NCBI RefSeq assembly: GCF_019711565.1
Contig: NZ_JAIGNN010000001.1
Location: forward strand, 1,550,001-1,614,000
Origin: Qipengyuania proteolytica
GTDB lineage: Bacteria; Pseudomonadota; Alphaproteobacteria; Sphingomonadales; Sphingomonadaceae
DNA: 64,000 nucleotides
Direction: 5' to 3'
The stretch's first letter is position 1, and the number at the start of each line of letters is the position of its first letter. This document shows, in pieces, positions 1-64,000 of the stretch. Position numbers and translations under genes: made by a program. Under the pieces are notes generated by a model. The model did not search any database. It was not told the DNA's origin and saw only the letters and a list, made by a program, of their open reading frames with translations.

Positions 1-889
1 GGTCGAAGGGGCGCAGGTCGTCGATCTTCTCGCCCACGCCGATGGCGTGGATGGGCAGGCCGTATTGCTCGGCTGCCTGCACCAGCACGCCGCCGCGAGC
101 GGTGCCGTCGAGCTTGGTCATGACGATGCCGGTGACGCCCGCGACTTCCTTGAAGACATCGATCTGCGCGAGGGCGTTCTGGCCGTTCGTGGCATCGAGC
201 ACGAGCACCACGTCATGCGGCGCTTCGGGGTTGAGGCGGCCGAGCACTTTGCGGATCTTCGCGAGCTCGTCCATCAGCTCGCGCTTGTTCTGCAGGCGTC
301 CGGCGGTGTCGACGATCAGCACGTCGGTGCCGATATCGGTTGCCTTCTTGACCGCGTCGAACACGATCGAAGCCGGATCGCCGCCCTCGGCCCCGCGCAC
401 GATGGGGACGTCGATGCGATCCGCCCAGGTCTGCAACTGACCGATGGCGGCGGCGCGGAAGGTATCGCCCGCAGCCAGCATCACGGCATAATCGTCTTCC
501 TGAAACAGGTGCGCGAGCTTGGCTATCGTCGTCGTCTTGCCGCTGCCATTGACGCCGATCACCAGCAGCACCTGCGGGCGCGGGAAGGCGGTGATTTCGA
601 GCGGTTTCGCGACCGGACGCAGGATCGCGGCGATTTCCTCGGCGACGGCTTCCTTGAGCTCCTGTTCGGAAATCTCTAGGCCGAAACGCTTATCGCGCAG
701 CTTCTCGCGAATGCGCGCGGCGGCGCTGGGGCCGAGATCGGACAGGATCAGCGCATCCTCGACATCGTCCAGCGTCGCATCGTCGAGCTTGGCCGTGCCG
801 ACCACTTCGGTGAGGTTGCTGGTCAGCTTCTCGGAAGTCTTGCGGAAGCCGCCGAACAGGCGCTCTGTCCAGCTGGGTTTGTCGCTCAT
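1..889 (-). CDS. ftsY: Signal recognition particle receptor FtsY (3' end outside window)
   Basis: This is the SRP-receptor GTPase that docks SRP-ribosome complexes at the inner membrane during co-translational membrane-protein insertion. The reverse strand reads MSDKPSWTERLFGG, then a helical N domain, the P-loop GVNGSGKTT at about residues 112-120 and the G-domain motif DTAGR. About 296 codons are present and roughly the last ten to fifteen residues lie beyond position 1. The N-terminus is short and lacks the acidic A domain of the E. coli protein. The ATG (889-887) overlaps the mtaB stop as ATGA, so the two genes are translationally coupled. Identification is firm. Confidence 0.96.
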   Translation of the reverse strand, partial: MSDKPSWTERLFGGFRKTSEKLTSNLTEVVGTAKLDDATLDDVEDALILSDLGPSAAARIREKLRDKRFGLEISEQELKEAVAEEIAAILRPVAKPLEITAFPRPQVLLVIGVNGSGKTTTIAKLAHLFQEDDYAVMLAAGDTFRAAAIGQLQTWADRIDVPIVRGAEGGDPASIVFDAVKKATDIGTDVLIVDTAGRLQNKRELMDELAKIRKVLGRLNPEAPHDVVLVLDATNGQNALAQIDVFKEVAGVTGIVMTKLDGTARGGVLVQAAEQYGLPIHAIGVGEKIDDLRPFD

Positions 890-2061
890 ATCAGCAGGCC
901 GTTCTCGATCGTCTTGGGCGTCACGGTGAGGAGATCACCGGCGCGTGTGCCCTGCGGCACGGAAACTCTTGCGAAGTGCGGTGTGTAGCCCGTCCCGTCG
1001 CGCTCGGCGAGGACGGTGTGCGGCTTATCGACGAGCGACGCCAGCCACTCGTCGCGGGTTGCGGCGGCGACAGCGCGCAACTCGGCGGCGCGGTCCTTGA
1101 CGCTCTCGCGCGCGACCTGCGGCATGCGCGCGGCGGGCGTGCCGGGGCGGGGCGAGTAGGGGAAGACATGCGCGTGCACGATTCCGAGCTCGCGGAGGAT
1201 CGACAGGTTTGCCGCGTGATGCTCCACGGTTTCGGTCGGGAAGCCTGCGATCAGGTCGGCCCCGATGGCGATGTCGGGACGACGCTCCTTCAGGCGCCTC
1301 ACGAGATCCATCGCGTCGCTGCGCAGGTGCCGCCGCTTCATGCGCTTGAGGATCAGGTCGTCCCCGTGCTGGAGCGAGAGGTGCAAGTGCGGCATCAGCC
1401 GCTCCTCGCTGGCGAACATTTCGAACATCAGAGGGTCGATCTCGATCCCGTCGAGCGAGGACATGCGCAGGCGCGCAAGCTGCGGGAAGGTTTCGAGCAC
1501 CGCCTGCACCAGCGCGCCGAGCGGCGGCGTGTCGGGCAGGTCGTGGCCCCATGAGGTGACGTCGACTCCGGTCAGGACCACCTCGCTCGCACCGTGATCG
1601 AGGTGGCGCGCCACCTCGGCGAGCACCTCGGCGATGGTCAGCGATCGGCTAGGCCCGCGCCCCTGCGGGATGACGCAGAAGGTGCAGGCATGGTCGCACC
1701 CGTTCTGGACCGCGATGAAGGCGCGGGTGCGGTCCTGCGGGGCGGGCGGCGCATCGACCGGCACGTTCCACGCCCGCGCGTCGAGCTTGGCGGCATTGGC
1801 GACGAGGCCGTCGACCTCGGGCATTGCGGCAAGCTGTTCGCGCTCGATATCGGCGGCGCAGCCGGTCACCAGCAGGCGGGCTTGCGGGTGGGCGCGGCGT
1901 GCGCGGCGGATCGCCTGCCGCGTCTGGCGTACGGCCTCGCTCGTTACCGCACAGCTGTTGACGACCACCAAGTCGCGCTCCTTGGCCAGCATGGCTCGGA
2001 TCTGCTCGCTTTCGGAAATGTTGAGCCGGCAGCCGAGCGAAATGACCTGCGCTTCGCTCAC
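886..2061 (-). CDS. mtaB: tRNA t6A37 methylthiotransferase MtaB (radical SAM)
   Basis: MtaB converts t6A37 to ms2t6A in ANN-decoding tRNAs using two Fe-S clusters. The N-terminal methylthiotransferase domain begins VISLGCRLNISESEQ. The radical-SAM signature CxxxCxxC is visible in GCDHACTFCVIPQGRG, and the C-terminus looks TRAM-like. I chose GTG at 2061: its first bases overlap the dapF stop as GTGA, and GGAG lies nine bases upstream. An in-frame ATG at 2076 would add five residues (MERFR) and cannot be excluded. The product is about 391 residues, normal for the family. The gene sits between dapF and ftsY in one operon, and the coding frame stays open well into dapF, which is not meaningful. 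Confidence 0.93.
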   Translation of the reverse strand: MSEAQVISLGCRLNISESEQIRAMLAKERDLVVVNSCAVTSEAVRQTRQAIRRARRAHPQARLLVTGCAADIEREQLAAMPEVDGLVANAAKLDARAWNVPVDAPPAPQDRTRAFIAVQNGCDHACTFCVIPQGRGPSRSLTIAEVLAEVARHLDHGASEVVLTGVDVTSWGHDLPDTPPLGALVQAVLETFPQLARLRMSSLDGIEIDPLMFEMFASEERLMPHLHLSLQHGDDLILKRMKRRHLRSDAMDLVRRLKERRPDIAIGADLIAGFPTETVEHHAANLSILRELGIVHAHVFPYSPRPGTPAARMPQVARESVKDRAAELRAVAAATRDEWLASLVDKPHTVLAERDGTGYTPHFARVSVPQGTRAGDLLTVTPKTIENGLLI

Positions 2062-2870
2062 GCGAAATCGCTCCATGCGAAGCTGCCGCGATAGCTCTCG
2101 GTCGCGGGGCCGGTCATGAGCATGCGATTGTCCTCGCCCCACGCGATGGTGAGGTCTCCGCCGGGGAGAGTCACGGTCACTTCGCGCTCGACCAGGCCGC
2201 GCCGCATCGCGTGGATCGCGGTGGCGCAGGCGCCGGTGCCGCAGGCGCGGGTAAGGCCCACGCCGCGTTCCCATACGCGCAGGCGGATATGCGTGCGGCT
2301 TACGATGGTCGCGACGTTCACGTTCACGCGTTCGGGGAACAGCGGGTCGGTCTCGATCCCGGGCCCCATTCGGTCGAGCGGAACCGCGTCGGTGTCCTCG
2401 ACGAAGAAGATCACATGCGGATTGCCGACATTGACCGCGCCGGGTTGGTCGAGGCCGTCCCACCCAACCGGCATGAGCGCCGTGTCCATGCCGTAGGCGA
2501 GGGGGATCGCATCCCAGCCGAAGCGTGGCTCGCCCATGTCGACGGTTGCGCCACTGTCGGTCGGTTCGACGCGGATCACGCCGCCACCTGTCTCGACGCT
2601 GGCGGCAGACCCGTGAAGCAGGGCGACCGCGCGGCTCGCATTGCCGCAGGCCTCGACCTCCCCGCCGTCGTGGTTGAAAATGCGCATGCGGAAGTCGGCG
2701 GCATCGCTGGGCTCGAGCAGGATCAGCTGGTCGCAGCCGATCCCGGTGCGGCGGTCGGCCAGCGCCCTGGCGACGCGCGCGTCGATGGCGGGCAGGGTGG
2801 TCTCGCGCGCATCAAGCACGACGAAATCATTGCCGAGGCCATGCATCTTGGTGAAGTGGACGCGCGTCAT
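2058..2870 (-). CDS. dapF: Diaminopimelate epimerase
   Basis: DapF interconverts LL- and meso-diaminopimelate for lysine and peptidoglycan synthesis. It is a cofactor-independent epimerase using two cysteines, and both are present: C75 in EACGNASR and C210 in ACGTGACA. The protein starts MTRVHFTKMHGLGNDFVV, typical of the family, and is 270 residues long. An ATG three codons upstream (2879, MRR) is also possible, and no clear ribosome site separates them. It is the first gene of dapF-mtaB-ftsY, with 4-base overlaps at both internal junctions, and lies 49 bp downstream of the GGDEF-EAL gene on the same strand. Confidence 0.95.
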   Translation of the reverse strand: MTRVHFTKMHGLGNDFVVLDARETTLPAIDARVARALADRRTGIGCDQLILLEPSDAADFRMRIFNHDGGEVEACGNASRAVALLHGSAASVETGGGVIRVEPTDSGATVDMGEPRFGWDAIPLAYGMDTALMPVGWDGLDQPGAVNVGNPHVIFFVEDTDAVPLDRMGPGIETDPLFPERVNVNVATIVSRTHIRLRVWERGVGLTRACGTGACATAIHAMRRGLVEREVTVTLPGGDLTIAWGEDNRMLMTGPATESYRGSFAWSDFA

Positions 2871-2919
2871 GCGGCGCATCTATGCACTGGCGCGTGCAGC
2901 GTCCAGCCTGCTGGCGCGA

Positions 2920-4611
2920 TCAGCCTGCTTTCGCGCCGCTTTCGCGCGGGCCGTCGCCGGCGCCGAAATTGACCTTGGTGACGTTGCTGTCGACTTGTTT
3001 CGACAGCAAATCCTGCCTGCCGAGACGCTCGAGCACCTTTTCGGCCGGTTCGGGCTTGCCATAGTGGTAGCCCTGGCCCTTGAGCTTGCCCATCGATCGC
3101 AGGGCCTGGAGCACCTGCTCGTTCTCGACGCCCTCGGCGGTGATCGGCAGCTTCAATCCGTCGCCCATCGAGATGATCGCATCGATCAGCTTGCCGCCGT
3201 GGTGGTCTTCCTTGAGTTCGGCGATAAAGGCGCGGTCGATCTTGAGGCGGTCGAACGGCAGGCTGCGCAACTGTGCAAGGCTGGAATAGCCGGTGCCGAA
3301 ATCGTCGAGGCTGATGTGCACGCCCTGGTTGCGCAGCGAGGTGATCATCGAGCGGACCATGCCGATATTCTCGTGCAGGCAGCTTTCGGTGATCTCGATG
3401 TCGAGGCGGCTGGCCGGGAAGTTGTGCTTCACCAGCAGCTTCAGCAGTTTCTGGGCGAACCACGGGTCGCGCATCTGGACCGGCGAGATGTTGACCGAGA
3501 GGGTGAGTTCCGCGTCCCACTGCTTGGCGTCCTCGAAAGCCTGCGACATCAGGCGGTCGCTGAGATCGCCGATGACGCCGATTTCCTCGGCAATTGGGAT
3601 GAAGATATCCGGGCCGACGACGCCCATTTCGGGCGATTGCCAGCGCGCGAGCATTTCGAAGCCCGTCAGCCGGCCCGTCTCGAGGTCGATCTGCTGTTCG
3701 TAATAGGGGCGGAACTCGCCCAGCGCGATGCCCTTGCGGATACCCGATTCGAGCTCGTTGCGGAAGCGCAGCTCGTTTTCCATCGGCGGTTCGAACCAGT
3801 AGTAGCGGTTCTTGCCCTGCTTCTTGGCGTGATACATCGCGATATCCGCCTTGTGCATGAGCTTCTGGGCGGACGCGGTGCCGAGATTGGGATCGTCGAG
3901 CTGCGTGCTCGAGGCGACGCCCACCGAAATCGTCACGTCGATCGAGGCGGTTTCGTGGCGCACCGGCGTGGCGACCGTTTCGATCATGCGGGACACCAGC
4001 TGGTCGATCCGGTCGGGGACCTGCGGGTGATAGGGCACGACGCAGAGGAATTCGTCGCCGCCGAGCCGGGCGAGCAGGCCGCCTTCGGGCAGCAGGCGGC
4101 CGATGCGGCGGGCGATGGCCTGCAGCACCTCGTCGCCGGCCTGGTGGCCGTTGAGGTCGTTGATCTGCTTGAAATTGTCGAGGTCGACCGCGACCACGGC
4201 CAGCGCCCGCTCGCGATGCGCGCGTTCGGCCAGCAGGTCGGCGAGGGCGGCGGTGAGGCTGCGGCGGTTATGGCAGCCGGTGAGATGGTCGATATCGGCG
4301 AGGCGGCGCGCTTCCTCTTCCGAGGCACAGCGGCGAACCAGCTCGGCATTCAGCGCCTTGTAACGGCTCCAGCCAAGCAGGATCAGCGCGATATTGAGCA
4401 AGAGGGCGTTGGTAAGCACCACGTCGGGCGATGCTGCGCCGCCCTGCCAGGCCCTGATCAGCGTCGGCATGGCGACACCCGCGGTGCCGACGAACAGGAT
4501 GATGGCCGCGAGCGCAATTCCGAGCGTGACGAAGTCGTGGCGGCGCTCGGCCTGCCGCCTGCGTCCCCCTGCCAGCTTCCCGCGTCCCGCAACTTTCGAC
4601 AATTCGGACAA
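2920..4611 (-). CDS. GGDEF-EAL cyclic-di-GMP turnover protein, membrane-anchored
   Basis: This predicted bifunctional c-di-GMP enzyme has two membrane segments near the N-terminus (about residues 26-47 and 64-80), a GGDEF domain with an intact GGDEF motif at about 184-188, and a C-terminal EAL domain. EAL catalytic landmarks are present: FEMLARW, VNISPVQM, EITES, DDFGTGYSSL, DRLKID and AEGVE. No RxxD inhibitory site is visible five residues before GGDEF, so product inhibition of the cyclase is doubtful. There is no ATG between 4746 and the first membrane helix. I propose a TTG start at 4611 (LSELSK) preceded by GGGGGCGAGA. The frame is open to 4746, so the start is uncertain. About 563 residues. 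Confidence 0.85.
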   Translation of the reverse strand: MSELSKVAGRGKLAGGRRRQAERRHDFVTLGIALAAIILFVGTAGVAMPTLIRAWQGGAASPDVVLTNALLLNIALILLGWSRYKALNAELVRRCASEEEARRLADIDHLTGCHNRRSLTAALADLLAERAHRERALAVVAVDLDNFKQINDLNGHQAGDEVLQAIARRIGRLLPEGGLLARLGGDEFLCVVPYHPQVPDRIDQLVSRMIETVATPVRHETASIDVTISVGVASSTQLDDPNLGTASAQKLMHKADIAMYHAKKQGKNRYYWFEPPMENELRFRNELESGIRKGIALGEFRPYYEQQIDLETGRLTGFEMLARWQSPEMGVVGPDIFIPIAEEIGVIGDLSDRLMSQAFEDAKQWDAELTLSVNISPVQMRDPWFAQKLLKLLVKHNFPASRLDIEITESCLHENIGMVRSMITSLRNQGVHISLDDFGTGYSSLAQLRSLPFDRLKIDRAFIAELKEDHHGGKLIDAIISMGDGLKLPITAEGVENEQVLQALRSMGKLKGQGYHYGKPEPAEKVLERLGRQDLLSKQVDSNVTKVNFGAGDGPRESGAKAG

Positions 4612-4664
4612 TCTCGCCCCCGGATACCAATCCCGCCCGGAATACCGCGAGCGGCCTAAGAAGC

Positions 4665-4683
4665 GGTTAACCGGCCGGTTACC
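4665..4683. promoter_or_regulatory. Imperfect palindrome between GGDEF-EAL and EVE genes
   Basis: The sequence reads GGTTAACCGGCCGGTTACC. The left half GGTTAACCGG mirrors the right half CCGGTTACC except for one extra T. It sits about 55 bp upstream of the proposed GGDEF-EAL start and 80 bp upstream of the EVE gene. It looks like a dimeric-repressor operator. The TTAA content faintly recalls CtrA boxes, but the spacing does not fit. The regulator is unknown. Confidence 0.3.
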
Positions 4684-4763
4684 TGCTGCAGGCTGGCCAG
4701 CGCAGCGCACAGCCGCTACGCGGCGCGCAACCCGTTCATCGCACACGAAGGATTTGCCCGACC

Positions 4764-5171
4764 ATGCGCTACTGGCTGATGAAGTCCGAACCGTTCAAAT
4801 ACAGCTGGGACGACCTCGTCGCGGAACAGGAAGGTACTTGGGACGGCGTGCGCAATTACCGCGCGCGCAACAACCTCGCCGCGATGGAGGTGGGCGACCA
4901 GGCGTTTTTCTATCACTCGCGCGAAGGGCTGGAGATCGTCGGCATCTGCGAGGTCAGCGTGGCCGGCATCGGCGACCCGACCGACGACACCGGCAAGTGG
5001 GCCGCGGTCAAGATCAAGCCTAAGACCAAGCTGCCGCATCCGGTATCGCTGAAGCAGATCAAGGCCGAGCCGCAACTAGCGGAATGCGAACTGGTCAAGC
5101 TGTCGCGCCTGTCGGTGGCGGAGATCACGCCAGACGAATGGTCGGTGATTCTCAAGATGGCGGGCATTTGA
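4764..5171 (+). CDS. EVE domain protein (PUA/YTH-like fold)
   Basis: EVE proteins share the PUA/YTH fold and are thought to bind modified nucleic-acid bases; the human homologue is THYN1. The 135-residue protein is essentially one domain. It begins MRYWLMKSEPFKYSWDDL and continues with the characteristic WDGVRNYRARN and FFYHSR segments. The ATG at 4764 is the natural start because conserved sequence begins at once. It stands alone, divergent from the GGDEF-EAL gene. The physiological substrate is not known. Confidence 0.9.
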   Translation: MRYWLMKSEPFKYSWDDLVAEQEGTWDGVRNYRARNNLAAMEVGDQAFFYHSREGLEIVGICEVSVAGIGDPTDDTGKWAAVKIKPKTKLPHPVSLKQIKAEPQLAECELVKLSRLSVAEITPDEWSVILKMAGI

Positions 5172-5390
5172 AGCAGCTAGGTGAGGGGCCATCGGGCCAT
5201 CGCGCCGGCCTCGTCGGTTCGGAAGCGCACGTTTCCTTTCGATCAATATGGCACAAGAACATTCGTTGATTTCGCTTGGTCGCAAACATGGAGCGACTGG
5301 GCGCCAGCAACTGGAACCCAATCGCGCAGGTCACCGTTATCCTGCTGTAACGGCGCAAGAAATTGCGCTTCCAGCCAGAGGAGAGACCCC

Positions 5391-5573
5391 ATGGGTGAAC
5401 TGAGCGAAAAGATCAAAGGCAACACCAACGAAGCCATCGGCAACACCAAGCAGGCGGTGGGCGACATGACCGACAACCACAGCCTCGAGCGCGAAGGCGA
5501 GCGCCAGGAAGCCAAAGGCGAAGCCCAGCAGCTGAAGGGCGAAGTGGAAGGCAAGCTCGGCAACGACATCTGA
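5391..5573 (+). CDS. CsbD family stress-response protein
   Basis: This small (60-residue), highly charged, glycine-rich protein has the CsbD pattern: GELSEKIKGNTNEAIGNTKQ, then repeated KGE/EGE helical segments. CsbD proteins are abundant in general-stress regulons but have no defined biochemical function. The ATG at 5391 follows a strong ribosome site (AGAGGAGAG). In-frame sequence upstream to 5181 is open but lacks conserved character and is not counted. A strong hairpin terminator follows 30 bp after the stop. It is monocistronic. Confidence 0.88.
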   Translation: MGELSEKIKGNTNEAIGNTKQAVGDMTDNHSLEREGERQEAKGEAQQLKGEVEGKLGNDI

Positions 5574-5602
5574 CGCCGGACACGCTGATACCAGCGAGCG
5601 AA

Positions 5603-5634
5603 GGGCCGTCTCCCCCAGCGGGAGGCGGCCCTTT
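5603..5634 (+). terminator. Hairpin terminator after csbD-like gene
   Basis: A 12-bp stem runs from 5603-5614 to 5620-5631 with one G-T pair and a 5-base loop, followed by TTT. It lies between the converging CsbD gene and the thiamine-diphosphate enzyme gene. The T-run is weak, so termination strength is uncertain. Confidence 0.6.
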
Positions 5635-5643
5635 CACGTAAGG

Positions 5644-7311
5644 TCAGCGGCTGCGCAGCCCGCTGACGCTCGCGCCGCTGGCGGCAAGTTGCTCGATATC
5701 GATCCGGCAATGGATTAGGCGCAGCCCGCTGCGGCCCTGCGCGGCGACGAGAGCGTCCTTGAAGGCCTCGGTCGTGTCCGCGCGCGCGGACCAGCCGCCG
5801 AAAGCCTCGGCCATGGCGGCGAAGTCGGGGTTGGCGAGACGGGTGGCGCTGATCCGCTCTTCGCCGGGAAACTCGCGTTCCTGGTGCATGCGGATGGTGC
5901 CGTAGGCGCCATTGTCGACCACGATCACCATCAGGTTTGCACCATGCTGGACTGCGGTGGCGAGCTCCTGCGCGTTCATCATGAAATCGCCGTCACCCGC
6001 GACGGCCACGACCGTGCGTTCGGGATGGCGTAGCGCGGCAGCTACGGCAGCGGGCACGCCATAACCCATCGCGCCGCAGGTCGGGGCAAGCTGGCTTGGA
6101 TAACCGGCATAGCGCCAGTAGCGGTGCCACCAGCCCGCGAAATTACCTGCACCGTTGCACACGATGGTATCGGCGGGGAGCGTGTCGCGCATGAACTGGA
6201 CGGCCTGGCCCATATCGAGCGGATGGCCGTTGGGATGCGCCGTAGCCCACGCCTCCCACTCGGCATGCGCCGCCGCACCGGCGTCGAAATCGATCGCGTC
6301 GCCATCGTCCCACAGGGCCGCGCTTTCGGCGAACTCTGCCATCCCGGCGCAGATAGCGAGGTCAGCAGGATAGACACGGCCCAGTTCGTTGGGATCGGGG
6401 TGGACGTGGATCAGCTTGCGATCGGGCGCTGTGATCTGGGGAACCGTATAGCCGTCGGTTGTCGCTTCGCCGAGCCGCGCGCCGACGGCCAGGATGAGGT
6501 CGGCATTCCTGACCCGCTCGACCAGCTTGGGGTTCGGGCCATAGCCGAGGTTGCCCGCATAGACCTTGCTCGACGGTGCTATCGCGTCCTGACGGCGGAA
6601 AGCAGTCGCAACGGGAATGGCGAGCCGTTCGGCGAAGATCTGGAAGTACTCGCGCGCCTTGGCGTTCCAGCCTGCGCCGCCGATAATTGCGACGGGTGAA
6701 GCGGCGTCGCCGATCAGGGCCATCATCGCCTGCATCGCATCGGGGCACGGCGCCTGAGCTGGCGCCTCGACCCGTGGGCGCGGCTTCGCCTCCGTCTCGC
6801 GGCTCAGCATATCCTCGGGCAGGGCAAGCACGACCGGGCCGGGCCGTCCGGAGATCGCGGTGGAATAGGCGCGAGCGACGTATTCGGGAATTCGGTCGGC
6901 CGAATCGATCCGTGCCGCCCATTTGGCGATGGGCCCGAAGAAGGCGGCGAAATCGACCTCCTGGAAGCCCTCGCGGTCGCGCATTTCGCTGTCGACGTCG
7001 CCCACGAAGAGGAGCATCGGCTGCGAATCCTGCATCGCGACGTGGACGCCGATGCTCGCATTGGTCGCGCCCGGGCCGCGGGTGACGAAAGCCACGCCCG
7101 GCCGGCCGGTCATCGCCCCGTCGGCACAGGCCATGAAAGCTACGCCGCCCTCTTGCCGGCATGTGACGACATCGATCGTCGACTGCTGGCCGAGCCCGTC
7201 TAGTACCTGGAGGAAACTTTCCCCCGGCACGGTGAAGACACGGTCGCAGCCCTGTTCGATCAGGCAGTCGACCAGCAGGCGCGCGGCGGCGGGGGTAGTG
7301 CTCTCTCTCAT
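5644..7311 (-). CDS. Thiamine-diphosphate enzyme, acetolactate-synthase-like
   Basis: This 555-residue protein has the three-domain architecture of the acetolactate synthase/pyruvate oxidase family. The cofactor-activating glutamate is E31 in VPGESF. The ThDP/Mg motif spans about 439-467, starting GDGDFMMN and ending VVDN. The start MREST at 7311 fits the domain start; frame extension to 7416 adds non-homologous sequence. No regulatory IlvH-type small subunit or other branched-chain gene is nearby, so a biosynthetic acetolactate synthase role is doubtful. A benzoylformate- or oxalyl-type decarboxylase or a catabolic carboligase is equally possible. The reaction cannot be fixed from sequence alone. 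Confidence 0.85.
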   Translation of the reverse strand: MRESTTPAAARLLVDCLIEQGCDRVFTVPGESFLQVLDGLGQQSTIDVVTCRQEGGVAFMACADGAMTGRPGVAFVTRGPGATNASIGVHVAMQDSQPMLLFVGDVDSEMRDREGFQEVDFAAFFGPIAKWAARIDSADRIPEYVARAYSTAISGRPGPVVLALPEDMLSRETEAKPRPRVEAPAQAPCPDAMQAMMALIGDAASPVAIIGGAGWNAKAREYFQIFAERLAIPVATAFRRQDAIAPSSKVYAGNLGYGPNPKLVERVRNADLILAVGARLGEATTDGYTVPQITAPDRKLIHVHPDPNELGRVYPADLAICAGMAEFAESAALWDDGDAIDFDAGAAAHAEWEAWATAHPNGHPLDMGQAVQFMRDTLPADTIVCNGAGNFAGWWHRYWRYAGYPSQLAPTCGAMGYGVPAAVAAALRHPERTVVAVAGDGDFMMNAQELATAVQHGANLMVIVVDNGAYGTIRMHQEREFPGEERISATRLANPDFAAMAEAFGGWSARADTTEAFKDALVAAQGRSGLRLIHCRIDIEQLAASGASVSGLRSR

Positions 7312-7420
7312 GGCCGAGCGACTAGCCCGCGCGCCCACGGCTGGCAATCGCGCGCTATGGTTAATAACGGCGATTCCGTTCCGTTTTGCGACAGTGGAAA
7401 GCGGCGGGGATACCAAACGG

Positions 7421-7436
7421 TTAAAAAAGCGTTAAC
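7421..7436. promoter_or_regulatory. CtrA-type box TTAA-N7-TTAAC
   Basis: The sequence is TTAA (7421-7424), seven bases, then TTAAC (7432-7436). This matches the full consensus of the alphaproteobacterial cell-cycle regulator CtrA. It lies 7 bp before the small ORF at 7444 and 110 bp before the divergent thiamine-diphosphate enzyme gene. The match is exact; function is inferred. Confidence 0.5.
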
Positions 7437-7443
7437 TGCCATC

Positions 7444-7638
7444 ATGAGACGCGCATTAGTCCTTACGAGCGAAGCCGCCCGGCACTGGTTCCGGGCCAGC
7501 CTACCGCAACGCCGCCTGGCCTTTGCCGATCTCCCGGCAACCGGACCGGTGAGCTGGCAGATTACCGCCAGCGACATTCGCGGCGTGGCGACGACCTATT
7601 TCGCGACCGTCGCGGCGGTCCTCGCCTTCATTATCTGA
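7444..7638 (+). CDS. Small hypothetical protein with C-terminal hydrophobic segment
   Basis: This 64-residue frame starts MRRALVLTSEAARHWFRASL and ends with a hydrophobic stretch (TTYFATVAAVLAFII) that could be a tail anchor. I do not recognise a family. It is accepted because its composition is protein-like, it fills the gap exactly between two real genes (6 bp before the converging MFS stop), and a CtrA-type box lies just upstream. No clear ribosome site precedes the ATG, and in-frame sequence is open back to 7357. It may be a small membrane protein specific to the lineage. Confidence 0.5.
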   Translation: MRRALVLTSEAARHWFRASLPQRRLAFADLPATGPVSWQITASDIRGVATTYFATVAAVLAFII

Positions 7639-7644
7639 GGCTGT

Positions 7645-8982
7645 TCAGATCCCGCTGGCGAGCGCCTGCTCCGCAGCTGCGTTCTCCGCTGCGATCAAGC
7701 GCTTTGCGAGCCATGCCGAAAAAAGGCACATGGCGGCGCAGAGCAACACCTGTTCGGTAATCGGCACGCCCGCGGCGCTCAGGGCCATGGCCGCCAGCGA
7801 ACCCGCCACCATCGCCCCCGAATTGACGATGTTGTTCGCCGCGATCGTGCGCGAGGCGCGGTCGGGCGAGACCCGCGTGGTCAGAAAGGCGTAGAGCGGC
7901 ACCACGAACATCCCGCCAGCGATCGAAATGCCCAGCAGGCAAAGCAGCAGGACGGTCGCCATCGGCCAGGCGACGAATTCGCGCACCGAAAGCAGGGTGT
8001 CCGGCTGGTCCGCTTCCCACATCTTCGCGACGACGTAGAAGGCAACTACGAATAGCCCCATCACGATTACCGAAACCGGGGAATAGCGCGCCGAGACGCG
8101 GCCCTTGAGCAGGGCGTTGACGGCCACCGATCCGATCGCGACGCCGACCGAAAAAACCACGAGGAACAGGCTCGCGACCTCGGGGCTGGCCATGATCGTG
8201 TTCTTCGCCAGCGGCGGAAACTGGATGAATAGCACCGCCCCGATGGTCCAGAAGAAGCTGATCGCCAGGATGGCGTAATAGACTTCCGGATTGTGCATCG
8301 TGTCGCGCACCAGCTTCACCGAGGCGCGCAGGATATGCCAGTCGAGCTTCTCGACCTCGCCCATCGGCGGCGCCGCGGGGATCTGCCGGCTGACAAGATA
8401 GCCGATGCAGGAAATGCAGATGATCGCAATGGCGGCCCAGCCGGTGCGCTCGACCGCAATGAAGCCCGCAATGATCGTGCCGGCAAGAATCGCGATATAG
8501 GTCCCCGCCTCGACCAGGCCGGTTCCCGCCAAAACCTCGTCCTGTTCCAGGTGCTGCGGCAGGATTGCGTATTTGATCGGGCCGAGGAAGGTCGATTGGA
8601 CGCCGGTCAGGAACAGGGCGAACAGCAGCAGCGGGATCGCCAGCGTGTGCACCATGATCCCTTTCCACGCGAGATAGAGGCCGCAGGCGCCGATCACCAT
8701 CAGACCGATCTCGGCAGCCTTGACGATCCGCACGATCCGCGCCTTGTCGCGCATGTCGGCCAGCTGTCCCGCCAGCGCGGACAGGATGAAGAACGGCAGG
8801 ATGAACAGGCCCGAGGCCAGCCCGCTGAAGCTCGCTTCGGTCGCCGGGTCGCTGTAGACCGCGTAGACGACGAACAGGACCATGGTGGTCTTGTAGAGAT
8901 TGTCGTTGAAGGCATTGAACAGCTGCGTGACGAACAGCGGCAGGAACCGCCGGGTACGCAGCAGGTGAGTGGATGTTAGCAT
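7645..8982 (-). CDS. MFS transporter, lysophospholipid-transporter-like
   Basis: This is an inner-membrane major facilitator of about 445 residues with some twelve hydrophobic segments. The first helix region FLPLFVTQLFNAFNDNLYKT matches the LplT-type half of LplT/Aas proteins, which flip lysophospholipids for re-acylation. The conserved loop GQLADMRDKARIVRIVK follows transmembrane segment 2. There is no fused acyltransferase, unlike many alphaproteobacterial relatives. I chose the ATG at 8982 (MLTSTHLL). ATGs at 9018 and 9051 would add 12 or 23 residues. Divergent pgsA also works in phospholipid metabolism, which mildly supports a lipid role. Confidence 0.75.
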   Translation of the reverse strand: MLTSTHLLRTRRFLPLFVTQLFNAFNDNLYKTTMVLFVVYAVYSDPATEASFSGLASGLFILPFFILSALAGQLADMRDKARIVRIVKAAEIGLMVIGACGLYLAWKGIMVHTLAIPLLLFALFLTGVQSTFLGPIKYAILPQHLEQDEVLAGTGLVEAGTYIAILAGTIIAGFIAVERTGWAAIAIICISCIGYLVSRQIPAAPPMGEVEKLDWHILRASVKLVRDTMHNPEVYYAILAISFFWTIGAVLFIQFPPLAKNTIMASPEVASLFLVVFSVGVAIGSVAVNALLKGRVSARYSPVSVIVMGLFVVAFYVVAKMWEADQPDTLLSVREFVAWPMATVLLLCLLGISIAGGMFVVPLYAFLTTRVSPDRASRTIAANNIVNSGAMVAGSLAAMALSAAGVPITEQVLLCAAMCLFSAWLAKRLIAAENAAAEQALASGI

Positions 8983-9095
8983 GACCCCCCGGGAATGGCC
9001 CCGTCGTATGACGGCCATGTGTAAAGCCATCGCGGTGGCGGACAAGGACAATCCGCGACTTTTGCGGCGAGCCGTAACTCGCTAGGGGAGGCTTC

Positions 9096-9689
9096 ATGCT
9101 GAGCCTGCCCAACATGCTGACGCTGTCGCGCATCGTCGCGATCCCGCTGCTGGCCTTCCTGCTGTGGTGGCCGGGATGGGAGCAGGGCTATCTCGCCGCC
9201 TTCGTGCTCTACTGCCTGATGGGCATCACCGACTATTTCGACGGCTACCTCGCGCGATCGAGCGGCACGGTGTCGAAGCTCGGCATCTTCCTCGACCCGA
9301 TCGCCGACAAGATCATGGTCGCCGCGGTGATCCTCGTGCTGGCGGCGCAGGGCGTGCTGCGCGGGCCCTATGTCGGCGACGCGCATGTGATCGCCGGCCT
9401 GATCATCCTCACGCGCGAAATCGCCGTCTCGGGCCTGCGCGAATTCCTCGGTCCGCTACAGGTCTCGGTTCCCGTGAGCCGCCTCGCCAAGTGGAAGACG
9501 ACCTTCCAGATGATGGCACTGGGCTCGCTGATCCTCGGGCAGGGCCTGCCGGACTGGACTGTGATGGTTGGTGCGGTGGAGGCGAATGTCCCGCACACCT
9601 ACGGCCTCGTGACTCTGTGGGCCGCGGCGGTGCTGACGGTGATTACGGGCTGGGATTACCTGCGGGTCGGTTTGAAGCACATGGATTGA
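9096..9689 (+). CDS. pgsA: CDP-diacylglycerol-glycerol-3-phosphate 3-phosphatidyltransferase
   Basis: PgsA makes phosphatidylglycerol phosphate, the committed step to phosphatidylglycerol and cardiolipin, in the inner membrane. The CDP-alcohol phosphotransferase signature is complete at about residues 48-75: DYFDGYLAR followed by GIFLDPIADK. The protein has 197 residues and several hydrophobic helices. The ATG follows GGGGAGG at good spacing. A small hairpin follows the stop. Confidence 0.95.
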   Translation: MLSLPNMLTLSRIVAIPLLAFLLWWPGWEQGYLAAFVLYCLMGITDYFDGYLARSSGTVSKLGIFLDPIADKIMVAAVILVLAAQGVLRGPYVGDAHVIAGLIILTREIAVSGLREFLGPLQVSVPVSRLAKWKTTFQMMALGSLILGQGLPDWTVMVGAVEANVPHTYGLVTLWAAAVLTVITGWDYLRVGLKHMD

Positions 9690-9701
9690 GCGGGGAAGTG
9701 G

Positions 9702-9721
9702 AACACCGAACGGGGTGTTTT
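9702..9721 (+). terminator. Weak hairpin terminator after pgsA
   Basis: The stem is AACACC (9702-9707) with GGTGTT (9714-9719) around a 6-base loop, followed by two T residues. It sits 12 bp after the pgsA stop. The stem is short, so confidence is modest. Confidence 0.4.
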
Positions 9722-9947
9722 GCGAAACTGCGATCCGTGCTGAAAGGCCCGGATAGCGCCAGATTGCGGGCAATTCGACGGCCTGAACTGTCACCTTCCG
9801 AATTGCCATCCGAGACAAGCCAATGCGCGGTGGAAATTGCGCGCGGCAAGTTGGCGTGTCCAATCCCTCAAACATCCGGCCCGAATGGCAGAAAAAGATC
9901 CTGTAGGAAAATGAGCGGAATGGCTGCCTATGGGTGGGTAGCGGACT
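9722..9947. other. Non-coding stretch with repeat-like, less GC-rich sequence
   Basis: No convincing gene is seen. The reverse strand contains AAGTCCGCTACCCACCCATA near 9930-9951. As far as I recall, this resembles degenerate intergenic repeats scattered in sphingomonad genomes (forms of 'tccgctttccacccat'). Base composition is less GC-rich than the flanks. It may be decayed sequence. Confidence 0.3.
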
Positions 9948-10256
9948 TCAAGGCCGGGTGAGTCGGAACTCCGCGGGACCTTCACTTGACGCCGAAGCGT
10001 CAGGCCGGACGGCCCCCTCAATGGCAGGCGTGAGGGCTGCACCTCGAACGAGTATTTCAGCCCAATTCGGGTGATGCTCGAAAACGTTCCAGATGATCGC
10101 GAGGGGGTCCGAACCATCCTTGAAGACGGCGCTGTTCGCATCGATCCGGCCAACTTGCCTTTCGAACCATGCGCGATTCTCCGGCGTGTCAATAATCCAC
10201 ACAGCGTCGTAAGAAGCGCCACCAGGCGCGCCTTCAAACTCGATGAGAACTTTCAT
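9948..10256 (-). CDS. Hypothetical protein, 102 residues
   Basis: The frame begins MKVLIEFEGAPGGASYDAVW and ends EGPAEFRLTRP. Its amino-acid composition is soluble and protein-like, with a plausible beta strand-helix start and a tryptophan-rich middle (AIIWNVFEHHPNW). I recognise no family. The ATG at 10256 was chosen because upstream codons to 10346 look like random sequence. No ribosome site is evident. It lies alone between pgsA and oxyR in a less GC-rich patch, so recent acquisition is possible. Confidence 0.5.
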   Translation of the reverse strand: MKVLIEFEGAPGGASYDAVWIIDTPENRAWFERQVGRIDANSAVFKDGSDPLAIIWNVFEHHPNWAEILVRGAALTPAIEGAVRPDASASSEGPAEFRLTRP

Positions 10257-10358
10257 GTCGGTGTTCTGCCCGGGAATGCGCTTGCACTCAATGTCTGCAA
10301 TCGGGTCGTTAGCTGAACTTCCGCTTTGGGGCCCATATCGCCCCAAGCCGCCACTCGC

Positions 10359-11255
10359 TCACCCCGCCCGCAGTTCCTCGGCCAGCAGTTCGAAGTCGTC
10401 CCGCCGCGGCGAGTTCTTGCGCCAGATCAGGGCGATCTCGCGGGTGGCGCTCTTGCTCTTGAGGGGGCGGGCGACGACTTTCGTGCCGGTCAGGATTCCC
10501 GCATCCACGGCCATCTTGGGCAGCATCGTCAGGCCGAGGCCGTTGTCCACCATCTGTACCAGCGTGTGCAGGCTGGTCCCGATCATCGTCGCCGAGGCGC
10601 GCAGTTCGGGCCGGTTGCAGGCGGCGAGCGCGTGTTCCTTGAGGCAGTGCCCGTCCTCGAGCAGCAGCAGGCGGCCCTCGTCGATCATGCTCGGCGGGAT
10701 GATCTCGGGCGGATCGCGCGGATCGTTTTCGGGAAAGGCGACGTAGAGTTCGTCGTCCGCAATATGCGCCATCTCCACTTCGCCGGTGGCGAAGGGCAGG
10801 GCGAGCAGAACGCAATCGACCCGCCCGTGCTGCAGCGATTCGACCGCATCGTGGCTGGTCTCCTCGCGCAGGAACAGCTGCAAGTCGGGGCGTTCCTTGC
10901 GCAGGCGCGGCAGGAAGCGCGGCAGCAGGAAGGGCGCGATCGTCGGTATGACGCTCATGCGCAATTGCCCCGCGAGCGGCTTGCCCGCCGCCTGGACGAG
11001 ATCGGCCAGTTCCTCCGCCTCGCGCAGCACGCGGTGCGCCTTGTCCACCACCTGGTTGCCGAGCGCGGTGAAGCGCACCACGCGGCGGCTGCGCTCGACC
11101 AGCGTCACGCCGAGCAGCGATTCCAGCTCGCGAATGCCGGCGCTGAGCGTCGATTGCGACACGAAGCTGGCCTCCGCCGCCCGGCCGAAATGGCCATGCT
11201 CGTGCAGTGCCACGAGATACTGCAGCTGCTTGAGGGTGGGGAGGTAGGTGCTCAT
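10359..11255 (-). CDS. oxyR: LysR-family peroxide regulator OxyR
   Basis: OxyR senses hydrogen peroxide by forming an intramolecular disulfide and then activates catalase and peroxiredoxin genes. The N-terminal winged helix is at about residues 8-65 (HFGRAAEASFVSQSTLSAGI). The redox cysteines are C204 and C213 in EDGHCLKEHALAAC, nine residues apart as in E. coli OxyR (C199/C208). The protein has 298 residues, close to E. coli's 305. It follows rnd by 10 bp on the same strand, so it is probably cotranscribed with it. No catalase gene is in the window. Confidence 0.9.
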   Translation of the reverse strand: MSTYLPTLKQLQYLVALHEHGHFGRAAEASFVSQSTLSAGIRELESLLGVTLVERSRRVVRFTALGNQVVDKAHRVLREAEELADLVQAAGKPLAGQLRMSVIPTIAPFLLPRFLPRLRKERPDLQLFLREETSHDAVESLQHGRVDCVLLALPFATGEVEMAHIADDELYVAFPENDPRDPPEIIPPSMIDEGRLLLLEDGHCLKEHALAACNRPELRASATMIGTSLHTLVQMVDNGLGLTMLPKMAVDAGILTGTKVVARPLKSKSATREIALIWRKNSPRRDDFELLAEELRAG

Positions 11256-11265
11256 ACGCGGCGGC

Positions 11266-12471
11266 CTATTCCGCCGCCGCCTGGGTCTCGACCATTTCGG
11301 CCTGCATGTCGTCGATATGCGTCATCAGCAGTCGGCCCTGCTTGACCGCGAAGGCCATGCGGCCCTCGACCAGTTCGAGCGCATCCTTGCCGAAGACCTC
11401 GTAACGCCAGCCTTCGAGCACCGGCAGGTTGCGGACACCGGCGGCAAGGGCTTCCATCTCGTCCGCGCGGGTCAGCAGGCGGGCGGCGACGTCGATCTCG
11501 CGGGCGCGGATCTTGAGCAGCAGCTTGAGCAGGTCCGCCACCAGCGCGCCTTCCTTGCCGAGCGGCGCGCCGCGCTGCGGCTTGTCCGGCATTTCGTCCT
11601 TCGACAGCGGCTCCGCCTTTTCGATCACTTTCATCAGGCGCTTGCCGATGTCGTTGTCCTTCCACGCGTTCGACAGGCCGCGCACCTTGGCAAGGTCGGC
11701 CTGCTTCTTGGGCGGGTGGCTGGCGATATCGGCCAGCGTCTCGTCGCGCATGATGCGACCGCGCGGGATATTCTTGTGCTGCGCCTCGCCCTCGCGCCAG
11801 GCGGCGAGCGCCTTGAGGCGGCCGAGCACCGCGGCGTTGCGCCCGGGCGAACGGATGCGCTTCCACGCCTGGCCCGCATCGTTGGCGTAGTTCGCCGGAT
11901 CGGCGAGCTTGTCCATCTCCGCATCGAGCCACGCGCCGCGCCCCGTCTTGATCAGCTTCTTGAGGATCCTGGGGAAGATATCGGACAGGTGGGTCACGTC
12001 CCCGATGGCATATTCGATCTGGCGGTCGGTCAGCGGACGGCGGCTCCAGTCGGTGAAGCGCGCACCCTTGTCGACCGGGATGCCGAGCCAGCTTTCGACG
12101 AGGTTGGCATAGCCGATCTGTTCGGACTGGCTGATCGCCATCATCGCGATCTGCGTGTCGAAGATCGGGTGCGGGGTCTTGCCGGTGAAATTGTAGACGA
12201 TCTCGACGTCCTGCCCGCCCGCGTGGAAGACCTTGAGAACGTCCTCGTTCTCGCACAGCAGGTCCCACAGGGGCTTGAGGTCGATCCCGTCGGCCAGCGG
12301 GTCGATCGCCGCCGCCTCTTCTTCATTGGCGATCTGCACCAGGCACAGTTCGGGCCAATAGGTGTTCTCGCGCATGAATTCGGTATCGACGGTGACGAAT
12401 TCGCTCTTCGCCAGACGCTCGCACAGTTCGGCCAGCGCGTCGGAGGTGGTAATCAGGTCGTGTATTTTCAT
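11266..12471 (-). CDS. rnd: Ribonuclease D
   Basis: RNase D is a 3'-5' exoribonuclease of the DEDD superfamily that trims tRNA and other small-RNA 3' ends. Exo I of the DEDD site is VDTEFM (D29, E31), and later motifs include VFHAGGQDVEIV and YAIGDVTHL. An HRDC helical domain follows (AWREGEAQHKNIPRGRIMRD). I chose MKIHDL at 12471; an ATG three codons earlier (12480) is possible. The length of 401 residues is slightly above the E. coli enzyme. It is upstream of oxyR in the same transcript and divergent from aspS. Confidence 0.92.
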   Translation of the reverse strand: MKIHDLITTSDALAELCERLAKSEFVTVDTEFMRENTYWPELCLVQIANEEEAAAIDPLADGIDLKPLWDLLCENEDVLKVFHAGGQDVEIVYNFTGKTPHPIFDTQIAMMAISQSEQIGYANLVESWLGIPVDKGARFTDWSRRPLTDRQIEYAIGDVTHLSDIFPRILKKLIKTGRGAWLDAEMDKLADPANYANDAGQAWKRIRSPGRNAAVLGRLKALAAWREGEAQHKNIPRGRIMRDETLADIASHPPKKQADLAKVRGLSNAWKDNDIGKRLMKVIEKAEPLSKDEMPDKPQRGAPLGKEGALVADLLKLLLKIRAREIDVAARLLTRADEMEALAAGVRNLPVLEGWRYEVFGKDALELVEGRMAFAVKQGRLLMTHIDDMQAEMVETQAAAE

Positions 12472-12545
12472 CGTTCTCAATTCATGGTCGGGGCGGAGTG
12501 CCGCCCTCGGGCCCGGGGCCCAGTTTCAACGCACCGTCGCAAGCC

Positions 12546-12574
12546 TTGACAAAAACCCGCCGGTGCCCTGTTAG
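12546..12574 (+). promoter_or_regulatory. Sigma-70-like promoter candidate for aspS
   Basis: TTGACA (12546-12551), a 17-base spacer, then TGTTAG (12569-12574). The -35 is perfect and the -10 moderate. It lies 75 bp before the aspS start, the only gene on this strand nearby. Confidence 0.5.
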
Positions 12575-12649
12575 CGCGCGCGATTCCTGCTAGAGGAGCG
12601 CGACGTTCGCGCCCCTAGCGCCATAGCTCCGAAAATGGAAAGATTTTAG

Positions 12650-14515
12650 ATGCACGCCTATCGTACCCACAACTGCGCACAGCTGACGAAGGATAATGTC
12701 GGCGAAACCGTCCGCCTGTCGGGCTGGGTGCACAACAAGCGTGACCATGGCGGCGTGCTGTTCGTCGACCTGCGCGACCACTACGGCATAACGCAGATCG
12801 TCGCGGACGAAGACAGCCCGGCGCTGCCGATCCTCGATAAGATAAAACTGGAATCGGTGGTCACCATCGACGGCACGGTGAAGGCGCGCGCCGATGTGGC
12901 GGTGAACAAGAACCTGCCGACCGGCGAGATCGAGGTCTTCGCCCGCTCGGTCGAGGTGCAGAGCCGCGCCGAGGAATTGCCGCTGATCGTCAACTCGGCG
13001 GAGGACTATCCCGAGGAAACGCGCCTCAAGTACCGCTTCATCGACCTGCGGCGCGAGCGCGTTCACGCCAACATCATGCTGCGCAACAAGGTCATCACCT
13101 CGCTGCGCCGCCGGATGATCGACCAGGGCTTCAGCGAGTTCCAGACCCCGATCCTCGGCGCGTCGAGCCCCGAAGGCGCGCGCGACTACCTCGTGCCGAG
13201 CCGCCTGCACCCGGGCCGCTTCTACGCGCTTCCGCAGGCGCCGCAGATGTTCAAGCAGCTGCTGATGGTCGCCGGGTTCGACCGCTACTTCCAGATCGCG
13301 CCGTGCTTCCGCGACGAAGACCTGCGCGCCGATCGCAGCCCCGAATTCTACCAGCTCGACTTCGAAATGAGCTTCGTGACGCAGGAAGACGTCTTCCAGG
13401 CGATCGAGCCGGTGCTCGCGGGCGTGTTCGAGGAATTCTCGGGCGGCAAAAGCGTGACGCCCGCCGGTGAATTCCCGCGTATCCCCTATGCGGAAGCAAT
13501 GCTCAAATATGGCAGCGACAAGCCCGACCTGCGCAACCCGCTGCTGATTTCGGACGTGACCGATCACTTCACCACTTCGGGTTTCGGCCTGTTCGAGAAG
13601 ATCGTCGGCGGTGGCGGCAAGGTTCGCGTCGTTCCCGCGCCCGACACGCACGAGAAGAGCCGCAAGTTCTTCGACGACATGAACGACTGGGCGCGCCGCG
13701 AAGGCTTCGCCGGCCTCGGCTATGTCACCCGCAAGCGCGGCGAGTTCGGCGGCCCGATCGCCAAGAACCACGGCACCGAAGGCATGGAAAAGCTCTACGC
13801 CGAACTGGGGCTGGGCGAGAACGATGGTCTGTTCTTTGCCGCGGGCAAGGAAAAGGACGCCGCCAAGCTCGCCGGGGCCGCTCGGACCCGCGTGGCCGAG
13901 GAACTGGGCCTGATCGAAGAGGGTTGCTTCAAGTTCTGCTGGATCGTCGATTTCCCGATGTACGAGTATGACGAGGATGCAAAGAAGATCGACTTCAGCC
14001 ACAACCCCTTCTCGATGCCGCAGGGCGAGATGGAAGCGCTGGAAACGCAGGATCCGCTCGAGATCAAGGCTTGGCAGTACGACATCGTCTGCAACGGCTA
14101 TGAGCTGTCGAGCGGCGCGATCCGGAACCACAAGCCGGAGATCATGTACAAGGCGTTCGAGATTGCCGGCTATACGCAGGCCGAAGTCGACGCGAACTTC
14201 AGCGGCATGATCGAAGCCTTCAAGCTGGGCGCCCCGCCACACGGTGGCTCGGCCCCGGGCATCGACCGGATCGTGATGCTGCTCGCCGACGAGCCGAACA
14301 TCCGCGAGGTGATAGCCTTCCCCCTCAATCAGAAGGCGCAGGACCTGATGATGGGCGCCCCGAGCGTGGTAGCACCCAGCCAGCTTCGCGATGTCCACGT
14401 TCGCCTGGGCGGAGCCGCGCTCGAAGCGCAGAAGGCCGCGAGCGAAGCCGAGAAGACTGACATGAACAGCACCGCCACCGACCGCGATACGCCCGAGCGT
14501 AGCGACGATACCTGA
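12650..14515 (+). CDS. aspS: Aspartyl-tRNA synthetase
   Basis: AspRS is a class II synthetase. The start [19 protein letters not shown] leads into an OB-fold anticodon-binding domain, then the class II core with [18 protein letters not shown] (motif 2) and [14 protein letters not shown] (motif 3). A GAD insertion domain lies between. The product is 621 residues, about 30 longer than E. coli, mainly through a Ser/Thr/Asp-rich tail (residues ~600-621) that looks disordered. Whether it also charges tRNA-Asn depends on a GatCAB-type amidotransferase elsewhere. It is monocistronic, with a promoter candidate about 75 bp upstream and a terminator hairpin downstream. Confidence 0.96.
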
Positions 14516-14519
14516 CACG

Positions 14520-14546
14520 AAAAAGGGCGCGGATTTCTCCGCGCCC
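14520..14546 (-). terminator. Rho-independent terminator, best on the minus strand
   Basis: GGGCGCGGA (14525-14533) pairs perfectly with TCCGCGCCC (14538-14546) around a 4-base loop. On the minus strand it is followed by TTTTT (complement of 14520-14524), ending the gene at 14569-15000. On the plus strand it may also stop aspS transcripts, but without a T-run. Confidence 0.7.
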
Positions 14547-14568
14547 CGCCGTTCGACTGAATGGGGGC

Positions 14569-15000
14569 TCAGTCGTACTGGCGTTCGATCATGTCGCCGA
14601 ATTGTTCGCCTTCGCAGATCTCGTTGTAGCATTGCTGTACGACGGCGCGTTCCTGGCCTTCGAGCTGGTCGCTCTCGAGCGCTTCCTGGAACTTGTTCTT
14701 GATGTAGTCCTCGCCTTCCTCGATCCGCTCTGCAACGTTGTCGTCGCTGTTGCCGAAGAGGCTGGTGATGCTCTGCCACATCTGGTGAACTTCGCCGGTC
14801 AGCGTGCCCTTTGTGACGAGTTCATCGCCCTGACGCTCGAGTTCCGCGTTCATTTGGCGCAATGTGCTCTCACGCTGCTGGAGGCGATGGTTGAGGGCCT
14901 GCGTAAGCTGGGGGCTGTCGGCTTTTTCGGCCGCCTGGCGGTAACCTTCGACCGAATCGAACGTGGTGTCGGTGAGGCTCTTGAAAACCGTGCTGCTCAT
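14569..15000 (-). CDS. PA2169-family four-helix-bundle protein (DUF2383)
   Basis: This 143-residue helical protein starts MSSTVFKSLTDTTFDSVEGY. Helices are rich in Glu/Gln and conserved aromatic residues, matching the PA2169/DUF2383 ferritin-like four-helix bundle. The family is common in stress-responsive loci, and its function is undetermined. It carries no obvious signal peptide. The ATG at 15000 has AGGGAAG upstream. It stands alone between aspS and the serine hydrolase gene, both separated by non-coding gaps, and ends at a good terminator. Confidence 0.75.
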   Translation of the reverse strand: MSSTVFKSLTDTTFDSVEGYRQAAEKADSPQLTQALNHRLQQRESTLRQMNAELERQGDELVTKGTLTGEVHQMWQSITSLFGNSDDNVAERIEEGEDYIKNKFQEALESDQLEGQERAVVQQCYNEICEGEQFGDMIERQYD

Positions 15001-15110
15001 CGTTTGCTTCCCTAAATCAATGGTTTGATACAGCCCTAACGGGCGAGGGGAGCATGAGGTCCGGGCGCATCGACCCGAACCTCATCGTAGCGGCGCAAAA
15101 TCCGCGCGCT

Positions 15111-17090
15111 TCAGCCTGCATCTTCGACGAAGACATACTCGTGCTGCGCATCCAGAAGCTTGAGCGTGCGCTTGCCCTCGCTTTCGCCGATGACCAGCGG
15201 GAAACCGAAGAAGCCGGGCGTCATGAAGACGATGGAGCTCGTCCCGTCATCGTTTTGGAGCGTACCGATGCGGGAGCGGCCCGAGGTGACGGCGATGAAG
15301 GTGTCCTCGCCCTCGCGGCTAACCGTAAGCGGGCCGAGTTCCGGGTTGCTGTAGCGGCTGGCGAGCGATGCGAGAACCGTGGGATCGCCCTCCGGCACAA
15401 TGCCTTCGCGGGCCTTTTCGCGTGCTTCCGCACCAAGCTTTACCGATGCTGCAAGGTTTTCCTCCGCCTCGGCAGCGCCGTCGTACAGCACTTCGAGCAG
15501 CTTGCGCTGGAACAGCCCGAGCAGCCCTTGGCCGGTATCCGAATTGGTGAGCAGCACTGCCGCTACACCGTCTTCCGGAATGAACCAGAAGTTGCTCTTG
15601 TAGCCGATCAGGCTGCCGCCGTGGAAATAGATCTCCTTGCCGCGGCTCGCATCCTCCATCAGGCCCATGCCGTACCAGGAGTCCTCGCCGATCGGGACGT
15701 AGCGTTCGCGGCGCTTGAGCAGGTTCTCCGCCGAGACCAGGTCGGTCCCGTCGGCCAGCGTGCCTTCGCGAAGTTCGTTCATCGCATAGAGCGCCATATC
15801 GTGCGCGGTCGACCAGACGCCGCCAGCGGGGCGATAGGGATGGACCATGTAGTTCCAGTCCATCGGCGCGCCTTCGACCGGCCCGTCATAGCCGCGCGCA
15901 TGCGGCCTCGCCCAGTTGGCCCGCATGGCCTCGCTGAAATCGAAGGTCGTGCGGGTCATGCCCAGCGGGTCGAAGATGCGCTCGTCCATTGCCCGATCGA
16001 AGGCCGCGCCGATTTCCATGTCCGGATAAACGAGGTGCCCGCCGATATAGCCTGCAGCACTCGCCATAAGGTTGTTGTACTGGAACACCTCGCCGAAGCC
16101 ACTGGTCGGCTCGGTCGCGGCGAGCTGGACGAAGGTGTCGCTCGCCGGCGTGTCGCGGCTGGTGTTCATGATCCACTGCATGTCCTTGCGCGGCAGGCCC
16201 GTGCAGGCGCAGATCAGGTGTTCGACGCGCACGCTCGCTGTGGTCTCGCCGCTGCCGAGGCGAAACTCCGGGTAGACCTCTGTCACCTTCTGGTCCCAGG
16301 CAAGCTTGCCCTCGTCGACCAGGGTGGAAAGCAGCAGCGTCGCCATGCCCTTGGTGTTCGATGCAACCATGAAGCCGGTGTCCTTGTCCACCTGCTCGGC
16401 GCCACCCTTTTCGGTCACCCCGAGGCCGCCTTCCCAGACGATCCTGTCACCCTGCACGAGCGCGAGGCCGACGCCGGGAATTTCGAGCCCTTCCATGGCG
16501 CGGGTCACGAAGCCGGTCAGCTCGGCGATGCGTTCGGGGGTCAACTCGTTGGCCGCCTTGCCGGCGAAGGTCTCCTTTTCGAAATTGGCAGGGCGCAGTG
16601 AACCGAATGCCTGGTTCAGCTGCGCGCCGCGCTTGGCGACGGTGGCCAGGGCGCCGTCGATGAGAATCACGGTCCATTGCGCGCCCTTGCGCAAGCCGAT
16701 GCCCTGTACGGCGATCTTCTCTTCGGGTGAGGATTTGTAGTTGACCACGGTAATCTGGTCCCAGCCGTCGCGGGCCGGCGGGTCCTGCGCGATCAGCACC
16801 TCGCGTGCGAAGCCGGGGGAGAGCTTCTGCCATGCGTTAGCCACGGCCTTGCTACCGTCCTCGCCGCCGTCCACGCCGACGATGGCTGCAGTCACGTCGC
16901 CCTCCGGCGCGGTGAACACCAGCATGCCGTTGCGCTGCTCGCGTGCCCAGCCGGGGATCGGCGCCATTTCTGCGCCCGTTCCGGTGTCCAGCTTTTCCAC
17001 CGCTTCGGTCTGAGCCTGCTCCTGCGCCAGCAAGGGCAGCGGCGACGTGGTCAGCAGCAAGGCGGAAGCGATAAGCGCGAAACGTTTCAT
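15111..17090 (-). CDS. Exported serine hydrolase, beta-lactamase class C/S12 type
   Basis: This 659-residue protein has a Sec signal peptide (MKRFALIASALLLTTSPLPLLAQ), a unique region to about residue 180, then a penicillin-binding/class C beta-lactamase-type domain. The nucleophile motif SxxK is S244-NT-K247, YxN is Y338-N-N and the third motif HGG appears in FHGGSLIGYK. A DUF3471-like beta domain ends the protein. Such proteins are mostly peptidases or esterases of uncertain substrate, not resistance enzymes. It lies alone, diverging from acpP. The N-terminal 160 residues are unusual for S12 proteins and may be a separate beta domain. Confidence 0.8.
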   Translation of the reverse strand: MKRFALIASALLLTTSPLPLLAQEQAQTEAVEKLDTGTGAEMAPIPGWAREQRNGMLVFTAPEGDVTAAIVGVDGGEDGSKAVANAWQKLSPGFAREVLIAQDPPARDGWDQITVVNYKSSPEEKIAVQGIGLRKGAQWTVILIDGALATVAKRGAQLNQAFGSLRPANFEKETFAGKAANELTPERIAELTGFVTRAMEGLEIPGVGLALVQGDRIVWEGGLGVTEKGGAEQVDKDTGFMVASNTKGMATLLLSTLVDEGKLAWDQKVTEVYPEFRLGSGETTASVRVEHLICACTGLPRKDMQWIMNTSRDTPASDTFVQLAATEPTSGFGEVFQYNNLMASAAGYIGGHLVYPDMEIGAAFDRAMDERIFDPLGMTRTTFDFSEAMRANWARPHARGYDGPVEGAPMDWNYMVHPYRPAGGVWSTAHDMALYAMNELREGTLADGTDLVSAENLLKRRERYVPIGEDSWYGMGLMEDASRGKEIYFHGGSLIGYKSNFWFIPEDGVAAVLLTNSDTGQGLLGLFQRKLLEVLYDGAAEAEENLAASVKLGAEAREKAREGIVPEGDPTVLASLASRYSNPELGPLTVSREGEDTFIAVTSGRSRIGTLQNDDGTSSIVFMTPGFFGFPLVIGESEGKRTLKLLDAQHEYVFVEDAG

Positions 17091-17253
17091 AGGGTTGCTC
17101 TCCTTGAGTGTCTTTCTGTGTCTTATATGTGTAATACGGCAAATCCGTTACAGGTCAATTTCAGTTACGGCATTGCCAGCCCTTGCGCTTGGCCACGGCG
17201 TTCATTAGGGCGAAAGCCAATCTCCTAACCCCCAGAATTCGAGAGGGACAAAA

Positions 17254-17490
17254 ATGAGCGATACTGCCGACCGCGTGCAGAAGATTGTCGTCGAGCATCT
17301 CGGCGTCGAAGCCGACAAGGTGACCCAGGAAGCGAGCTTCATCGACGATCTGGGTGCGGACAGCCTCGACATCGTCGAACTCGTGATGGCCTTCGAAGAA
17401 GAATTCGGCGTGGAAATCCCCGACGATGCGGCCGAGAAGATTACCACCGTCGGCGATGCCACCAAGTACATCGAAGAGCACAAGGGCTGA
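17254..17490 (+). CDS. acpP: Acyl carrier protein
   Basis: AcpP carries growing acyl chains on 4'-phosphopantetheine in type II fatty-acid synthesis. The attachment serine is S37 in [13 protein letters not shown]. The 78-residue length and strongly acidic helices are standard. The ATG follows GAGAGGGAC. fabF follows 96 bp downstream with a hairpin between them. Confidence 0.97.
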
Positions 17491-17532
17491 GCCTCACGCT
17501 TTTCGGCTAGCCTGCTTCATTGGCGGGAACGG

Positions 17533-17570
17533 ACAGGCCCGACCCGATAAGGGCCGGGCCTGTTGTCTTA
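17533..17570 (+). terminator. Hairpin between acpP and fabF, probable partial terminator
   Basis: ACAGGCCCG (17533-17541) pairs perfectly with CGGGCCTGT (17555-17563) around a 13-base loop, followed by TGTCTTA. Because the next gene continues on the same strand, it would act as an attenuating terminator or an mRNA-stabilising 3' end. Confidence 0.5.
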
Positions 17571-17586
17571 TATCGCGGAGAAATAC

Positions 17587-18846
17587 ATGCGTCGTGTGGT
17601 CGTTACCGGTCTCGGACTCGTCACCCCCCTTGGCGGTGACGTCGAAACCAGTTGGTCCAACCTTATCGCCGGCAAGAGCGGGGCGGGGCCGATTACCCGC
17701 TTCGATGCCTCGAACCAGAAGGCGCAGATCGCCTGCGAGGTGAAGCCCAAGGACCACGAATGGGGCTTCGACCCCGACAAGCGCGTCGATCCCAAGATCC
17801 AGCGCCAGGTCGATCCCTTCATCGTCTATGGCCTCGATGCCGCCGGACAGGCGATCGAGGATGCGGGCCTGACCGACATGGACGAGGCGACCCGCGAGCG
17901 CGCCGGTGTCTCGATCGGCGCCGGTATCGGCGGCCTGCCGGGGATCGAATATGAATCGGTCAACCTCCATGAACGCGGCCCCGGCCGGGTCAGCCCGCAC
18001 TTCGTCCACGGCCGCATCATCAACCTCGTCAGTGGCCAGGTTTCGATCCGCTACGGCCTGATGGGCCCCAACCATGCGGTTGTCACCGCCTGCTCGACCG
18101 GCGCACATTCGATCGGCGACGCGGCGCGCATGATCCGCGACGACGATGCTGACATCATGCTGGCGGGCGGTTCGGAATCGACTATCAACCCGCTCGGCAT
18201 CGCCGGCTTCGCGCAGGCACGCGCGCTCAACACCGGCTACAACGACCGTCCGGAGCAGGCCAGCCGTCCCTACGACAGGAATCGCGAAGGCTTCGTGCTG
18301 GGCGAGGGCGCGGGCGTGGTCGTGCTCGAGGAATACGAACACGCCAAGGCGCGCGGCGCGAAGATTTATGCCGAAGTGGTCGGCTATGGCCTGTCGGGCG
18401 ATGCCTATCACGTCACCGCGCCGCATCCCGAAGGCAAGGGCGCCGAACTCGCCATCCGCATGGCGCTGCGCAAGGCCGGGCTCGAAGCGTGCGACATCGA
18501 TTACGTCAACGCGCACGGAACCTCGACCATGGCCGACACCATCGAACTGGCGGCGGTCAAGCGCGTGCTGGGCGATGATCTCTGCGGCGCGAGCATGAGC
18601 AGCACCAAGTCCGCCATCGGCCACCTGCTCGGTGGCGCAGGCGCGGTGGAGGCGATCTTCTGCATCCTCGCGATCCGCGACCAGATCGTGCCGCCGACGC
18701 TCAACCTCGACGATCCGGACGAAGGCACCGAAGGCGTCGACCTGGTGCCGCACACGGCCCGCAAGCGCGAAGTGAAGGCGGCGCTCAACAACAGCTTCGG
18801 CTTCGGCGGGACCAACGCCTCGCTGATCGTCAAGAGGGTCGACTAA
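17587..18846 (+). CDS. fabF: 3-oxoacyl-[ACP] synthase II
   Basis: FabF elongates acyl-ACP by condensation with malonyl-ACP. The catalytic triad is complete: C169 in VTACSTGAHS, His in NAHGTSTMAD and His in KSAIGHLLGGAGA. The protein has 419 residues from MRRVVVTGLG. The in-frame ATG at 17563 would add eight residues before the conserved start and is rejected. GCGGAG lies before the chosen ATG. mltG follows with one base between stop and start, the common acpP-fabF-mltG order. Confidence 0.96.
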   Translation: MRRVVVTGLGLVTPLGGDVETSWSNLIAGKSGAGPITRFDASNQKAQIACEVKPKDHEWGFDPDKRVDPKIQRQVDPFIVYGLDAAGQAIEDAGLTDMDEATRERAGVSIGAGIGGLPGIEYESVNLHERGPGRVSPHFVHGRIINLVSGQVSIRYGLMGPNHAVVTACSTGAHSIGDAARMIRDDDADIMLAGGSESTINPLGIAGFAQARALNTGYNDRPEQASRPYDRNREGFVLGEGAGVVVLEEYEHAKARGAKIYAEVVGYGLSGDAYHVTAPHPEGKGAELAIRMALRKAGLEACDIDYVNAHGTSTMADTIELAAVKRVLGDDLCGASMSSTKSAIGHLLGGAGAVEAIFCILAIRDQIVPPTLNLDDPDEGTEGVDLVPHTARKREVKAALNNSFGFGGTNASLIVKRVD

Positions 18847-18847
18847 G

Positions 18848-19822
18848 GTGAAAAAGGCCGGCGCGCTGGGTCTCGGCGCGGTCCTCGCGCTTGTGTTGCT
18901 GATCGGCGCGGCATGGTTCCTCTCGGGCTGGTGGGGGGCTGCCGATGTCGAGGAGGACACGAATTTCATCGTCCCCTCCGGCTCGACGCTGACCGCCGTC
19001 GCTGCCAAGCTGGAGGACGAGGGCCTGATCGCCTCTGCCGACAGCTTCCTGCTGCGCGCGAAGCTGTTCGGTTCGGGCGACCCGATCAAGGCGGGAGAGT
19101 TCCTCCTCCCGGCTGGTGCCAGCCCGGCGACCATTCTCGACACATTCCAGAATGGCGAGGTGATCAACCGCTTCGTGACCGTGCCCGAAGGCCTGCCCTC
19201 GATCATGGTCTACGAGCGGCTGATGGCCGAGGACCTGCTGACCGGCGAGATCCCCGTGCCCGCCGAAGGCTCTGTCCTGCCCGACACCTATTCGTTCGAA
19301 CGCGGCGAAACCCGCGCCGCCGTCCTCGCCCGCATGCAGGCCGCGATGCAGAACTACCTCGCCGAAGCCTGGCCCAAGCGCGGACCGGACATAGCGGTCG
19401 ACAACATCAAGGACGCGGTGATCCTCGCCTCGATCGTGGAGAAGGAAACCGGCGTCGCGCGCGAACGCAAGATGGTCGCGGGCCTCTATTCCAACCGGGT
19501 GAAGGACGGGATGCTGCTGCAGGCCGATCCGACCATCATCTACCCGATCACCAAGGGCAAGCCGCTCGGCCGTCGCATCCGCCAGTCGGAGATTGCGGCG
19601 ATCAACGATTACAACACCTATACCATGGTCGGCCTGCCCAAGGGTCCGATCACCAATCCGGGACGCGAGAGCATCGCGGCGGTGCTCAATCCCGCGAAGA
19701 CGACGGCGCGCTACATGGTCGCCGACGGCACCGGCGGCCATGCTTTTGCCGAAACGCTCGACGAGCATAACCGCAACGTCGCCAAGTGGTTCGAACTGCG
19801 CCGCCAGCGCGGCGAGATGTGA
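18848..19822 (+). CDS. mltG: Endolytic murein transglycosylase MltG
   Basis: MltG cleaves nascent glycan strands and sets their length. A single N-terminal membrane helix (residues ~5-25) anchors it, followed by a LysM-like region and the YceG domain. The catalytic glutamate is E198 in ILASIVEKETG. Downstream LQADPT, LPKGPITNPG and the tail HAFAETLDEHNRNV are family hallmarks. The start is GTG at 18848, one base after the fabF stop. The 324-residue length is normal. Confidence 0.95.
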   Translation: MKKAGALGLGAVLALVLLIGAAWFLSGWWGAADVEEDTNFIVPSGSTLTAVAAKLEDEGLIASADSFLLRAKLFGSGDPIKAGEFLLPAGASPATILDTFQNGEVINRFVTVPEGLPSIMVYERLMAEDLLTGEIPVPAEGSVLPDTYSFERGETRAAVLARMQAAMQNYLAEAWPKRGPDIAVDNIKDAVILASIVEKETGVARERKMVAGLYSNRVKDGMLLQADPTIIYPITKGKPLGRRIRQSEIAAINDYNTYTMVGLPKGPITNPGRESIAAVLNPAKTTARYMVADGTGGHAFAETLDEHNRNVAKWFELRRQRGEM

Positions 19823-20346
19823 GCGCCGACGACGCCCCGCTGATCCTGACGGCACAGCTGCCCGAGGATCTCCACCAGCGCTTCACCGCACTGCGCACGC
19901 AGCATTTCCCGCCCGAGCGCAATTATCTCGAGGCGCATGTCACGCTGTTCCACGCGCTGCCAGGGATGTGCGAGGGCGAGGTCGTCTCGATCTGCAAGCG
20001 CTTCGCGCAGGACTATGCGCCGGTCGAGGCCGAGGTGGTCGGGTTGATGTCGCTCGGCGGGGGCACTGCCATCAAACTGCAGAGCGCCGCCATGCTCGTC
20101 CTGCGCGACCGGCTGGCGGAGAATTTCCACGGCCTCCTCACCCAGCAGGACCAGCATCGCCCGCGGCTGCATGTGACGATCCAGAACAAGGTCACGAGCA
20201 AGGAGGCCAAGGCGCTCCAGGCGCTGCTCGAAGGCACGATCCAGCCGCGCCCATTCGCCTTTCGCGGCCTGTCGCTGTTCCGCTACCGCGGCGGTCCGTG
20301 GGAAGCGGTCAAGAGCTTCAGCTTCCGCGGGCGCGAGACCCCCTGA
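19819..20346 (+). CDS. 2H phosphoesterase / 2'-5' RNA ligase-like protein
   Basis: This protein of about 175 residues carries both HxTx motifs that define the 2H phosphoesterase superfamily: HVTL (EAHVTLFHAL) and HVTI (RLHVTIQNK). Relatives such as ThpR hydrolyse 2',3'-cyclic RNA phosphates. The start is GTG at 19819 overlapping the mltG stop as GTGA, which implies translational coupling. Upstream in-frame codons lie inside mltG and are not used. The specific RNA or nucleotide substrate is unknown. Confidence 0.82.
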   Translation: MSADDAPLILTAQLPEDLHQRFTALRTQHFPPERNYLEAHVTLFHALPGMCEGEVVSICKRFAQDYAPVEAEVVGLMSLGGGTAIKLQSAAMLVLRDRLAENFHGLLTQQDQHRPRLHVTIQNKVTSKEAKALQALLEGTIQPRPFAFRGLSLFRYRGGPWEAVKSFSFRGRETP

Positions 20347-20387
20347 GCGCCGCACGCACAAAAATTGCGCGAAGCCACATTGCACAG

Positions 20388-20416
20388 TTGACCCCATCGG
20401 GCCCGCGCCCTAAATG
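20388..20416 (+). promoter_or_regulatory. Promoter candidate for tRNA-Met
   Basis: TTGACC (20388-20393), 17-base spacer, TAAATG (20411-20416). It lies about 44 bp upstream of the tRNA 5' end, in a gene-free gap where a tRNA promoter is expected. Confidence 0.5.
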
Positions 20417-20459
20417 CGCCGCCTGCCGAGCGGGCACTTGCCCCGGCATGCCTCTTTGG

Positions 20460-20536
20460 GGCGGAGTAGCTCAGGTGGTTAGAGCAGCGGAATCATAATC
20501 CGCGTGTCGGGGGTTCGAGTCCCTCCTCCGCTACCA
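20460..20536 (+). tRNA. tRNA-Met (CAT anticodon), elongator type
   Basis: A 77-base cloverleaf with CCA encoded. The acceptor GGCGGAG pairs with CTCCGCT (one terminal G-U). The anticodon stem GCGGA/TCCGC encloses loop ATCATAA, giving anticodon CAT. The T arm carries TTCGAGT. The D-arm and overall form fit elongator tRNA-Met. The lysidine-modified tRNA-Ile2 also has a CAT anticodon and cannot be fully excluded without comparison. Initiator tRNA is unlikely because it lacks the three G-C pairs at the base of the anticodon stem. Confidence 0.93.
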
Positions 20537-20558
20537 TTCTCAACGATACTCGGGTGCG

Positions 20559-22121
20559 TCAGGCCATGTAGACACCGTCGACCCGGCGCCATACGTTGCT
20601 GTCGACCTCGCGCAGTCCCGGAGGAAGCAGGTCCTCCGGCATGTCCTGATAGCACAAGGGCCGCAGGAAGCGGTCGATGGCGAGAGTGCCGACCGAAGTG
20701 CTGCGCCCGTCGGAGGTGGCGGGGAAGGGGCCGCCGTGAACCATGGCGTGCGTCACGTCGACGCCAGTCGGCCACGCATTGGCGATGATCCGTCCGGCGC
20801 GCTGTTCGAGAATCGGGAGAAGATCCGCGGCGTCTGCGCGGTCTGCCTCTTCCATATGGAGCGTCGCCGTGAGCTGGCCCTCCATGGCACCGAGAATGGC
20901 GGCCACTTCCGCAAGGTCGACGCAGCGCACGATGATGGAACTCGGTCCGAACACCTCTTCCTCGAACAGGCCGTTCGCGCGGAAATCTGCGCCGCTCACT
21001 GCATAGACATGCGCGCGCCCGCAGCTCGCCGAGCCCTCGGCGCCCCGGCCGATGAGACTTGCGCTGTCATATGCTCCGAGCTTTTCGATGCTGCTTTCGT
21101 AGGCCTTGCGGATGCCGCCTGTGAGCATTGTCTGCGCAGCCACGGGTTCGAGCGCTTTCGCCGTAGCGACGACGAACCGGTCGAGCGCTGTGCCATCGAC
21201 CGCCAGCAATACACCCGGATTGGTACAGAACTGACCAGCACCGAGCGACAGCGATGCGACATAGGCAGCGGCGAGATCTTCTGCTGCGCTGTCGAGCTTC
21301 GCGGGCATCAACACTACGGGATTGACGCTGCTCATCTCGGCATAGACCGGGATCGGCACCGCCCGTGCGGCGGCATGCTGCATGAGCGCGAGACCACCCG
21401 CACGCGAGCCGGTGAAGCCGACCGCAGCGATGCGCGGATCCTTCACGAGCGCTTCGCCGAGATCGTAGCCCGCACCGTTGAGCAGCGAGAACACGCCCGC
21501 CGGCAGACCTGCCCCCTTGACCGCGTCCGCCATCGCGCCCGCGACGAGTTCGGACGTCCCGGGATGCGCCGGATGCCCCTTCACGACCACGCAGCACCCG
21601 GCAGCAAGCGCAGATGCCGTGTCACCGCCGGCGACCGAGAAGGCGAGCGGGAAGTTGCTCGCGCCGAACACCGCCACAGGGCCGAGCGGAATCTTGCGCA
21701 GGCGCAGGTCGGGCTTGGGCGGGGTGCGGGCAGGGTCGGCATGGTCGATGCGCAGCGCCTGCCAGGCTCCGTTCTCCACTTCGTCGGCGAAGAGGCGGAG
21801 CTGGCCGACGGTTCGGCCGCGCTCGCCGATGAGGCGTGCTTCGGGCAAGCCGCTCTCCTGCATCGCGCGCTGCGTCAGCGTGTCACCCAGCGCGTCGATC
21901 TTGTCGGCCGCAAGGCGTAAGAATGCGGCACGCTGCGCCAACGGAAGGCTGGCGTAGGCATGCTGCGCATCCGCTGCCGCTGCACAGGCATCGGCCACAT
22001 CGCCCGCCGTCGCTTCATAGAATCGCGGTTCGATCGCCGCGCCACTCGCCGCATCGACAGCCGCGAAGGTCGTTCCGCCTGCGCGCCAATCTCCGGCGAT
22101 GAGGTTCTTGCCGTGGAGCAT
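20559..22121 (-). CDS. 2-oxoglutarate semialdehyde (2,5-dioxovalerate) dehydrogenase
   Basis: This enzyme performs the last Weimberg step, oxidising 2-oxoglutarate semialdehyde to 2-oxoglutarate; Caulobacter calls the gene xylA. The 520-residue protein has the aldehyde dehydrogenase fold with catalytic C299 in LGAGQFCTNPG, general base E262 in PVYAEMSSVNP, N156 in FGASNFP and K181 in VVKGHPAHPG. The last segment, with HP in place of the usual KPSE-type context, and the long C-terminus are typical of the alpha-ketoglutaric-semialdehyde subclass. I chose MLHGKN at 22121; an ATG two codons earlier is also possible. An operator copy lies upstream, shared with the divergent symporter gene. Confidence 0.88.
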   Translation of the reverse strand: MLHGKNLIAGDWRAGGTTFAAVDAASGAAIEPRFYEATAGDVADACAAAADAQHAYASLPLAQRAAFLRLAADKIDALGDTLTQRAMQESGLPEARLIGERGRTVGQLRLFADEVENGAWQALRIDHADPARTPPKPDLRLRKIPLGPVAVFGASNFPLAFSVAGGDTASALAAGCCVVVKGHPAHPGTSELVAGAMADAVKGAGLPAGVFSLLNGAGYDLGEALVKDPRIAAVGFTGSRAGGLALMQHAAARAVPIPVYAEMSSVNPVVLMPAKLDSAAEDLAAAYVASLSLGAGQFCTNPGVLLAVDGTALDRFVVATAKALEPVAAQTMLTGGIRKAYESSIEKLGAYDSASLIGRGAEGSASCGRAHVYAVSGADFRANGLFEEEVFGPSSIIVRCVDLAEVAAILGAMEGQLTATLHMEEADRADAADLLPILEQRAGRIIANAWPTGVDVTHAMVHGGPFPATSDGRSTSVGTLAIDRFLRPLCYQDMPEDLLPPGLREVDSNVWRRVDGVYMA

Positions 22122-22192
22122 TGTCATTTCCTTTGTCGAAGATTGTTCAAGAGCCGCAAAAGGCGGCTTGCCTTCGCGAGGATTTCAGTGAA

Positions 22193-22206
22193 AGGTAGCG
22201 CTACCA
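22193..22206. promoter_or_regulatory. LacI-type operator copy 1
   Basis: AGGTAGCGCTACCA, with a perfect 12-bp palindrome GGTAGCGCTACC at 22194-22205. It is placed between the divergent semialdehyde dehydrogenase and sugar symporter genes. It is followed by TAA, giving TACCAT-like -10 potential. It belongs to a set of seven related sites in the window. Confidence 0.75.
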
Positions 22207-22247
22207 TAAATGGCTGCAGTTGCAACAGGCAGTCCGGGAGAGGGACA

Positions 22248-23666
22248 TTGGAAAAGACCAGCGGGGGCCAGAATCTGGCCCTGATTTCCGCCATCGTGGC
22301 TGTCGCCACCATCGGCGGTTTGCTCTTCGGCTACGACAGCGGGGCGGTGAACGGGACCCAGCCGGGTCTCAAGGCAGCCTTTGCACTGAGCGAAGGGGGA
22401 CTCGGCTTCACGGTCGGTTCGCTGCTCATCGGCTGCTTCATCGGCGCATTCTTCGCCGGGACGCTGGCCGACCAGATGGGGCGGCGCAACGTCATGCGGA
22501 TCGCGGCACTGCTGTTCCTCGTCGGCGCGCTCGTTCAGGGCCTCACCACCGACCACACCATTTTCGTGATCGCGCGCCTTGCAGGCGGGATCGCCGTCGG
22601 TGCAGCGAGTGTCCTGTCCCCGGCCTACATCGCAGAGGTCGCCCCGGCGAACATCCGAGGCCGGATGACCACTGTGCAGCAGATCATGATCATTACCGGC
22701 CTGACGCTGGCCTTCGTGGTCAACTATTTCCTGGCAGCGGCAGCCGGCGATTCGACCAGCGCCTTCTGGGGCGGGATCGAGGCGTGGCGGTGGATGTACC
22801 TGATGCAGGCGGTGCCCGCTGCGGTGTTCCTGGTTGCGCTCTTCTTCATCCCCGAAAGCCCGCGCTATCTCGTCTCGAAAGGCCGCAACGAGGAGGCGGG
22901 CGGCGTGCTCACCCGTCTGTTCGGCGAGAGCGAGGCTACGACCAAGCTTCAAGAAATCCGCGAGAGCTTCTCGGTCGATCACCGCCCGCAACTGCGCGAC
23001 GTGCTGGCACCGGCGGGGACCAAGGGCTTCCTCGGCCTGCGCCCGATCATCTGGGTCGGTATCATGCTCGCCGTGTTCCAGCAGCTCGTCGGGATCAATG
23101 TGATCTTCTACTACGGCGCCACGCTGTGGCAGCTGGCGGGCTTCACCGAGAACGACAGCCTGCTGATCAACATCGTTTCGGGCGCGGTGTCGATCGCGGC
23201 CTGCTTCATCACCATCGCCGTCATCGACAAGATCGGTCGCAAGCCGCTGCTGCTCATTGGTTCGGCGGGCATGGCGGTGACGCTGTTCGTCATGGTCTAC
23301 GCCTTCAGCCAGGGTGGTCTCGATGCCGAGGGCAATTTAACGCTCTCGGCCTCGCTCGGGACGCTCGCAGTGGTGGCTGCGAACCTCTACGTGATCTTCT
23401 TCAACGTTAGCTGGGGTCCGGTCATGTGGGTCATGCTGGCCGAGATGTTCCCCAACCAGATCCGCGGTTCCGCACTGGCGGTGGCGGGCTTCTTCCAGTG
23501 GTTCGCGAACTATCTCATCGCGCAATCCTTCCCGCTGATGGCGGCAGGGATCGGCCTTGCCGCGAGCTATAGCTTCTACGCGGTCTGCGCGGTCATCAGT
23601 TTCTTCCTCGTCCAGAAGTTCATCACCGAAACGAAGGGCAAGGAACTGGAGGAAATGCAGGGATGA
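22248..23666 (+). CDS. Sugar/H+ symporter, XylE-like (MFS sugar porter)
   Basis: This twelve-helix inner-membrane sugar porter probably imports xylose released in the periplasm. Family signatures are GGLLFGYDSGAVNG in helix 1, GRRN after helix 2, PESPRYLVSKGR after helix 6, QQLVGINVIFYYG in helix 7 and the C-terminal ETKGKELEEM. I chose TTG at 22248 (MEKTSGGQN) because GGGAGAGGGA lies just upstream; the frame upstream is open but non-homologous. The product has 472 residues. It is first in a run with two halogenase-like genes, and operator copy 1 lies 41 bp upstream of the start. Xylose is inferred from context; arabinose or glucose is possible. Confidence 0.88.
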   Translation: MEKTSGGQNLALISAIVAVATIGGLLFGYDSGAVNGTQPGLKAAFALSEGGLGFTVGSLLIGCFIGAFFAGTLADQMGRRNVMRIAALLFLVGALVQGLTTDHTIFVIARLAGGIAVGAASVLSPAYIAEVAPANIRGRMTTVQQIMIITGLTLAFVVNYFLAAAAGDSTSAFWGGIEAWRWMYLMQAVPAAVFLVALFFIPESPRYLVSKGRNEEAGGVLTRLFGESEATTKLQEIRESFSVDHRPQLRDVLAPAGTKGFLGLRPIIWVGIMLAVFQQLVGINVIFYYGATLWQLAGFTENDSLLINIVSGAVSIAACFITIAVIDKIGRKPLLLIGSAGMAVTLFVMVYAFSQGGLDAEGNLTLSASLGTLAVVAANLYVIFFNVSWGPVMWVMLAEMFPNQIRGSALAVAGFFQWFANYLIAQSFPLMAAGIGLAASYSFYAVCAVISFFLVQKFITETKGKELEEMQG

Positions 23667-23714
23667 CCGGAACGGGGCTGGTTCTGCCGGACCGGCGGCC
23701 CTAGTCTGGCGACG

Positions 23715-25238
23715 ATGGGTAGCGAGACAGCCAAGCGCCTGCGGGTCGTTGTCCTCGGCGGGGGAACCGCCGGATGGATGACGGCCGCGGGGATTGCGCG
23801 GCTCCTGCCCGATCTCGCCAATGTGCAACTGGTCGAAAGCGAGGACATCGGCATCGTCGGCGTCGGCGAGGCGACCCTGCCGCATATCCGCGGCTTCGTC
23901 GAGCGGCTGGGGATCGACGAGGCGGCCTTCATGAAGGCGACCCACGCGACCTACAAGCTGGGCATCGACTTCCGCGATTTCGGCAGGATCGGTGAGAGCT
24001 ACATCCACCCCTTCGGCTCCTTCGGCGAGGAGCTGCGCGGGGTGGGCTTCCACCACTACTGGCTCGAGCTGCACCGGCAGGGGCTCGCGCGCCCGCTCGG
24101 TGAGTATTCGCTGGCGGTCGCTGCCGCGCAGGCCAACCGCTTCCGCCCACCGAGCCTCGATAGCTCGCTCGGCTCGACCTATGGCTATGCCTACCAGTTC
24201 GACGCCACGCTGTTTGGCCCGTTCATGCGCGAATTTGGCGTCTCGATCGGCGTCGAACGGCACGAGGGTGTCGTCACTTCGGTCGAGCGCGACGCGGAGA
24301 CCGGCGATGTCCGCGCGCTGTGCCTCAGGGACGGGCAGCGGATCGAGGGCGACCTGTTCGTCGATTGCTCGGGCTTTCGCTCGGTGCTGCTCGGACAAGA
24401 ACTCGCGGTCGACTGGGAAGACTGGATCCACTGGCTTCCCTGCGATCGCGCGGCGGCGATGCCATGTACCCATGCGACCGAGGATTTGCGGCCCTATACC
24501 ACCGCGACCGCCATGCCCGCGGGCTGGCGCTGGCAGATCCCGCTGCAGCACCGCATGGGCAATGGATATGTCTTCTCCAGTGCGCATCTCGACGAGGACG
24601 CTGCCTGCGAGGCGATCAGGACGAGCGCCGAGGGCACGCCGCTGGCAGAACCGCGCATCCTGCGCTTCCGCCCCGGACGGCGCGCGCAGTCATGGAGCCA
24701 CAACGTCATCGGCGTCGGCCTTGCGAGCGGCTTCCTCGAGCCGCTGGAATCGACCTCGATCTATCTCGCGCAGATGGCGATTACCTATCTTATCGAGCTG
24801 TTCCCGCAGGACGGGACCATCGACCCGCGCGACCGCGACGAGTTCAACCGGATGGTCGATATGGAATACGACCGCGTGCGCGACTTCCTGATCCTGCACT
24901 ACCACGCGACCACGCGCGACGATTCCGAGTTCTGGAACCACGTCCGCACGATGACGGTGCCCGACAGCCTCGCCGACAAGCTCGAGCTGTGGCGCAAGGC
25001 CGGGCGGATCGAGAAATATTCCGACGGCCTCTTCTACGATGCCAGCTGGATCGCGGCTTATGTCGGGCAGGGCCTGCTGCCCGAACGCTACGATCCGCGC
25101 CCTGCACTGGGCGACCCAGCGCAACTGGCGCGCGCGGCGGAGCGGCTGCACGAAGCGATCGCACAGGAGGTCGCGGCCATGCCCGATCACCGCGCTTTCC
25201 TGCTGCGCGAAGCGGCGCGCATCGCGGAGGCGGCATGA
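23715..25238 (+). CDS. Flavin-dependent tryptophan-halogenase-like protein 1
   Basis: This 507-residue member of the tryptophan halogenase family has flavin-binding GGGTAG at 15-20. The putative halide-transfer lysine is K81 in TYKLGIDF (K79 in PrnA). The signature WxWxIP is WRWQIP at 271-276, and the glutamate E345 in LEPLESTSI matches PrnA E346. All halogenase landmarks are therefore present. Relatives next to TonB receptors in Caulobacter-, Xanthomonas- and sphingomonad-type loci are often annotated this way without known substrates; the Brevundimonas enzyme BrvH halogenates indole. It follows the symporter by 48 bp, and its stop overlaps the next start as ATGA. No flavin reductase gene is seen nearby. 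Confidence 0.88.
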   Translation: MGSETAKRLRVVVLGGGTAGWMTAAGIARLLPDLANVQLVESEDIGIVGVGEATLPHIRGFVERLGIDEAAFMKATHATYKLGIDFRDFGRIGESYIHPFGSFGEELRGVGFHHYWLELHRQGLARPLGEYSLAVAAAQANRFRPPSLDSSLGSTYGYAYQFDATLFGPFMREFGVSIGVERHEGVVTSVERDAETGDVRALCLRDGQRIEGDLFVDCSGFRSVLLGQELAVDWEDWIHWLPCDRAAAMPCTHATEDLRPYTTATAMPAGWRWQIPLQHRMGNGYVFSSAHLDEDAACEAIRTSAEGTPLAEPRILRFRPGRRAQSWSHNVIGVGLASGFLEPLESTSIYLAQMAITYLIELFPQDGTIDPRDRDEFNRMVDMEYDRVRDFLILHYHATTRDDSEFWNHVRTMTVPDSLADKLELWRKAGRIEKYSDGLFYDASWIAAYVGQGLLPERYDPRPALGDPAQLARAAERLHEAIAQEVAAMPDHRAFLLREAARIAEAA

Positions 25239-26710
25239 TCGCCCCGCGCGAGCCCCTGCGCCGGATCGTCGTGGTCGGCGGGGGGCAGCTGGGCGTGCTC
25301 GCCGCTATCGCACTGCGTCGCGCGCTGCCGGTGTGCCAGGTGGTGGTGGTCGGGCAACTGCCGTCGCCCGCCTCATTCGCCGACTGGTCGCCGACCGCGC
25401 TTCCGTTCACCAACAAGCTGCACGACCGGCTCGGCGTGGCGGAGGATGCCATCGTCCTGCGAGCTGGCGGCAGTCACCGTCTCGTGACCCGCTATCTCGG
25501 CTGGGGCGGAGAGGGACAGGCGGGCGTGCTCGCCTATGGCGAGACGCTCGATCCGGTGCTCAAGACCGCCTTTGCGCGCGAGTGGGGCGGTGGGCGCCCC
25601 CTTCCGGGCGGGCCGCGTCCCGCCGGGTCGGTGGCCGAGGTGCTGGCCGATGCCGGACGGTTCGCACCGCCGCCGCCCGACCAGCAGACGCCTCTTTCCG
25701 ATATCGACTATTCGCTGCGCTGGAATGCGCAGGCCTATCGCGGGCTGCTGATCGAGCACGCGCAGGCGCTTGGCGTGGATTATGTCGAGGGCGAGATCGA
25801 CCGGGTCGAGCCGGGCGAGGGCGACACGATCCGCGCCATCGGGCTCGCGGGCCAGGGCGAAATCGAAGCCGATTTCTTCGTCGACTGCAGCGGTCCGCAG
25901 GCGCGCCTGCTCGCCTCGCATCCTCAGTTCGCGATGGTCGACTGGTCGGCGAGTCTGCCGACGCGCAAGGTCTACCTGTCAGGGCCCGGTGCGCCGATGG
26001 CCGCGCTCGAAGATCGTGTCTCGCTGCTCGCGGAAGGCTGGCTGGTCGAGATTGCGGGGCGCGACGGGCTCTATCGCATGCTCGGCACGAGCGAGGAGGT
26101 GTCGCGCGATGCAGCGCTGCAAGCGCTGGGGGCACCTGCAGCTGCGGTGGTCGCGCTGGAGCCCGGCCGGGTCGCGGCGCCGTGGCTTGGCAATGTGGTG
26201 GCCCTCGGCGATGCCACCGCGCGCTTCGAGCCGATCGGTCCGTGGCACCTCGACCTTGCGCATCGCCAGCTTCACCTGCTGCTCGAAATGCTGCCGGGGC
26301 GACAGATCGAACCGCTCGAGCGGGCGGAATACAACCGTCGCTCGGTGCTGATGATGGAGGGCGTGCACGAGACGTTGGCGCTTCATTTCGCCTCCGATCG
26401 CGGCCGCGCGGTGTTCGGCGATCGCGCCCTCCCGAACCGGCTCGGCGAGGTCATCGATCAATGCCGCAGGCGCGGCCGTATCCCGTTTCGCGAAGAGCAG
26501 CCGCTGGTGCCGCAAGAGCAGTTTGCGCTGATGGCAGCGCTGGGTTTCAAACCCGGCTTGCCCCCTGTCGCTCGCTCGGCTTACCAGCACTCGGAAGAGC
26601 GGGCTAAGGAAGGCTTTGCCGCGCGCTCCACGCAGGCGCTGCAATTCGCACCGCCCTACGAGCGCTGGCTTGCCTCGATGCTCCAGCCTAGCCGAGCGCC
26701 TGCCGGATAA
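25235..26710 (+). CDS. Degenerate halogenase-like flavoprotein (protein 2)
   Basis: This 491-residue relative of the tryptophan halogenases has an N-terminal flavin fold (IVVVGGGQLG at 11-20) but has lost the landmarks. GGGTAG is GGGQLG. No TYK lysine is visible, there is no WxWxIP, and the catalytic LEPLESTSI is replaced by FEPIGPWHLDL. The C-terminal region EYNRRSVLMMEGVHETLALH still aligns with the family. It is probably not a halogenase itself. Translational coupling to protein 1 (ATGA overlap) suggests a partner or flavin-binding role. Its 3' end overlaps the converging cupin gene by 23 bp. Confidence 0.8.
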   Translation: MIAPREPLRRIVVVGGGQLGVLAAIALRRALPVCQVVVVGQLPSPASFADWSPTALPFTNKLHDRLGVAEDAIVLRAGGSHRLVTRYLGWGGEGQAGVLAYGETLDPVLKTAFAREWGGGRPLPGGPRPAGSVAEVLADAGRFAPPPPDQQTPLSDIDYSLRWNAQAYRGLLIEHAQALGVDYVEGEIDRVEPGEGDTIRAIGLAGQGEIEADFFVDCSGPQARLLASHPQFAMVDWSASLPTRKVYLSGPGAPMAALEDRVSLLAEGWLVEIAGRDGLYRMLGTSEEVSRDAALQALGAPAAAVVALEPGRVAAPWLGNVVALGDATARFEPIGPWHLDLAHRQLHLLLEMLPGRQIEPLERAEYNRRSVLMMEGVHETLALHFASDRGRAVFGDRALPNRLGEVIDQCRRRGRIPFREEQPLVPQEQFALMAALGFKPGLPPVARSAYQHSEERAKEGFAARSTQALQFAPPYERWLASMLQPSRAPAG

Positions 26711-27704
26711 TCTCGCGCATCCGCGCAAACAGCGGCGGCGAGGGTGGGCCGAGGATGCCTGCTGCACTCGCCGGCAGGTGCGCCGCCGGAACGCCAGACC
26801 GCTCGAAGACGTAATAGTCGAGCAAGGTGCGCCACACATCCCGCTGCTCCTCGGGCAAGTGCCGATAGGCGAGCATGGCGTGGAGCAGCGCATCATAGGC
26901 CCCACCGATTTCCGCAGGCAGGCCCTCGGTCCACCAGTAATTGACGAGGATGCTCACCGGATCGAGCGATTCCACGCCGTGCCACCAGCCATAGGGAATG
27001 TAGATCGCATCTCCGGGTTTGAGCATTGCCTGCTGCGCCGCCGCCCACGCCTCGGCGAAGCGCGGGTGGGCTTCGAGGTCGGGGCTCGCAAGATCGACCA
27101 TGCTCACCGGCGTCCCGGCGGGCGTAAGCTCGAAGGGACCGGGATAGAGATTGGCAATCTGGTCGGGCGGAAACAGGGTGAAGCGCCGCCGCCCGGAAAC
27201 GCAGCAGGCGACGTTTTCCTTGGCATCGTAATGCGGTGCGACACGGATGCGGTTGCCGATCCAGATGCGCGGCGCGACGCCGGGCAGCAGGGCGAGCGCA
27301 TTGTCGCGCACGAATTGCGGCAGGAGGCTGGCGATGTCCTCGGATTGCACCGCCATGGCAGGCGGATCGGCGAGATCGCGCGCCCTCAGGAGATCGTCGA
27401 GAAAGGCTTCGAGGCGACCCTGGCCGCGCACGAAGTTCAGGCGGGACAGGTCGGGCGTGTAGAAGAACCGTCCGCCTTCCTCGGGCGGGGCGGCGATGGC
27501 CGATACCGGCCGGGCGCTGCCCTTGGCGGCGAGATAGTTGCGGATCGACTCATCGCCACGTCTGGCAGCAGCGACGGCGGGCCAGTCGGCGACGATCCCG
27601 CGCAGGACGCAAGGCCGTGCCGCCTGCCTGATCGCTGCAAAATCTTCTGCGCCGAACGGTCCCGCGTGTTCGGGCAGGGGAGCCGGGCTACCCGAAAGGC
27701 TCAT
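26688..27704 (-). CDS. Cupin-8 (JmjC-like) iron/2-oxoglutarate oxygenase-like protein 1
   Basis: This 338-residue protein is of the cupin-8 family, which includes FIH-type 2-oxoglutarate hydroxylases. Iron ligands are visible as H158-x-D160 in APHYDAKENV and H242 in WWHGVESL. A conserved RRFTLFPPDQ segment lies between. It lacks a signal peptide, so it is cytoplasmic. The start ATG (27704) overlaps the stop of the upstream halogenase-like gene as ATGA. It is third in the operon of two halogenase-like genes. Similar cupins accompany TonB receptor/halogenase pairs in related bacteria. Substrate unknown; a protein or small-molecule hydroxylase is possible. Confidence 0.82.
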   Translation of the reverse strand: MSLSGSPAPLPEHAGPFGAEDFAAIRQAARPCVLRGIVADWPAVAAARRGDESIRNYLAAKGSARPVSAIAAPPEEGGRFFYTPDLSRLNFVRGQGRLEAFLDDLLRARDLADPPAMAVQSEDIASLLPQFVRDNALALLPGVAPRIWIGNRIRVAPHYDAKENVACCVSGRRRFTLFPPDQIANLYPGPFELTPAGTPVSMVDLASPDLEAHPRFAEAWAAAQQAMLKPGDAIYIPYGWWHGVESLDPVSILVNYWWTEGLPAEIGGAYDALLHAMLAYRHLPEEQRDVWRTLLDYYVFERSGVPAAHLPASAAGILGPPSPPLFARMREIIRQALG

Positions 27705-29233
27705 GTGCTCAGGCGGTCCGCTGCCTCGATCGCTCCGCCGTGCTGGCGCAGGAAGGCAGCCTGCGTCGGCATCTGCGCCACGGTATTGCCGATGACCTCG
27801 CGGATATGGGCGAGGCGGGTCGGCGTTTCGCCCGCGTCGAGCAGGTGCGCGGCAGGATGGTGGCCCTCGGGGACGATGCCCTGGTTGAGCATCACCGAAA
27901 GCCAGCTCGCCTCGGTGAAGAGCTCGTTGTTCTCGCGGAAGATGCGCCCCGAACTGCGGAACATCTCGATCTTGGCCGCCAGCGCATCGGTCGGCTCGAG
28001 ATTGCGGCAATAGCGCCAGAACTCGGAATCGTCCCGCTCGCTCGCCATGTAATGCAGCAACAGGAAGTCGCGGATATCGACATATTCCTGCTCCGTCTCG
28101 CGATTGAAGCGGTCGATTTCGGCATGGCCGAAGCTGCTGTCCGGAAACAGCGAAAGCAGGCGCGCGATGCCCGACTGGACGAGGTGGATCGAGGTCGATT
28201 CGAGCGGCTCGAGAAACCCGGCCGCAAGACCCAGCGCGACGACGTTCTTCTCCCACGCCCGCGCCCGGTGGCCCGCCGTGAAGCGCAGCTGGTTGGGCTC
28301 GGCCAGCGGCGTGCCGTCGAGGTTTTCGAGCAGCATCGCGGTGGCGTCGTCGCGCTCCATATAGGCAGAGCAGAACACGTGCCCGTTGCCGATCCGGTGC
28401 TGTAGCGGGATGCGCCATTGCCAGCCTGCCGGTCGCGCGGTGGAGCGGGTCAGTGGCTCGGTCTCGCCATCAAGCTCACACGGGATAGCGACCGCGCTGT
28501 CGCAGGGCAGCCATTTCGACCAGTCGGTGAAGGGCACGCCCAGCGTCTGGCCCAGCAGCAGCGAGCGGAAGCCGGAGCAGTCGACGAAGAGTTCGCCTTC
28601 AACCTCGCGTCCGTTCTCCAAAACGATCGCCGTGACGTGGCCGGTCTCGGCATCCTGCTTTACGTCGACGACCTTGCCTTCGACCCGCACTGCACCGGCC
28701 GCCTCGGCCATACCGCGCAGGAAGGGGGCATAGCGCCCTGCATCGAACTGGAAAGCATAGGACAGGCGCGACAGGGGTGACTTGGTGGCGTCCGGCTGCG
28801 GCCAGGCGAACTTGCCCGCCTTGCCGGCGACGGCGGCGATCGAATAGGCGTCGATCATCCCCGGATCGCCCAACTCGCGCCCGCGCAGCCAGAAATGGTG
28901 GAACTCGATCCCCAGCATATCGAGGCCGAAGGTGCCGAAGGGATGGACGTAGGAATGGCCCGGGCGCAGCCAGTCGACGAACTCGATGCCGAGCTTGTAG
29001 GTCGCGCGGGTCTCGCGCATGAACTGCATCTCGTCGATGCCGATCATCCGGTTATAGAGCGAGATTTGGGGAATGGTCGCCTCGCCGACGCCAATAGTAC
29101 CGATCGCCTCGCTTTCCACCAGCGTCACCGAGAAGCCGGGCATGGCGCCGAGGATGCGGGTGAGTGCGGTCGCGGCCATCCAGCCGGCGGTGCCGCCGCC
29201 GACAATCACGACTTTCGTGACAGGCTTCGCCAT
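27701..29233 (-). CDS. Flavin-dependent tryptophan-halogenase-like protein 3
   Basis: This 510-residue halogenase-family protein keeps all landmarks: GGGTAG at 12-17, K80 in TYKLGIEF, WQWRIP in the middle, and LEPLESTSIHL. It is closest in feel to protein 4, with which it shares the sequence around GHVFCS/GHVFSS and ESTSIHL. Its ATG (29233) overlaps the stop of protein 4 by one base (TGATG), and its stop overlaps the cupin start, so all three are cotranslated. No signal peptide is present. Whether it halogenates, and what, is unknown. Confidence 0.88.
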   Translation of the reverse strand: MAKPVTKVVIVGGGTAGWMAATALTRILGAMPGFSVTLVESEAIGTIGVGEATIPQISLYNRMIGIDEMQFMRETRATYKLGIEFVDWLRPGHSYVHPFGTFGLDMLGIEFHHFWLRGRELGDPGMIDAYSIAAVAGKAGKFAWPQPDATKSPLSRLSYAFQFDAGRYAPFLRGMAEAAGAVRVEGKVVDVKQDAETGHVTAIVLENGREVEGELFVDCSGFRSLLLGQTLGVPFTDWSKWLPCDSAVAIPCELDGETEPLTRSTARPAGWQWRIPLQHRIGNGHVFCSAYMERDDATAMLLENLDGTPLAEPNQLRFTAGHRARAWEKNVVALGLAAGFLEPLESTSIHLVQSGIARLLSLFPDSSFGHAEIDRFNRETEQEYVDIRDFLLLHYMASERDDSEFWRYCRNLEPTDALAAKIEMFRSSGRIFRENNELFTEASWLSVMLNQGIVPEGHHPAAHLLDAGETPTRLAHIREVIGNTVAQMPTQAAFLRQHGGAIEAADRLST

Positions 29234-30756
29234 CAGCGCGCCGCCGCCTGCGGCGTGAATGCAGGGGGAGGGGCGTCGTGCCAGCCGCCCGACTGGCGCA
29301 GGAACTCCTCATGGCTCGGCAGCCGCGCCGCGGTGTCGCGATAGGCATCGCGCATCTGGCGCATGGCGGCCGCGATCTTGGCCTCGTCGAGTGTGTCGGC
29401 GATCGCGTCATAGGCATCGGGCCAGATGTTCTGGCCGAGCATCACCGCGATCCAGCTGGGCGCGGTGAAGAGTTCGGCATTCTCGCGGAAGACCCGGCCA
29501 TGCAGGCGCCACAGCTCCATCTTGCGCGCGAGGCTATCGGGCACCTCCATGTCGCGGACGTAGCGCCAGAACTCGGAGTCGCCGCGCTGTGTCGCCTTGT
29601 AGTGGAGGATGATGAAGTCGCGCACGTCCTCGTAGAGCTCGCGCATGCCGCGATTGTATTCGTCGCGCTCGAGCGGGCTGATCGGGTTGTCGGGGAAGAG
29701 GGCGAAAAGCCGCGCGATGCCGTTCTGGATCAGGTGGATGCTGGTCGATTCGAGTGGCTCGATGAAGCCCGAGGACAGGCCGAGCGAGACGACATTGTGG
29801 TTCCACGCCTTGCGCCGCATGCCGGTGTTGAAAAACAGCGTGCGCGGATCCTGCAGCGGCTCTCCGTCGAGGTTGGCGAGCAGGGTGTCGCGCGCCTCGT
29901 CTTCTTCCATGAAATTGCTCGAAAACACATGCCCGTTGCCCGTGCGGTGCTGCAGCGGGATGCGCCATTGCCAGCCGGCGCTGTGCGCGGTCGAGCGGGT
30001 GTAGGGCTCTGGCGGACCGGGGCTGGCGGTAGGGACAGCGATGGCGCGGTCCATCGGCAACCAGTGGCTCCAGTCCTCATAGCCGGTTTCCAGCGCGTCC
30101 TCGATCAGCAACCCGCGAAAGCCCGAGCAATCGATGAAGAGGTCGCCTTCGACCTCGCTCCCGTCCTCCAGCCGGACCGAGTGGATATCGCCTGTCTCCC
30201 CGTCGCGCCGGACGTCGGTGATGCGGCCTTCCTTGCGCCTGACCTGCTGCCTCTCGGCAAGATTGCGCAGGAAGGCAGCGTAGAGGCTCGCATCGAACTG
30301 ATAGGCATAGGCGATCTGCGAGACGAGCGACTTGGCCCCGGCGGCAGGTCGCGCGAACCTGCCGCTGCGCGCCGCCATGGTCGACATCGAGAATTCGCCG
30401 ATCTCGCCGGGCGAGTGGCCGCGGGCGTACTCGCGCAGGAAGAGGTGGTGGAACTGGATGCCGTGGAAATCCTGGCCATAGGTGCCGAAGGGGTGGAAGT
30501 AGCGGTCCCCCCGCTTGCCCCAATTCACGAATTCGATGCCCAGCTTGTAGGTGCCGCGCGTTGCGCGCAGGAATTCGTTCTCCGAAATGTCCAGCATGGC
30601 GTTGAAATTGCGGATCGGCGGAATCGTCGCCTCGCCGACGCCGACGGTGCCGATTGCATCCGATTCGATCAACGTGATGGTGCGCTGGCCGTCGTTGAAA
30701 AAGCGCGACATGGCGGCAGCCGCCATCCACCCGGCGGTCCCTCCGCCGACGATCAC
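29233..30756 (-). CDS. Flavin-dependent tryptophan-halogenase-like protein 4
   Basis: This is the first gene of a three-gene minus-strand operon (halogenase-like, halogenase-like, cupin). The landmarks GGGTAG, K71 in TYKLGIEF, WQWRIP and IEPLESTSIHL are all present. The only conventional start codon in frame is GTG at 30756, which would truncate the first beta strand to VIVGGGTAGW. Upstream codons read NRIRRV, as in intact relatives, but offer no ATG, GTG or TTG before a stop. A rare start such as ATC, or a truncated N-terminus, must be used. About 507 residues from GTG. It diverges from the TonB receptor gene across a 218-bp regulatory gap. Confidence 0.85.
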   Translation of the reverse strand: MIVGGGTAGWMAAAAMSRFFNDGQRTITLIESDAIGTVGVGEATIPPIRNFNAMLDISENEFLRATRGTYKLGIEFVNWGKRGDRYFHPFGTYGQDFHGIQFHHLFLREYARGHSPGEIGEFSMSTMAARSGRFARPAAGAKSLVSQIAYAYQFDASLYAAFLRNLAERQQVRRKEGRITDVRRDGETGDIHSVRLEDGSEVEGDLFIDCSGFRGLLIEDALETGYEDWSHWLPMDRAIAVPTASPGPPEPYTRSTAHSAGWQWRIPLQHRTGNGHVFSSNFMEEDEARDTLLANLDGEPLQDPRTLFFNTGMRRKAWNHNVVSLGLSSGFIEPLESTSIHLIQNGIARLFALFPDNPISPLERDEYNRGMRELYEDVRDFIILHYKATQRGDSEFWRYVRDMEVPDSLARKMELWRLHGRVFRENAELFTAPSWIAVMLGQNIWPDAYDAIADTLDEAKIAAAMRQMRDAYRDTAARLPSHEEFLRQSGGWHDAPPPAFTPQAAAR

Positions 30757-30777
30757 GACCCGTCTGATACGATTTAC

Positions 30778-30789
30778 GGTAACGATACC
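30778..30789. promoter_or_regulatory. LacI-type operator copy 2 (degenerate)
   Basis: GGTAACGATACC keeps both GGTA/TACC half-sites and the central CG of the set, with two changes from GGTAGCGCTACC. It lies 22 bp upstream of the GTG of halogenase-like protein 4, on the side controlling that operon. Confidence 0.5.
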
Positions 30790-30879
30790 ATTTACCTCCG
30801 CCCTTGGCCTACCTGTCTATCGCCGATCAGTGCTGTGGGCAATTTGTCACAAAATGTCGGGAATGGGTTTTCCCCCCTC

Positions 30880-30908
30880 TTGCCAATCCTCCAATGGCTC
30901 GATACACC
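30880..30908 (+). promoter_or_regulatory. Promoter candidate for the TonB receptor gene
   Basis: TTGCCA (30880-30885), 17-base spacer, TACACC (30903-30908). A start near 30915 would put operator copy 3 about 30 bases downstream, consistent with a roadblock or repression site. The -10 match is weak. Confidence 0.35.
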
Positions 30909-30944
30909 TTCCAACAAAGAATTCAAAAGCTCCACGCTCAATAG

Positions 30945-30958
30945 TGGTAGCGCTAACA
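30945..30958. promoter_or_regulatory. LacI-type operator copy 3
   Basis: TGGTAGCGCTAACA, one base from the perfect palindrome. It lies 16 bp before the TonB receptor ATG and overlaps or directly precedes the ribosome site (GGGAGGG). Confidence 0.7.
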
Positions 30959-30974
30959 TGGGAGGGATGGTCTT

Positions 30975-33900
30975 ATGACCGAGACGATCGGGAATCGTGA
31001 CGGGCGCGGTGCCCCCAACGAGCGTTTGCTGAAGACTTTGTTGCGCACCAGTGTCTCGGCCATGGTGGTCGGCGGCTTCATGATGGGGCAGGCGGCCTAC
31101 GCGCAGGAGGCTTCCGACGAGCCCGAGGCGGCTTCAGGCGCGGACGAGAATGTCATCGTTGTCAGCGGTATTCGCCAGTCGCTCGCCAATGCGCAGAACA
31201 TCAAGCGGGATTCCGACACGGTGGTCGATGCGATCACCGCGGAAGACATCGGCGCTCTGCCCGATCGTTCGGTGACCGAAGCGCTCCAGCGCGTCCCCGG
31301 CATCGCCATCAACCGCTTTGCCGGCTCGAACGACCCCGACCACTTCTCGGTCGAGGGCTCGGGCGTCGTCATCCGCGGCCTCAACTTCGTCCGTTCGGAA
31401 TTCAACGGGCGGACCGCCTTCGCTGCTGGCGTTGGGGGGCAGGCACTCAACTTTGCTGACGTGCCTTCCGAACTGCTCGGCTCGGTGCTCATTAACAAGA
31501 ATGCTACCGCCGACCTTGTCGAAGGCGGGCTGGCCGGGACCGTGAATCTCGTAACCCGCAAGCCGCTCGATCGTCCGGGGTTCCACATCGCGTTCAGCGG
31601 TGAAGCCAACTATGGCGACTTTGCCAAGGAATGGACGCCCACCTTCTCCGGCCTGATCAGCAACACGTGGGAAACCGACAAGGGCACCTTCGGCCTGCTC
31701 GTGGCGGGATCCTATTCGCGCATCAAGAGCCGTGCGGACGGCCTGCAGATCACCAACTTCCAGACGCGAGACGGGGCCCAAGTCGATGAGGCTTTCGCCA
31801 ACGGTCGCGAAATCTGCCGCAATCCGCTGCCGGGTAGCGGCGACAGCACCAGCAACCCGCCAGCGAATTCACCGTGCGGTACGGCGCAACTCCCAGGCGC
31901 GGACGGCTTCGTCGATCCGGCAGGCCTGCGGTACGCTCCGCTAGGCGGCCAGTTCCGCACCCAGGAATTCGATCGCAAGCGTGACGGTATCTCTGCCGCC
32001 GCTCAGTTCGAATCGATCGACGGCAAGACCGTGATCACCGCCGAATTCATTCGCTCGCACGCCACCAACCGCTGGGGCGAGCATACGTTCGAGACCGGGC
32101 CGGACCTTGCCGAGTACGGCACGTATCCGCTGGGCTGCCAGCAGAATGCAGCCGGTCCGAACCGGGTCAATACGGACGGCTCTCTGGGCGATCCGACGAC
32201 GCGGGCGCAGTGCCCGGTCGGCGGTTTCACCGATTATATCTACGACGCCAACGGCCTCTTCCAGTCCGGCTACATCACCAATCCGAACGACGGCTGGCGC
32301 GGGAATCCCGGCACCTCGCCCTTCGTTCCGATCGGCGGCCTGCAGCAGACGCTGGCGCGTCGCGAAGTCGACGAGTCGACTACCAACCAGGACTGGGGCG
32401 CCCATCTTTCGACGGAACTGACGGATCGCCTGCATCTCGATCTCGACTTTCAGTATGCCAAGTCGCGAAAGACCAATCTCGACGTCACGGTGCATGGTTC
32501 GCTTTTCGCAGACCAGGAGATCGACCTAAGGGGCGATTATCCGAGCGTCATTCCACATGTGCCCAACTATCTCAGCTACAGCTGGGCAGGCGACAGCGAT
32601 GCGCTCGCTCCGTATGGTCGCGATCCGTCGACCCCGGCGACAGCTTCGGACGATGCGGCTTATTTCGGCGATCCGCGCTTCACCTTCTGGCGGTCCGCAA
32701 TGGACCACATCGAGGAAAGCACGGGCACGCAATATGCCTGGCGTGCCGACCTCGCCTACGAGTTCGACGAGGATTCCTTCCTGCGCGAAGTAAAGGTCGG
32801 GGCCCGCTTCCAGGATCGCGATCAGACGGTTCGCTACACCACCTACAACTGGGGCATGCTCAGCGAAGTCTGGTCGGGCGATCGGCCGGTGAATTTCGAG
32901 GACACCGGAGCAGGCAATTCGGAGTTCTTCGAATTCCCCGACTTCTTCCGCGGACAGGCCCCCGGTCCAATCGGTGGCTACTACTACAATGGCGACCTGA
33001 TCGATGGCTACGAGGAATCGGTCGCTTTCTTCCAGTCGATCCAGGACCAGTACCGCGACCTCAACGGCTCTCCGACGTGGAACCCGCTTGCCGGCCGACC
33101 GGGTGTCGTCGCTGGCACACCCTATCTGCCTTCCGAAATCCAGCCGATCCGGCAGGAAGACGATTCTGGCTATGTCATGCTGCGTTTCGGGAGCGAAAAT
33201 TTCGCCGGGATGCGGATGTCGGGCAATATCGGCGTGCGCTACGTCAATTCCCGCATCGCCTCGACCGGGCTTACGAACCTGTCGGCAGTCCAGGCGCAAT
33301 TCGCGCAGGATCGAGCCACGCTATGTGCGCCGATTCCGCCTGTACCGGGACGCCCGCCGGCAACACCGGGCGGGATATGCAACCTGACGGATGCCGAGTT
33401 CAGCCAGCTCGAGCAGTTCTCTTTGACCGAGTTTACTCCCGAAACGGCGAAGGCGTCCTACGACTTCTGGCTGCCGAGCTTGAACGTCAAGTTCGAAGTG
33501 ACGCCGGACGTTATCGTCCGTGCCGCCGTCTCCAAGGTCATGACGCGGCCCGACAATGCGTACCTGCGAAATTTCCTGAACATCTCGTACAACATCAACG
33601 CGGGCATCCTTACGGCCGATGCCGGCAACCCCCTGATCAGGCCGGCAACGGCCTGGCAGGCCGACCTGACGGCGGAATGGTATTTCGCCACCGTCGGCTC
33701 GTTGACAGCGAACCTGTTTTACAAGCGGGTGAAGGACTTCTTCTATCAGAGTGTCGGTACGGTTTTGGTCGAAGGTGACGGCCTGACACTGCCGGTGGTG
33801 GTCCGTCGACCGGACAATTTCGAAGGCACCGGCAAGATCAAGGGCTTCGAGCTGGCCTACCAGCAGACCTACGACTTCCTGCCCGCTCCGTTCGACGGGC

Positions 33901-34352
33901 TCGGCGTGTCGGCGAACTACACCTACATCAAGAGTTCCGGTCTGCCGAACACGTTCCTCAACGGCGGCAATATCCCGACGCCATCGACCGTCCCGCCGGG
34001 TAATCTCCCGCTCGAGCAGCTCTCGAAGCACAACGTCAATGCCACCGTGTTCTACGAGAAGGGCCCGATCTCGATGCGTGCCGCGTACAACTGGCGCTCA
34101 CGCTTCCTGCTGACGGCGAGCGACGTGATCTTCCCCTATTACTCGATCTTCAACGAGCCGACGGGGCAGCTGGACGCGTCGATCTTCTTCAACGTCACCG
34201 ACAACATCAAAATCGGTGCGCAGGGCGTCAACCTGCTCAACGAGGTGACGAAGACCACGCAGGCCTATACCGGCAATCCGGCGGACCTTGCGCCGCGATC
34301 CTATTTCATGAACGATCGCCGCTTCTCCTTCATCATCCGGGGCAATTTCTAG
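30975..34352 (+). CDS. TonB-dependent receptor, probably for xylo-oligosaccharides
   Basis: This large (1125-residue) outer-membrane receptor has a signal peptide ending near AYA (residue 43), a TonB-box-like segment (ENVIVVSGIRQSL, about 59-71) and a plug domain (TVVDAITAEDIGALPDRSVTE). A 22-strand-type barrel follows, ending in the aromatic NDRRFSFIIRGNF. It matches the Xanthomonas/Caulobacter carbohydrate-associated subfamily. The ligand is inferred from the surrounding xylanase genes. GGGAGGG precedes the ATG. A perfect UUCG-loop terminator follows. No SusD-type partner is present, as expected for proteobacterial loci. Confidence 0.9.
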   Translation: MTETIGNRDGRGAPNERLLKTLLRTSVSAMVVGGFMMGQAAYAQEASDEPEAASGADENVIVVSGIRQSLANAQNIKRDSDTVVDAITAEDIGALPDRSVTEALQRVPGIAINRFAGSNDPDHFSVEGSGVVIRGLNFVRSEFNGRTAFAAGVGGQALNFADVPSELLGSVLINKNATADLVEGGLAGTVNLVTRKPLDRPGFHIAFSGEANYGDFAKEWTPTFSGLISNTWETDKGTFGLLVAGSYSRIKSRADGLQITNFQTRDGAQVDEAFANGREICRNPLPGSGDSTSNPPANSPCGTAQLPGADGFVDPAGLRYAPLGGQFRTQEFDRKRDGISAAAQFESIDGKTVITAEFIRSHATNRWGEHTFETGPDLAEYGTYPLGCQQNAAGPNRVNTDGSLGDPTTRAQCPVGGFTDYIYDANGLFQSGYITNPNDGWRGNPGTSPFVPIGGLQQTLARREVDESTTNQDWGAHLSTELTDRLHLDLDFQYAKSRKTNLDVTVHGSLFADQEIDLRGDYPSVIPHVPNYLSYSWAGDSDALAPYGRDPSTPATASDDAAYFGDPRFTFWRSAMDHIEESTGTQYAWRADLAYEFDEDSFLREVKVGARFQDRDQTVRYTTYNWGMLSEVWSGDRPVNFEDTGAGNSEFFEFPDFFRGQAPGPIGGYYYNGDLIDGYEESVAFFQSIQDQYRDLNGSPTWNPLAGRPGVVAGTPYLPSEIQPIRQEDDSGYVMLRFGSENFAGMRMSGNIGVRYVNSRIASTGLTNLSAVQAQFAQDRATLCAPIPPVPGRPPATPGGICNLTDAEFSQLEQFSLTEFTPETAKASYDFWLPSLNVKFEVTPDVIVRAAVSKVMTRPDNAYLRNFLNISYNINAGILTADAGNPLIRPATAWQADLTAEWYFATVGSLTANLFYKRVKDFFYQSVGTVLVEGDGLTLPVVVRRPDNFEGTGKIKGFELAYQQTYDFLPAPFDGLGVSANYTYIKSSGLPNTFLNGGNIPTPSTVPPGNLPLEQLSKHNVNATVFYEKGPISMRAAYNWRSRFLLTASDVIFPYYSIFNEPTGQLDASIFFNVTDNIKIGAQGVNLLNEVTKTTQAYTGNPADLAPRSYFMNDRRFSFIIRGNF

Positions 34353-34376
34353 CCCCGCGATCCAAAGCGGCAAAAG

Positions 34377-34415
34377 AAAGGGCCGCCCTACCTTCGGGTA
34401 GGGCGGCCCTTTTTT
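34377..34415. terminator. Strong bidirectional UUCG-loop terminator
   Basis: A perfect 16-bp stem (34377-34392 with 34397-34412) is closed by a TTCG tetraloop. It is followed by T residues to 34415 on the plus strand and preceded by AAA, giving TTT on the minus strand. It ends both the TonB receptor gene and the converging GH10 gene. Confidence 0.92.
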
Positions 34416-34427
34416 GCTACGAGGAGA

Positions 34428-35585
34428 TCAGCCTGCGAGCGAGGCGGCGATGGCGTCGCGCAGCGGCTTCGGGCTGTAGTCCGACCCGTAAGGCGCGCCG
34501 CGCACTTCCAGCCCATCGTCGCGCTTCGAGGGGCCGAAATATTGCAGCCAGTTGAAGCCGTCGACCATCCCCCAGGCGAGGATGTCGTCGAGGTGCTCGC
34601 CATATTCGAGCATGAGGTCGAAATAGCGCTGCGAGAACTCCGCGACCTTCGCATCGCGCAGCGCAATGTTCCCGGGCAGCGCCTTGTCCTTCACGTCGAA
34701 CTCCGTGACCAGCAGGCGATAGCCCATGTCGACCACCTCATCGAGGAAGGCTCGCCATTCGCGTTCGGCCACCGGCCCGACGCCGGTTGCGGGATCGAGC
34801 GAGAACATCTCGATATGCGACTGGATGCCCAGCGCATCGACCGGCGTCCCGCGCTTGCGGAAGCCTTCGAGCAACCGCAGCACGTCGGCACAGTGCTTCC
34901 GGTGGGCAGGCTCCCAGCTCATGTAATCGTTATAGACAAGCTGGCCTTGGGGCAGTTCCTCGCGCGCCGTGTGAAAAGCGAGGTCGAGCACAGCCTCGGG
35001 GCTCCCCATGGCGCGGCTCAGGCTGGTTTCGATCGGCGCATTGCGATCGTGATCGATAGCCTCGTTGACGACGTCGTAGCTCGAAATCACACCCTTGTAG
35101 CGGCGCGTGACGGTGCGGATGTGCTCGGTGACGAGACGTTCCGCCTCGCTCGCCGGGCGGGCGCCGAAGTCGTAGCTGTTGAGCCAGTCGGGAAACCATT
35201 GCGGCCGGTGCCACAGCAGCGTGTGCCCGCGCACCTCGAGCCCCTCCGTTTGAGCCCAAGCGACGATCTGGTCCAGCCGCGCGAAGTCATAGGTAGCGGG
35301 ATCGGGGCGCGTCGCCTGCCATTTCATCTCGTTCTCGGGCACGACCAGCCCGCATTCGCCGAGCACGATATCGGTGTAGCGCGGGTTCTGGATCGATCCG
35401 GCGGAGGTCCGTCCGGGCGTCGAGGCGATGGCTGTGCCGAAGCGGCGACCTCCCGCCTGTGCCAGCGTGTCGAGGCTGGGCGAGGGGGTCCTGGCCGGAC
35501 TGCCAGATGCACGCGGGAGCGCGCCATTCGCGCAGCCGGCGACTGCCAGCGCACCGAGCGCGGTCAGGGCATCGCGCCGCCTCAT
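34428..35585 (-). CDS. GH10 endo-1,4-beta-xylanase, lipoprotein
   Basis: GH10 enzymes cleave internal xylan bonds with retention. The acid/base is E175 in DVVNEAID and the nucleophile E295 in VTEFDVKD. Substrate-site sequences are EMKWQATRPDP, GHTLLWHRPQ and GIQSHIEM. The N-terminus MRRRDALTALGALAVAGC has a lipobox (C18) and a twin-arginine-like run, so a membrane-anchored, perhaps Tat-exported, protein is likely. No carbohydrate-binding module is fused (385 residues), which suits attack on imported or surface oligosaccharides. The start overlaps the GH3 stop as ATGA. The frame is open upstream to 35687 inside GH3, which is not real. Confidence 0.93.
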   Translation of the reverse strand: MRRRDALTALGALAVAGCANGALPRASGSPARTPSPSLDTLAQAGGRRFGTAIASTPGRTSAGSIQNPRYTDIVLGECGLVVPENEMKWQATRPDPATYDFARLDQIVAWAQTEGLEVRGHTLLWHRPQWFPDWLNSYDFGARPASEAERLVTEHIRTVTRRYKGVISSYDVVNEAIDHDRNAPIETSLSRAMGSPEAVLDLAFHTAREELPQGQLVYNDYMSWEPAHRKHCADVLRLLEGFRKRGTPVDALGIQSHIEMFSLDPATGVGPVAEREWRAFLDEVVDMGYRLLVTEFDVKDKALPGNIALRDAKVAEFSQRYFDLMLEYGEHLDDILAWGMVDGFNWLQYFGPSKRDDGLEVRGAPYGSDYSPKPLRDAIAASLAG

Positions 35586-37984
35586 GGCAGGACCGTCAGT
35601 TTGACGTCGACGACGTCGCGCGAGTTGGGCCCGACCATCAGCGTGAAGTCGCCCGGCTCGACCACGCGCTGCATGTCCCTGTTCCACAAGGCGAAGGCAT
35701 CGGGCCGGATGGCGATATCGACCTGCTTCGTCTCGCCTGCGGCCAACGTGACCCGCTGGAAGCCGACCAGTTCCTTGACCGGGCGCGTGACCGAGCTGAC
35801 ATCATCGCGCAGGTAGACTTGCACGACCTCGTCGCCGACCAGCTTGCCGGTGTTGGTGACGGGAACGCGGATCGTCACGCCGTCGCCTGCCGAAATCGAT
35901 GCCGAGGACAGCGTCGGCGTGCCGAAGGAGAAGCTGGTGTAGGACAGACCGTAACCGAACGGGTAGAGCGGCGAGACTTCCCCGAACAGGTAACCGCGCC
36001 GCGCGCTGGGCTTGTGGTTATAGAAGTTCGGCAGCTGACCGACGTTGCGCGCGGTCGTGACGGGCATCTTGCCGCCCGGATTGACCCGGCCGAACAGCGC
36101 GTCGGCGATGGCGGTGCCCTGCTGCTCACCGGCGTACCAGGTCTCGAGCACCGCGTTGGCCTCGCCGTCCACCGATAGATAGCTCGGCGGGCGTCCGTTC
36201 ACGAGCACCGCCACGATCGGCTTGCCGAGCGCCTTGAGCGCAGCGAACAACTCGTTCTGCTCGCCCACGAGATCGAGGCTGGTGCGGTCGCCGAGGTGGT
36301 TGTCGCCCCAGCCTTCGCGGCTGGTCTGTTCGGTGTCGCCGATGAACAGCAGGATGGTGTCGGCACCGCGCGCCGCCTCGACCGCCTGCGTGATCATGCG
36401 GCGGTTTTCTGCCGGATCGGCGAGGACGACCTCGTCCTCCCACCAGTCGTCGTTTTCGGTGATCTTCACGCCGGGCGCGTGGACGATGGTCGCACGCTCG
36501 CCGACGAGCGTCCTGATCCCTTCGAGCGGGCTGACGGTCTTGCGCGGGATGCCGTAATAGCCGCCGAGCCTTGCGACGTCGGCATTGGGCCCGATCACGG
36601 CGATGGTCGGCTTTGCCCCGCTGGCAGGAAGCGACAGCGGCAGCACCCCGTCATTTTTGAGCAGGACGAGCGATTTCTCCGCCGCCTTGCGCGCCAGGGC
36701 GACGCCTTCGGGGCCGTTGGAGGCGAGGGCGGGCGCGGTGTCGGTGACGAAGGGCTGTTCGAAGAGCCCGGCGTTGAACTTCATCGTCAGGATGCGTTCG
36801 ACCGCCTCGTCGATCTGGGCGAGCGTGACCTTGCCGTCCGCCAGCTGTTTGCCGAGGTTGCGGAAGGCGGCACCATCGGGGAAATCGATATCGACGCCGG
36901 CATCGAGCGCCAGCTTCGCCGCGTCCGGAATCTCTGCGGCGATCTTGTGCCGCGAAACCATTTCCTCGATCGCGAAATAGTCCGACACGACCGCGCCTTC
37001 GAAACCCCATTCCTCGCGCAGGATGTCGTGCAGCAGCCAGCGGCTCGAGTGGCTTGGGATGCCATCGATTTCGTTGTAGCTTGCCATCACCGCATCGATC
37101 GCGGTCCGGTCGACCACTTCCTTGAACGGCGGGAAGAACATCTCGCGCAAGGTGCGTTCGGAAATCTGCGCCGGTGCGATATTGGTGCCGCTCTCGGGCT
37201 GGCCGTGGCCAGTCATGTGCTTGAGCGTCGCCATCACCTGACCGGGCGCGAGCTTGCGGTCGCGACCGACGCCTTGCAGGCCCTCCACCGCGGCAACCCC
37301 CATCTCGGCGACGAGGTAGGGATCCTCGCCGAAGGTTTCCTCGATCCGGCCCCAACGCGGATCGCGCGCGACGTCGACGACAGGGGAGAGAACCTGCGTG
37401 ACGCCGCGCGCGCTGACCTCGCCGGCGATGTAATCGTTGACGTCGCGTACGAGGTCCGGGTCCCAGGTCGAGGCGAGGCCAATGGCCTGGGGGAAGCTGG
37501 TGGCATCGAGCGCGGCGAGCCCGTGGAGCGATTCCTCATGCGTCATCACTGGAATGCCGAGCCGGGTGGAGCGCGCCCAGGCCTGCAGCGCGTTGACGTA
37601 GCGGATGCTGTCCTCGATCGAGCGGGGGGTGTTGAGGCGCGGGCTGCCCGGGCCGCGCAGGTCGGACGGGCGGGTGAAGAAGCCGATCCCGTCGGGATAG
37701 CGTGCGCTGGCCTTGGCGGCGTCGAAGAAGTCGGCATCGTCCTGGATCTCGGCCTTGTTGGTCCAGGTCGAGATCATCTGGGAGAGCTTTTCCTCCAGCG
37801 TCATGCGCGCCATCAGGTCGGCGACGCGCGTCTCGCCGGGGAGCGACGCATCCCAATAGGGCGCGTCTGCCAAGGGTCGTTCGCTCGCCGTGGCATCCTG
37901 TGCCAGCGCGGTCGAAACGTGAAGCGGTTGAAGCGCCAGGAAACATGTCCCGAGCGCGAGCGCGGTGCGCTTTATGGCCTTCAT
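35582..37984 (-). CDS. GH3 beta-xylosidase/beta-glucosidase, exported
   Basis: This 800-residue GH3 enzyme has a Sec signal peptide (residues 1-29, ending STALAQ). The N-terminal TIM barrel carries the nucleophile D335 in GAVVSDYFAIEEM and substrate residues K255-H256 in ATLKHMTGHGQPESG. The alpha/beta sandwich and a fibronectin-III-like C-terminal domain follow. Operon position next to GH10, and beside GH67, suggests it releases xylose from xylo-oligosaccharides; beta-glucosidase activity is possible. MKAIKR at 37984 has a strong GGGAGAGGA site. It diverges from GH67 with only 58 bp between start codons, which contain operator copy 4. Confidence 0.9.
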   Translation of the reverse strand: MKAIKRTALALGTCFLALQPLHVSTALAQDATASERPLADAPYWDASLPGETRVADLMARMTLEEKLSQMISTWTNKAEIQDDADFFDAAKASARYPDGIGFFTRPSDLRGPGSPRLNTPRSIEDSIRYVNALQAWARSTRLGIPVMTHEESLHGLAALDATSFPQAIGLASTWDPDLVRDVNDYIAGEVSARGVTQVLSPVVDVARDPRWGRIEETFGEDPYLVAEMGVAAVEGLQGVGRDRKLAPGQVMATLKHMTGHGQPESGTNIAPAQISERTLREMFFPPFKEVVDRTAIDAVMASYNEIDGIPSHSSRWLLHDILREEWGFEGAVVSDYFAIEEMVSRHKIAAEIPDAAKLALDAGVDIDFPDGAAFRNLGKQLADGKVTLAQIDEAVERILTMKFNAGLFEQPFVTDTAPALASNGPEGVALARKAAEKSLVLLKNDGVLPLSLPASGAKPTIAVIGPNADVARLGGYYGIPRKTVSPLEGIRTLVGERATIVHAPGVKITENDDWWEDEVVLADPAENRRMITQAVEAARGADTILLFIGDTEQTSREGWGDNHLGDRTSLDLVGEQNELFAALKALGKPIVAVLVNGRPPSYLSVDGEANAVLETWYAGEQQGTAIADALFGRVNPGGKMPVTTARNVGQLPNFYNHKPSARRGYLFGEVSPLYPFGYGLSYTSFSFGTPTLSSASISAGDGVTIRVPVTNTGKLVGDEVVQVYLRDDVSSVTRPVKELVGFQRVTLAAGETKQVDIAIRPDAFALWNRDMQRVVEPGDFTLMVGPNSRDVVDVKLTVLP

Positions 37985-38029
37985 GCGATTGTTCCTCTCC
38001 CTGAGCAGCCTTGACTGCACGGCACCTTG

Positions 38030-38043
38030 TGGTAGCGCTACCA
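38030..38043. promoter_or_regulatory. LacI-type operator copy 4 (perfect palindrome)
   Basis: TGGTAGCGCTACCA, a perfect 14-bp palindrome and the best copy in the window. It lies between divergent GH3-GH10 and GH67-lacI-xylD operons. Its last base is the A of the proposed GH67 ATG. Confidence 0.85.
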
Positions 38044-40154
38044 TGATGAGGGAGAGGAGGCTTGTCAACCGGCTAGCGAAGGCGCTGGCGACCGTGCTGG
38101 TGGCGGGACTTGCTGCGTCGCAAGCGCACGCCGAGGATGGCTATGAGCTGTGGCTGCGCCATACACCGCTGGAGGGCGGGGCGCTACAGGAACTCGGGCA
38201 ATACGCCCCAGAGGTGGTCGCGCCGCAGGGCGAGTTCCAGAGTGCGACCACGGACATTGCGGTCGAGGAACTGAGAGCCGGATTGGCGAATCTTGCCGGC
38301 GGAAACGTCGCGCGCGGCAAGGCAACCTCCATACGCATCACGCTCGATTGCGGAACGGCGGTAGGGGATGGGCAAGCCGGTTTCTCTCTAGTGCCCGAAC
38401 TGGACCGTCCGACCCCTGCTTTCCGGATAGCAGCCCGGGATCACATCGGCTGCCTCCACGGCAGCTTCGCCCTGCTGCGCGAGCTGGCGCTCGGCAAAAG
38501 TCTCGCCGATATCACACTGCAAGAGCGGCCCGCCTATCCGCTGCGCATGCTCAACCACTGGGACAATCCCGACGGCCATGTCGAGCGCGGCTATGCCGGC
38601 CGCTCGATCTTTGACTGGTGGCACCTGCCCGAGCGGCTCGATCGGCGGATGATCGACTATGCCCGCGCCAATGCCTCGATCGGCATCAACGGCGCAGTCG
38701 TGAACAACGTCAATGCGCGCGCTTTCATGCTCGAGCCGCGCTACATCGCGAAGCTCAAGCGGCTCGCCGATGCCTGGCGGCCCTACGGTATTCGCGTCTA
38801 TCTCTCGCCCCGGTTCAGTGCGCCGCGCGACCTTGGCGGGCTCGACACCGCAGACCCGCTCGATCCCGAAGTCCGCGCGTGGTGGCGGGCAAAGGCCGAC
38901 GAAATCTACGCGGCGATCCCCGACTTCGGGGGCTTCCTCGTCAAGGCGAACAGCGAAGGGCAGCCCGGCCCGCAGGATTACGACCGCACGCATGCCGACG
39001 GCGCGAACATGCTCGCCGAGGCGCTGGGTGAGCGCGGCACGGTGATCTGGCGCGCCTTCGTGTATTCAGCCGAGGACGAAACCGACCGCGCGATGCAGGC
39101 CTATGCCGAATTCGTTCCGCTCGATGGCCGGTTCGCAGACAATGTGATCCTGCAGGTCAAGAACGGCCCGATCGACTTCCAGCCTCGCGAGCCCTTCCAC
39201 CCGCTGTTCGGCGCGATGCCGCGGACCCGGATGATGCTCGAAGTGCAGGTGACCAAGGAATATCTCGGCTTCGCGAGCCACCTCGCCTTCCTCGCGCCCA
39301 TGTGGGAGGAGGTGCTCGACGCCGATACCGGCAGGGGCGGGACCGTCGCGCAGGTGGTCGCGCCCGCCGGCATGGCAGGCGTCGCCAACACCGGAGCGGA
39401 CCGCAACTGGACCGGCTCGGACTTCGACCAGGCGAACTGGTACGCCTTCGGGCGGCTGGCATGGGATCCCGGGCTTTCCAGCGAGACGATCGCGCGGGAA
39501 TGGAACGCACAGACCTTTACGCGCGACCAGCGGGCGCAGGATGCGATCACCGACATTATGCTCGGCAGCCGCGAGGCAGTCGTGCGCTACATGACCCCGC
39601 TGGGCCTCGCCCACCTGATGGGGACGGCACACCACTATGGCCCTGCGCCGTGGGTGTGCGACCTTGCCCGGCCCGAGTGGAACCCCTGCTATTATCACCG
39701 CGCCGATGCGGGAGGTATCGGGTTCGACCGGACTGCCACGGGTTCCGGCGCGCTGGCGCAATATGCGCCCGAGATCGCGCAGCGCTGGCGCGATCCCGAC
39801 ACGATCGATCCGGCGCTGCTGCTGTGGTTTCATCGGGTCACCTGGGACCACCGCATGGCCGACGGCCTCACGCTCTGGGAGCGGCTGGCGGCCGAGTACG
39901 ACCGCGGCGTAAGCGAGGTCGACCGGCTCGCCGCCACTTGGCATGGGCTCGCCCCGGCGATCGACCCGGAGCGCCACCGCGCCGTCGCGGACATGTTCGC
40001 CATCCAGCAGAAGGAGGCGCTCTGGTGGCGCGATGCCTCGCTGGCCTATTGGCACTCGGTCAACGGACTGCCCTATCCCGATGGCGTGACCCCGCCGCCG
40101 CCGCCGCTCGAGCATTACATGTCGCTCTCTTTTCCGGAGGCGCCCGGCCAATGA
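38043..40154 (+). CDS. GH67 alpha-glucuronidase, periplasmic
   Basis: GH67 removes 4-O-methyl-glucuronic acid from the non-reducing end of xylo-oligosaccharides. Catalytic residues fit Cellvibrio GlcA67A with a constant offset of 13: E305 in KANSEGQPGP, D378 in NGPIDFQPREP and E406 in VTKEYLGF. The 703-residue protein begins MMRERR, followed by a Sec signal peptide to about residue 30 (SQAHA), so it acts in the periplasm. The ATG at 38043 (or 38046) has no ribosome site upstream, and the operator touches it. It heads the GH67-lacI-xylD operon. No glucuronate-catabolic genes are in the window. Confidence 0.9.
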   Translation: MMRERRLVNRLAKALATVLVAGLAASQAHAEDGYELWLRHTPLEGGALQELGQYAPEVVAPQGEFQSATTDIAVEELRAGLANLAGGNVARGKATSIRITLDCGTAVGDGQAGFSLVPELDRPTPAFRIAARDHIGCLHGSFALLRELALGKSLADITLQERPAYPLRMLNHWDNPDGHVERGYAGRSIFDWWHLPERLDRRMIDYARANASIGINGAVVNNVNARAFMLEPRYIAKLKRLADAWRPYGIRVYLSPRFSAPRDLGGLDTADPLDPEVRAWWRAKADEIYAAIPDFGGFLVKANSEGQPGPQDYDRTHADGANMLAEALGERGTVIWRAFVYSAEDETDRAMQAYAEFVPLDGRFADNVILQVKNGPIDFQPREPFHPLFGAMPRTRMMLEVQVTKEYLGFASHLAFLAPMWEEVLDADTGRGGTVAQVVAPAGMAGVANTGADRNWTGSDFDQANWYAFGRLAWDPGLSSETIAREWNAQTFTRDQRAQDAITDIMLGSREAVVRYMTPLGLAHLMGTAHHYGPAPWVCDLARPEWNPCYYHRADAGGIGFDRTATGSGALAQYAPEIAQRWRDPDTIDPALLLWFHRVTWDHRMADGLTLWERLAAEYDRGVSEVDRLAATWHGLAPAIDPERHRAVADMFAIQQKEALWWRDASLAYWHSVNGLPYPDGVTPPPPPLEHYMSLSFPEAPGQ

Positions 40155-40185
40155 TCGCACTTGCTGGCCTCACGGGGATGCTTCT

Positions 40186-41310
40186 ATGGCGATAGGCATG
40201 GACATCACCCAGAAGAGCGGGACCGCCACGCGCAAGCGCAGTTCACGCAAGGGCAACTCTGCGCCGACCATCGCCGATGTGGCACGCGCCGCGCATTGCT
40301 CGCCCATGACGGTCAGCCGGGTCATCAATGGCGAAGAGAATGTGCGCGAAGCGACGCGGGCGCAGGTCCTCGATGCCATCGCCAAGCTCAACTACATTCC
40401 CAACCGAGCGGCCCGCTCGCTGGCGGGCGGGGCTCAGCTGCGGATCGCGTTGCTGTTCGACAACCCGTCGGCGTCCTACCTCAGCGAATTCCTGATGGGC
40501 GCGCTCGAGGAAGCGAGCCGGCGCGACATACACTTGGTGGTACAAAGCTGCGAGACCGTGCCAGAGAGCAAGGAACTGATCAGCAAGCTCGTCGACGGCG
40601 GGATCGTCGGCTTTATTCTTCCGCCACCGCTGTGCGACGACCAGAGCGTGCTCGACCAGATCCGCGCCTCGGGCGGCATCGCCGTCGCCGTCGGCCCGGG
40701 CCGCGCGAGCGGGTCGCACGGCGCGGTGCAGATCGACGAGTTCCAGGCGGCTTACGACATGACACGCCACATCATCGGGCTAGGTCACGAGCGGATCGGC
40801 TTCATTATCGGCAACCCCGAACAGGTCGCGAGCGGCCAGCGGCTCGAAGGCTTTCGGGCGGCGATGGAGGAGGCAGGCCTGACCATCAGCGACCGACTGA
40901 TCGCGCAAGGCCAGTTCACCTATCGCTCGGGCATGGTGGCGGCAGAGAAACTGCTCGCGGTCGATCCGCCGCCGACCGCGATCTTCGCCTCCAACGACGA
41001 CATGGCCGCCGCAACCGTGGCGATGGCGCACCGCCGGCACCTCGACGTGCCGAACGACATCACCGTCTGCGGCTTCGACGATACCGAACTCGCCAGCTCG
41101 ATCTGGCCCGAACTGACCACCATTCGCCAGCCGATCCGCGAGATGACCGCGCAGGCGGTGGTGATGATCGCCAAAGCCTACCGGCAGAAAACCCCGGCCT
41201 CCAAGGCCAAAGGCGAGCAGGTCACAATGGCGTACAAGCTGGTGCGTCGCAATTCCGATGCGGGGCCCAGTCTGGCGTCCTCGTTCCAGCGAGCTTCGGA
41301 GAAACAATGA
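40186..41310 (+). CDS. LacI-family transcriptional repressor of the xylan regulon
   Basis: This 374-residue regulator has a helix-turn-helix at about residues 28-47 (TIADVARAAHCSPMTVSRVI), a hinge helix around NRAARSLAGG at about 73-82 and a periplasmic-binding-protein-like sensor domain. A 25-residue basic N-terminal extension precedes the helix-turn-helix. Palindromes with a central CG, as seen here, are typical LacI-family operators. It is 31 bp downstream of GH67 and overlaps xylD (ATGA), so it is controlled by operator copy 4, which implies negative autoregulation. The inducer is probably xylose or a pathway intermediate, by inference only. It is the only dedicated regulator seen in the locus. 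Confidence 0.88.
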   Translation: MAIGMDITQKSGTATRKRSSRKGNSAPTIADVARAAHCSPMTVSRVINGEENVREATRAQVLDAIAKLNYIPNRAARSLAGGAQLRIALLFDNPSASYLSEFLMGALEEASRRDIHLVVQSCETVPESKELISKLVDGGIVGFILPPPLCDDQSVLDQIRASGGIAVAVGPGRASGSHGAVQIDEFQAAYDMTRHIIGLGHERIGFIIGNPEQVASGQRLEGFRAAMEEAGLTISDRLIAQGQFTYRSGMVAAEKLLAVDPPPTAIFASNDDMAAATVAMAHRRHLDVPNDITVCGFDDTELASSIWPELTTIRQPIREMTAQAVVMIAKAYRQKTPASKAKGEQVTMAYKLVRRNSDAGPSLASSFQRASEKQ

Positions 41311-43091
41311 AGGAAAAATCCAGCGGTCGGCGGCTGCGCTCGCGCGAGTGGTTCGACAATCCCGATCGCATGGACATGACGGCGCTCTATCTCGAGCGCT
41401 TCATGAACTACGGCGTGACGCCCGAGGAGCTGCGCAGCGGCAAACCGATCATCGGCATCGCGCAGAGCGGCAGCGACCTGTCACCCTGCAATCGCATCCA
41501 TCTCGAACTCGCCAAGCGGACGCGCGACGGGATCAGGGACGCGGGCGGCATCCCGATCGAATTCCCGGTGCACCCGATCTTCGAAAACTGCCGCCGCCCG
41601 ACCGCCGCGCTCGACCGCAACCTGCTCTATCTCGGGCTCGTCGAGCTGCTGAACGGCTACCCGATCGACGGCGTCGTGCTGACAACCGGCTGCGACAAGA
41701 CCACGCCTAGCCAGATCATGGCGGCGAGCACCGTGGATATCCCGGCCATCGTCCTGTCGGGCGGGCCGATGCTCGACGGCTGGCACAATGGTGAGCTGGT
41801 CGGCAGCGGTACTGTGATCTGGCGCAGTCGCCGCAAGCTTGCTGCGGGCGAGATCGACGAGGAGGAATTCCTCGACCGCGCCACGTCCAGCGCGCCCAGC
41901 GCGGGGCATTGCAACTCGATGGGCACGGCGAGCACGATGAATGCGGTCGCCGAAGCGCTCGGCCTCTCGCTGACCGGCTGTGCCGCAATCCCCGCACCCT
42001 ATCGCGAGCGCGGGCAGATGGCCTACCGGACGGGGCAGCGGATCGTCGAAATGGTCCATGCCGACCTCAAGCCCTCGGACATTTTGACGAAGGATGCCTT
42101 CCTCAACGCGATCGCGGTCGTCAGTGCTTCCGGCGGGTCATCGAACGCCCAGCCGCATATCCAGGCGATGGCCGCGCATGCGGGCGTGGATCTGCCGCTG
42201 AACGCGTGGCAGGAGCATGGCTACCGCCTGCCGTTGCTGCTTAACATGCAGCCTGCCGGCAAATATCTCGGCGAGCGTTTCCACCGCGCAGGCGGCGTGC
42301 CTGCGGTGATGTGGGAATTGCTGCAGGCGGGTGTGCTGAAGGCCGATTGCCTCACCTGCACGGGCGCGGACATGGCGAGCAATCTGGCGGGGCGCGAGAC
42401 CGGCGACCGCGAGATGATCCGGCCCTTCGACGATCCGCTCATGCCCGACGCCGGTTTCCTCGTCCTGTCGGGCAATCTGTTCGACTTCGCGATCCTCAAG
42501 ACCTCGGTCATCAGCGAGGAATTTCGGGCGCGCTACCTCTCGCGGCCCGGCGCGGAAGGCGTGTTCGAGGCGCGGGCGATCGTGTTCGACGGGTCGGACG
42601 ACTACCACCACCGGATCAACGATCCCGACCTTGCCATCGACGAGGACTGCATTCTCGTTATCCGCGGCTCGGGCGTCATCGGCTGGCCGGGCAGCGCCGA
42701 GGTCGTCAACATGCAGCCCCCCGATGCGCTGATCCGCGCGGGCAAGCAATGGCTCCCGACGCTGGGCGATGGTCGCCAGTCGGGCACGAGCGACAGCCCC
42801 TCGATCCTCAACGTCTCGCCCGAGAGTGCGGCTGGCGGCGGGCTCGCGTGGCTGCGCACGGGCGACACGATCCGCGTCGACCTCAATCGCGGCACATGCG
42901 ATGCGCTGGTCGACGAGGCCGAAATCGCGCGGCGGCTGGCGGAGGAACCGGCGCCCGAAATCCCGGCCAGCCAGACGCCGTGGGAAGAGCTGTTCCGTGA
43001 GAAGACCGGCCAGCTGGGCGAAGGCGGGGTGATGGAGTTCGCGCTCAAATACCGCGGTACGTCGCGTAAGCCGCCGCGCCACAATCACTGA
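41307..43091 (+). CDS. xylD: D-xylonate dehydratase (IlvD/Edd family)
   Basis: XylD dehydrates xylonate to 2-keto-3-deoxyxylonate, Weimberg step three. The 594-residue protein belongs to the pentonate-dehydratase branch. [2Fe-2S] ligands C61, C129 and C202 are in SPCNRIH, TTGCDKTTPS and SAGHCNSMGT, two residues offset from the Rhizobium L-arabinonate dehydratase numbering. K131, the carbamylated lysine position, is present. It has the SNLAGRETG and SGNLFDFAILKTS segments of the family. The ATG (41307) overlaps the lacI stop. D-xylonate is preferred over arabinonate because of the neighbouring XylB- and XylX-like genes. Confidence 0.88.
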   Translation: MKEKSSGRRLRSREWFDNPDRMDMTALYLERFMNYGVTPEELRSGKPIIGIAQSGSDLSPCNRIHLELAKRTRDGIRDAGGIPIEFPVHPIFENCRRPTAALDRNLLYLGLVELLNGYPIDGVVLTTGCDKTTPSQIMAASTVDIPAIVLSGGPMLDGWHNGELVGSGTVIWRSRRKLAAGEIDEEEFLDRATSSAPSAGHCNSMGTASTMNAVAEALGLSLTGCAAIPAPYRERGQMAYRTGQRIVEMVHADLKPSDILTKDAFLNAIAVVSASGGSSNAQPHIQAMAAHAGVDLPLNAWQEHGYRLPLLLNMQPAGKYLGERFHRAGGVPAVMWELLQAGVLKADCLTCTGADMASNLAGRETGDREMIRPFDDPLMPDAGFLVLSGNLFDFAILKTSVISEEFRARYLSRPGAEGVFEARAIVFDGSDDYHHRINDPDLAIDEDCILVIRGSGVIGWPGSAEVVNMQPPDALIRAGKQWLPTLGDGRQSGTSDSPSILNVSPESAAGGGLAWLRTGDTIRVDLNRGTCDALVDEAEIARRLAEEPAPEIPASQTPWEELFREKTGQLGEGGVMEFALKYRGTSRKPPRHNH

Positions 43092-43105
43092 TCGCGCGAC
43101 CGCGC

Positions 43106-45010
43106 TCAGCGCACGATGGAAAGCTCGAAGCCCGGTACGGGCATGCCCCTGCCATCGTAGAGATTGACGATCGGCGCATCCGACCATGCATGGCGCACGC
43201 GGGTGGGTGCCAAGCCATCGGGCACGGTGAGCATCATGCGGTCCCCGTCGAGGCTGGCGAGCACGTAACGGCAACTGGCCTGCTCCGCGCCGCAGAGCTC
43301 GACACCGAGCGGGTAGGGGCCGGAATGTGCGACGAGCCTGCCCCTGATGCCGGCGAAATTTACGGTCACCGTCTTGCCTGAAAGGGTCGCGTTCAGCGGC
43401 GTGGGCATCGCCTCGCCGACGAAAGCGTGGGCGAGGCGCTTGCCCAGATCGTTCTTGTTGGCCGGGTGGATGTCGGTGGCCTCGCCGATGTCGATCGCCG
43501 TCACCAGCGCGGCATTGCCGTCGGCCTCGACCGCCGCGAGCTGCTCCTGCCGCAGGCGCGCCCAGCCGGACTCGACCGGCTGCGAAGTGCGCGTGCCGAA
43601 GTCGGCCAGCTGGACGACCAGCATCCGCGCCTGGCTGCCGAACTGTCCCCGCCAGCCGGCAAAGAGCTCGCGCAATTTCCCGTCGTAATCGGGCTGGCCC
43701 ACATCGGACTCGCCCTGGTACCACGCCACGCCCGCAAGCCGCATCGGACCTAGCGGCGCGATCATCGCATTGTGCATCACGCCGAGCCCGGCATTCGCGT
43801 CCCACGGCGCGCGCGGCGGCACGTCCTCGAAAGCGGCGACCGAATAGTCCCAGTCCGCTCCGAGCGGGATCGGCGAGCCGCTTGCGGGGCTGAAGAACAG
43901 CCGGTCGGGACCGGCGAAGAAGCCGCCCGTGTCCCACATGTTGTTGGCGGCGATCAGGACCTCGTTCTCGCCTTCGCGCAGGTAGTCGGCGGGCACGCGA
44001 TAGGCCCGCTCGACACCCCAGCCGAAGGTGTAGCCCACTGGCCTGCCATTGACGAAAGTCATGTCGAGATCGTCGATTGCGCCGATCGAGAGCGAGCCTG
44101 CCTGCTGCGCCTGTCCGGCGGTCAGCGTGAAGGTCTGGCGCAGCCACACATTCGCCCGCGGGTTGGTGTCGAGGCCGGTGCCCTTCCACTCGTTCCAGAA
44201 AGAGAATTGCGGGACGGGCTTCCAGTCGAGCATCGCACTGTCGGTCCAGGGCTCGCGTCCGCCGTCATGGGCGCGCCACCAGTCGAACCATTGCGGGGCG
44301 AAATCCTGCGCGGCTTCGAACGGGTCGCGCGCATAGGTTTGAAGCTGGTCGAGTGCCTGCTGGCCGTAGAGCGCGCGCACGCTTTCGGGCGTCATCCACG
44401 CCCGCGCCGCGCTGCCGCCCCAGTTGGAGTGGATCAGCCCGACCGGCACCGCCGGATCCATGCGGCGCAGCTCCTTGCCCATGTAGAAGCACGCGGCAGA
44501 GAAATCGGGCACGCTCTCGCGGCTCGCCTCGCGCCATGCGACGGGTTCCGCGAAGCTTGCGGCGGGTGTCGCCGCGGTGGTCTTCGGCACCATCAGCAGG
44601 CGGATGCCGCTATCGGGTGCGAGCCGCAGCTGGTTCCAGGTGTCGAGCGCGCGGTTGACCGACAGCTCCATGTTCGACTGGCCCGAGCACAGGATGACGT
44701 CGCCTACGAGGATGTTGTCGTAGCGCGTCTCTCCGGTCGGGTCCGTCAGGATGAGCGAAAGCGGCTCCTGCGTTGTGGCTGTGGCCGGCAGCGTGACCGC
44801 GAAGCGGCCGTCCGCATCGGCGCGCGAGGTGGCATGCGACTGGCCCAGGACCGCCGACACCCTTCCACCGGGTGCAGCCGTACCTTCGAGCACTACGGGC
44901 TCGCCGCGCTGGAGCACCATGTTGTCGCCATAGGCCGGGCCGAGCACCGGTGCGGCGGCTGCGATCGAAGGGGCCAACAGGGTCGCGAGGAGCAGGGCGG
45001 GGCGCATCAT
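43106..45010 (-). CDS. Sialate-O-acetylesterase-type acetylxylan esterase, exported
   Basis: This is an SGNH-type esterase of the SASA/SIAE family, probably removing acetyl groups from xylan. A signal peptide (MMRPALLLATLLAPSIAAAA) is followed by a beta domain and the nucleophile S112 in CSGQSNMEL. The other catalytic residues are late, in DIHPANKNDLG. Between them (about residues 270-400) is an inserted beta-sandwich domain with NEWKGTG and YRVPADYLREGENE, typical of the longer SIAE proteins. 634 residues. The start ATGATG overlaps the lactonase stop. Sialic acid genes are absent, so acetylxylan or acetyl-xylo-oligosaccharide is the inferred substrate. Confidence 0.8.
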   Translation of the reverse strand: MMRPALLLATLLAPSIAAAAPVLGPAYGDNMVLQRGEPVVLEGTAAPGGRVSAVLGQSHATSRADADGRFAVTLPATATTQEPLSLILTDPTGETRYDNILVGDVILCSGQSNMELSVNRALDTWNQLRLAPDSGIRLLMVPKTTAATPAASFAEPVAWREASRESVPDFSAACFYMGKELRRMDPAVPVGLIHSNWGGSAARAWMTPESVRALYGQQALDQLQTYARDPFEAAQDFAPQWFDWWRAHDGGREPWTDSAMLDWKPVPQFSFWNEWKGTGLDTNPRANVWLRQTFTLTAGQAQQAGSLSIGAIDDLDMTFVNGRPVGYTFGWGVERAYRVPADYLREGENEVLIAANNMWDTGGFFAGPDRLFFSPASGSPIPLGADWDYSVAAFEDVPPRAPWDANAGLGVMHNAMIAPLGPMRLAGVAWYQGESDVGQPDYDGKLRELFAGWRGQFGSQARMLVVQLADFGTRTSQPVESGWARLRQEQLAAVEADGNAALVTAIDIGEATDIHPANKNDLGKRLAHAFVGEAMPTPLNATLSGKTVTVNFAGIRGRLVAHSGPYPLGVELCGAEQASCRYVLASLDGDRMMLTVPDGLAPTRVRHAWSDAPIVNLYDGRGMPVPGFELSIVR

Positions 45011-45891
45011 CCGAGTTTCGCCCGCGCCTGCGCGAAGCCCGCGACGGGTGCCTCGAAGCCGAACAGGCTGCCTGCCTGCGGATAGGTTGCCATATCGCTT
45101 GCCTCCATGTTCTTGGTCGCGCTGGTCACGAATGCGGTCCGCAAATGCGCTCCACCGAACGCTATCTTGGTAATGTCGCGGGCCGGCATCGGGATCGTCG
45201 CGACGAGTTCGCCATCGGGCGAGAAGCGTGCGACCCGTCCGCCGAGGTAGAGGCCGGTCCACACATGGTCCTCGGCGTCCACCACCGGCCCATCGGGAAA
45301 GGCCTCGGGAAACAGCGCACCGGTGTCGGCGAAGGGTCGCGCCTCGCCAAGGCCGCCGGGCGAAAGCTCCGCCACCATGATTCGCTTCCCCAGCGTGTCG
45401 GTGAAATAGATCCGGTCGCCCTGCGCGTTCACCGCCGGGCCGTTGGTTATGCAGACACCCGCCGGACCGACGGGCCGGATATCACCGCGATCGAAGAGGT
45501 AGAAGCGCCCCGAGGCGGCCTGCTCCGCATCGTCCATCGAACCGAACCACACGCGGCCCCACGGGTCGGTGCAGGCATCGTTGAGGCGGTTCGAGGCGGG
45601 CTCGCCGGGCACGTCGCAGAGGAAGGTGAAATGCCCGCTCTCGGGGGCGAAGGTGTAAAGCCCGTCCTTAAGGCCGCAAAGCAGCAGCCCTCCCTCCGCT
45701 GGAATGGCCCAGCCGATCTGGTCGGGCGCCTCGTCGAATGTCGCCGCGCCTGTTGCCGGATCGTAGCGCCACAGCCGGTGGCGTTTGATGTCGACGAACC
45801 AGACGAGCTGCCGCTCCGCATCCCACAACACCCCTTCGCCGAGCTTGCTCTCGGCGGCGAGGATCTGCGCGACGGGGAGCGTTACCTCCAT
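45007..45891 (-). CDS. xylC: SMP-30/gluconolactonase-family lactonase, likely xylonolactonase
   Basis: This six-bladed propeller lactonase hydrolyses sugar acid lactones. Metal-site residues are E19 in SKLGEGVLWD, an Asn in RLNDACTD, N in VCITNGPAVN and D in PDGPVVDAEDHVW. Position directly after the xylose dehydrogenase gene supports xylono-1,4/1,5-lactone as substrate (XylC in Caulobacter). 294 residues from MEVTLPVAQIL, whose ATG overlaps the dehydrogenase stop by 10 bases. There is no signal peptide, so it is cytoplasmic. Confidence 0.82.
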   Translation of the reverse strand: MEVTLPVAQILAAESKLGEGVLWDAERQLVWFVDIKRHRLWRYDPATGAATFDEAPDQIGWAIPAEGGLLLCGLKDGLYTFAPESGHFTFLCDVPGEPASNRLNDACTDPWGRVWFGSMDDAEQAASGRFYLFDRGDIRPVGPAGVCITNGPAVNAQGDRIYFTDTLGKRIMVAELSPGGLGEARPFADTGALFPEAFPDGPVVDAEDHVWTGLYLGGRVARFSPDGELVATIPMPARDITKIAFGGAHLRTAFVTSATKNMEASDMATYPQAGSLFGFEAPVAGFAQARAKLG

Positions 45892-46667
45892 CCGGCGTCG
45901 ACCCAGTAATTGTGCGCGGTGCAGAAGCGGGCGTCGTCGGAGGCGAGGAACAGCGCCATCGCGGCGATGTCGACCGGCTGGATGCGCCCGTCGAGGCATT
46001 GCGCGGCGACGATCTCTGCTTCGCCCTCGGGCGTGTACCAGCGCATCTGGCGCGGGGTCTGGACATTGCCCGGGATGATCGTGTTGACGCGGATATTGTC
46101 CCGCCCGAGCTCGCGCGCGAGGCTGCGCGTCAGCCCTTCGATCGCGGCCTTGGCGGTCTGGTAGATCGCCAGCTCCTCGAGCCCGAGGTGCCAGCTGATC
46201 GAGCCGAGATTGACGATCGAGCCGCCGCCTGCAGCCTGCATCGCGGGGACCACCGCCCTTGCGGCGAAGAACTGGTGCTTGAGGTTCACCGCCATGCTGC
46301 GATCCCAGTATTCGGGCGTGACGTCACCGAGCCGGTGGCGATCGTCATTCGCGGCGTTGTTGACCAGCACGTCGCAGCCGCCCAGCCGGTCGATGATGGC
46401 GGCGATCTTCTGTCCGTAGTCCTCGCAATCGGTGATGTCGCAAGGGACGAAGAGCGGCGCGATCTCCGCGTCCTTCAGCCGCGCTACCAGATCCTCGCTC
46501 GCGCTTTCTTCGATATCGACGAAGGCCACTGCCGCGCTCTGGCGGACGAAGGCCTCGACGATGCCCTCGCCGATGCCCGAACCGCCGCCGCTGACGATCA
46601 CCTTCCTGCCGCGCAGGCTGGGGTATCGCGCCGTGTGAGCGGCTGGATTGGCGTTGTCAGCTGTCAA
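45882..46667 (-). CDS. xylB: D-xylose 1-dehydrogenase (SDR family)
   Basis: This enzyme oxidises xylose to xylonolactone with NAD, the first Weimberg step. The SDR signatures are GGGSGIG at 27-33, catalytic S156, Y169 and K173 in GSISWHLGLEELAIYQTAK, and NNAANDDRHRL. These segments, and the tail CTAHNYWVDAGWR, are nearly the same as remembered Caulobacter XylB. 261 residues. The substrate could include L-arabinose. It lies downstream of the FAH-family dehydratase gene, separated by 52 bp containing a GC hairpin. Confidence 0.9.
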   Translation of the reverse strand: MTADNANPAAHTARYPSLRGRKVIVSGGGSGIGEGIVEAFVRQSAAVAFVDIEESASEDLVARLKDAEIAPLFVPCDITDCEDYGQKIAAIIDRLGGCDVLVNNAANDDRHRLGDVTPEYWDRSMAVNLKHQFFAARAVVPAMQAAGGGSIVNLGSISWHLGLEELAIYQTAKAAIEGLTRSLARELGRDNIRVNTIIPGNVQTPRQMRWYTPEGEAEIVAAQCLDGRIQPVDIAAMALFLASDDARFCTAHNYWVDAGWR

Positions 46668-46689
46668 AACTCATTCCCCGTCCATGCAA

Positions 46690-46713
46690 GCGCGCGCCTT
46701 TCAGAGCGCGCGC
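46690..46713. repeat. GC-rich inverted repeat between xylX and xylB
   Basis: GCGCGCGC (46690-46697) pairs with GCGCGCGC (46706-46713) around CTTTCAGA. It has no T-run, so it is more likely an mRNA stabiliser or processing hairpin than a terminator in the xylX-xylB transcript. Confidence 0.4.
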
Positions 46714-46719
46714 CGAAAC

Positions 46720-47844
46720 TCACATCCTGTCGACCAGACCGCGTCCTGCCAAATTCGCGACGAAGCCCGCAATTCCCATCGTCCACGCAGGCGCATCGCG
46801 CGAGGTCGTGACCGTGTTGGTCAGCGCACCGATCCGCTGCGAGCGAATAGTCACCCGGTCGCCGCGCTTGTGCGTAAAACCTGCGCCCGCCACGTCGCGG
46901 TCCTGTGTCGGCGCGAACAGCGTCCCGCAGAACAGCACGAAGCCGTCGGGATAGTGGTGTTCCGAGAGGCACTGAGCGACCAGCTCGACCGGATCGCGGC
47001 TGATCTGCGCCATGTCGTTGGTGCCTTGCAGGCGGTATCCGTCCTCGCCCTCGATCGTCAGCTCGACCTCGGCCGCGCGGATGTCGTCGAGCGTGAAGTC
47101 ATCGTCGAGCAGGCGGATCAGCGGGCCGATCGCGCAGCTCGCCGTGTTGTCCTTGGCCTTGGAGAGGAGCAACGCCGAACGCCCCTCGAAATCGCGCAGG
47201 TTCACATCGTTGCCCAGTGTGGCGCCGACCACTTCGCCATCGGAATCGCACACCAGCACGACCTCGGGCTCGGGATTGTTCCAGCTGGAATCGGAGCGCA
47301 CGCCGATGGGCGCGCCTTCGCCGACCGAGGAGAGGACCGGCGATTTGGAGAAGATTTCCGCATCGGGCCCGATGGCGACCTCGAGATATTGCGACCACAT
47401 GCCTTCGTCGATCAGCGCGGCCTTGAGCTGGGCCGCCTCCTCGCTGCCCGGAACCACCGAGCGGATGCCCGAGCCGATCTTGCTCTCCAGCTGTGCGCGG
47501 ATGTCCGCTGCCGCGCCCGCGTCGCCGCGCGCGCGTTCCTCGATGACCCGCTCGATCGCCGAAAGGGCGAAAGTGACGCCCGCTGCCTTGATGCATTGCA
47601 GATCGATCGGGGAGAGCAGGCGCCAGCCTTCGGGCAGGCCGTCCTCGACCGGACCCAGCCGACGTCCGCCCGCGAATTGCCGTCGGGCAATCGCGCCGGA
47701 AACGGTCGCCACCTCCTCGGTAAGATCGAAGATTTCCCCGTCGCGCACCGCGATAACGCAGGGTCCTGCGGGCGATTGCGCGCGCCCGATGAAACTGCCG
47801 CGCGCATGATCGGCCGGCAAAACGTCGCTGAAATTGTCGGCCAC
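46720..47844 (-). CDS. xylX: 2-keto-3-deoxy-D-xylonate dehydratase (FAH family)
   Basis: XylX converts 2-keto-3-deoxyxylonate to 2-oxoglutarate semialdehyde, Weimberg step four. The 374-residue protein has a fumarylacetoacetate-hydrolase fold with metal-ligand segment NNPEPEVVLVCDSDG, then TLGNDVNLRDFEG. SEHHYPDGFVLFCGTLFAPTQ is characteristic of the XylX-like subgroup. It heads the minus-strand operon xylX-xylB-lactonase-esterase. Start MADNFSDVL at 47844. Operator copy 5 lies 22 bp upstream. No aldolase for the alternative Dahms route is in the window, which supports the Weimberg assignment. Confidence 0.87.
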   Translation of the reverse strand: MADNFSDVLPADHARGSFIGRAQSPAGPCVIAVRDGEIFDLTEEVATVSGAIARRQFAGGRRLGPVEDGLPEGWRLLSPIDLQCIKAAGVTFALSAIERVIEERARGDAGAAADIRAQLESKIGSGIRSVVPGSEEAAQLKAALIDEGMWSQYLEVAIGPDAEIFSKSPVLSSVGEGAPIGVRSDSSWNNPEPEVVLVCDSDGEVVGATLGNDVNLRDFEGRSALLLSKAKDNTASCAIGPLIRLLDDDFTLDDIRAAEVELTIEGEDGYRLQGTNDMAQISRDPVELVAQCLSEHHYPDGFVLFCGTLFAPTQDRDVAGAGFTHKRGDRVTIRSQRIGALTNTVTTSRDAPAWTMGIAGFVANLAGRGLVDRM

Positions 47845-47853
47845 TGCTGGCTC

Positions 47854-47881
47854 TTGCCCTCTCCTGTGATAGCGCTACCAT
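47854..47881 (+). promoter_or_regulatory. Promoter candidate for GH43, with operator copy 5 overlapping
   Basis: TTGCCC (47854-47859), 16-base spacer, TACCAT (47876-47881). The -10 overlaps the operator's right half, so the repressor would block polymerase directly. GH43 starts about 50 bp downstream. Confidence 0.4.
47867..47880. promoter_or_regulatory. LacI-type operator copy 5
   Basis: TGATAGCGCTACCA, one base from the perfect 14-mer. It lies between the divergent xylX operon and the GH43 gene. Confidence 0.75.
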
Positions 47882-47937
47882 AGTCAGGTCATGAGGGTGC
47901 GACAAGCCCCTTGCGAGGATTGATCGGGGAGGCGGGC

Positions 47938-49593
47938 TTGAAAACGTATCTTGCTACACTGGCGGCATGCAGCGCCGCGATTTCGCTTGCGGATCCGGCC
48001 AGTGCCGGGCCGACCGCAAGTTTCGATTTCATAGAGTATCGCGCGCTCGAACCTGCCCCCGAAATCCCGGAGGGCTCCTATCGCAACCCGGTGCTGCCGG
48101 GCTTCCACCCCGATCCATCGATCGTCAGGGTCGGCGACAGCTTCTACCTCGTCACCTCGACCTTCAGCTGGTTTCCCGGACTGCCGATCTTCCGCAGCGA
48201 GGACCTCGTCAACTGGCGCTTCGTCGGCAATGCCATCAACCGCGCGGCCCAGATGGACTTTTCCGGGCTTGGCACCAATCGCGGCCTCTTCGCCCCTGCC
48301 ATCGAACATCACGACGGTCTGTTCTGGATCGTGAACACCTGTATCGAATGCGGCGGCAATTTCGTCATCACCGCGCAGGACCCGGCCGGACCGTGGAGCG
48401 ATCCGCACTGGCTGGAGTTCGGCGGGATCGATCCCTCGCTCTACTTCGCGGACGATGGCACGGCATGGATCGTCTACAACGACGCGCCGCCGGGAGATCC
48501 GCGTTACGAGGGCCATCGCGCGCTGTGGCTGCAGCAGTTCGACCGGGAGACCATGCAGGTGCTGCCGGGGCGCACGCTGCTGGTCGATGGCGGGGTCGAT
48601 CCTTCGGCGAACCCGGTCTGGGCGGAAGGGCCGCATATCTACAAGGCCGATGGCTGGTATTACCTGCTGGCGGCCGAAGGCGGAACGGCGGACCAGCATT
48701 CGCAGACCATCTACCGTTCGCGCAAGCTCAAAGGGCCTTACGTGCCCGGCCCGCAAAACCCGATCCTGACCCAGCGCGACCTGCCGCCCGATCGCCCCAA
48801 CCGCGTCGAGGCGACCGGTCACGCGGATATCGTCAGGCTGGACGACGGCAGCTGGTGGGGCGTGTTCCTCGCCACCCGCCCCTTCGCAGGCCAGTCGACG
48901 CTGATGGGCCGCGAGACCTTCGTACTGCCGGTCGAATGGGTGGACGGATGGCCGCGCTTCCTCGCACAAGGCAAGCCGGTGCCCCTGACGCCCCGACGGC
49001 CCGACCTGCCGAGCGGCGAGGCGATCGATCGCAGCGCCTGGCGGGATGACTTTTCCAGTGCCCTCCCCGGCGAATGGATCGGGATCCGCACACCGCGTTC
49101 GCTCCAGCAGGTCATGCTCGACGAGTCAGCAGGGCGGCTGGAGGTGATCGCGGGTAGCGATGCGGCGGGCAGCCTCGGCAAGCCGGCTTTCATCGGGCGG
49201 CGCCTGCGCCATCACGAGGCCGAATATGTGACAAGCCTGGAGTTCGATCCGCAACAGGACGACGACTTCGCAGGTCTGCTCGCCTTCATGGACGAGGCGC
49301 ATTTCCTCGCGGTCGGACGCGAAGGCGGGCGTCTGGTGGTCCGGCTCAGGACCGACCCGGCGCAATCCGAACTCGGCGAGATCGTCGCTGCCACTCCCTA
49401 CGATGGCGACGCCGCGCTCGATCTCAGGATCACTTTGCGCGGCGGTTCGGCAGAACTCGGCTGGCGGCCCAGCGGAGAGACGCGCTGGCGGGCACTGGGG
49501 CAAGCGGTCGATGTCGAACCGCTCGCCTCGATCCACGCCGGCCTGTTCACCGGCCTGGTGGTCGGCCCCTACGCCTATTCGCCAGCGCGCTGA
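47938..49593 (+). CDS. GH43 beta-xylosidase/arabinofuranosidase, exported
   Basis: This is an inverting GH43 five-blade propeller with a C-terminal beta-sandwich (from about residue 350) as in xylosidase subgroups. The catalytic base is D59 in FHPDPSIVRVGD, the pKa modulator D165 in GGIDPSLYF and the general acid E230 in WAEGPHIYK. I chose TTG at 47938 (KTYLATLAACSAAISLADPA, a signal peptide) with GGGGAGGCGGGC upstream; an earlier TTG at 47911 lacks such a site. 551 residues. The inferred substrate is xylo-oligosaccharides. It converges on the GH5 gene with a 4-bp gap. Confidence 0.88.
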   Translation: MKTYLATLAACSAAISLADPASAGPTASFDFIEYRALEPAPEIPEGSYRNPVLPGFHPDPSIVRVGDSFYLVTSTFSWFPGLPIFRSEDLVNWRFVGNAINRAAQMDFSGLGTNRGLFAPAIEHHDGLFWIVNTCIECGGNFVITAQDPAGPWSDPHWLEFGGIDPSLYFADDGTAWIVYNDAPPGDPRYEGHRALWLQQFDRETMQVLPGRTLLVDGGVDPSANPVWAEGPHIYKADGWYYLLAAEGGTADQHSQTIYRSRKLKGPYVPGPQNPILTQRDLPPDRPNRVEATGHADIVRLDDGSWWGVFLATRPFAGQSTLMGRETFVLPVEWVDGWPRFLAQGKPVPLTPRRPDLPSGEAIDRSAWRDDFSSALPGEWIGIRTPRSLQQVMLDESAGRLEVIAGSDAAGSLGKPAFIGRRLRHHEAEYVTSLEFDPQQDDDFAGLLAFMDEAHFLAVGREGGRLVVRLRTDPAQSELGEIVAATPYDGDAALDLRITLRGGSAELGWRPSGETRWRALGQAVDVEPLASIHAGLFTGLVVGPYAYSPAR

Positions 49594-49597
49594 ACGA

Positions 49598-50632
49598 TCA
49601 CTCCTGTTCGGGCAGGCCTATCGCGCGGAGCATTCCGGGCAGCCACTTGCCGGATTTTCGGTCCCAGAAGGGGAAGGTGTTGGCATAAGCCCACATGCAC
49701 ATGCCGATGCCCGTCGGCGCAAAGGCTTCGCGCACGGTGCGGTGATAGGCGGCGCGGTCGGCGGTGGGGATATGGAGGTCGTAGGCCCCGATTTCGCCCA
49801 TGAAGGGCGTCTTGCCGGTGCGCGCGATGTAGCTACGGATCTTCTCCACGTCTTCCGAAAGCTTCTTCGTATCTTCCGCGGTCGGGAAGCTGCGGCCCAC
49901 CGGCGGGATATCCGGTGCCGTCCAGCTGGCGCCCTGGTGCGTGTAAAGGAACGGGTCGTAATAGTGGAAGGTCGGATGGATGTTCGCATCGTCGGGCAGC
50001 GGCAGCGTCGCGAGCGAATTGATCCCGCTCCAGTTCTCGCCGCCGATGATCACCGCGCGGTTCGGATGCGACGCGCGCACCGCCGCCAGCGCGGGGGCCA
50101 GCGTTTCGAGCAGGTTCGAATGGTCGAAATTCTTGTGCGGTTCGTTCTCGAGCTCGAACCACAGCGTCTCGTTGGGATAGCCTGCAAATCGCTCTGCGAT
50201 CTGCGTCCAGACCGCGCCATGCCACTCGGCAGTGCCCAGCGGGTCTTCGTGGATCGGATCGAAGTGGTGGCTGTTGAGAATGACGTTGAGGCCTGCCGCC
50301 AGCGCCTCGTCGACGACCTGCTGGACGCGGTTCATCCAGCTTTCCTCGACCGTCCACGGCGCTTCGGCGAGCGTCTTGTTGTGCCAGCGCACCGGGATGC
50401 GCACGGTGTCGAAGCCGGCTGCCTTGATGCGCGTGAAATCTTCCGCTGCCACCGGCGCGCCGCCCCAGCTGCCCTCGAATTCGGGCTCGAGCGTATTGCC
50501 GAGATTGATGCAGGTGCCGACGGGCAGGGGCTCGGTAACGGCGGCTGCCGGGGCCGGGGACTGCGCATGGAGCGGCAGGCTCGCGGCGAGCAGGGAAGCG
50601 ATGCAGACGCTCCGGGTCAGGTTACGCATCAT
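49598..50632 (-). CDS. GH5 beta-glycanase (cellulase-like), exported
   Basis: This 344-residue GH5 TIM-barrel enzyme has a signal peptide (MMRNLTRSVCIASLLAASLPLHAQ). The acid/base is E164 in ELENEPHK and the nucleophile E280 in FMGEIGAYD. Conserved GTCINLGNTLEP and RIPVRWHN fit endoglucanase-type GH5. The substrate could be cellulose, mixed-linkage glucan, glucomannan or xyloglucan. It is last in GH3-cupin-GH5, an operon preceded by operator copy 6. It has no binding module. Confidence 0.88.
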   Translation of the reverse strand: MMRNLTRSVCIASLLAASLPLHAQSPAPAAAVTEPLPVGTCINLGNTLEPEFEGSWGGAPVAAEDFTRIKAAGFDTVRIPVRWHNKTLAEAPWTVEESWMNRVQQVVDEALAAGLNVILNSHHFDPIHEDPLGTAEWHGAVWTQIAERFAGYPNETLWFELENEPHKNFDHSNLLETLAPALAAVRASHPNRAVIIGGENWSGINSLATLPLPDDANIHPTFHYYDPFLYTHQGASWTAPDIPPVGRSFPTAEDTKKLSEDVEKIRSYIARTGKTPFMGEIGAYDLHIPTADRAAYHRTVREAFAPTGIGMCMWAYANTFPFWDRKSGKWLPGMLRAIGLPEQE

Positions 50633-50644
50633 GGCAGGTCTCCT

Positions 50645-51652
50645 TCAGTGTGAACCGAGCACCCGCAGCAGGAAGCGGCGGATCATCTCGTCGCGCTGGG
50701 GCGAGGGTGGGCCCGTCACCGTGCGCGCATGCGGGGGAAGATGGTCGGCGGCGTGGCTGGCCTCTTCGCCGAAGACGAAGTGGTCGAACCAGGCGCGCCA
50801 GGCGTCGCGCTGGCCCTGCGGCTGGTCGCGGATCGCGAGGATTGCATGGATCAGCGCGAGGAAGCCGCCGCCGCGCAAGGCGTCGTTGTGCCAGTAGTTG
50901 ACGAGGATGTTGATCGCATCGCTCGCCTGCACATGGTGCCACCACAGCGTGGGGATGTAGATCGCGTCGCCGGGTTCGAGCTCGGCAAATTGCGCCTGCT
51001 CCTGCGCTGCGGCGTAGCGCGGATAGTTTTCGAGGTCGGGGGCGAGCGGATCGACCATGCTGACCGGCTGGCCCGCCAGCGTCATGTCGAGCGGGCCGAC
51101 ATAGAGATCGCCGGTCGCCTGGGGCGGGAACAGGGTGAAGCGTCGCCTGCCCAGCGCGACGACGGCGAAATTGTCCGACAGGTCGAAATGGGTCGCGACC
51201 TGCGTCGCATTGCCGAGCCAAATGCGTGTCGTCGCATCGGGAAGCGCATCGGCGAGCGGGAAGGGGTGCTCCTGCTCGAAGCCGGGCAGGTGTGAGGCGG
51301 CCGGAGTCGCGCCGGCGTAAATGCCGATCGGTTCGTTCTCGTTTGCCGCGCCGAGCAAGTGGCGGGCAAGCTGCGTCAGCGAGCCCTGCTTGCGCTCGAA
51401 ATTGAAGCCGCTGGTATCGGCATTGTAGAAGAACCGGCCCTGCCTGTCGGGCGGGGCGACCATCAGGCTGGTCGGCGCGCCGCTGTCGTACCGCTCGATA
51501 TAGTCCAGCGCCTCGGCCGCCGAACGCCGCCCTGCCGCGACAATCGGCCAGGCCTCCGCCGCGCCCCTGATCACGACCGGCGTGAACCGCGGCCGCACGA
51601 TGCGGTCGAAGTCCGCGGGTTCGGGCGCTGCGATTTCCTCGACCGGTGTCAT
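50645..51652 (-). CDS. Cupin-8 (JmjC-like) oxygenase-like protein 2
   Basis: This 335-residue paralogue of the cupin at 26,688-27,704 has iron ligands H155-x-D157 in ATHFDLSDN and H239 in WWHHVQAS. It shares RRFTLFPPQ, the SMVDPLAPDLENYPRY region and GDAIYIP. It is cytoplasmic. It sits between a GH3 and a GH5 gene with short gaps, in the same operon. No halogenase-like gene is adjacent here, so the cupins are tied to the sugar regulon in two different places. Function unknown. Confidence 0.8.
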   Translation of the reverse strand: MTPVEEIAAPEPADFDRIVRPRFTPVVIRGAAEAWPIVAAGRRSAAEALDYIERYDSGAPTSLMVAPPDRQGRFFYNADTSGFNFERKQGSLTQLARHLLGAANENEPIGIYAGATPAASHLPGFEQEHPFPLADALPDATTRIWLGNATQVATHFDLSDNFAVVALGRRRFTLFPPQATGDLYVGPLDMTLAGQPVSMVDPLAPDLENYPRYAAAQEQAQFAELEPGDAIYIPTLWWHHVQASDAINILVNYWHNDALRGGGFLALIHAILAIRDQPQGQRDAWRAWFDHFVFGEEASHAADHLPPHARTVTGPPSPQRDEMIRRFLLRVLGSH

Positions 51653-51682
51653 GATGCCAGCGTTAGCACGCCCCTCGAATGA

Positions 51683-54229
<2,547 letters not shown>

Positions 54230-54245
54230 CCCGGCCACCGCCTTT

Positions 54246-54273
54246 TTGCCAGCGCAAATGTGAGCGCTATCAT
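54246..54273 (+). promoter_or_regulatory. Promoter candidate for GH31, with operator copy 6 overlapping
   Basis: TTGCCA (54246-54251), 16-base spacer, TATCAT (54268-54273). The -10 overlaps the operator, as at GH43. The GH31 start is about 122 bp downstream of the predicted start site. Confidence 0.4.
54259..54272. promoter_or_regulatory. LacI-type operator copy 6
   Basis: TGTGAGCGCTATCA keeps the AGCGCT core and the TGNNAGCGCTNNCA pattern. It lies between the divergent GH3 operon and the GH31 gene. Confidence 0.6.
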
Positions 54274-54401
54274 GTGCGTATTGAACCCTTCGAAGGGAGT
54301 CAATCGGGGATGGCTTGCCCACGATTGCCGTATCGATTAGCCTTCCGAAAACGAGGCGGTCTGGAGATCGTCCCATATCGAGGCGAGGGAGGAGCGTGTC
54401 G

Positions 54402-57263
54402 ATGGCGCTAAGTTTGGTAGCGGTATCATTGCGGTCGAAAGCGCAGCGCAGCTGGCTCGCTGCGCTGGCGTTCCTGCTACCGGTCGCTGTCCCTTCAGCA
54501 GTTGCGGCGGGCGAAGTGCGGGAGGTCGACCATGGCATGCTGGTCTCTCTCGATAGCGGCGAGACCATCCGCGTGCTCGCCTATGAGAACGGCACCTTTC
54601 GCGTCACGGCGACGGGCGGCGATATGCCGGAAGGCCATCCGACCAGCATGGTCGTTCTTGAACCCGACGGCGAACCGGAACTGACAGTCGCTCCTGGCGA
54701 GGCGAACCTGCAGACGGCGACCTCCCGGCTCTCGGTCGATCTTGCGGACGGTCAGGTGCGCGTGTTCGATGCCGCTGGAAATCTGCTCCTGGACGAATAT
54801 GCCCCGGCACGCACGATCACGCCTGTCGCGATCGAAGGGCAGAGCTGGTTCGCCACGCGCGCGCAGTTCAACCGCGGCACCGACGAGGGGCTCTACGGGC
54901 TCGGCCAGCACCAGAACCGCCAGATGGACTACAATGGCGAGGATATCGAACTCGCGCAGCACAATATGGCGATCGCTCTGCCGTATCTGGTCTCGACGCG
55001 CGGATACGGGCTACTGTGGGACAATGCCTCGATCACGCGGATCGGCAATCCCGCGCCCTACGCGCAGCTGGCGCTGGACTGGCAGGCCCAATATTACCTT
55101 GGCGACCGGCTCGTGGTTGAGCGCCCCGAACGCGCCATCGATTACCAGTATATCGAAGATCAGGACCGCTGGCCCGCTGAGGCCAAGGCGGCGGTAGAGG
55201 CGGCGACCACCGGCCAGAATACGCAGGGCAACGCACTCCAGAAGCAGCGCGTCGTGTGGACCGGCACGTTCACGCCCGAAACCTCCGGGCAGCACAAGTT
55301 CCGTCTCTATTCCTCAAGCTATGTTGCGGTCTTTGCGGACGGCGAAAAGGTGCTCGACCGGTGGCGGCAGAACTGGAACCCCTGGTACCACAATTTCGAA
55401 CTCGACCTGACGGCCGGCAAGGGTGTTGAGTTGCGCATCGAGTGGGAGCCCAACCAGGGCTACATCGCGCTCGAGCACTCCGACCCGCTGTCGCCGCTAG
55501 ACCGCCACTCGGTCAGCTTCGCGAGCGAGGCGGGGCAGGCGATCGACTATTATGTCGTGCCCGCGCCGACGATGGACGATGCGATCGCCGGGTATCGCGA
55601 ATTGACGGGCAAGGCACCGATGATGCCGCGCTGGGCCTATGGCTTCTGGCAGTCGCGCCAACGCTACGAAACGCAGGACCAGCTGGTGGAGGTGATGCAG
55701 GGCTATCGCGACCGCGCCATCCCGATCGATACGATCGTGCAGGACTGGTTCTACTGGCCAGAAGACAGCTGGGGCTGCCATTGTTTCGACCCGGACCGCT
55801 TTCCCGATGCTAAGGCGATGGTCGACAAGGTCCATGCGCTCGACGGGAGGGTCATGATCTCGGTCTGGCCGAAATTCTATCCCGACACAGCCAATGGCAA
55901 GGCGCTGAGCGAGAAGGGGTTCCTCTATGAACGGCCGCTCGAGGCGGGCCAGCGCGACTGGGTCGGGCCGGGTTACGCCAACACTTTCTACGATCCCTAT
56001 GACCCGGCGGCGCGGGCACTCTACTGGGGGCAGATCGAGCGCGATCTCCTGCCGCTCGGCTTCGACGCCTGGTGGATGGATGCGACCGAACCCGACTGGC
56101 ATTCGAACCTGTCGATCGATGAGCGCAAGTGGCAGATGACCTCGCCGACGACCGGGCTGCCCGGAGCCGCGCTCTTCAATTCCTACCCGCTCGATCACGC
56201 TGTCGGGGTGTTCGAAGGACTACGCCAAGCCCAGCCCGACACGCGCCCCTTCATCCTCACGCGCAGCGGATTCGGCGGCATCCAGCGCACGTCGTCGGCC
56301 TTGTGGTCGGGCGATGTCGCCGCGCGCTGGGAAGATCTGCGCGACCAGATCAGCGCGGGGCTGAACCTCAGTCTGGCAGGGGTGCCCAACTGGACCCACG
56401 ACATCGGCGGCTTCGCGGTGGAGGAACGGTATAGCCGGCAGGATCCCGCGCATGTCGAGGAATGGCGCGAGCTTTACCTGCGCTGGTTCCAGTTCGGCGC
56501 CTTCTCGCCCCTGTTCCGGAGTCATGGCGAGTTCCCCCGGCGCGAGAGCTGGATCGTGAGCGAAGGCGACCCGGCGATGCTCGATGCGCTCACCTATTAT
56601 CACCGGCTGCGCTACCGGCTCATGCCCTATATATACACGCTGGCTGCCGGGACCCATTTCGAGGATGGCACCATCATGCGGCCACTGGTGATGGATTTCG
56701 AAGCGGACCGGAGCGCCTGGTCGATCGACGACCAGTATCTTTTCGGGCCCGCCCTGATGGTTGCCCCGGTCACGCGGTTTCGTGAGCGGGAGCGGCTGGT
56801 CTACCTTCCTGCGGGAGCCGATTGGTACGACCTTGCAAGCGGGCGCAAGGTCTCCGGAGGCCAGCATGTGCCCGTTGCAGCGCCGCGCGAAAGGCTGCCA
56901 CTGTTCGTGCGTGCCGGATCGATCTTGCCTATGGGAAGGGACGTCCAATGGACCGGGGAAGATCCGCAAGGACCGCTCACTATTCACGTCTTCGCCGGTG
57001 GCGATGCAGACTTTGCTCTCTACGAAGACCAGGGCACCGACATGGGTTATACTCGCGGAGAATTCTCGCGGATTGCTTTCGGCTGGAACGAAGGCGAGCG
57101 GCGCCTGTCTGTCGCAGCGCGAGTCGGGGCCTTTCCGGGCATGGCCATCAAGCGCGAGATGCTGATCGTCCTTCACGAAGGGAATGGGGAGGGCATGATG
57201 CTCGAGCGGTCCGGCGGCGTCGCCGTCACCTATGAGGGAGAGGCCGTTGCAGTGGATTTCTAG
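54402..57263 (+). CDS. GH31 alpha-xylosidase-like enzyme with PA14 insert, exported
   Basis: This 953-residue retaining GH31 enzyme has the nucleophile D560 in WWMDATEPDWH. An N-terminal beta-sandwich follows the signal peptide (ending PSAVAA, residue 36). A PA14 domain is inserted at about residues 280-365, starting KQRVVWTGTFTPETSG. The same layout occurs in Cellvibrio Xyl31A, a xyloglucan alpha-xylosidase. The ATG at 54402 has GGGAGGAG upstream, and the upstream ATG at 54315 is rejected. Operator copy 7 falls inside codons 5-9. Alpha-xylosidase activity suggests xyloglucan; alpha-glucosidase is the alternative. A GC hairpin (57265-57291) follows the stop. Confidence 0.88.
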   Translation: MALSLVAVSLRSKAQRSWLAALAFLLPVAVPSAVAAGEVREVDHGMLVSLDSGETIRVLAYENGTFRVTATGGDMPEGHPTSMVVLEPDGEPELTVAPGEANLQTATSRLSVDLADGQVRVFDAAGNLLLDEYAPARTITPVAIEGQSWFATRAQFNRGTDEGLYGLGQHQNRQMDYNGEDIELAQHNMAIALPYLVSTRGYGLLWDNASITRIGNPAPYAQLALDWQAQYYLGDRLVVERPERAIDYQYIEDQDRWPAEAKAAVEAATTGQNTQGNALQKQRVVWTGTFTPETSGQHKFRLYSSSYVAVFADGEKVLDRWRQNWNPWYHNFELDLTAGKGVELRIEWEPNQGYIALEHSDPLSPLDRHSVSFASEAGQAIDYYVVPAPTMDDAIAGYRELTGKAPMMPRWAYGFWQSRQRYETQDQLVEVMQGYRDRAIPIDTIVQDWFYWPEDSWGCHCFDPDRFPDAKAMVDKVHALDGRVMISVWPKFYPDTANGKALSEKGFLYERPLEAGQRDWVGPGYANTFYDPYDPAARALYWGQIERDLLPLGFDAWWMDATEPDWHSNLSIDERKWQMTSPTTGLPGAALFNSYPLDHAVGVFEGLRQAQPDTRPFILTRSGFGGIQRTSSALWSGDVAARWEDLRDQISAGLNLSLAGVPNWTHDIGGFAVEERYSRQDPAHVEEWRELYLRWFQFGAFSPLFRSHGEFPRRESWIVSEGDPAMLDALTYYHRLRYRLMPYIYTLAAGTHFEDGTIMRPLVMDFEADRSAWSIDDQYLFGPALMVAPVTRFRERERLVYLPAGADWYDLASGRKVSGGQHVPVAAPRERLPLFVRAGSILPMGRDVQWTGEDPQGPLTIHVFAGGDADFALYEDQGTDMGYTRGEFSRIAFGWNEGERRLSVAARVGAFPGMAIKREMLIVLHEGNGEGMMLERSGGVAVTYEGEAVAVDF
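54415..54428. promoter_or_regulatory. LacI-type operator copy 7, inside the GH31 reading frame
   Basis: TGGTAGCGGTATCA differs from the perfect 14-mer at two positions (G at 9, T at 12). It covers codons 5-9 of the GH31 gene. Paired with copy 6, about 156 bp apart, it could support looping or an elongation roadblock. Confidence 0.55.
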
Positions 57264-57349
57264 AGGTGACGCCGTGGGCGGCGAACTCACCATCTCCGGT
57301 GGAAATTGCGAACGCTCACTTGACGGTGCCGACGGTAGGGCATAGCAAA

Positions 57350-57378
57350 TTGACAACGTAAGACAAAAACGCGTGTTA
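57350..57378 (+). promoter_or_regulatory. Promoter candidate for the MocA-GMC operon
   Basis: TTGACA (57350-57355), 17-base spacer, GTGTTA (57373-57378), just before AAGGAGGGG. A start site between these elements leaves almost no leader, so the placing may be slightly off. No copy of the xylan operator is in this 132-bp gap. Confidence 0.4.
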
Positions 57379-57395
57379 AGGAGGGGAAATCAAGG

Positions 57396-58574
57396 ATGGC
57401 GGGACGATTGCGTCTGGGCATGATCGGCGGAGGGCAGGGGGCCTTTATCGGTGCCGTCCACCGTGCTGCCGCCCGGCTCGATGGCGCGACCGCTCTCGTC
57501 TGCGGATGCTTCAGCCGCGACCCGGCCAATTCGCGCGAGACCGCACAGGCGCTGCATCTCGATCCCGAGCGCGCCTATCCCTCTGCCGCCGAGATGTTTG
57601 CTGCGGAGGCTGCTCGCGGCAACGACGCCATGGAAGCCGTCGTCATCGTCACGCCGAATGACACGCATGTCCCGCTCGCCAAGGCGGCGGCGGAGGCCGG
57701 TTTCCATGTCATGTCCGACAAGCCTGCAGGTATTGCGCTCTCCGAGGTGAAGTCGCTTGCCGAGACCTTGTCGGTAAGCGGCACGGCCTATGGCCTCACC
57801 CACACTTATCTCGGCTATCCGATGGTCTGGCAGGCTCGCCATCTGGCGACGAGCAAGGCTTTCGGCGCGATCCGCCGGATCCTCGTCGAATATCCCCAAG
57901 GCTGGCTTTCCTCGCGCGCGGAGGCGGATGGCAGCAAGCAGGCCGAATGGCGGACCGATCCGGCGCGCTCCGGCCCCTCGGGTGCGTTCGGCGATATCGG
58001 CAGCCATGCGCACAGCCTCGCCGAGTTCGTCGCCAATTCGCGCATGACCCGGCTCTCGGCGCGGCTGCGCAGCCACTTCGTCGAGCGCAGGCTCGACGAC
58101 GATGGCGAGGCGAGCTTCGAAATGGAGAACGGCGCGACCGGCGTGCTCGTCGCGAGCCAGGTCTGCGCGGGTGAAGAGAATTCGCTGGCGATCCGTATCT
58201 ACGGCGAGAATGCCGGCCTCGAATGGCGACAGATGGAGCCGAACACGCTGATCGAGCGGCGCGGCGATGGATCGGTATTCGTCCACCGCGCGGGGGTCGA
58301 CAAGCCATTGTGCGATGAGGCGCTGGCCCGTTGCCGCCTGCCATCGGGTCACCCCGAAGGCTACATCGAGGCTTTCGCCAACCTCTATCGCGACTTTGCC
58401 GGCGCTGTTCGCGACGGCGCGCCGCTCGCTTCGCGCGGAGTGCCCGGGATTGCCGAAGCGCTGCGCGGGATGGCCTTCCTCGAAGCGTCGGTCGCGAGCG
58501 CACAAGCAGACGGCGCCTGGACCGACATCGCCGCGCCATCCACCGGACCCGACCTCAAGGGATTGCTGACATGA
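57396..58574 (+). CDS. Gfo/Idh/MocA-family oxidoreductase
   Basis: This 392-residue dehydrogenase has an N-terminal Rossmann fold (GMIGGGQGAF at 8-17), the family EKP-type motif as DKPAG with K109, and a C-terminal alpha/beta domain with GDIGSHAHSL. It lacks a signal peptide, so it is cytoplasmic. Relatives oxidise or reduce sugars at a ring carbon, including glycoside 3-dehydrogenase/reductase types. AAGGAGGGG precedes the ATG at 57396. It is the first gene of a same-strand operon and overlaps the isomerase gene (ATGA). The substrate is inferred to be a 3-keto-glycoside or inositol-like compound. Confidence 0.85.
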   Translation: MAGRLRLGMIGGGQGAFIGAVHRAAARLDGATALVCGCFSRDPANSRETAQALHLDPERAYPSAAEMFAAEAARGNDAMEAVVIVTPNDTHVPLAKAAAEAGFHVMSDKPAGIALSEVKSLAETLSVSGTAYGLTHTYLGYPMVWQARHLATSKAFGAIRRILVEYPQGWLSSRAEADGSKQAEWRTDPARSGPSGAFGDIGSHAHSLAEFVANSRMTRLSARLRSHFVERRLDDDGEASFEMENGATGVLVASQVCAGEENSLAIRIYGENAGLEWRQMEPNTLIERRGDGSVFVHRAGVDKPLCDEALARCRLPSGHPEGYIEAFANLYRDFAGAVRDGAPLASRGVPGIAEALRGMAFLEASVASAQADGAWTDIAAPSTGPDLKGLLT

Positions 58575-59623
58575 AGGAACTTCGCGGCCCCGCCATCTTC
58601 CTTGCGCAGTTCATGCGCGACGAGCCGCCTTACGACAGGCTCGACACCATCGCGGAATGGGTCGCCTCGCTCGGCTACAAGGGCATCCAGATCCCGTCGA
58701 ACGACGCGCGCTGCATCGACCTCGATCTCGCGGCAGAAAGCCAGGACTATTGCGACGAGCTCGCCGGGCGCTGCGCCGAGCGCGGGCTCGCGATCACCGA
58801 ACTCGCCACGCACCTGCAGGGCCAGCTGGTCGCGGTGCACCCGGCTTATGACGAGCTGTTCGACGCCTTCGCGCCGGTCGAGGTCCACGGCAAGCCGGCC
58901 GAGCGGCAGGCGTGGGCGGTCGACCAGATGAAGAAGGCGGCGATCGCCTCGCGCCGGCTGGGGCTGAAGGCAGTCCCGAGCTTCCCTGGCGCGCTGATGT
59001 GGCACCTTGTCTACCCGTGGCCGCAGCGGCCCGCAGGGCTCGTCGAGGCAGGATTTGCTGAGCTCGCCAAGCGCTGGCGCCCGATCCTCGACGTGTTCGA
59101 GGACAACGGCATCGACGTGGCTTACGAAATCCACCCGGGCGAGGATCTGCACGACGGCGCCAGCTTCGAGGCTTTCCTCGACGCGGTGGACGAGCATCCG
59201 CGCGCCAACATCCTTTACGACCCGAGCCACTTCGTGCTGCAGCAGCTGGACTACCTCGGCTTCATCGATCGCTATCACGATCGTATCAAGGCGTTCCACG
59301 TCAAGGATGCCGAGTTCCGCCCCGACGCGCGGACCGGCGTCTACGGCGGCTATCGCGGCTGGGCCGAACGCGCCGGGCGGTTCCGCTCGCTGGGCGACGG
59401 GCAGGTCGATTTCCGCCAGATATTCAGCAAGCTGACGCACTACGGTTTCGACGGCTGGGCGGTGCTCGAGTGGGAATGCTGCTTCAAGCATCCCGAGCAG
59501 GGCGCAGCCGAGGGCGCGTCCTTCATCGCCGACCATATCATCCGACCGACACCCTACGCCTTCGACGACTTCGCGGGCGGCAATGTCGATGAGGGAAAGA
59601 TCAATCGCACGCTCGGCATCTAG
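58571..59623 (+). CDS. Xylose-isomerase-like TIM-barrel sugar isomerase/epimerase
   Basis: This 350-residue protein has the AP-endonuclease-2/xylose-isomerase TIM-barrel fold. Metal ligands appear in order: E in AYEIHPGEDL, D/H in LYDPSHFVL, H/D in AFHVKDAEF and E in VLEWECCF. It begins MKELRGPAIFLAQFM and has no signal peptide. Members include hydroxypyruvate isomerase, inosose dehydratase and 3-keto-glycoside eliminases or hydratases. Immediate coupling to the Gfo/Idh/MocA gene supports an oxidised-sugar substrate. Confidence 0.82.
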   Translation: MKELRGPAIFLAQFMRDEPPYDRLDTIAEWVASLGYKGIQIPSNDARCIDLDLAAESQDYCDELAGRCAERGLAITELATHLQGQLVAVHPAYDELFDAFAPVEVHGKPAERQAWAVDQMKKAAIASRRLGLKAVPSFPGALMWHLVYPWPQRPAGLVEAGFAELAKRWRPILDVFEDNGIDVAYEIHPGEDLHDGASFEAFLDAVDEHPRANILYDPSHFVLQQLDYLGFIDRYHDRIKAFHVKDAEFRPDARTGVYGGYRGWAERAGRFRSLGDGQVDFRQIFSKLTHYGFDGWAVLEWECCFKHPEQGAAEGASFIADHIIRPTPYAFDDFAGGNVDEGKINRTLGI

Positions 59624-59653
59624 AGCTGACCGGCGAGTCTGGGAGAGGGATTA

Positions 59654-61060
59654 ATGGCAACCGCACCAATGGACGCGATCGCGCCAACCGAAGTCAATCG
59701 CAACCGGCTGTTCCTGCTCGCCTGCCTCTCGCTGATCGTGACCGCGATGACCTTCGCGATCCGGGCGGGGATCCTCACCCAGCTTTCGGACCAGTTCGCG
59801 CTCAGCGACACGCAGCTCGGCTGGGTCAACAGCATGGCCTTCCTGGGCTTTCCGCTGGCGATGGTCGTATTCGGCTTCCTCTACAACAAGCTCGGCCCGC
59901 GCCTGATCATGATCCTGGCTTTCGTCGGCCATCTGCTCGGGCTGGTCCTGACCATCCTTGCCGACGGGTTCCTCGGCTTGCTGGTCTCGACCTTCTTCAT
60001 CGGTTTCGCCAACGGCTCGGTCGAGGCGGCCTGCAACCCGCTGGTTGCCGACCTGTACAAGGACGACAAGACGAAGTGGCTCAACCGCTTCCATGTCTGG
60101 TTCCCGGGCGGGATCGTGATCGGCGCGGTCGTGTCCTACCTCATGACCAATGCCGGGATCGGCTGGCAGCTGCAGATCGCGGTGATGCTGATCCCAACCG
60201 CGATCTATGGCTACATGGTCTTTACCACGCGCTTCCCCGAGGTGGCAGAGAGCGAGCTGATCGTCGGTCTGGATCCCAAGGGCGTCTTGCTCATGGGTTC
60301 GATCCTCGGGCTGCTGGTGCTGATCGGCACGCCGAACGATCTGGTCGCCGGCCTGCCCGGTACCTTTGTGCTCCCTCTCTTGATGGTGCTGGGCCTCACA
60401 TTCCTGCTCATGCTGTTCCGCGCAGGGCGGGTGCGCGATGCGGCGCTCCTGATCGTGCTGATGGCCGTCATGAGCATTACCGCGACGTCAGAACTCGGGA
60501 CCCAGCAATGGGTCGACCGCATCCTTGGCGCACAGCTTGGTAACCTTCCAGGACAAGCGATGATCGTGCTCGGTATGGTCACCGGCATCATGGCGGTCGG
60601 CCGCTATTTTGCCGGTCCGCTGATCCACGCGCTCAATCCGCTCGGCGTATTGTTGATGAGCGCGGTGCTGACGACCCTCGGCCTGTTCCTGATGGCCTCG
60701 GCGAGCGGGGCGATGGTCTATGTCTCGGCGATCATCTTCGCTGTCGGCGTGTGCTATTTCTGGCCCACGATGATCGGCGTCACGGCGCAATATGTGCCAC
60801 GCTCTGGCGCGCTCGGCATGAGCCTTGTCGGAGCTGCCGGCATGTTCGCCCTGACGATCTGGAACCCGATTATCGGCGGCTGGATCGACAACGCGCGGGC
60901 CAGCGCCGAGGCAAGCGGGCTCGAAGGCACGGCAGTCGAAGTGGCCGCGGGGCAGGGGGCCTTGTCGCAGCTGGTTTACTTCCCCGTGGTGCTGATCGCG
61001 ATCTTCGTGGTGCTCTACCTCGCCCGGAAACCGCTCGAACAATCGGCGGAGCAGGCATGA
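59654..61060 (+). CDS. MFS transporter of the nucleoside/sugar symporter type
   Basis: This 468-residue inner-membrane carrier has twelve hydrophobic segments. FHVWFPGGIVIGAVVS and GSVEAACNPLVADLY resemble the sugar/nucleoside-type MFS subgroup that accompanies GMC/isomerase gene sets. GGGAGAGGG lies 5 bp before the ATG. It differs from the XylE-like carrier at 22,248: it lacks PESPRYL and GRR motifs. Cargo is unknown. It overlaps the next gene (ATGA). Confidence 0.8.
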   Translation: MATAPMDAIAPTEVNRNRLFLLACLSLIVTAMTFAIRAGILTQLSDQFALSDTQLGWVNSMAFLGFPLAMVVFGFLYNKLGPRLIMILAFVGHLLGLVLTILADGFLGLLVSTFFIGFANGSVEAACNPLVADLYKDDKTKWLNRFHVWFPGGIVIGAVVSYLMTNAGIGWQLQIAVMLIPTAIYGYMVFTTRFPEVAESELIVGLDPKGVLLMGSILGLLVLIGTPNDLVAGLPGTFVLPLLMVLGLTFLLMLFRAGRVRDAALLIVLMAVMSITATSELGTQQWVDRILGAQLGNLPGQAMIVLGMVTGIMAVGRYFAGPLIHALNPLGVLLMSAVLTTLGLFLMASASGAMVYVSAIIFAVGVCYFWPTMIGVTAQYVPRSGALGMSLVGAAGMFALTIWNPIIGGWIDNARASAEASGLEGTAVEVAAGQGALSQLVYFPVVLIAIFVVLYLARKPLEQSAEQA

Positions 61061-61620
61061 TGACAACTCGCTCACACACCATCGACCGCCGCACTGCATT
61101 GCGCGGCTTCGTTACCATAGCCGGCGTCGCAGTTATCCTGCCGTCGGTTGCAACCCTGGGCGGCTGCCGTGCAACGCCCGCCACACTCGAGGAGCACACG
61201 GCCCTGCTCAAGGCGGTGGTCGGCCGGATCATCCCGAAGACCGATACGCCCGGGGCGCTCGAAGCCGGTGTGCCCGACTACATCTCCGCTGTCTTCGAGC
61301 AGCACATGACGCCCGAACAGCAGTCCGACTTCGCAGCTGGCCTCGGCGAAATCGCCGCGCTGGCCAAGCGCGAAGGCGTTTCGGATCTTGCGGCGGCGAC
61401 ACCCGAAGCACAGGATGTCGTACTCGGGAAACTCGCAGGTTCGGCGGATGGCACGCCGGGCAAGGACACCTGGCAGCAGCTCCGCGACATGACCCTGTTC
61501 GGCTTTTACACCTCCGAAACGGCCACTGAGGAGCTCGCCTACGAGGAAATCCCCGGGCGCCAGATCGGCTGCCTTCCCTTCGAAGAGATCGGTCGGGCCT
61601 GGCTCGATCGCGGCGTCTGA
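61057..61620 (+). CDS. Gluconate 2-dehydrogenase subunit 3 family protein, Tat lipoprotein
   Basis: This 187-residue small subunit has a twin-arginine signal (IDRRTALRGFVTIAG) and a lipobox-like LGGC at residue 37. The body is helical, with the family tract VGRIIPKTDTPGALEAGVPDYI and a C-terminal LFGFYTSE region. Such proteins bind and export GMC-type flavoproteins to the periplasm. The neighbouring GMC gene lacks its own signal peptide, so co-export through this partner's Tat signal is likely. Confidence 0.85.
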   Translation: MMTTRSHTIDRRTALRGFVTIAGVAVILPSVATLGGCRATPATLEEHTALLKAVVGRIIPKTDTPGALEAGVPDYISAVFEQHMTPEQQSDFAAGLGEIAALAKREGVSDLAAATPEAQDVVLGKLAGSADGTPGKDTWQQLRDMTLFGFYTSETATEELAYEEIPGRQIGCLPFEEIGRAWLDRGV

Positions 61621-61632
61621 GAGGAGCGCGCG

Positions 61633-63339
61633 ATGTCCATAGATCAATCCTTCGATGTCATCGTTGTCGGCTCCGGAATGTCGGGCGGCTGGGCCGCCAA
61701 GGAGTTCTGCGAACGCGGGATGAAAGTGCTCGTGATCGAGCGCGGCAAGAAGACCGAGCGGAGCGTCGACTACGTCGGCGAGAACAAGGAACCGTGGGAC
61801 ATGCCGTTGCGCGACCGGGTCGACCCCAAGCTCGCCGAAAGCGACTATCCCGTTCAGAGCACCTGCTACGCCTTCCGCGAGAGCACCCGCAACTTCTTCA
61901 TCAACGATCGCGAGAACCCCTATTCGCATGCCGAGGGCGCGCCGTTTTCCTGGCTGCGCGGCGACCAGGTCGGCGGCAAGTCGCTGATGTGGGCGCGCCA
62001 GAGCTATCGCTGGAGCGATACCGATTTCGGCGCGAACAAGGCCGACGGCCACGGCACCGACTGGCCGATCCGCTATGCCGACGTCCAGCCGTGGTATGAC
62101 CATGTCGAGCGCTTCGTCGGCATCAGCGGCTCTGCCGAAGGATTGCCGCAGCTGCCCGACAGCATCTTCCAGCCGCCGATGGAAATGACCTGCGTCGAGA
62201 AGGAGGCCAAGGCGAAGATCGAAGCGGCCTTCCCCGATCGCAAGCTCATCATCGGCCGCGCGGCGCACCTCACTCAGCCGACCGAGGAGCAGCTGGCTCT
62301 CGGTCGCGGGACCTGCCAGTTCCGCAACCAGTGCGAACGCGGGTGTTCGTTCGGGGCCTATTTCTCCAGCGTCGCGGCCACGCTCCCGGCAGCGGAGAAC
62401 ACCGGCAATCTCACGATCCTGCCGGACAGCCATGTCGAGCGTATCGTCTACGATCCCGCCACCAAGCGCGCGAGCGGCGTGCAGGTGGTCAACCGCAAGA
62501 CGCGCGAACGGCAGGAGATCGGCGCTCGCGTGATCTTCCTCTGCGCCTCCACCATCGGCACGCTTCAGGTGCTGCTAAACTCGACGTCCGAAGCTTTCCC
62601 CGAAGGCTTCGGCAATTCGAGCGGCGTGCTTGGTCGCTACGTTATGGACCACCACCACCGCGTCGGCGCGCGTGGGCGGATGCCGGGCTTCGAGGACAAA
62701 TATTACGCGGGACGGCGGCCCAATGGCATCTACCTCGTGCGCTACGCCAATATCGACAACCGCACCGATGGCGAGTTCCTGCGCGGCTATGCCTTCCAGG
62801 GAGGCGGGGAGCGATCGTCATGGACCCGCGCGCTTGGCGGTGGCGACTTCGGCGCGGACCTCAAGGATAGCCTGCGCACGCCGGGGCCGTGGTATTTCAA
62901 CCTCCAGGGGTTCGGCGAGCACCTGCCCAATGCCGACAATCGCGTGACGCTGCACAAGAGCAACACCGACGATTTCGGCATCCCGATCCCCCACATGGAA
63001 ATCCGCTGGGGCGAGAACGAGCGAAAGATGCGCAAGGCGATGCGGCGCGATGCCGAGGCCATGCTCGAGGCGGCCGGGGTCGTCGATATCGAGAGCTTCG
63101 AGAACGAAGCCACGCCTGGCCACTGTATCCACGAGATGGGCGGGGCGCGAATGGGTCACGATCCGAAGACCTCGGTGCTCAACCGCTGGAACCAGTCGCA
63201 TGACGTAGCCAACGTCTTTGCTACCGACGGCTCGGCCTTTGCCTCGACTGCCTGCCAGAACCCGTCGCTCACTTTCATGGCGCTGACGGCGAGGGCGGTC
63301 GATTACGCGGCGCGGCAAATGCAGGAAGGACAATTGTGA
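61633..63339 (+). CDS. GMC-family oxidoreductase, probable sugar/glycoside dehydrogenase
   Basis: This 568-residue FAD enzyme has GSGMSGGWAAKE at 13-24 for dinucleotide binding and a C-terminal active-site region with GHCIHEMGGARMG (His) and TDGSAFASTACQNPSLT (Asn in the place of the second catalytic residue). It lacks a signal peptide, so it probably forms a complex with the preceding Tat subunit. This large-small arrangement is found in gluconate dehydrogenases and in glycoside 3-dehydrogenases that oxidise C3 of glucosides. A cytochrome subunit is not seen in the window. AGGAGCGCG precedes the ATG. Confidence 0.86.
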   Translation: MSIDQSFDVIVVGSGMSGGWAAKEFCERGMKVLVIERGKKTERSVDYVGENKEPWDMPLRDRVDPKLAESDYPVQSTCYAFRESTRNFFINDRENPYSHAEGAPFSWLRGDQVGGKSLMWARQSYRWSDTDFGANKADGHGTDWPIRYADVQPWYDHVERFVGISGSAEGLPQLPDSIFQPPMEMTCVEKEAKAKIEAAFPDRKLIIGRAAHLTQPTEEQLALGRGTCQFRNQCERGCSFGAYFSSVAATLPAAENTGNLTILPDSHVERIVYDPATKRASGVQVVNRKTRERQEIGARVIFLCASTIGTLQVLLNSTSEAFPEGFGNSSGVLGRYVMDHHHRVGARGRMPGFEDKYYAGRRPNGIYLVRYANIDNRTDGEFLRGYAFQGGGERSSWTRALGGGDFGADLKDSLRTPGPWYFNLQGFGEHLPNADNRVTLHKSNTDDFGIPIPHMEIRWGENERKMRKAMRRDAEAMLEAAGVVDIESFENEATPGHCIHEMGGARMGHDPKTSVLNRWNQSHDVANVFATDGSAFASTACQNPSLTFMALTARAVDYAARQMQEGQL

Positions 63340-64000
63340 TGCAGGATTTCGAGACGAGCCGCCGGACCTTCCTCGCCGGCGCGCTGGGTGTGGGACTTAC
63401 CGCCTGTGCGCCATCGGGAGTAACCAGTTCGCCTTCGGCTCCGCCCTATGACGGCAGGCTAGGAGTCCAGCTCTATACCGTGCGCTACCTGTTCGAGAAG
63501 GACTACGCCGGTACGCTCGCCTCACTGGCGAAGATCGGGTTCAAGGATTGCGAGACCGCCGGCTATTTCGCGCATGATCCGCGCGACGTGCGTAGCGCGA
63601 TGGACGACCTCGGTCTGGTGAGCCGATCCGGACACATCCGGCTCAACGAGTTGCAGGATGGCTTCGCCAAGCAGCTCGAGACCGCCGCCATCATGGGGCA
63701 GCGTTCGCTATATCTCGGCTGGATTCCGGAGGAAGAGCGCACGCCAGACAAATATCGCGCGCTGGCCGACCTGCTGAACACCAGGGGCGAAGCGGCCAAA
63801 GCGGCAAGTATCCAGCTCGGTTACCACAACCACGATTTCGAGTTTGCCGATCTCGGTGGGGTCAAGGGCTACGACATCCTGCTCGAGCGGACCGACCCCT
63901 CATTGGTCGCAATGGAGATCGACTTTTACTGGGCCGCTCAGGCCGGCGTCGACCCGCGTGACCTCTTCGCCCGCGCGCCAGGACGCTTCCACTCGTGCCA
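63339..64000 (+). CDS. Tat-exported sugar isomerase/epimerase-like protein (3' end outside window)
   Basis: At least 220 codons from MQDFETSRRTFLAGALG, a twin-arginine signal with a possible lipobox at LTAC (C23). A xylose-isomerase-like TIM barrel follows (GVQLYTVRYLFE, IGFKDCETAGYF, GYHNHDFEF). The ATG at 63339 overlaps the GMC stop by one base. An exported member beside a Tat-exported GMC dehydrogenase suggests it acts on the oxidised product in the periplasm. The C-terminal metal ligands lie past the end of the window. Confidence 0.82.
   Translation, partial: MQDFETSRRTFLAGALGVGLTACAPSGVTSSPSAPPYDGRLGVQLYTVRYLFEKDYAGTLASLAKIGFKDCETAGYFAHDPRDVRSAMDDLGLVSRSGHIRLNELQDGFAKQLETAAIMGQRSLYLGWIPEEERTPDKYRALADLLNTRGEAAKAASIQLGYHNHDFEFADLGGVKGYDILLERTDPSLVAMEIDFYWAAQAGVDPRDLFARAPGRFHSC

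Follow-up and report, generated by a model that had tools for sequence, protein, structure and literature searches.

What four halogenase-like genes do within a locus for xylan utilization is the question raised by this DNA. In the window, that is, the whole stretch of 64,000 nucleotides that we analysed, a sugar porter gene and a TIGR01782 receptor gene flank four PF04820 genes and an FIH-like Cupin_8 gene, in a xylan locus carrying GH10, GH67 and GH3 genes; the analysis confirmed the four halogenase-like genes and the cupin of the first-pass annotation. The features are as follows.

22194-22205, no strand: operator GGTAGCGCTACC, an exact palindrome before the sugar porter-hal1-hal2 run
22248-23666, plus strand: MFS sugar porter (Sugar_tr; PF00083, 380.5 bits), heading the run with hal1 and hal2
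23715-25238, plus strand: hal1 (PF04820, 585.7 bits, cut-off 21)
25235-26710, plus strand: hal2 (PF04820, 180 bits, cut-off 21)
26688-27704, minus strand: Cupin_8/JmjC protein, candidate FIH-like 2-oxoglutarate hydroxylase (PF13621, 219 bits)
27701-29233, minus strand: hal3 (PF04820, 626.5 bits, cut-off 21)
29233-30756, minus strand: hal4 (PF04820, 643.7 bits when read from its GTG start, cut-off 21)
30778-30789, no strand: degenerate operator GGTAACGATACC, two mismatches, at the hal4 5' end
30946-30957, no strand: operator GGTAGCGCTAAC, exact, upstream of the receptor, between the divergent hal4 and receptor genes
30975-34352, plus strand: TonB-dependent receptor (TBDR), TonB-Xanth-Caul subfamily (NCBIfam TIGR01782, 639 bits, cut-off 310)
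34428-35687, minus strand: GH10 xylanase, marker of the locus substrate (PF00331, 230 bits)
35582-38068, minus strand: GH3 glycosidase, xylosidase-like, substrate marker (PF00933 and PF01915)
37965-40154, plus strand: GH67 alpha-glucuronidase, substrate marker (PF07488, 463 bits)
40186-41310, plus strand: LacI-family regulator (PF00356, 64.9 bits; PF13377, 111 bits)

With a TBDR, a LacI regulator, a transporter, glycosidases and operators that appear to be shared, the locus is of the carbohydrate-utilization (CUT) kind. The porter stop lies 48 bp before hal1, and the earliest common porter start is at 22248. The 5' end of the GH3 ORF call overlaps the GH67 ORF.

Exact copies of GGTAGCGCTAMC were found at 22194, 30946 and 38031, the last inside the predicted GH67 ORF near its 5' end. 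When up to two mismatches were allowed and the palindrome was scored on both strands, 20 matches were obtained, compared with a mean of 6.4 over 100 shuffles (maximum 14). The exact sites at 22194 and 30946 agree with the proposal that the halogenases, the receptor and the sugar transporter have operators in common, and four related loci (L096, L098, L100 and L102) carry an exact operator at about the same position upstream of the receptor. In many relatives, hal4 carries sites resembling the one at 30778 inside its 5' coding part. Relatives begin several codons further upstream, and the true start of hal4 is probably upstream of 30756. The likely reader of the operators is the LacI-family protein.

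The results revealed that hal1, hal3 and hal4 each carry GGGTAG, the catalytic Lys, WxWxIP and the Glu (found as GGGTAG, YKLGI, W[RQ]W[QR]IP and F[LI]EP), and three of the four genes are thus motif-complete, as had been claimed. Judged from these motifs, they look like flavin-dependent halogenases and are predicted to be active. The best PDB match of hal1 is BrvH (6frl, 476 bits), which places it with the BrvH/Xcc4156 type, and that of hal3 and hal4 is 9luq (528 and 505 bits, respectively). Of the halogenase motifs, hal2 has only GGGxxG and lacks the catalytic Lys and WxWxIP; in its clade, the Lys is present in 2 of 45 members and both Trp residues in 2 of 45. Its predicted structure (pLDDT 89.9) has BrvH as the best fold match (TM 0.85). 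We rejected the reading of hal2 as a decaying pseudogene, because it lies immediately 3' of hal1 in 43 of 45 cases and has a dN/dS of 0.06-0.31. By its residues, hal2 is a conserved, predicted catalytically defective partner of hal1, a homologue that we do not class as an enzyme. In a tree from which ORFs under 330 aa were excluded, the four halogenases form separate groups, which are kept together up to Alteromonadales.

The halogenases are linked to the neighbouring receptor, a conclusion that we regard as nearly certain. In the genome that holds the window, 4 receptors score above the TIGR01782 cut-off; each has a halogenase match no more than 400 bp away, and none of the 9 PF04820 matches is further than 10 kb from the nearest of these receptors. 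Across 61 genomes, 37 of them from one genus and therefore not independent, 120 of the 139 halogenase matches listed were located at most 10 kb from a receptor, against an expected 3.1. Among the best 80 of at least 591 named hal4 relatives, a set that was seeded with hal4 and so favours hal4-type loci, a receptor was present in the stretch in 75 and within 1 kb in 56. Among the matches listed for 299 genomes of the phylum, both families occurred in 46 genomes, the halogenase only in 7, the receptor only in 22 and neither in 224. Copy numbers in these searches are lower bounds (at most 12, 22, 5 or 3 candidates were scored per genome), a single gene is in some cases represented by several fragmentary halogenase matches, and the locus sets overlap; L096 and L228, for example, are surely one genome. 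Conversely, 42 of 117 receptors had no halogenase within 10 kb, a count that includes two loci (L097 and L091) with a halogenase about 18 kb away. The first-pass annotation had called co-location of such genes with TonB receptors known; in the accessible parts of the open-licence literature searched, we found no such statement, nor a description of the combination of halogenase, receptor and transporter.

The receptor matches PF07715 and PF00593 (plug and barrel) and belongs to TIGR01782. Its predicted structure (pLDDT 83.1) has TonB-dependent transporters as fold matches, and a sequence search returned no solved relative at E 1e-10. Receptor and halogenases share a history: among 44 loci carrying both hal1 and hal2, all 38 with a receptor in the tree fall into one 70-member clade (support 1.0), the other 6 having been left out because they contain no full receptor. 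Such co-inheritance is expected of linked genes whatever their function, a point against taking the receptor as substrate.

At the level of single residues, members of the receptor clade of the halogenase quartet almost always have W626, W633 and W1040. Their frequency is 0.03-0.07 in halogenase-less receptors (a group from which L097, L091 and L152, its halogenase a fragment, were removed) and 0.12-0.33 in other halogenase-linked receptors, so they are mostly absent there. On the predicted model, these residues are read as lying in extracellular loops or at strand ends, where stacking against sugars could be enough to account for them. Receptors with a halogenase had a Trp content of 1.22%, compared with 0.90% in those without, in sequences that are not independent and with L097 and L091 included in the latter group. 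The shares of invariant Trp did not separate halogenase-linked from halogenase-less receptors, with one halogenase-less clade usable. No aromatic residue was found that is kept in all halogenase-linked receptors yet absent from the others; residue-level comparisons thus did not yield a universal modified position, and the material searched contained no halogenated receptor.

The cupin has factor inhibiting HIF (FIH) as its best PDB match (E 2e-18), with HYD and WWH..ES aligned, and it carries the HxD...H metal site, as judged from the alignment of HYD and WWH with FIH. Among proteins of solved structure, FIH, JMJD5 and JMJD7 come closest to it, at about 70 bits, and all three are protein hydroxylases. 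The cupin is accordingly presented as a candidate FIH-like, 2-oxoglutarate-dependent protein hydroxylase. Of 75 receptor loci with a halogenase, 14 contain Cupin_8 and 13 contain SapC, compared with 0 of 42 loci without a halogenase for either. Among loci of the best 80 named hal4 relatives, Cupin_8 occurred in 31, and most halogenase-linked loci (61 of 75 and 49 of 80) have no cupin. For close relatives of Xcc4156, with matches in 26 genomes, a TBDR-SapC-cupin-halogenase run was observed in 5 of 5 loci examined, and SapC and a cupin also lie between receptor and halogenase at L114, a second locus of the window's own genome. The claim that no flavin reductase, PKS or NRPS is near stood for the 20 window ORFs scanned with Pfam; the genome's sole PF01613 flavin reductase, on the other hand, adjoins another receptor/halogenase locus, and of 41 genomes with both families, 21 have PF01613 at most 10 kb from a halogenase.

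These findings point to a module of three predicted active halogenases, a defective paralogue and a putative FIH-like hydroxylase, in which the halogenases, co-inherited with the receptor, would modify aromatic residues of the receptor before its export. We assign this reading a probability of roughly 0.4. FADH2 would be supplied by the PF01613 reductase encoded elsewhere in the genome, and HOBr or HOCl made within the enzyme would halogenate Trp while the receptor chain is still unfolded in the cytosol, Tyr or His being a less likely target. The cytosol is suggested as the site because the FAD motif lies almost at the start of the enzymes, too close for a signal peptide to precede it. hal2 would pair with hal1 as a subunit that docks the substrate or exerts control, and the cupin may hydroxylate a residue of the same receptor protein. 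The LacI-type operators would switch on enzymes and receptor jointly, and the modification would adjust how the receptor binds glycans or folds.

That the receptor itself is the direct substrate is a view that we hold tentatively. In both BrvH and Xcc4156 the substrate site is open to solvent, neither enzyme accepts free tryptophan, and a peptide substrate is suggested for each (PMC5945002, PMC7336383). PyrH and two other Trp halogenases chlorinate a Trp at the C-terminus of short peptides, and variants of PyrH achieve this on fused proteins; none of the five wild-type enzymes tested in that study halogenated internal Trp (PMC9775415). Against the receptor as substrate, the enzymes look cytosolic and the receptor folds in the outer membrane; moreover, the halogenase-less receptors indicate that receptors can fold without need of a halogenase. 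A RiPP cluster of the MibH type was set aside: a search around the core genes brought up no conserved precursor peptide among the 20 most widespread families of 18-110 aa ORFs within 1.5 kb, families that lie wholly or mostly inside predicted genes, in a comparison that could miss rarer or very divergent peptides.

Of the roles proposed earlier (receptor, signalling aromatic or xylan phenolics), the receptor gave the best genomic fit, a fit that the residue-level comparisons did not confirm. It is rather unlikely that the halogenases act on a small aromatic, such as an indole-like signal or antimetabolite made upon glycan sensing, with the receptor as a regulatory and genetic partner only. BrvH converts indole to 3-bromoindole (PMC5945002) and the Xanthomonas campestris enzymes brominate indole compounds (PMC7336383), and glycan-dependent expression would follow from the shared operators. 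The activity of BrvH on indole is low, however, and its authors doubt that indole is natural (PMC5945002); no aromatic-biosynthesis gene recurred in the part of the flanking genes that was scanned, and the confinement of three to four paralogues to a single receptor clade suits a protein partner better than one small molecule. A protein partner other than the receptor (SapC, a glycosidase or TonB/ExbB), or the envelope, is improbable as the target: the runs with SapC and cupin between receptor and halogenase at the Xcc4156-type loci and at L114 speak for it, whereas SapC was found in only the minority of halogenase-linked loci counted above, the adjoining glycosidases vary by locus and the receptor is the most constant partner.

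More improbable still is the possibility that the enzymes no longer halogenate and serve as flavin monooxygenases or as redox sensors gating the operon. Retention of hal2 despite its lost Lys and WxWxIP would suit such a role; by contrast, the Lys, the Glu and both Trp are kept in 281 of 287 non-hal2 sequences, and BrvH and Xcc4156, their relatives with solved structures, are halogenases of established activity. Halogenation or detoxification of hydroxycinnamate or other phenolic groups from xylan is very unlikely, even though GH10, GH67 and GH3 mark the window locus as one for xylan. Halogenase-family genes also lie beside receptors of loci with GH13 (L173, L255), GH20 (L125), GH9/GH1 (L261, a hal1-hal2 locus), GH43 and GH3, and phenolics of this kind are not expected at the GH13, GH20 and GH9/GH1 loci. 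We therefore disfavoured xylan phenolics as a general substrate. Some flanking genes of 11 loci were scanned, with glycosidases at 9 and none among those scanned at L248 and L119. The xylan setting thus holds for the window and is not a speciality of these genes; from the earlier interpretation, the motifs and the linkage to receptor and transporter stand, and the restriction to xylan falls. Phage records with a halogenase relative numbered 78, and they were dropped as a guide to the substrate because the five regions opened gave mixed contexts.

Modification of the receptor may also extend beyond this locus. A dedicated Proteobacterial maturation system, in which an FIH-type hydroxylase and Trp halogenases, one of them a pseudoenzyme partner, place hydroxyl and halogen groups on particular residues of outer-membrane nutrient receptors before export and which would explain the orphan indole brominases BrvH and Xcc4156, is possible but somewhat doubtful. 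For halogenases of the BrvH/Xcc4156 type, no natural substrate is known, and that of Xcc4156 is stated as unknown. An algal microbiome survey assigned halogenase functions, of Caulobacterales among others, to rebeccamycin and pyrrolnitrin biosynthesis (PMC10919026); we infer that the genes concerned are of this same kind. If such enzymes serve TonB receptors, these readings would be wrong and nutrient uptake would involve a new protein modification.

Several known systems resemble parts of the window. FIH and JMJD5/7 are eukaryotic and act on other proteins; they are the nearest solved relatives of the cupin, with metal-ligand motifs aligned, at about 70 bits only. The tryptophan halogenase 9luq of Pseudoalteromonas sp. 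L11, the best solved match of hal3 and hal4, is known from its structure entry alone. MibH (PDB 5uao) targets a Trp of a lanthipeptide. Although named a peptide halogenase (PMC7336383), MibH is distant from hal4 (191 bits, compared with 505 for 9luq), and the comparison of short ORFs described above showed no conserved precursor peptide. The Xanthomonas CUT loci, with TBDR, regulator, transporter and glycosidases, are the same kind of locus (PMC1790865); in the main text of that paper, halogenase and SapC have 0 occurrences. BrvH, of Brevundimonas type, resembles hal1 in its motifs and is also encoded beside a second halogenase gene, but it was studied alone and on indole-type substrates only, and the main text of its paper (PMC5945002) contains neither the word receptor nor the word transporter; it is about 50-52% identical to its nearest genes, and its placement in the tree is unstable. 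Xcc4156 (PDB 6y1w), a brominase of X. campestris, has 57-59% identity to halogenases of the TBDR-SapC-cupin loci, including L114, whereas hal1, hal3 and hal4 are other paralogues. To these systems, the present analysis adds a co-inherited halogenase quartet with a predicted pseudoenzyme partner, and it links close relatives of an active brominase with a run of receptor, SapC, putative hydroxylase and halogenase.

The window genome contained nine matches to PF04820, the flavin-dependent halogenase family, and four TonB-dependent receptors above the TIGR01782 cut-off. A halogenase match was located less than 400 bp from each of the four receptors, and all nine matches were within 10 kb of one of them. 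Across 61 genomes, a TIGR01782 receptor was identified within 10 kb of 120 of the 139 halogenase matches listed, with 3.1 expected at random placement, and 75 of the 117 receptors listed had a halogenase within 10 kb. When the nearest halogenase was less than 1 kb away, it lay downstream on the same strand for 46 receptors, upstream and divergent for 25, and upstream on the same strand for 1. The two families also co-occurred among 299 genomes of the phylum (both, 46; halogenase only, 7; receptor only, 22; neither, 224; Fisher p 9e-30, kinship ignored). For hal4, one of the four window halogenases (hal1 to hal4, the quartet), a receptor was present in the fetched stretch for 75 of 80 named relatives, the best 80 of at least 591; these included Erythrobacteraceae, Caulobacterales, Maricaulaceae, Oxalobacteraceae, Burkholderiales, and Alteromonadales. 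The halogenase-receptor association and the quartet are solid results. In one genome with no TIGR01782 receptor at E 1e-90, a single contig (G050:C50:49226-60263) carried four PF04820 matches, possibly another use of the family.

In the window, the halogenase genes were associated with the following two transport genes:

22248-23666, sugar porter, left flank of the halogenase genes
30975-34352, TonB-dependent receptor of 1125 residues (TIGR01782, 639 bits against a cut-off of 310)

Between them, hal1 and hal2 lay on the + strand with a 4 bp overlap, and the next genes, hal4, hal3, and a Cupin_8 gene, lay on the opposite strand with overlaps of 1 and 4 bases. The genes downstream of the receptor (GH10, GH3, GH67, and a LacI gene) indicate a xylan utilisation locus. 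The operator GGTAGCGCTAMC was found 5' of the porter, the receptor, and GH67, and the related loci L096, L098, L100, and L102 each have its exact sequence at approximately the same position 5' of their receptor. An operator-like palindrome (GGTATCGGTAACG and similar) was also located at 30778-30789, at the 5' end of hal4. In hal4 of many Erythrobacteraceae (L100, L212-L216, and L218), a similar palindrome lies within the 5' coding part, so that operator and peptide are conserved jointly. The start of hal4 is uncertain (30756-30800): in relatives (L100 and L215), one of the usual start codons occurs a few codons further 5', where the window has no in-frame ATG, GTG, or TTG, so that beginning at 30756, the first common start, would truncate the initial strand of the FAD fold. 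A second Cupin_8 gene (50645-51652) was flanked by GH5 and GH3, with the closest halogenase match approximately 19.9 kb away.

A tree of 332 halogenases placed hal1, hal2, hal3, and hal4 in four separate groups (49, 45, 47, and 45 members), with weak support at some deep nodes, chiefly where hal3, hal4, and the rest of the sequences part. The gene order 1-2-4-3 recurred in Maricaulaceae (L265) and Alteromonadales (L288 and L291); in Erythrobacteraceae, 1-2 and 4-3 formed separate runs, one on each strand. The third gene fell outside the hal4 group in several loci (L248, L259, L261, L271, and L274).

The motifs GGGTAG, Lys, WxWxIP, and Glu were present in hal1, hal3, and hal4 and absent from hal2. 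Within the hal2 group, Lys was kept in 2/45 and both Trp of WxWxIP in 2/45; Lys, Glu, and both Trp were kept in 281 of the 287 other sequences. For 44 of the 45 hal2 genes, the locus also contained a hal1 with 330 residues or more, and hal2 was directly 3' of hal1 (gap <100 bp, same strand) in 43; in the exceptions, hal1 of L220 runs off the stretch and hal2 of L218 comprises two ORFs. Nei-Gojobori dN/dS was 0.06-0.31 for hal2 (nine computable of ten ortholog pairs), far below 1, and 0.05-0.14 for hal1, which evolved more slowly, several dS values being close to 1 or higher. The structure predicted for hal2 (pLDDT 89.9) retained the halogenase fold, with BrvH as the top match (TM 0.85). Linkage to hal1, motif loss, low dN/dS, and the kept fold together mark hal2 out as a conserved pseudoenzyme, and it is probably a partner of hal1.

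Distant halogenase relatives were observed in cyanophages and Campylobacter phages (L207-L211); five such regions were examined, and in some of them the gene had structural genes or 2-oxoglutarate oxygenases nearby. A 6-kb record from human faeces labelled Bacteriophage sp. (MT837902.1:2693-4114) encoded a relative with 60% identity to hal4, a much higher similarity than that of the other listed phage genes; this record may be bacterial DNA.

In a tree of 187 receptors, which took 38 of the 44 hal1+hal2 loci (the rest lacking a full receptor), all 38 fell in one clade of 70 with support 1.0. This clade also included the single-halogenase loci with a PF01613 flavin reductase as the next gene. 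Among 197 loci searched, a PF01613-like gene lay within 42 bp 3' of the halogenase gene in 15 and was divergent from the receptor in 5. A reductase was within 10 kb of a halogenase in 21 of the 41 genomes carrying both families; since 17 halogenase-less genomes also had one, it is not exclusive to halogenase genomes. The single PF01613 match of the window genome belonged to its SapC/cupin/halogenase locus, where it was divergent from the receptor match at a distance of approximately 400 bp. This second module (L114, G000:C1:998699-1018678) comprised receptor, halogenase, SapC, cupin, Xcc4156-type halogenase, and divergent flavin reductase; acyl-CoA dehydrogenase and aldo/keto reductase genes accompanied the reductase in both L131 and L114.

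The best solved matches of hal1, hal3, and hal4 were among BrvH, Xcc4156, and 9luq (BrvH first for hal1, 9luq first for hal3 and hal4), with tryptophan halogenases well below. Passages of PMC5945002 and PMC7336383 describe BrvH and the Xcc enzymes as brominating indole compounds and not free tryptophan, and BrvH and Xcc4156 as having solvent-open sites, with peptides as possible substrates and native ones not established. Xcc4156 shared 57-59% identity with the halogenase of SapC/cupin loci, including that of the window genome. Of 119 genomes searched from a single family, 26 carried a close Xcc4156 relative; identities to Xcc4156 of up to 90% make Xanthomonadaceae the very likely family. All five loci fetched of these 26, two of them approximately 90% identical to Xcc4156, had receptor, SapC, cupin, and halogenase on the same strand; L303 had an extra halogenase between receptor and SapC, like the window genome, and the receptor of L304 was two overlapping ORF matches. 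Cupin_8 and SapC genes were found in 14/75 and 13/75 halogenase-linked receptor loci, respectively, versus 0/42 others for each. The best solved relatives of the window cupin were FIH and JMJD5/7.

When receptors with and without a halogenase were compared, no aromatic residue tracked the enzymes everywhere. W626, W633, and W1040 were near-invariant in the quartet receptor clade and rare in halogenase-less receptors. H123 and W232 were kept alongside the larger enzyme set but missing or seldom found in the single-halogenase branch, which represents one event in which many other residues also changed. In the receptor model, whose strand direction was set by hand, W626 and W633 lie in a long loop, read as extracellular, and W1040 at an extracellular strand end; at such positions, sugar stacking would be enough to explain the conservation. 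Trp share was higher in receptors with a halogenase, and Trp share among invariant residues did not separate the two groups. Passages of PMC9775415 describe wild-type halogenases as acting on C-terminal and not internal Trp.

The glycosidase neighbours differed among loci, and the receptor was the constant element.

Neighbours at individual halogenase/receptor loci
GH13: L173, L255
GH20: L125
GH9 and GH1: L261
GH43 and glucuronate isomerase: L239
GH3: L114, L129, L131, L265

No conserved precursor peptide was found near the halogenase genes among the 20 most widespread short-ORF families (18-110 aa, within 1.5 kb of core genes). This lack, the constant receptor, the open sites, the protein-hydroxylase-like partner, and the halogenase groups matching receptor clades make the receptor chain the first-choice substrate. 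The lack of an aromatic residue that tracks the enzymes throughout and the preference of wild-type halogenases for C-terminal Trp count against this choice. The halogenases would modify aromatic residues of the receptor itself, a strong but unproven proposal.

Annotation work on Caulobacter and Xanthomonas has already noted such halogenase-receptor neighbours. In the portions of the open-licence literature covered, no link of PF04820 enzymes to TonB receptors was found. Passages of PMC11337851 handle both subjects apart, with speculation on virus-receptor redox effects, and the word halogenase was absent from the main text of the CUT-locus paper (PMC1790865) and of two TonB-dependent transporter papers. 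The component families are already known; what appears to be new is the co-inherited module with its pseudoenzyme, and the placement of Xcc4156-type enzymes in the module.
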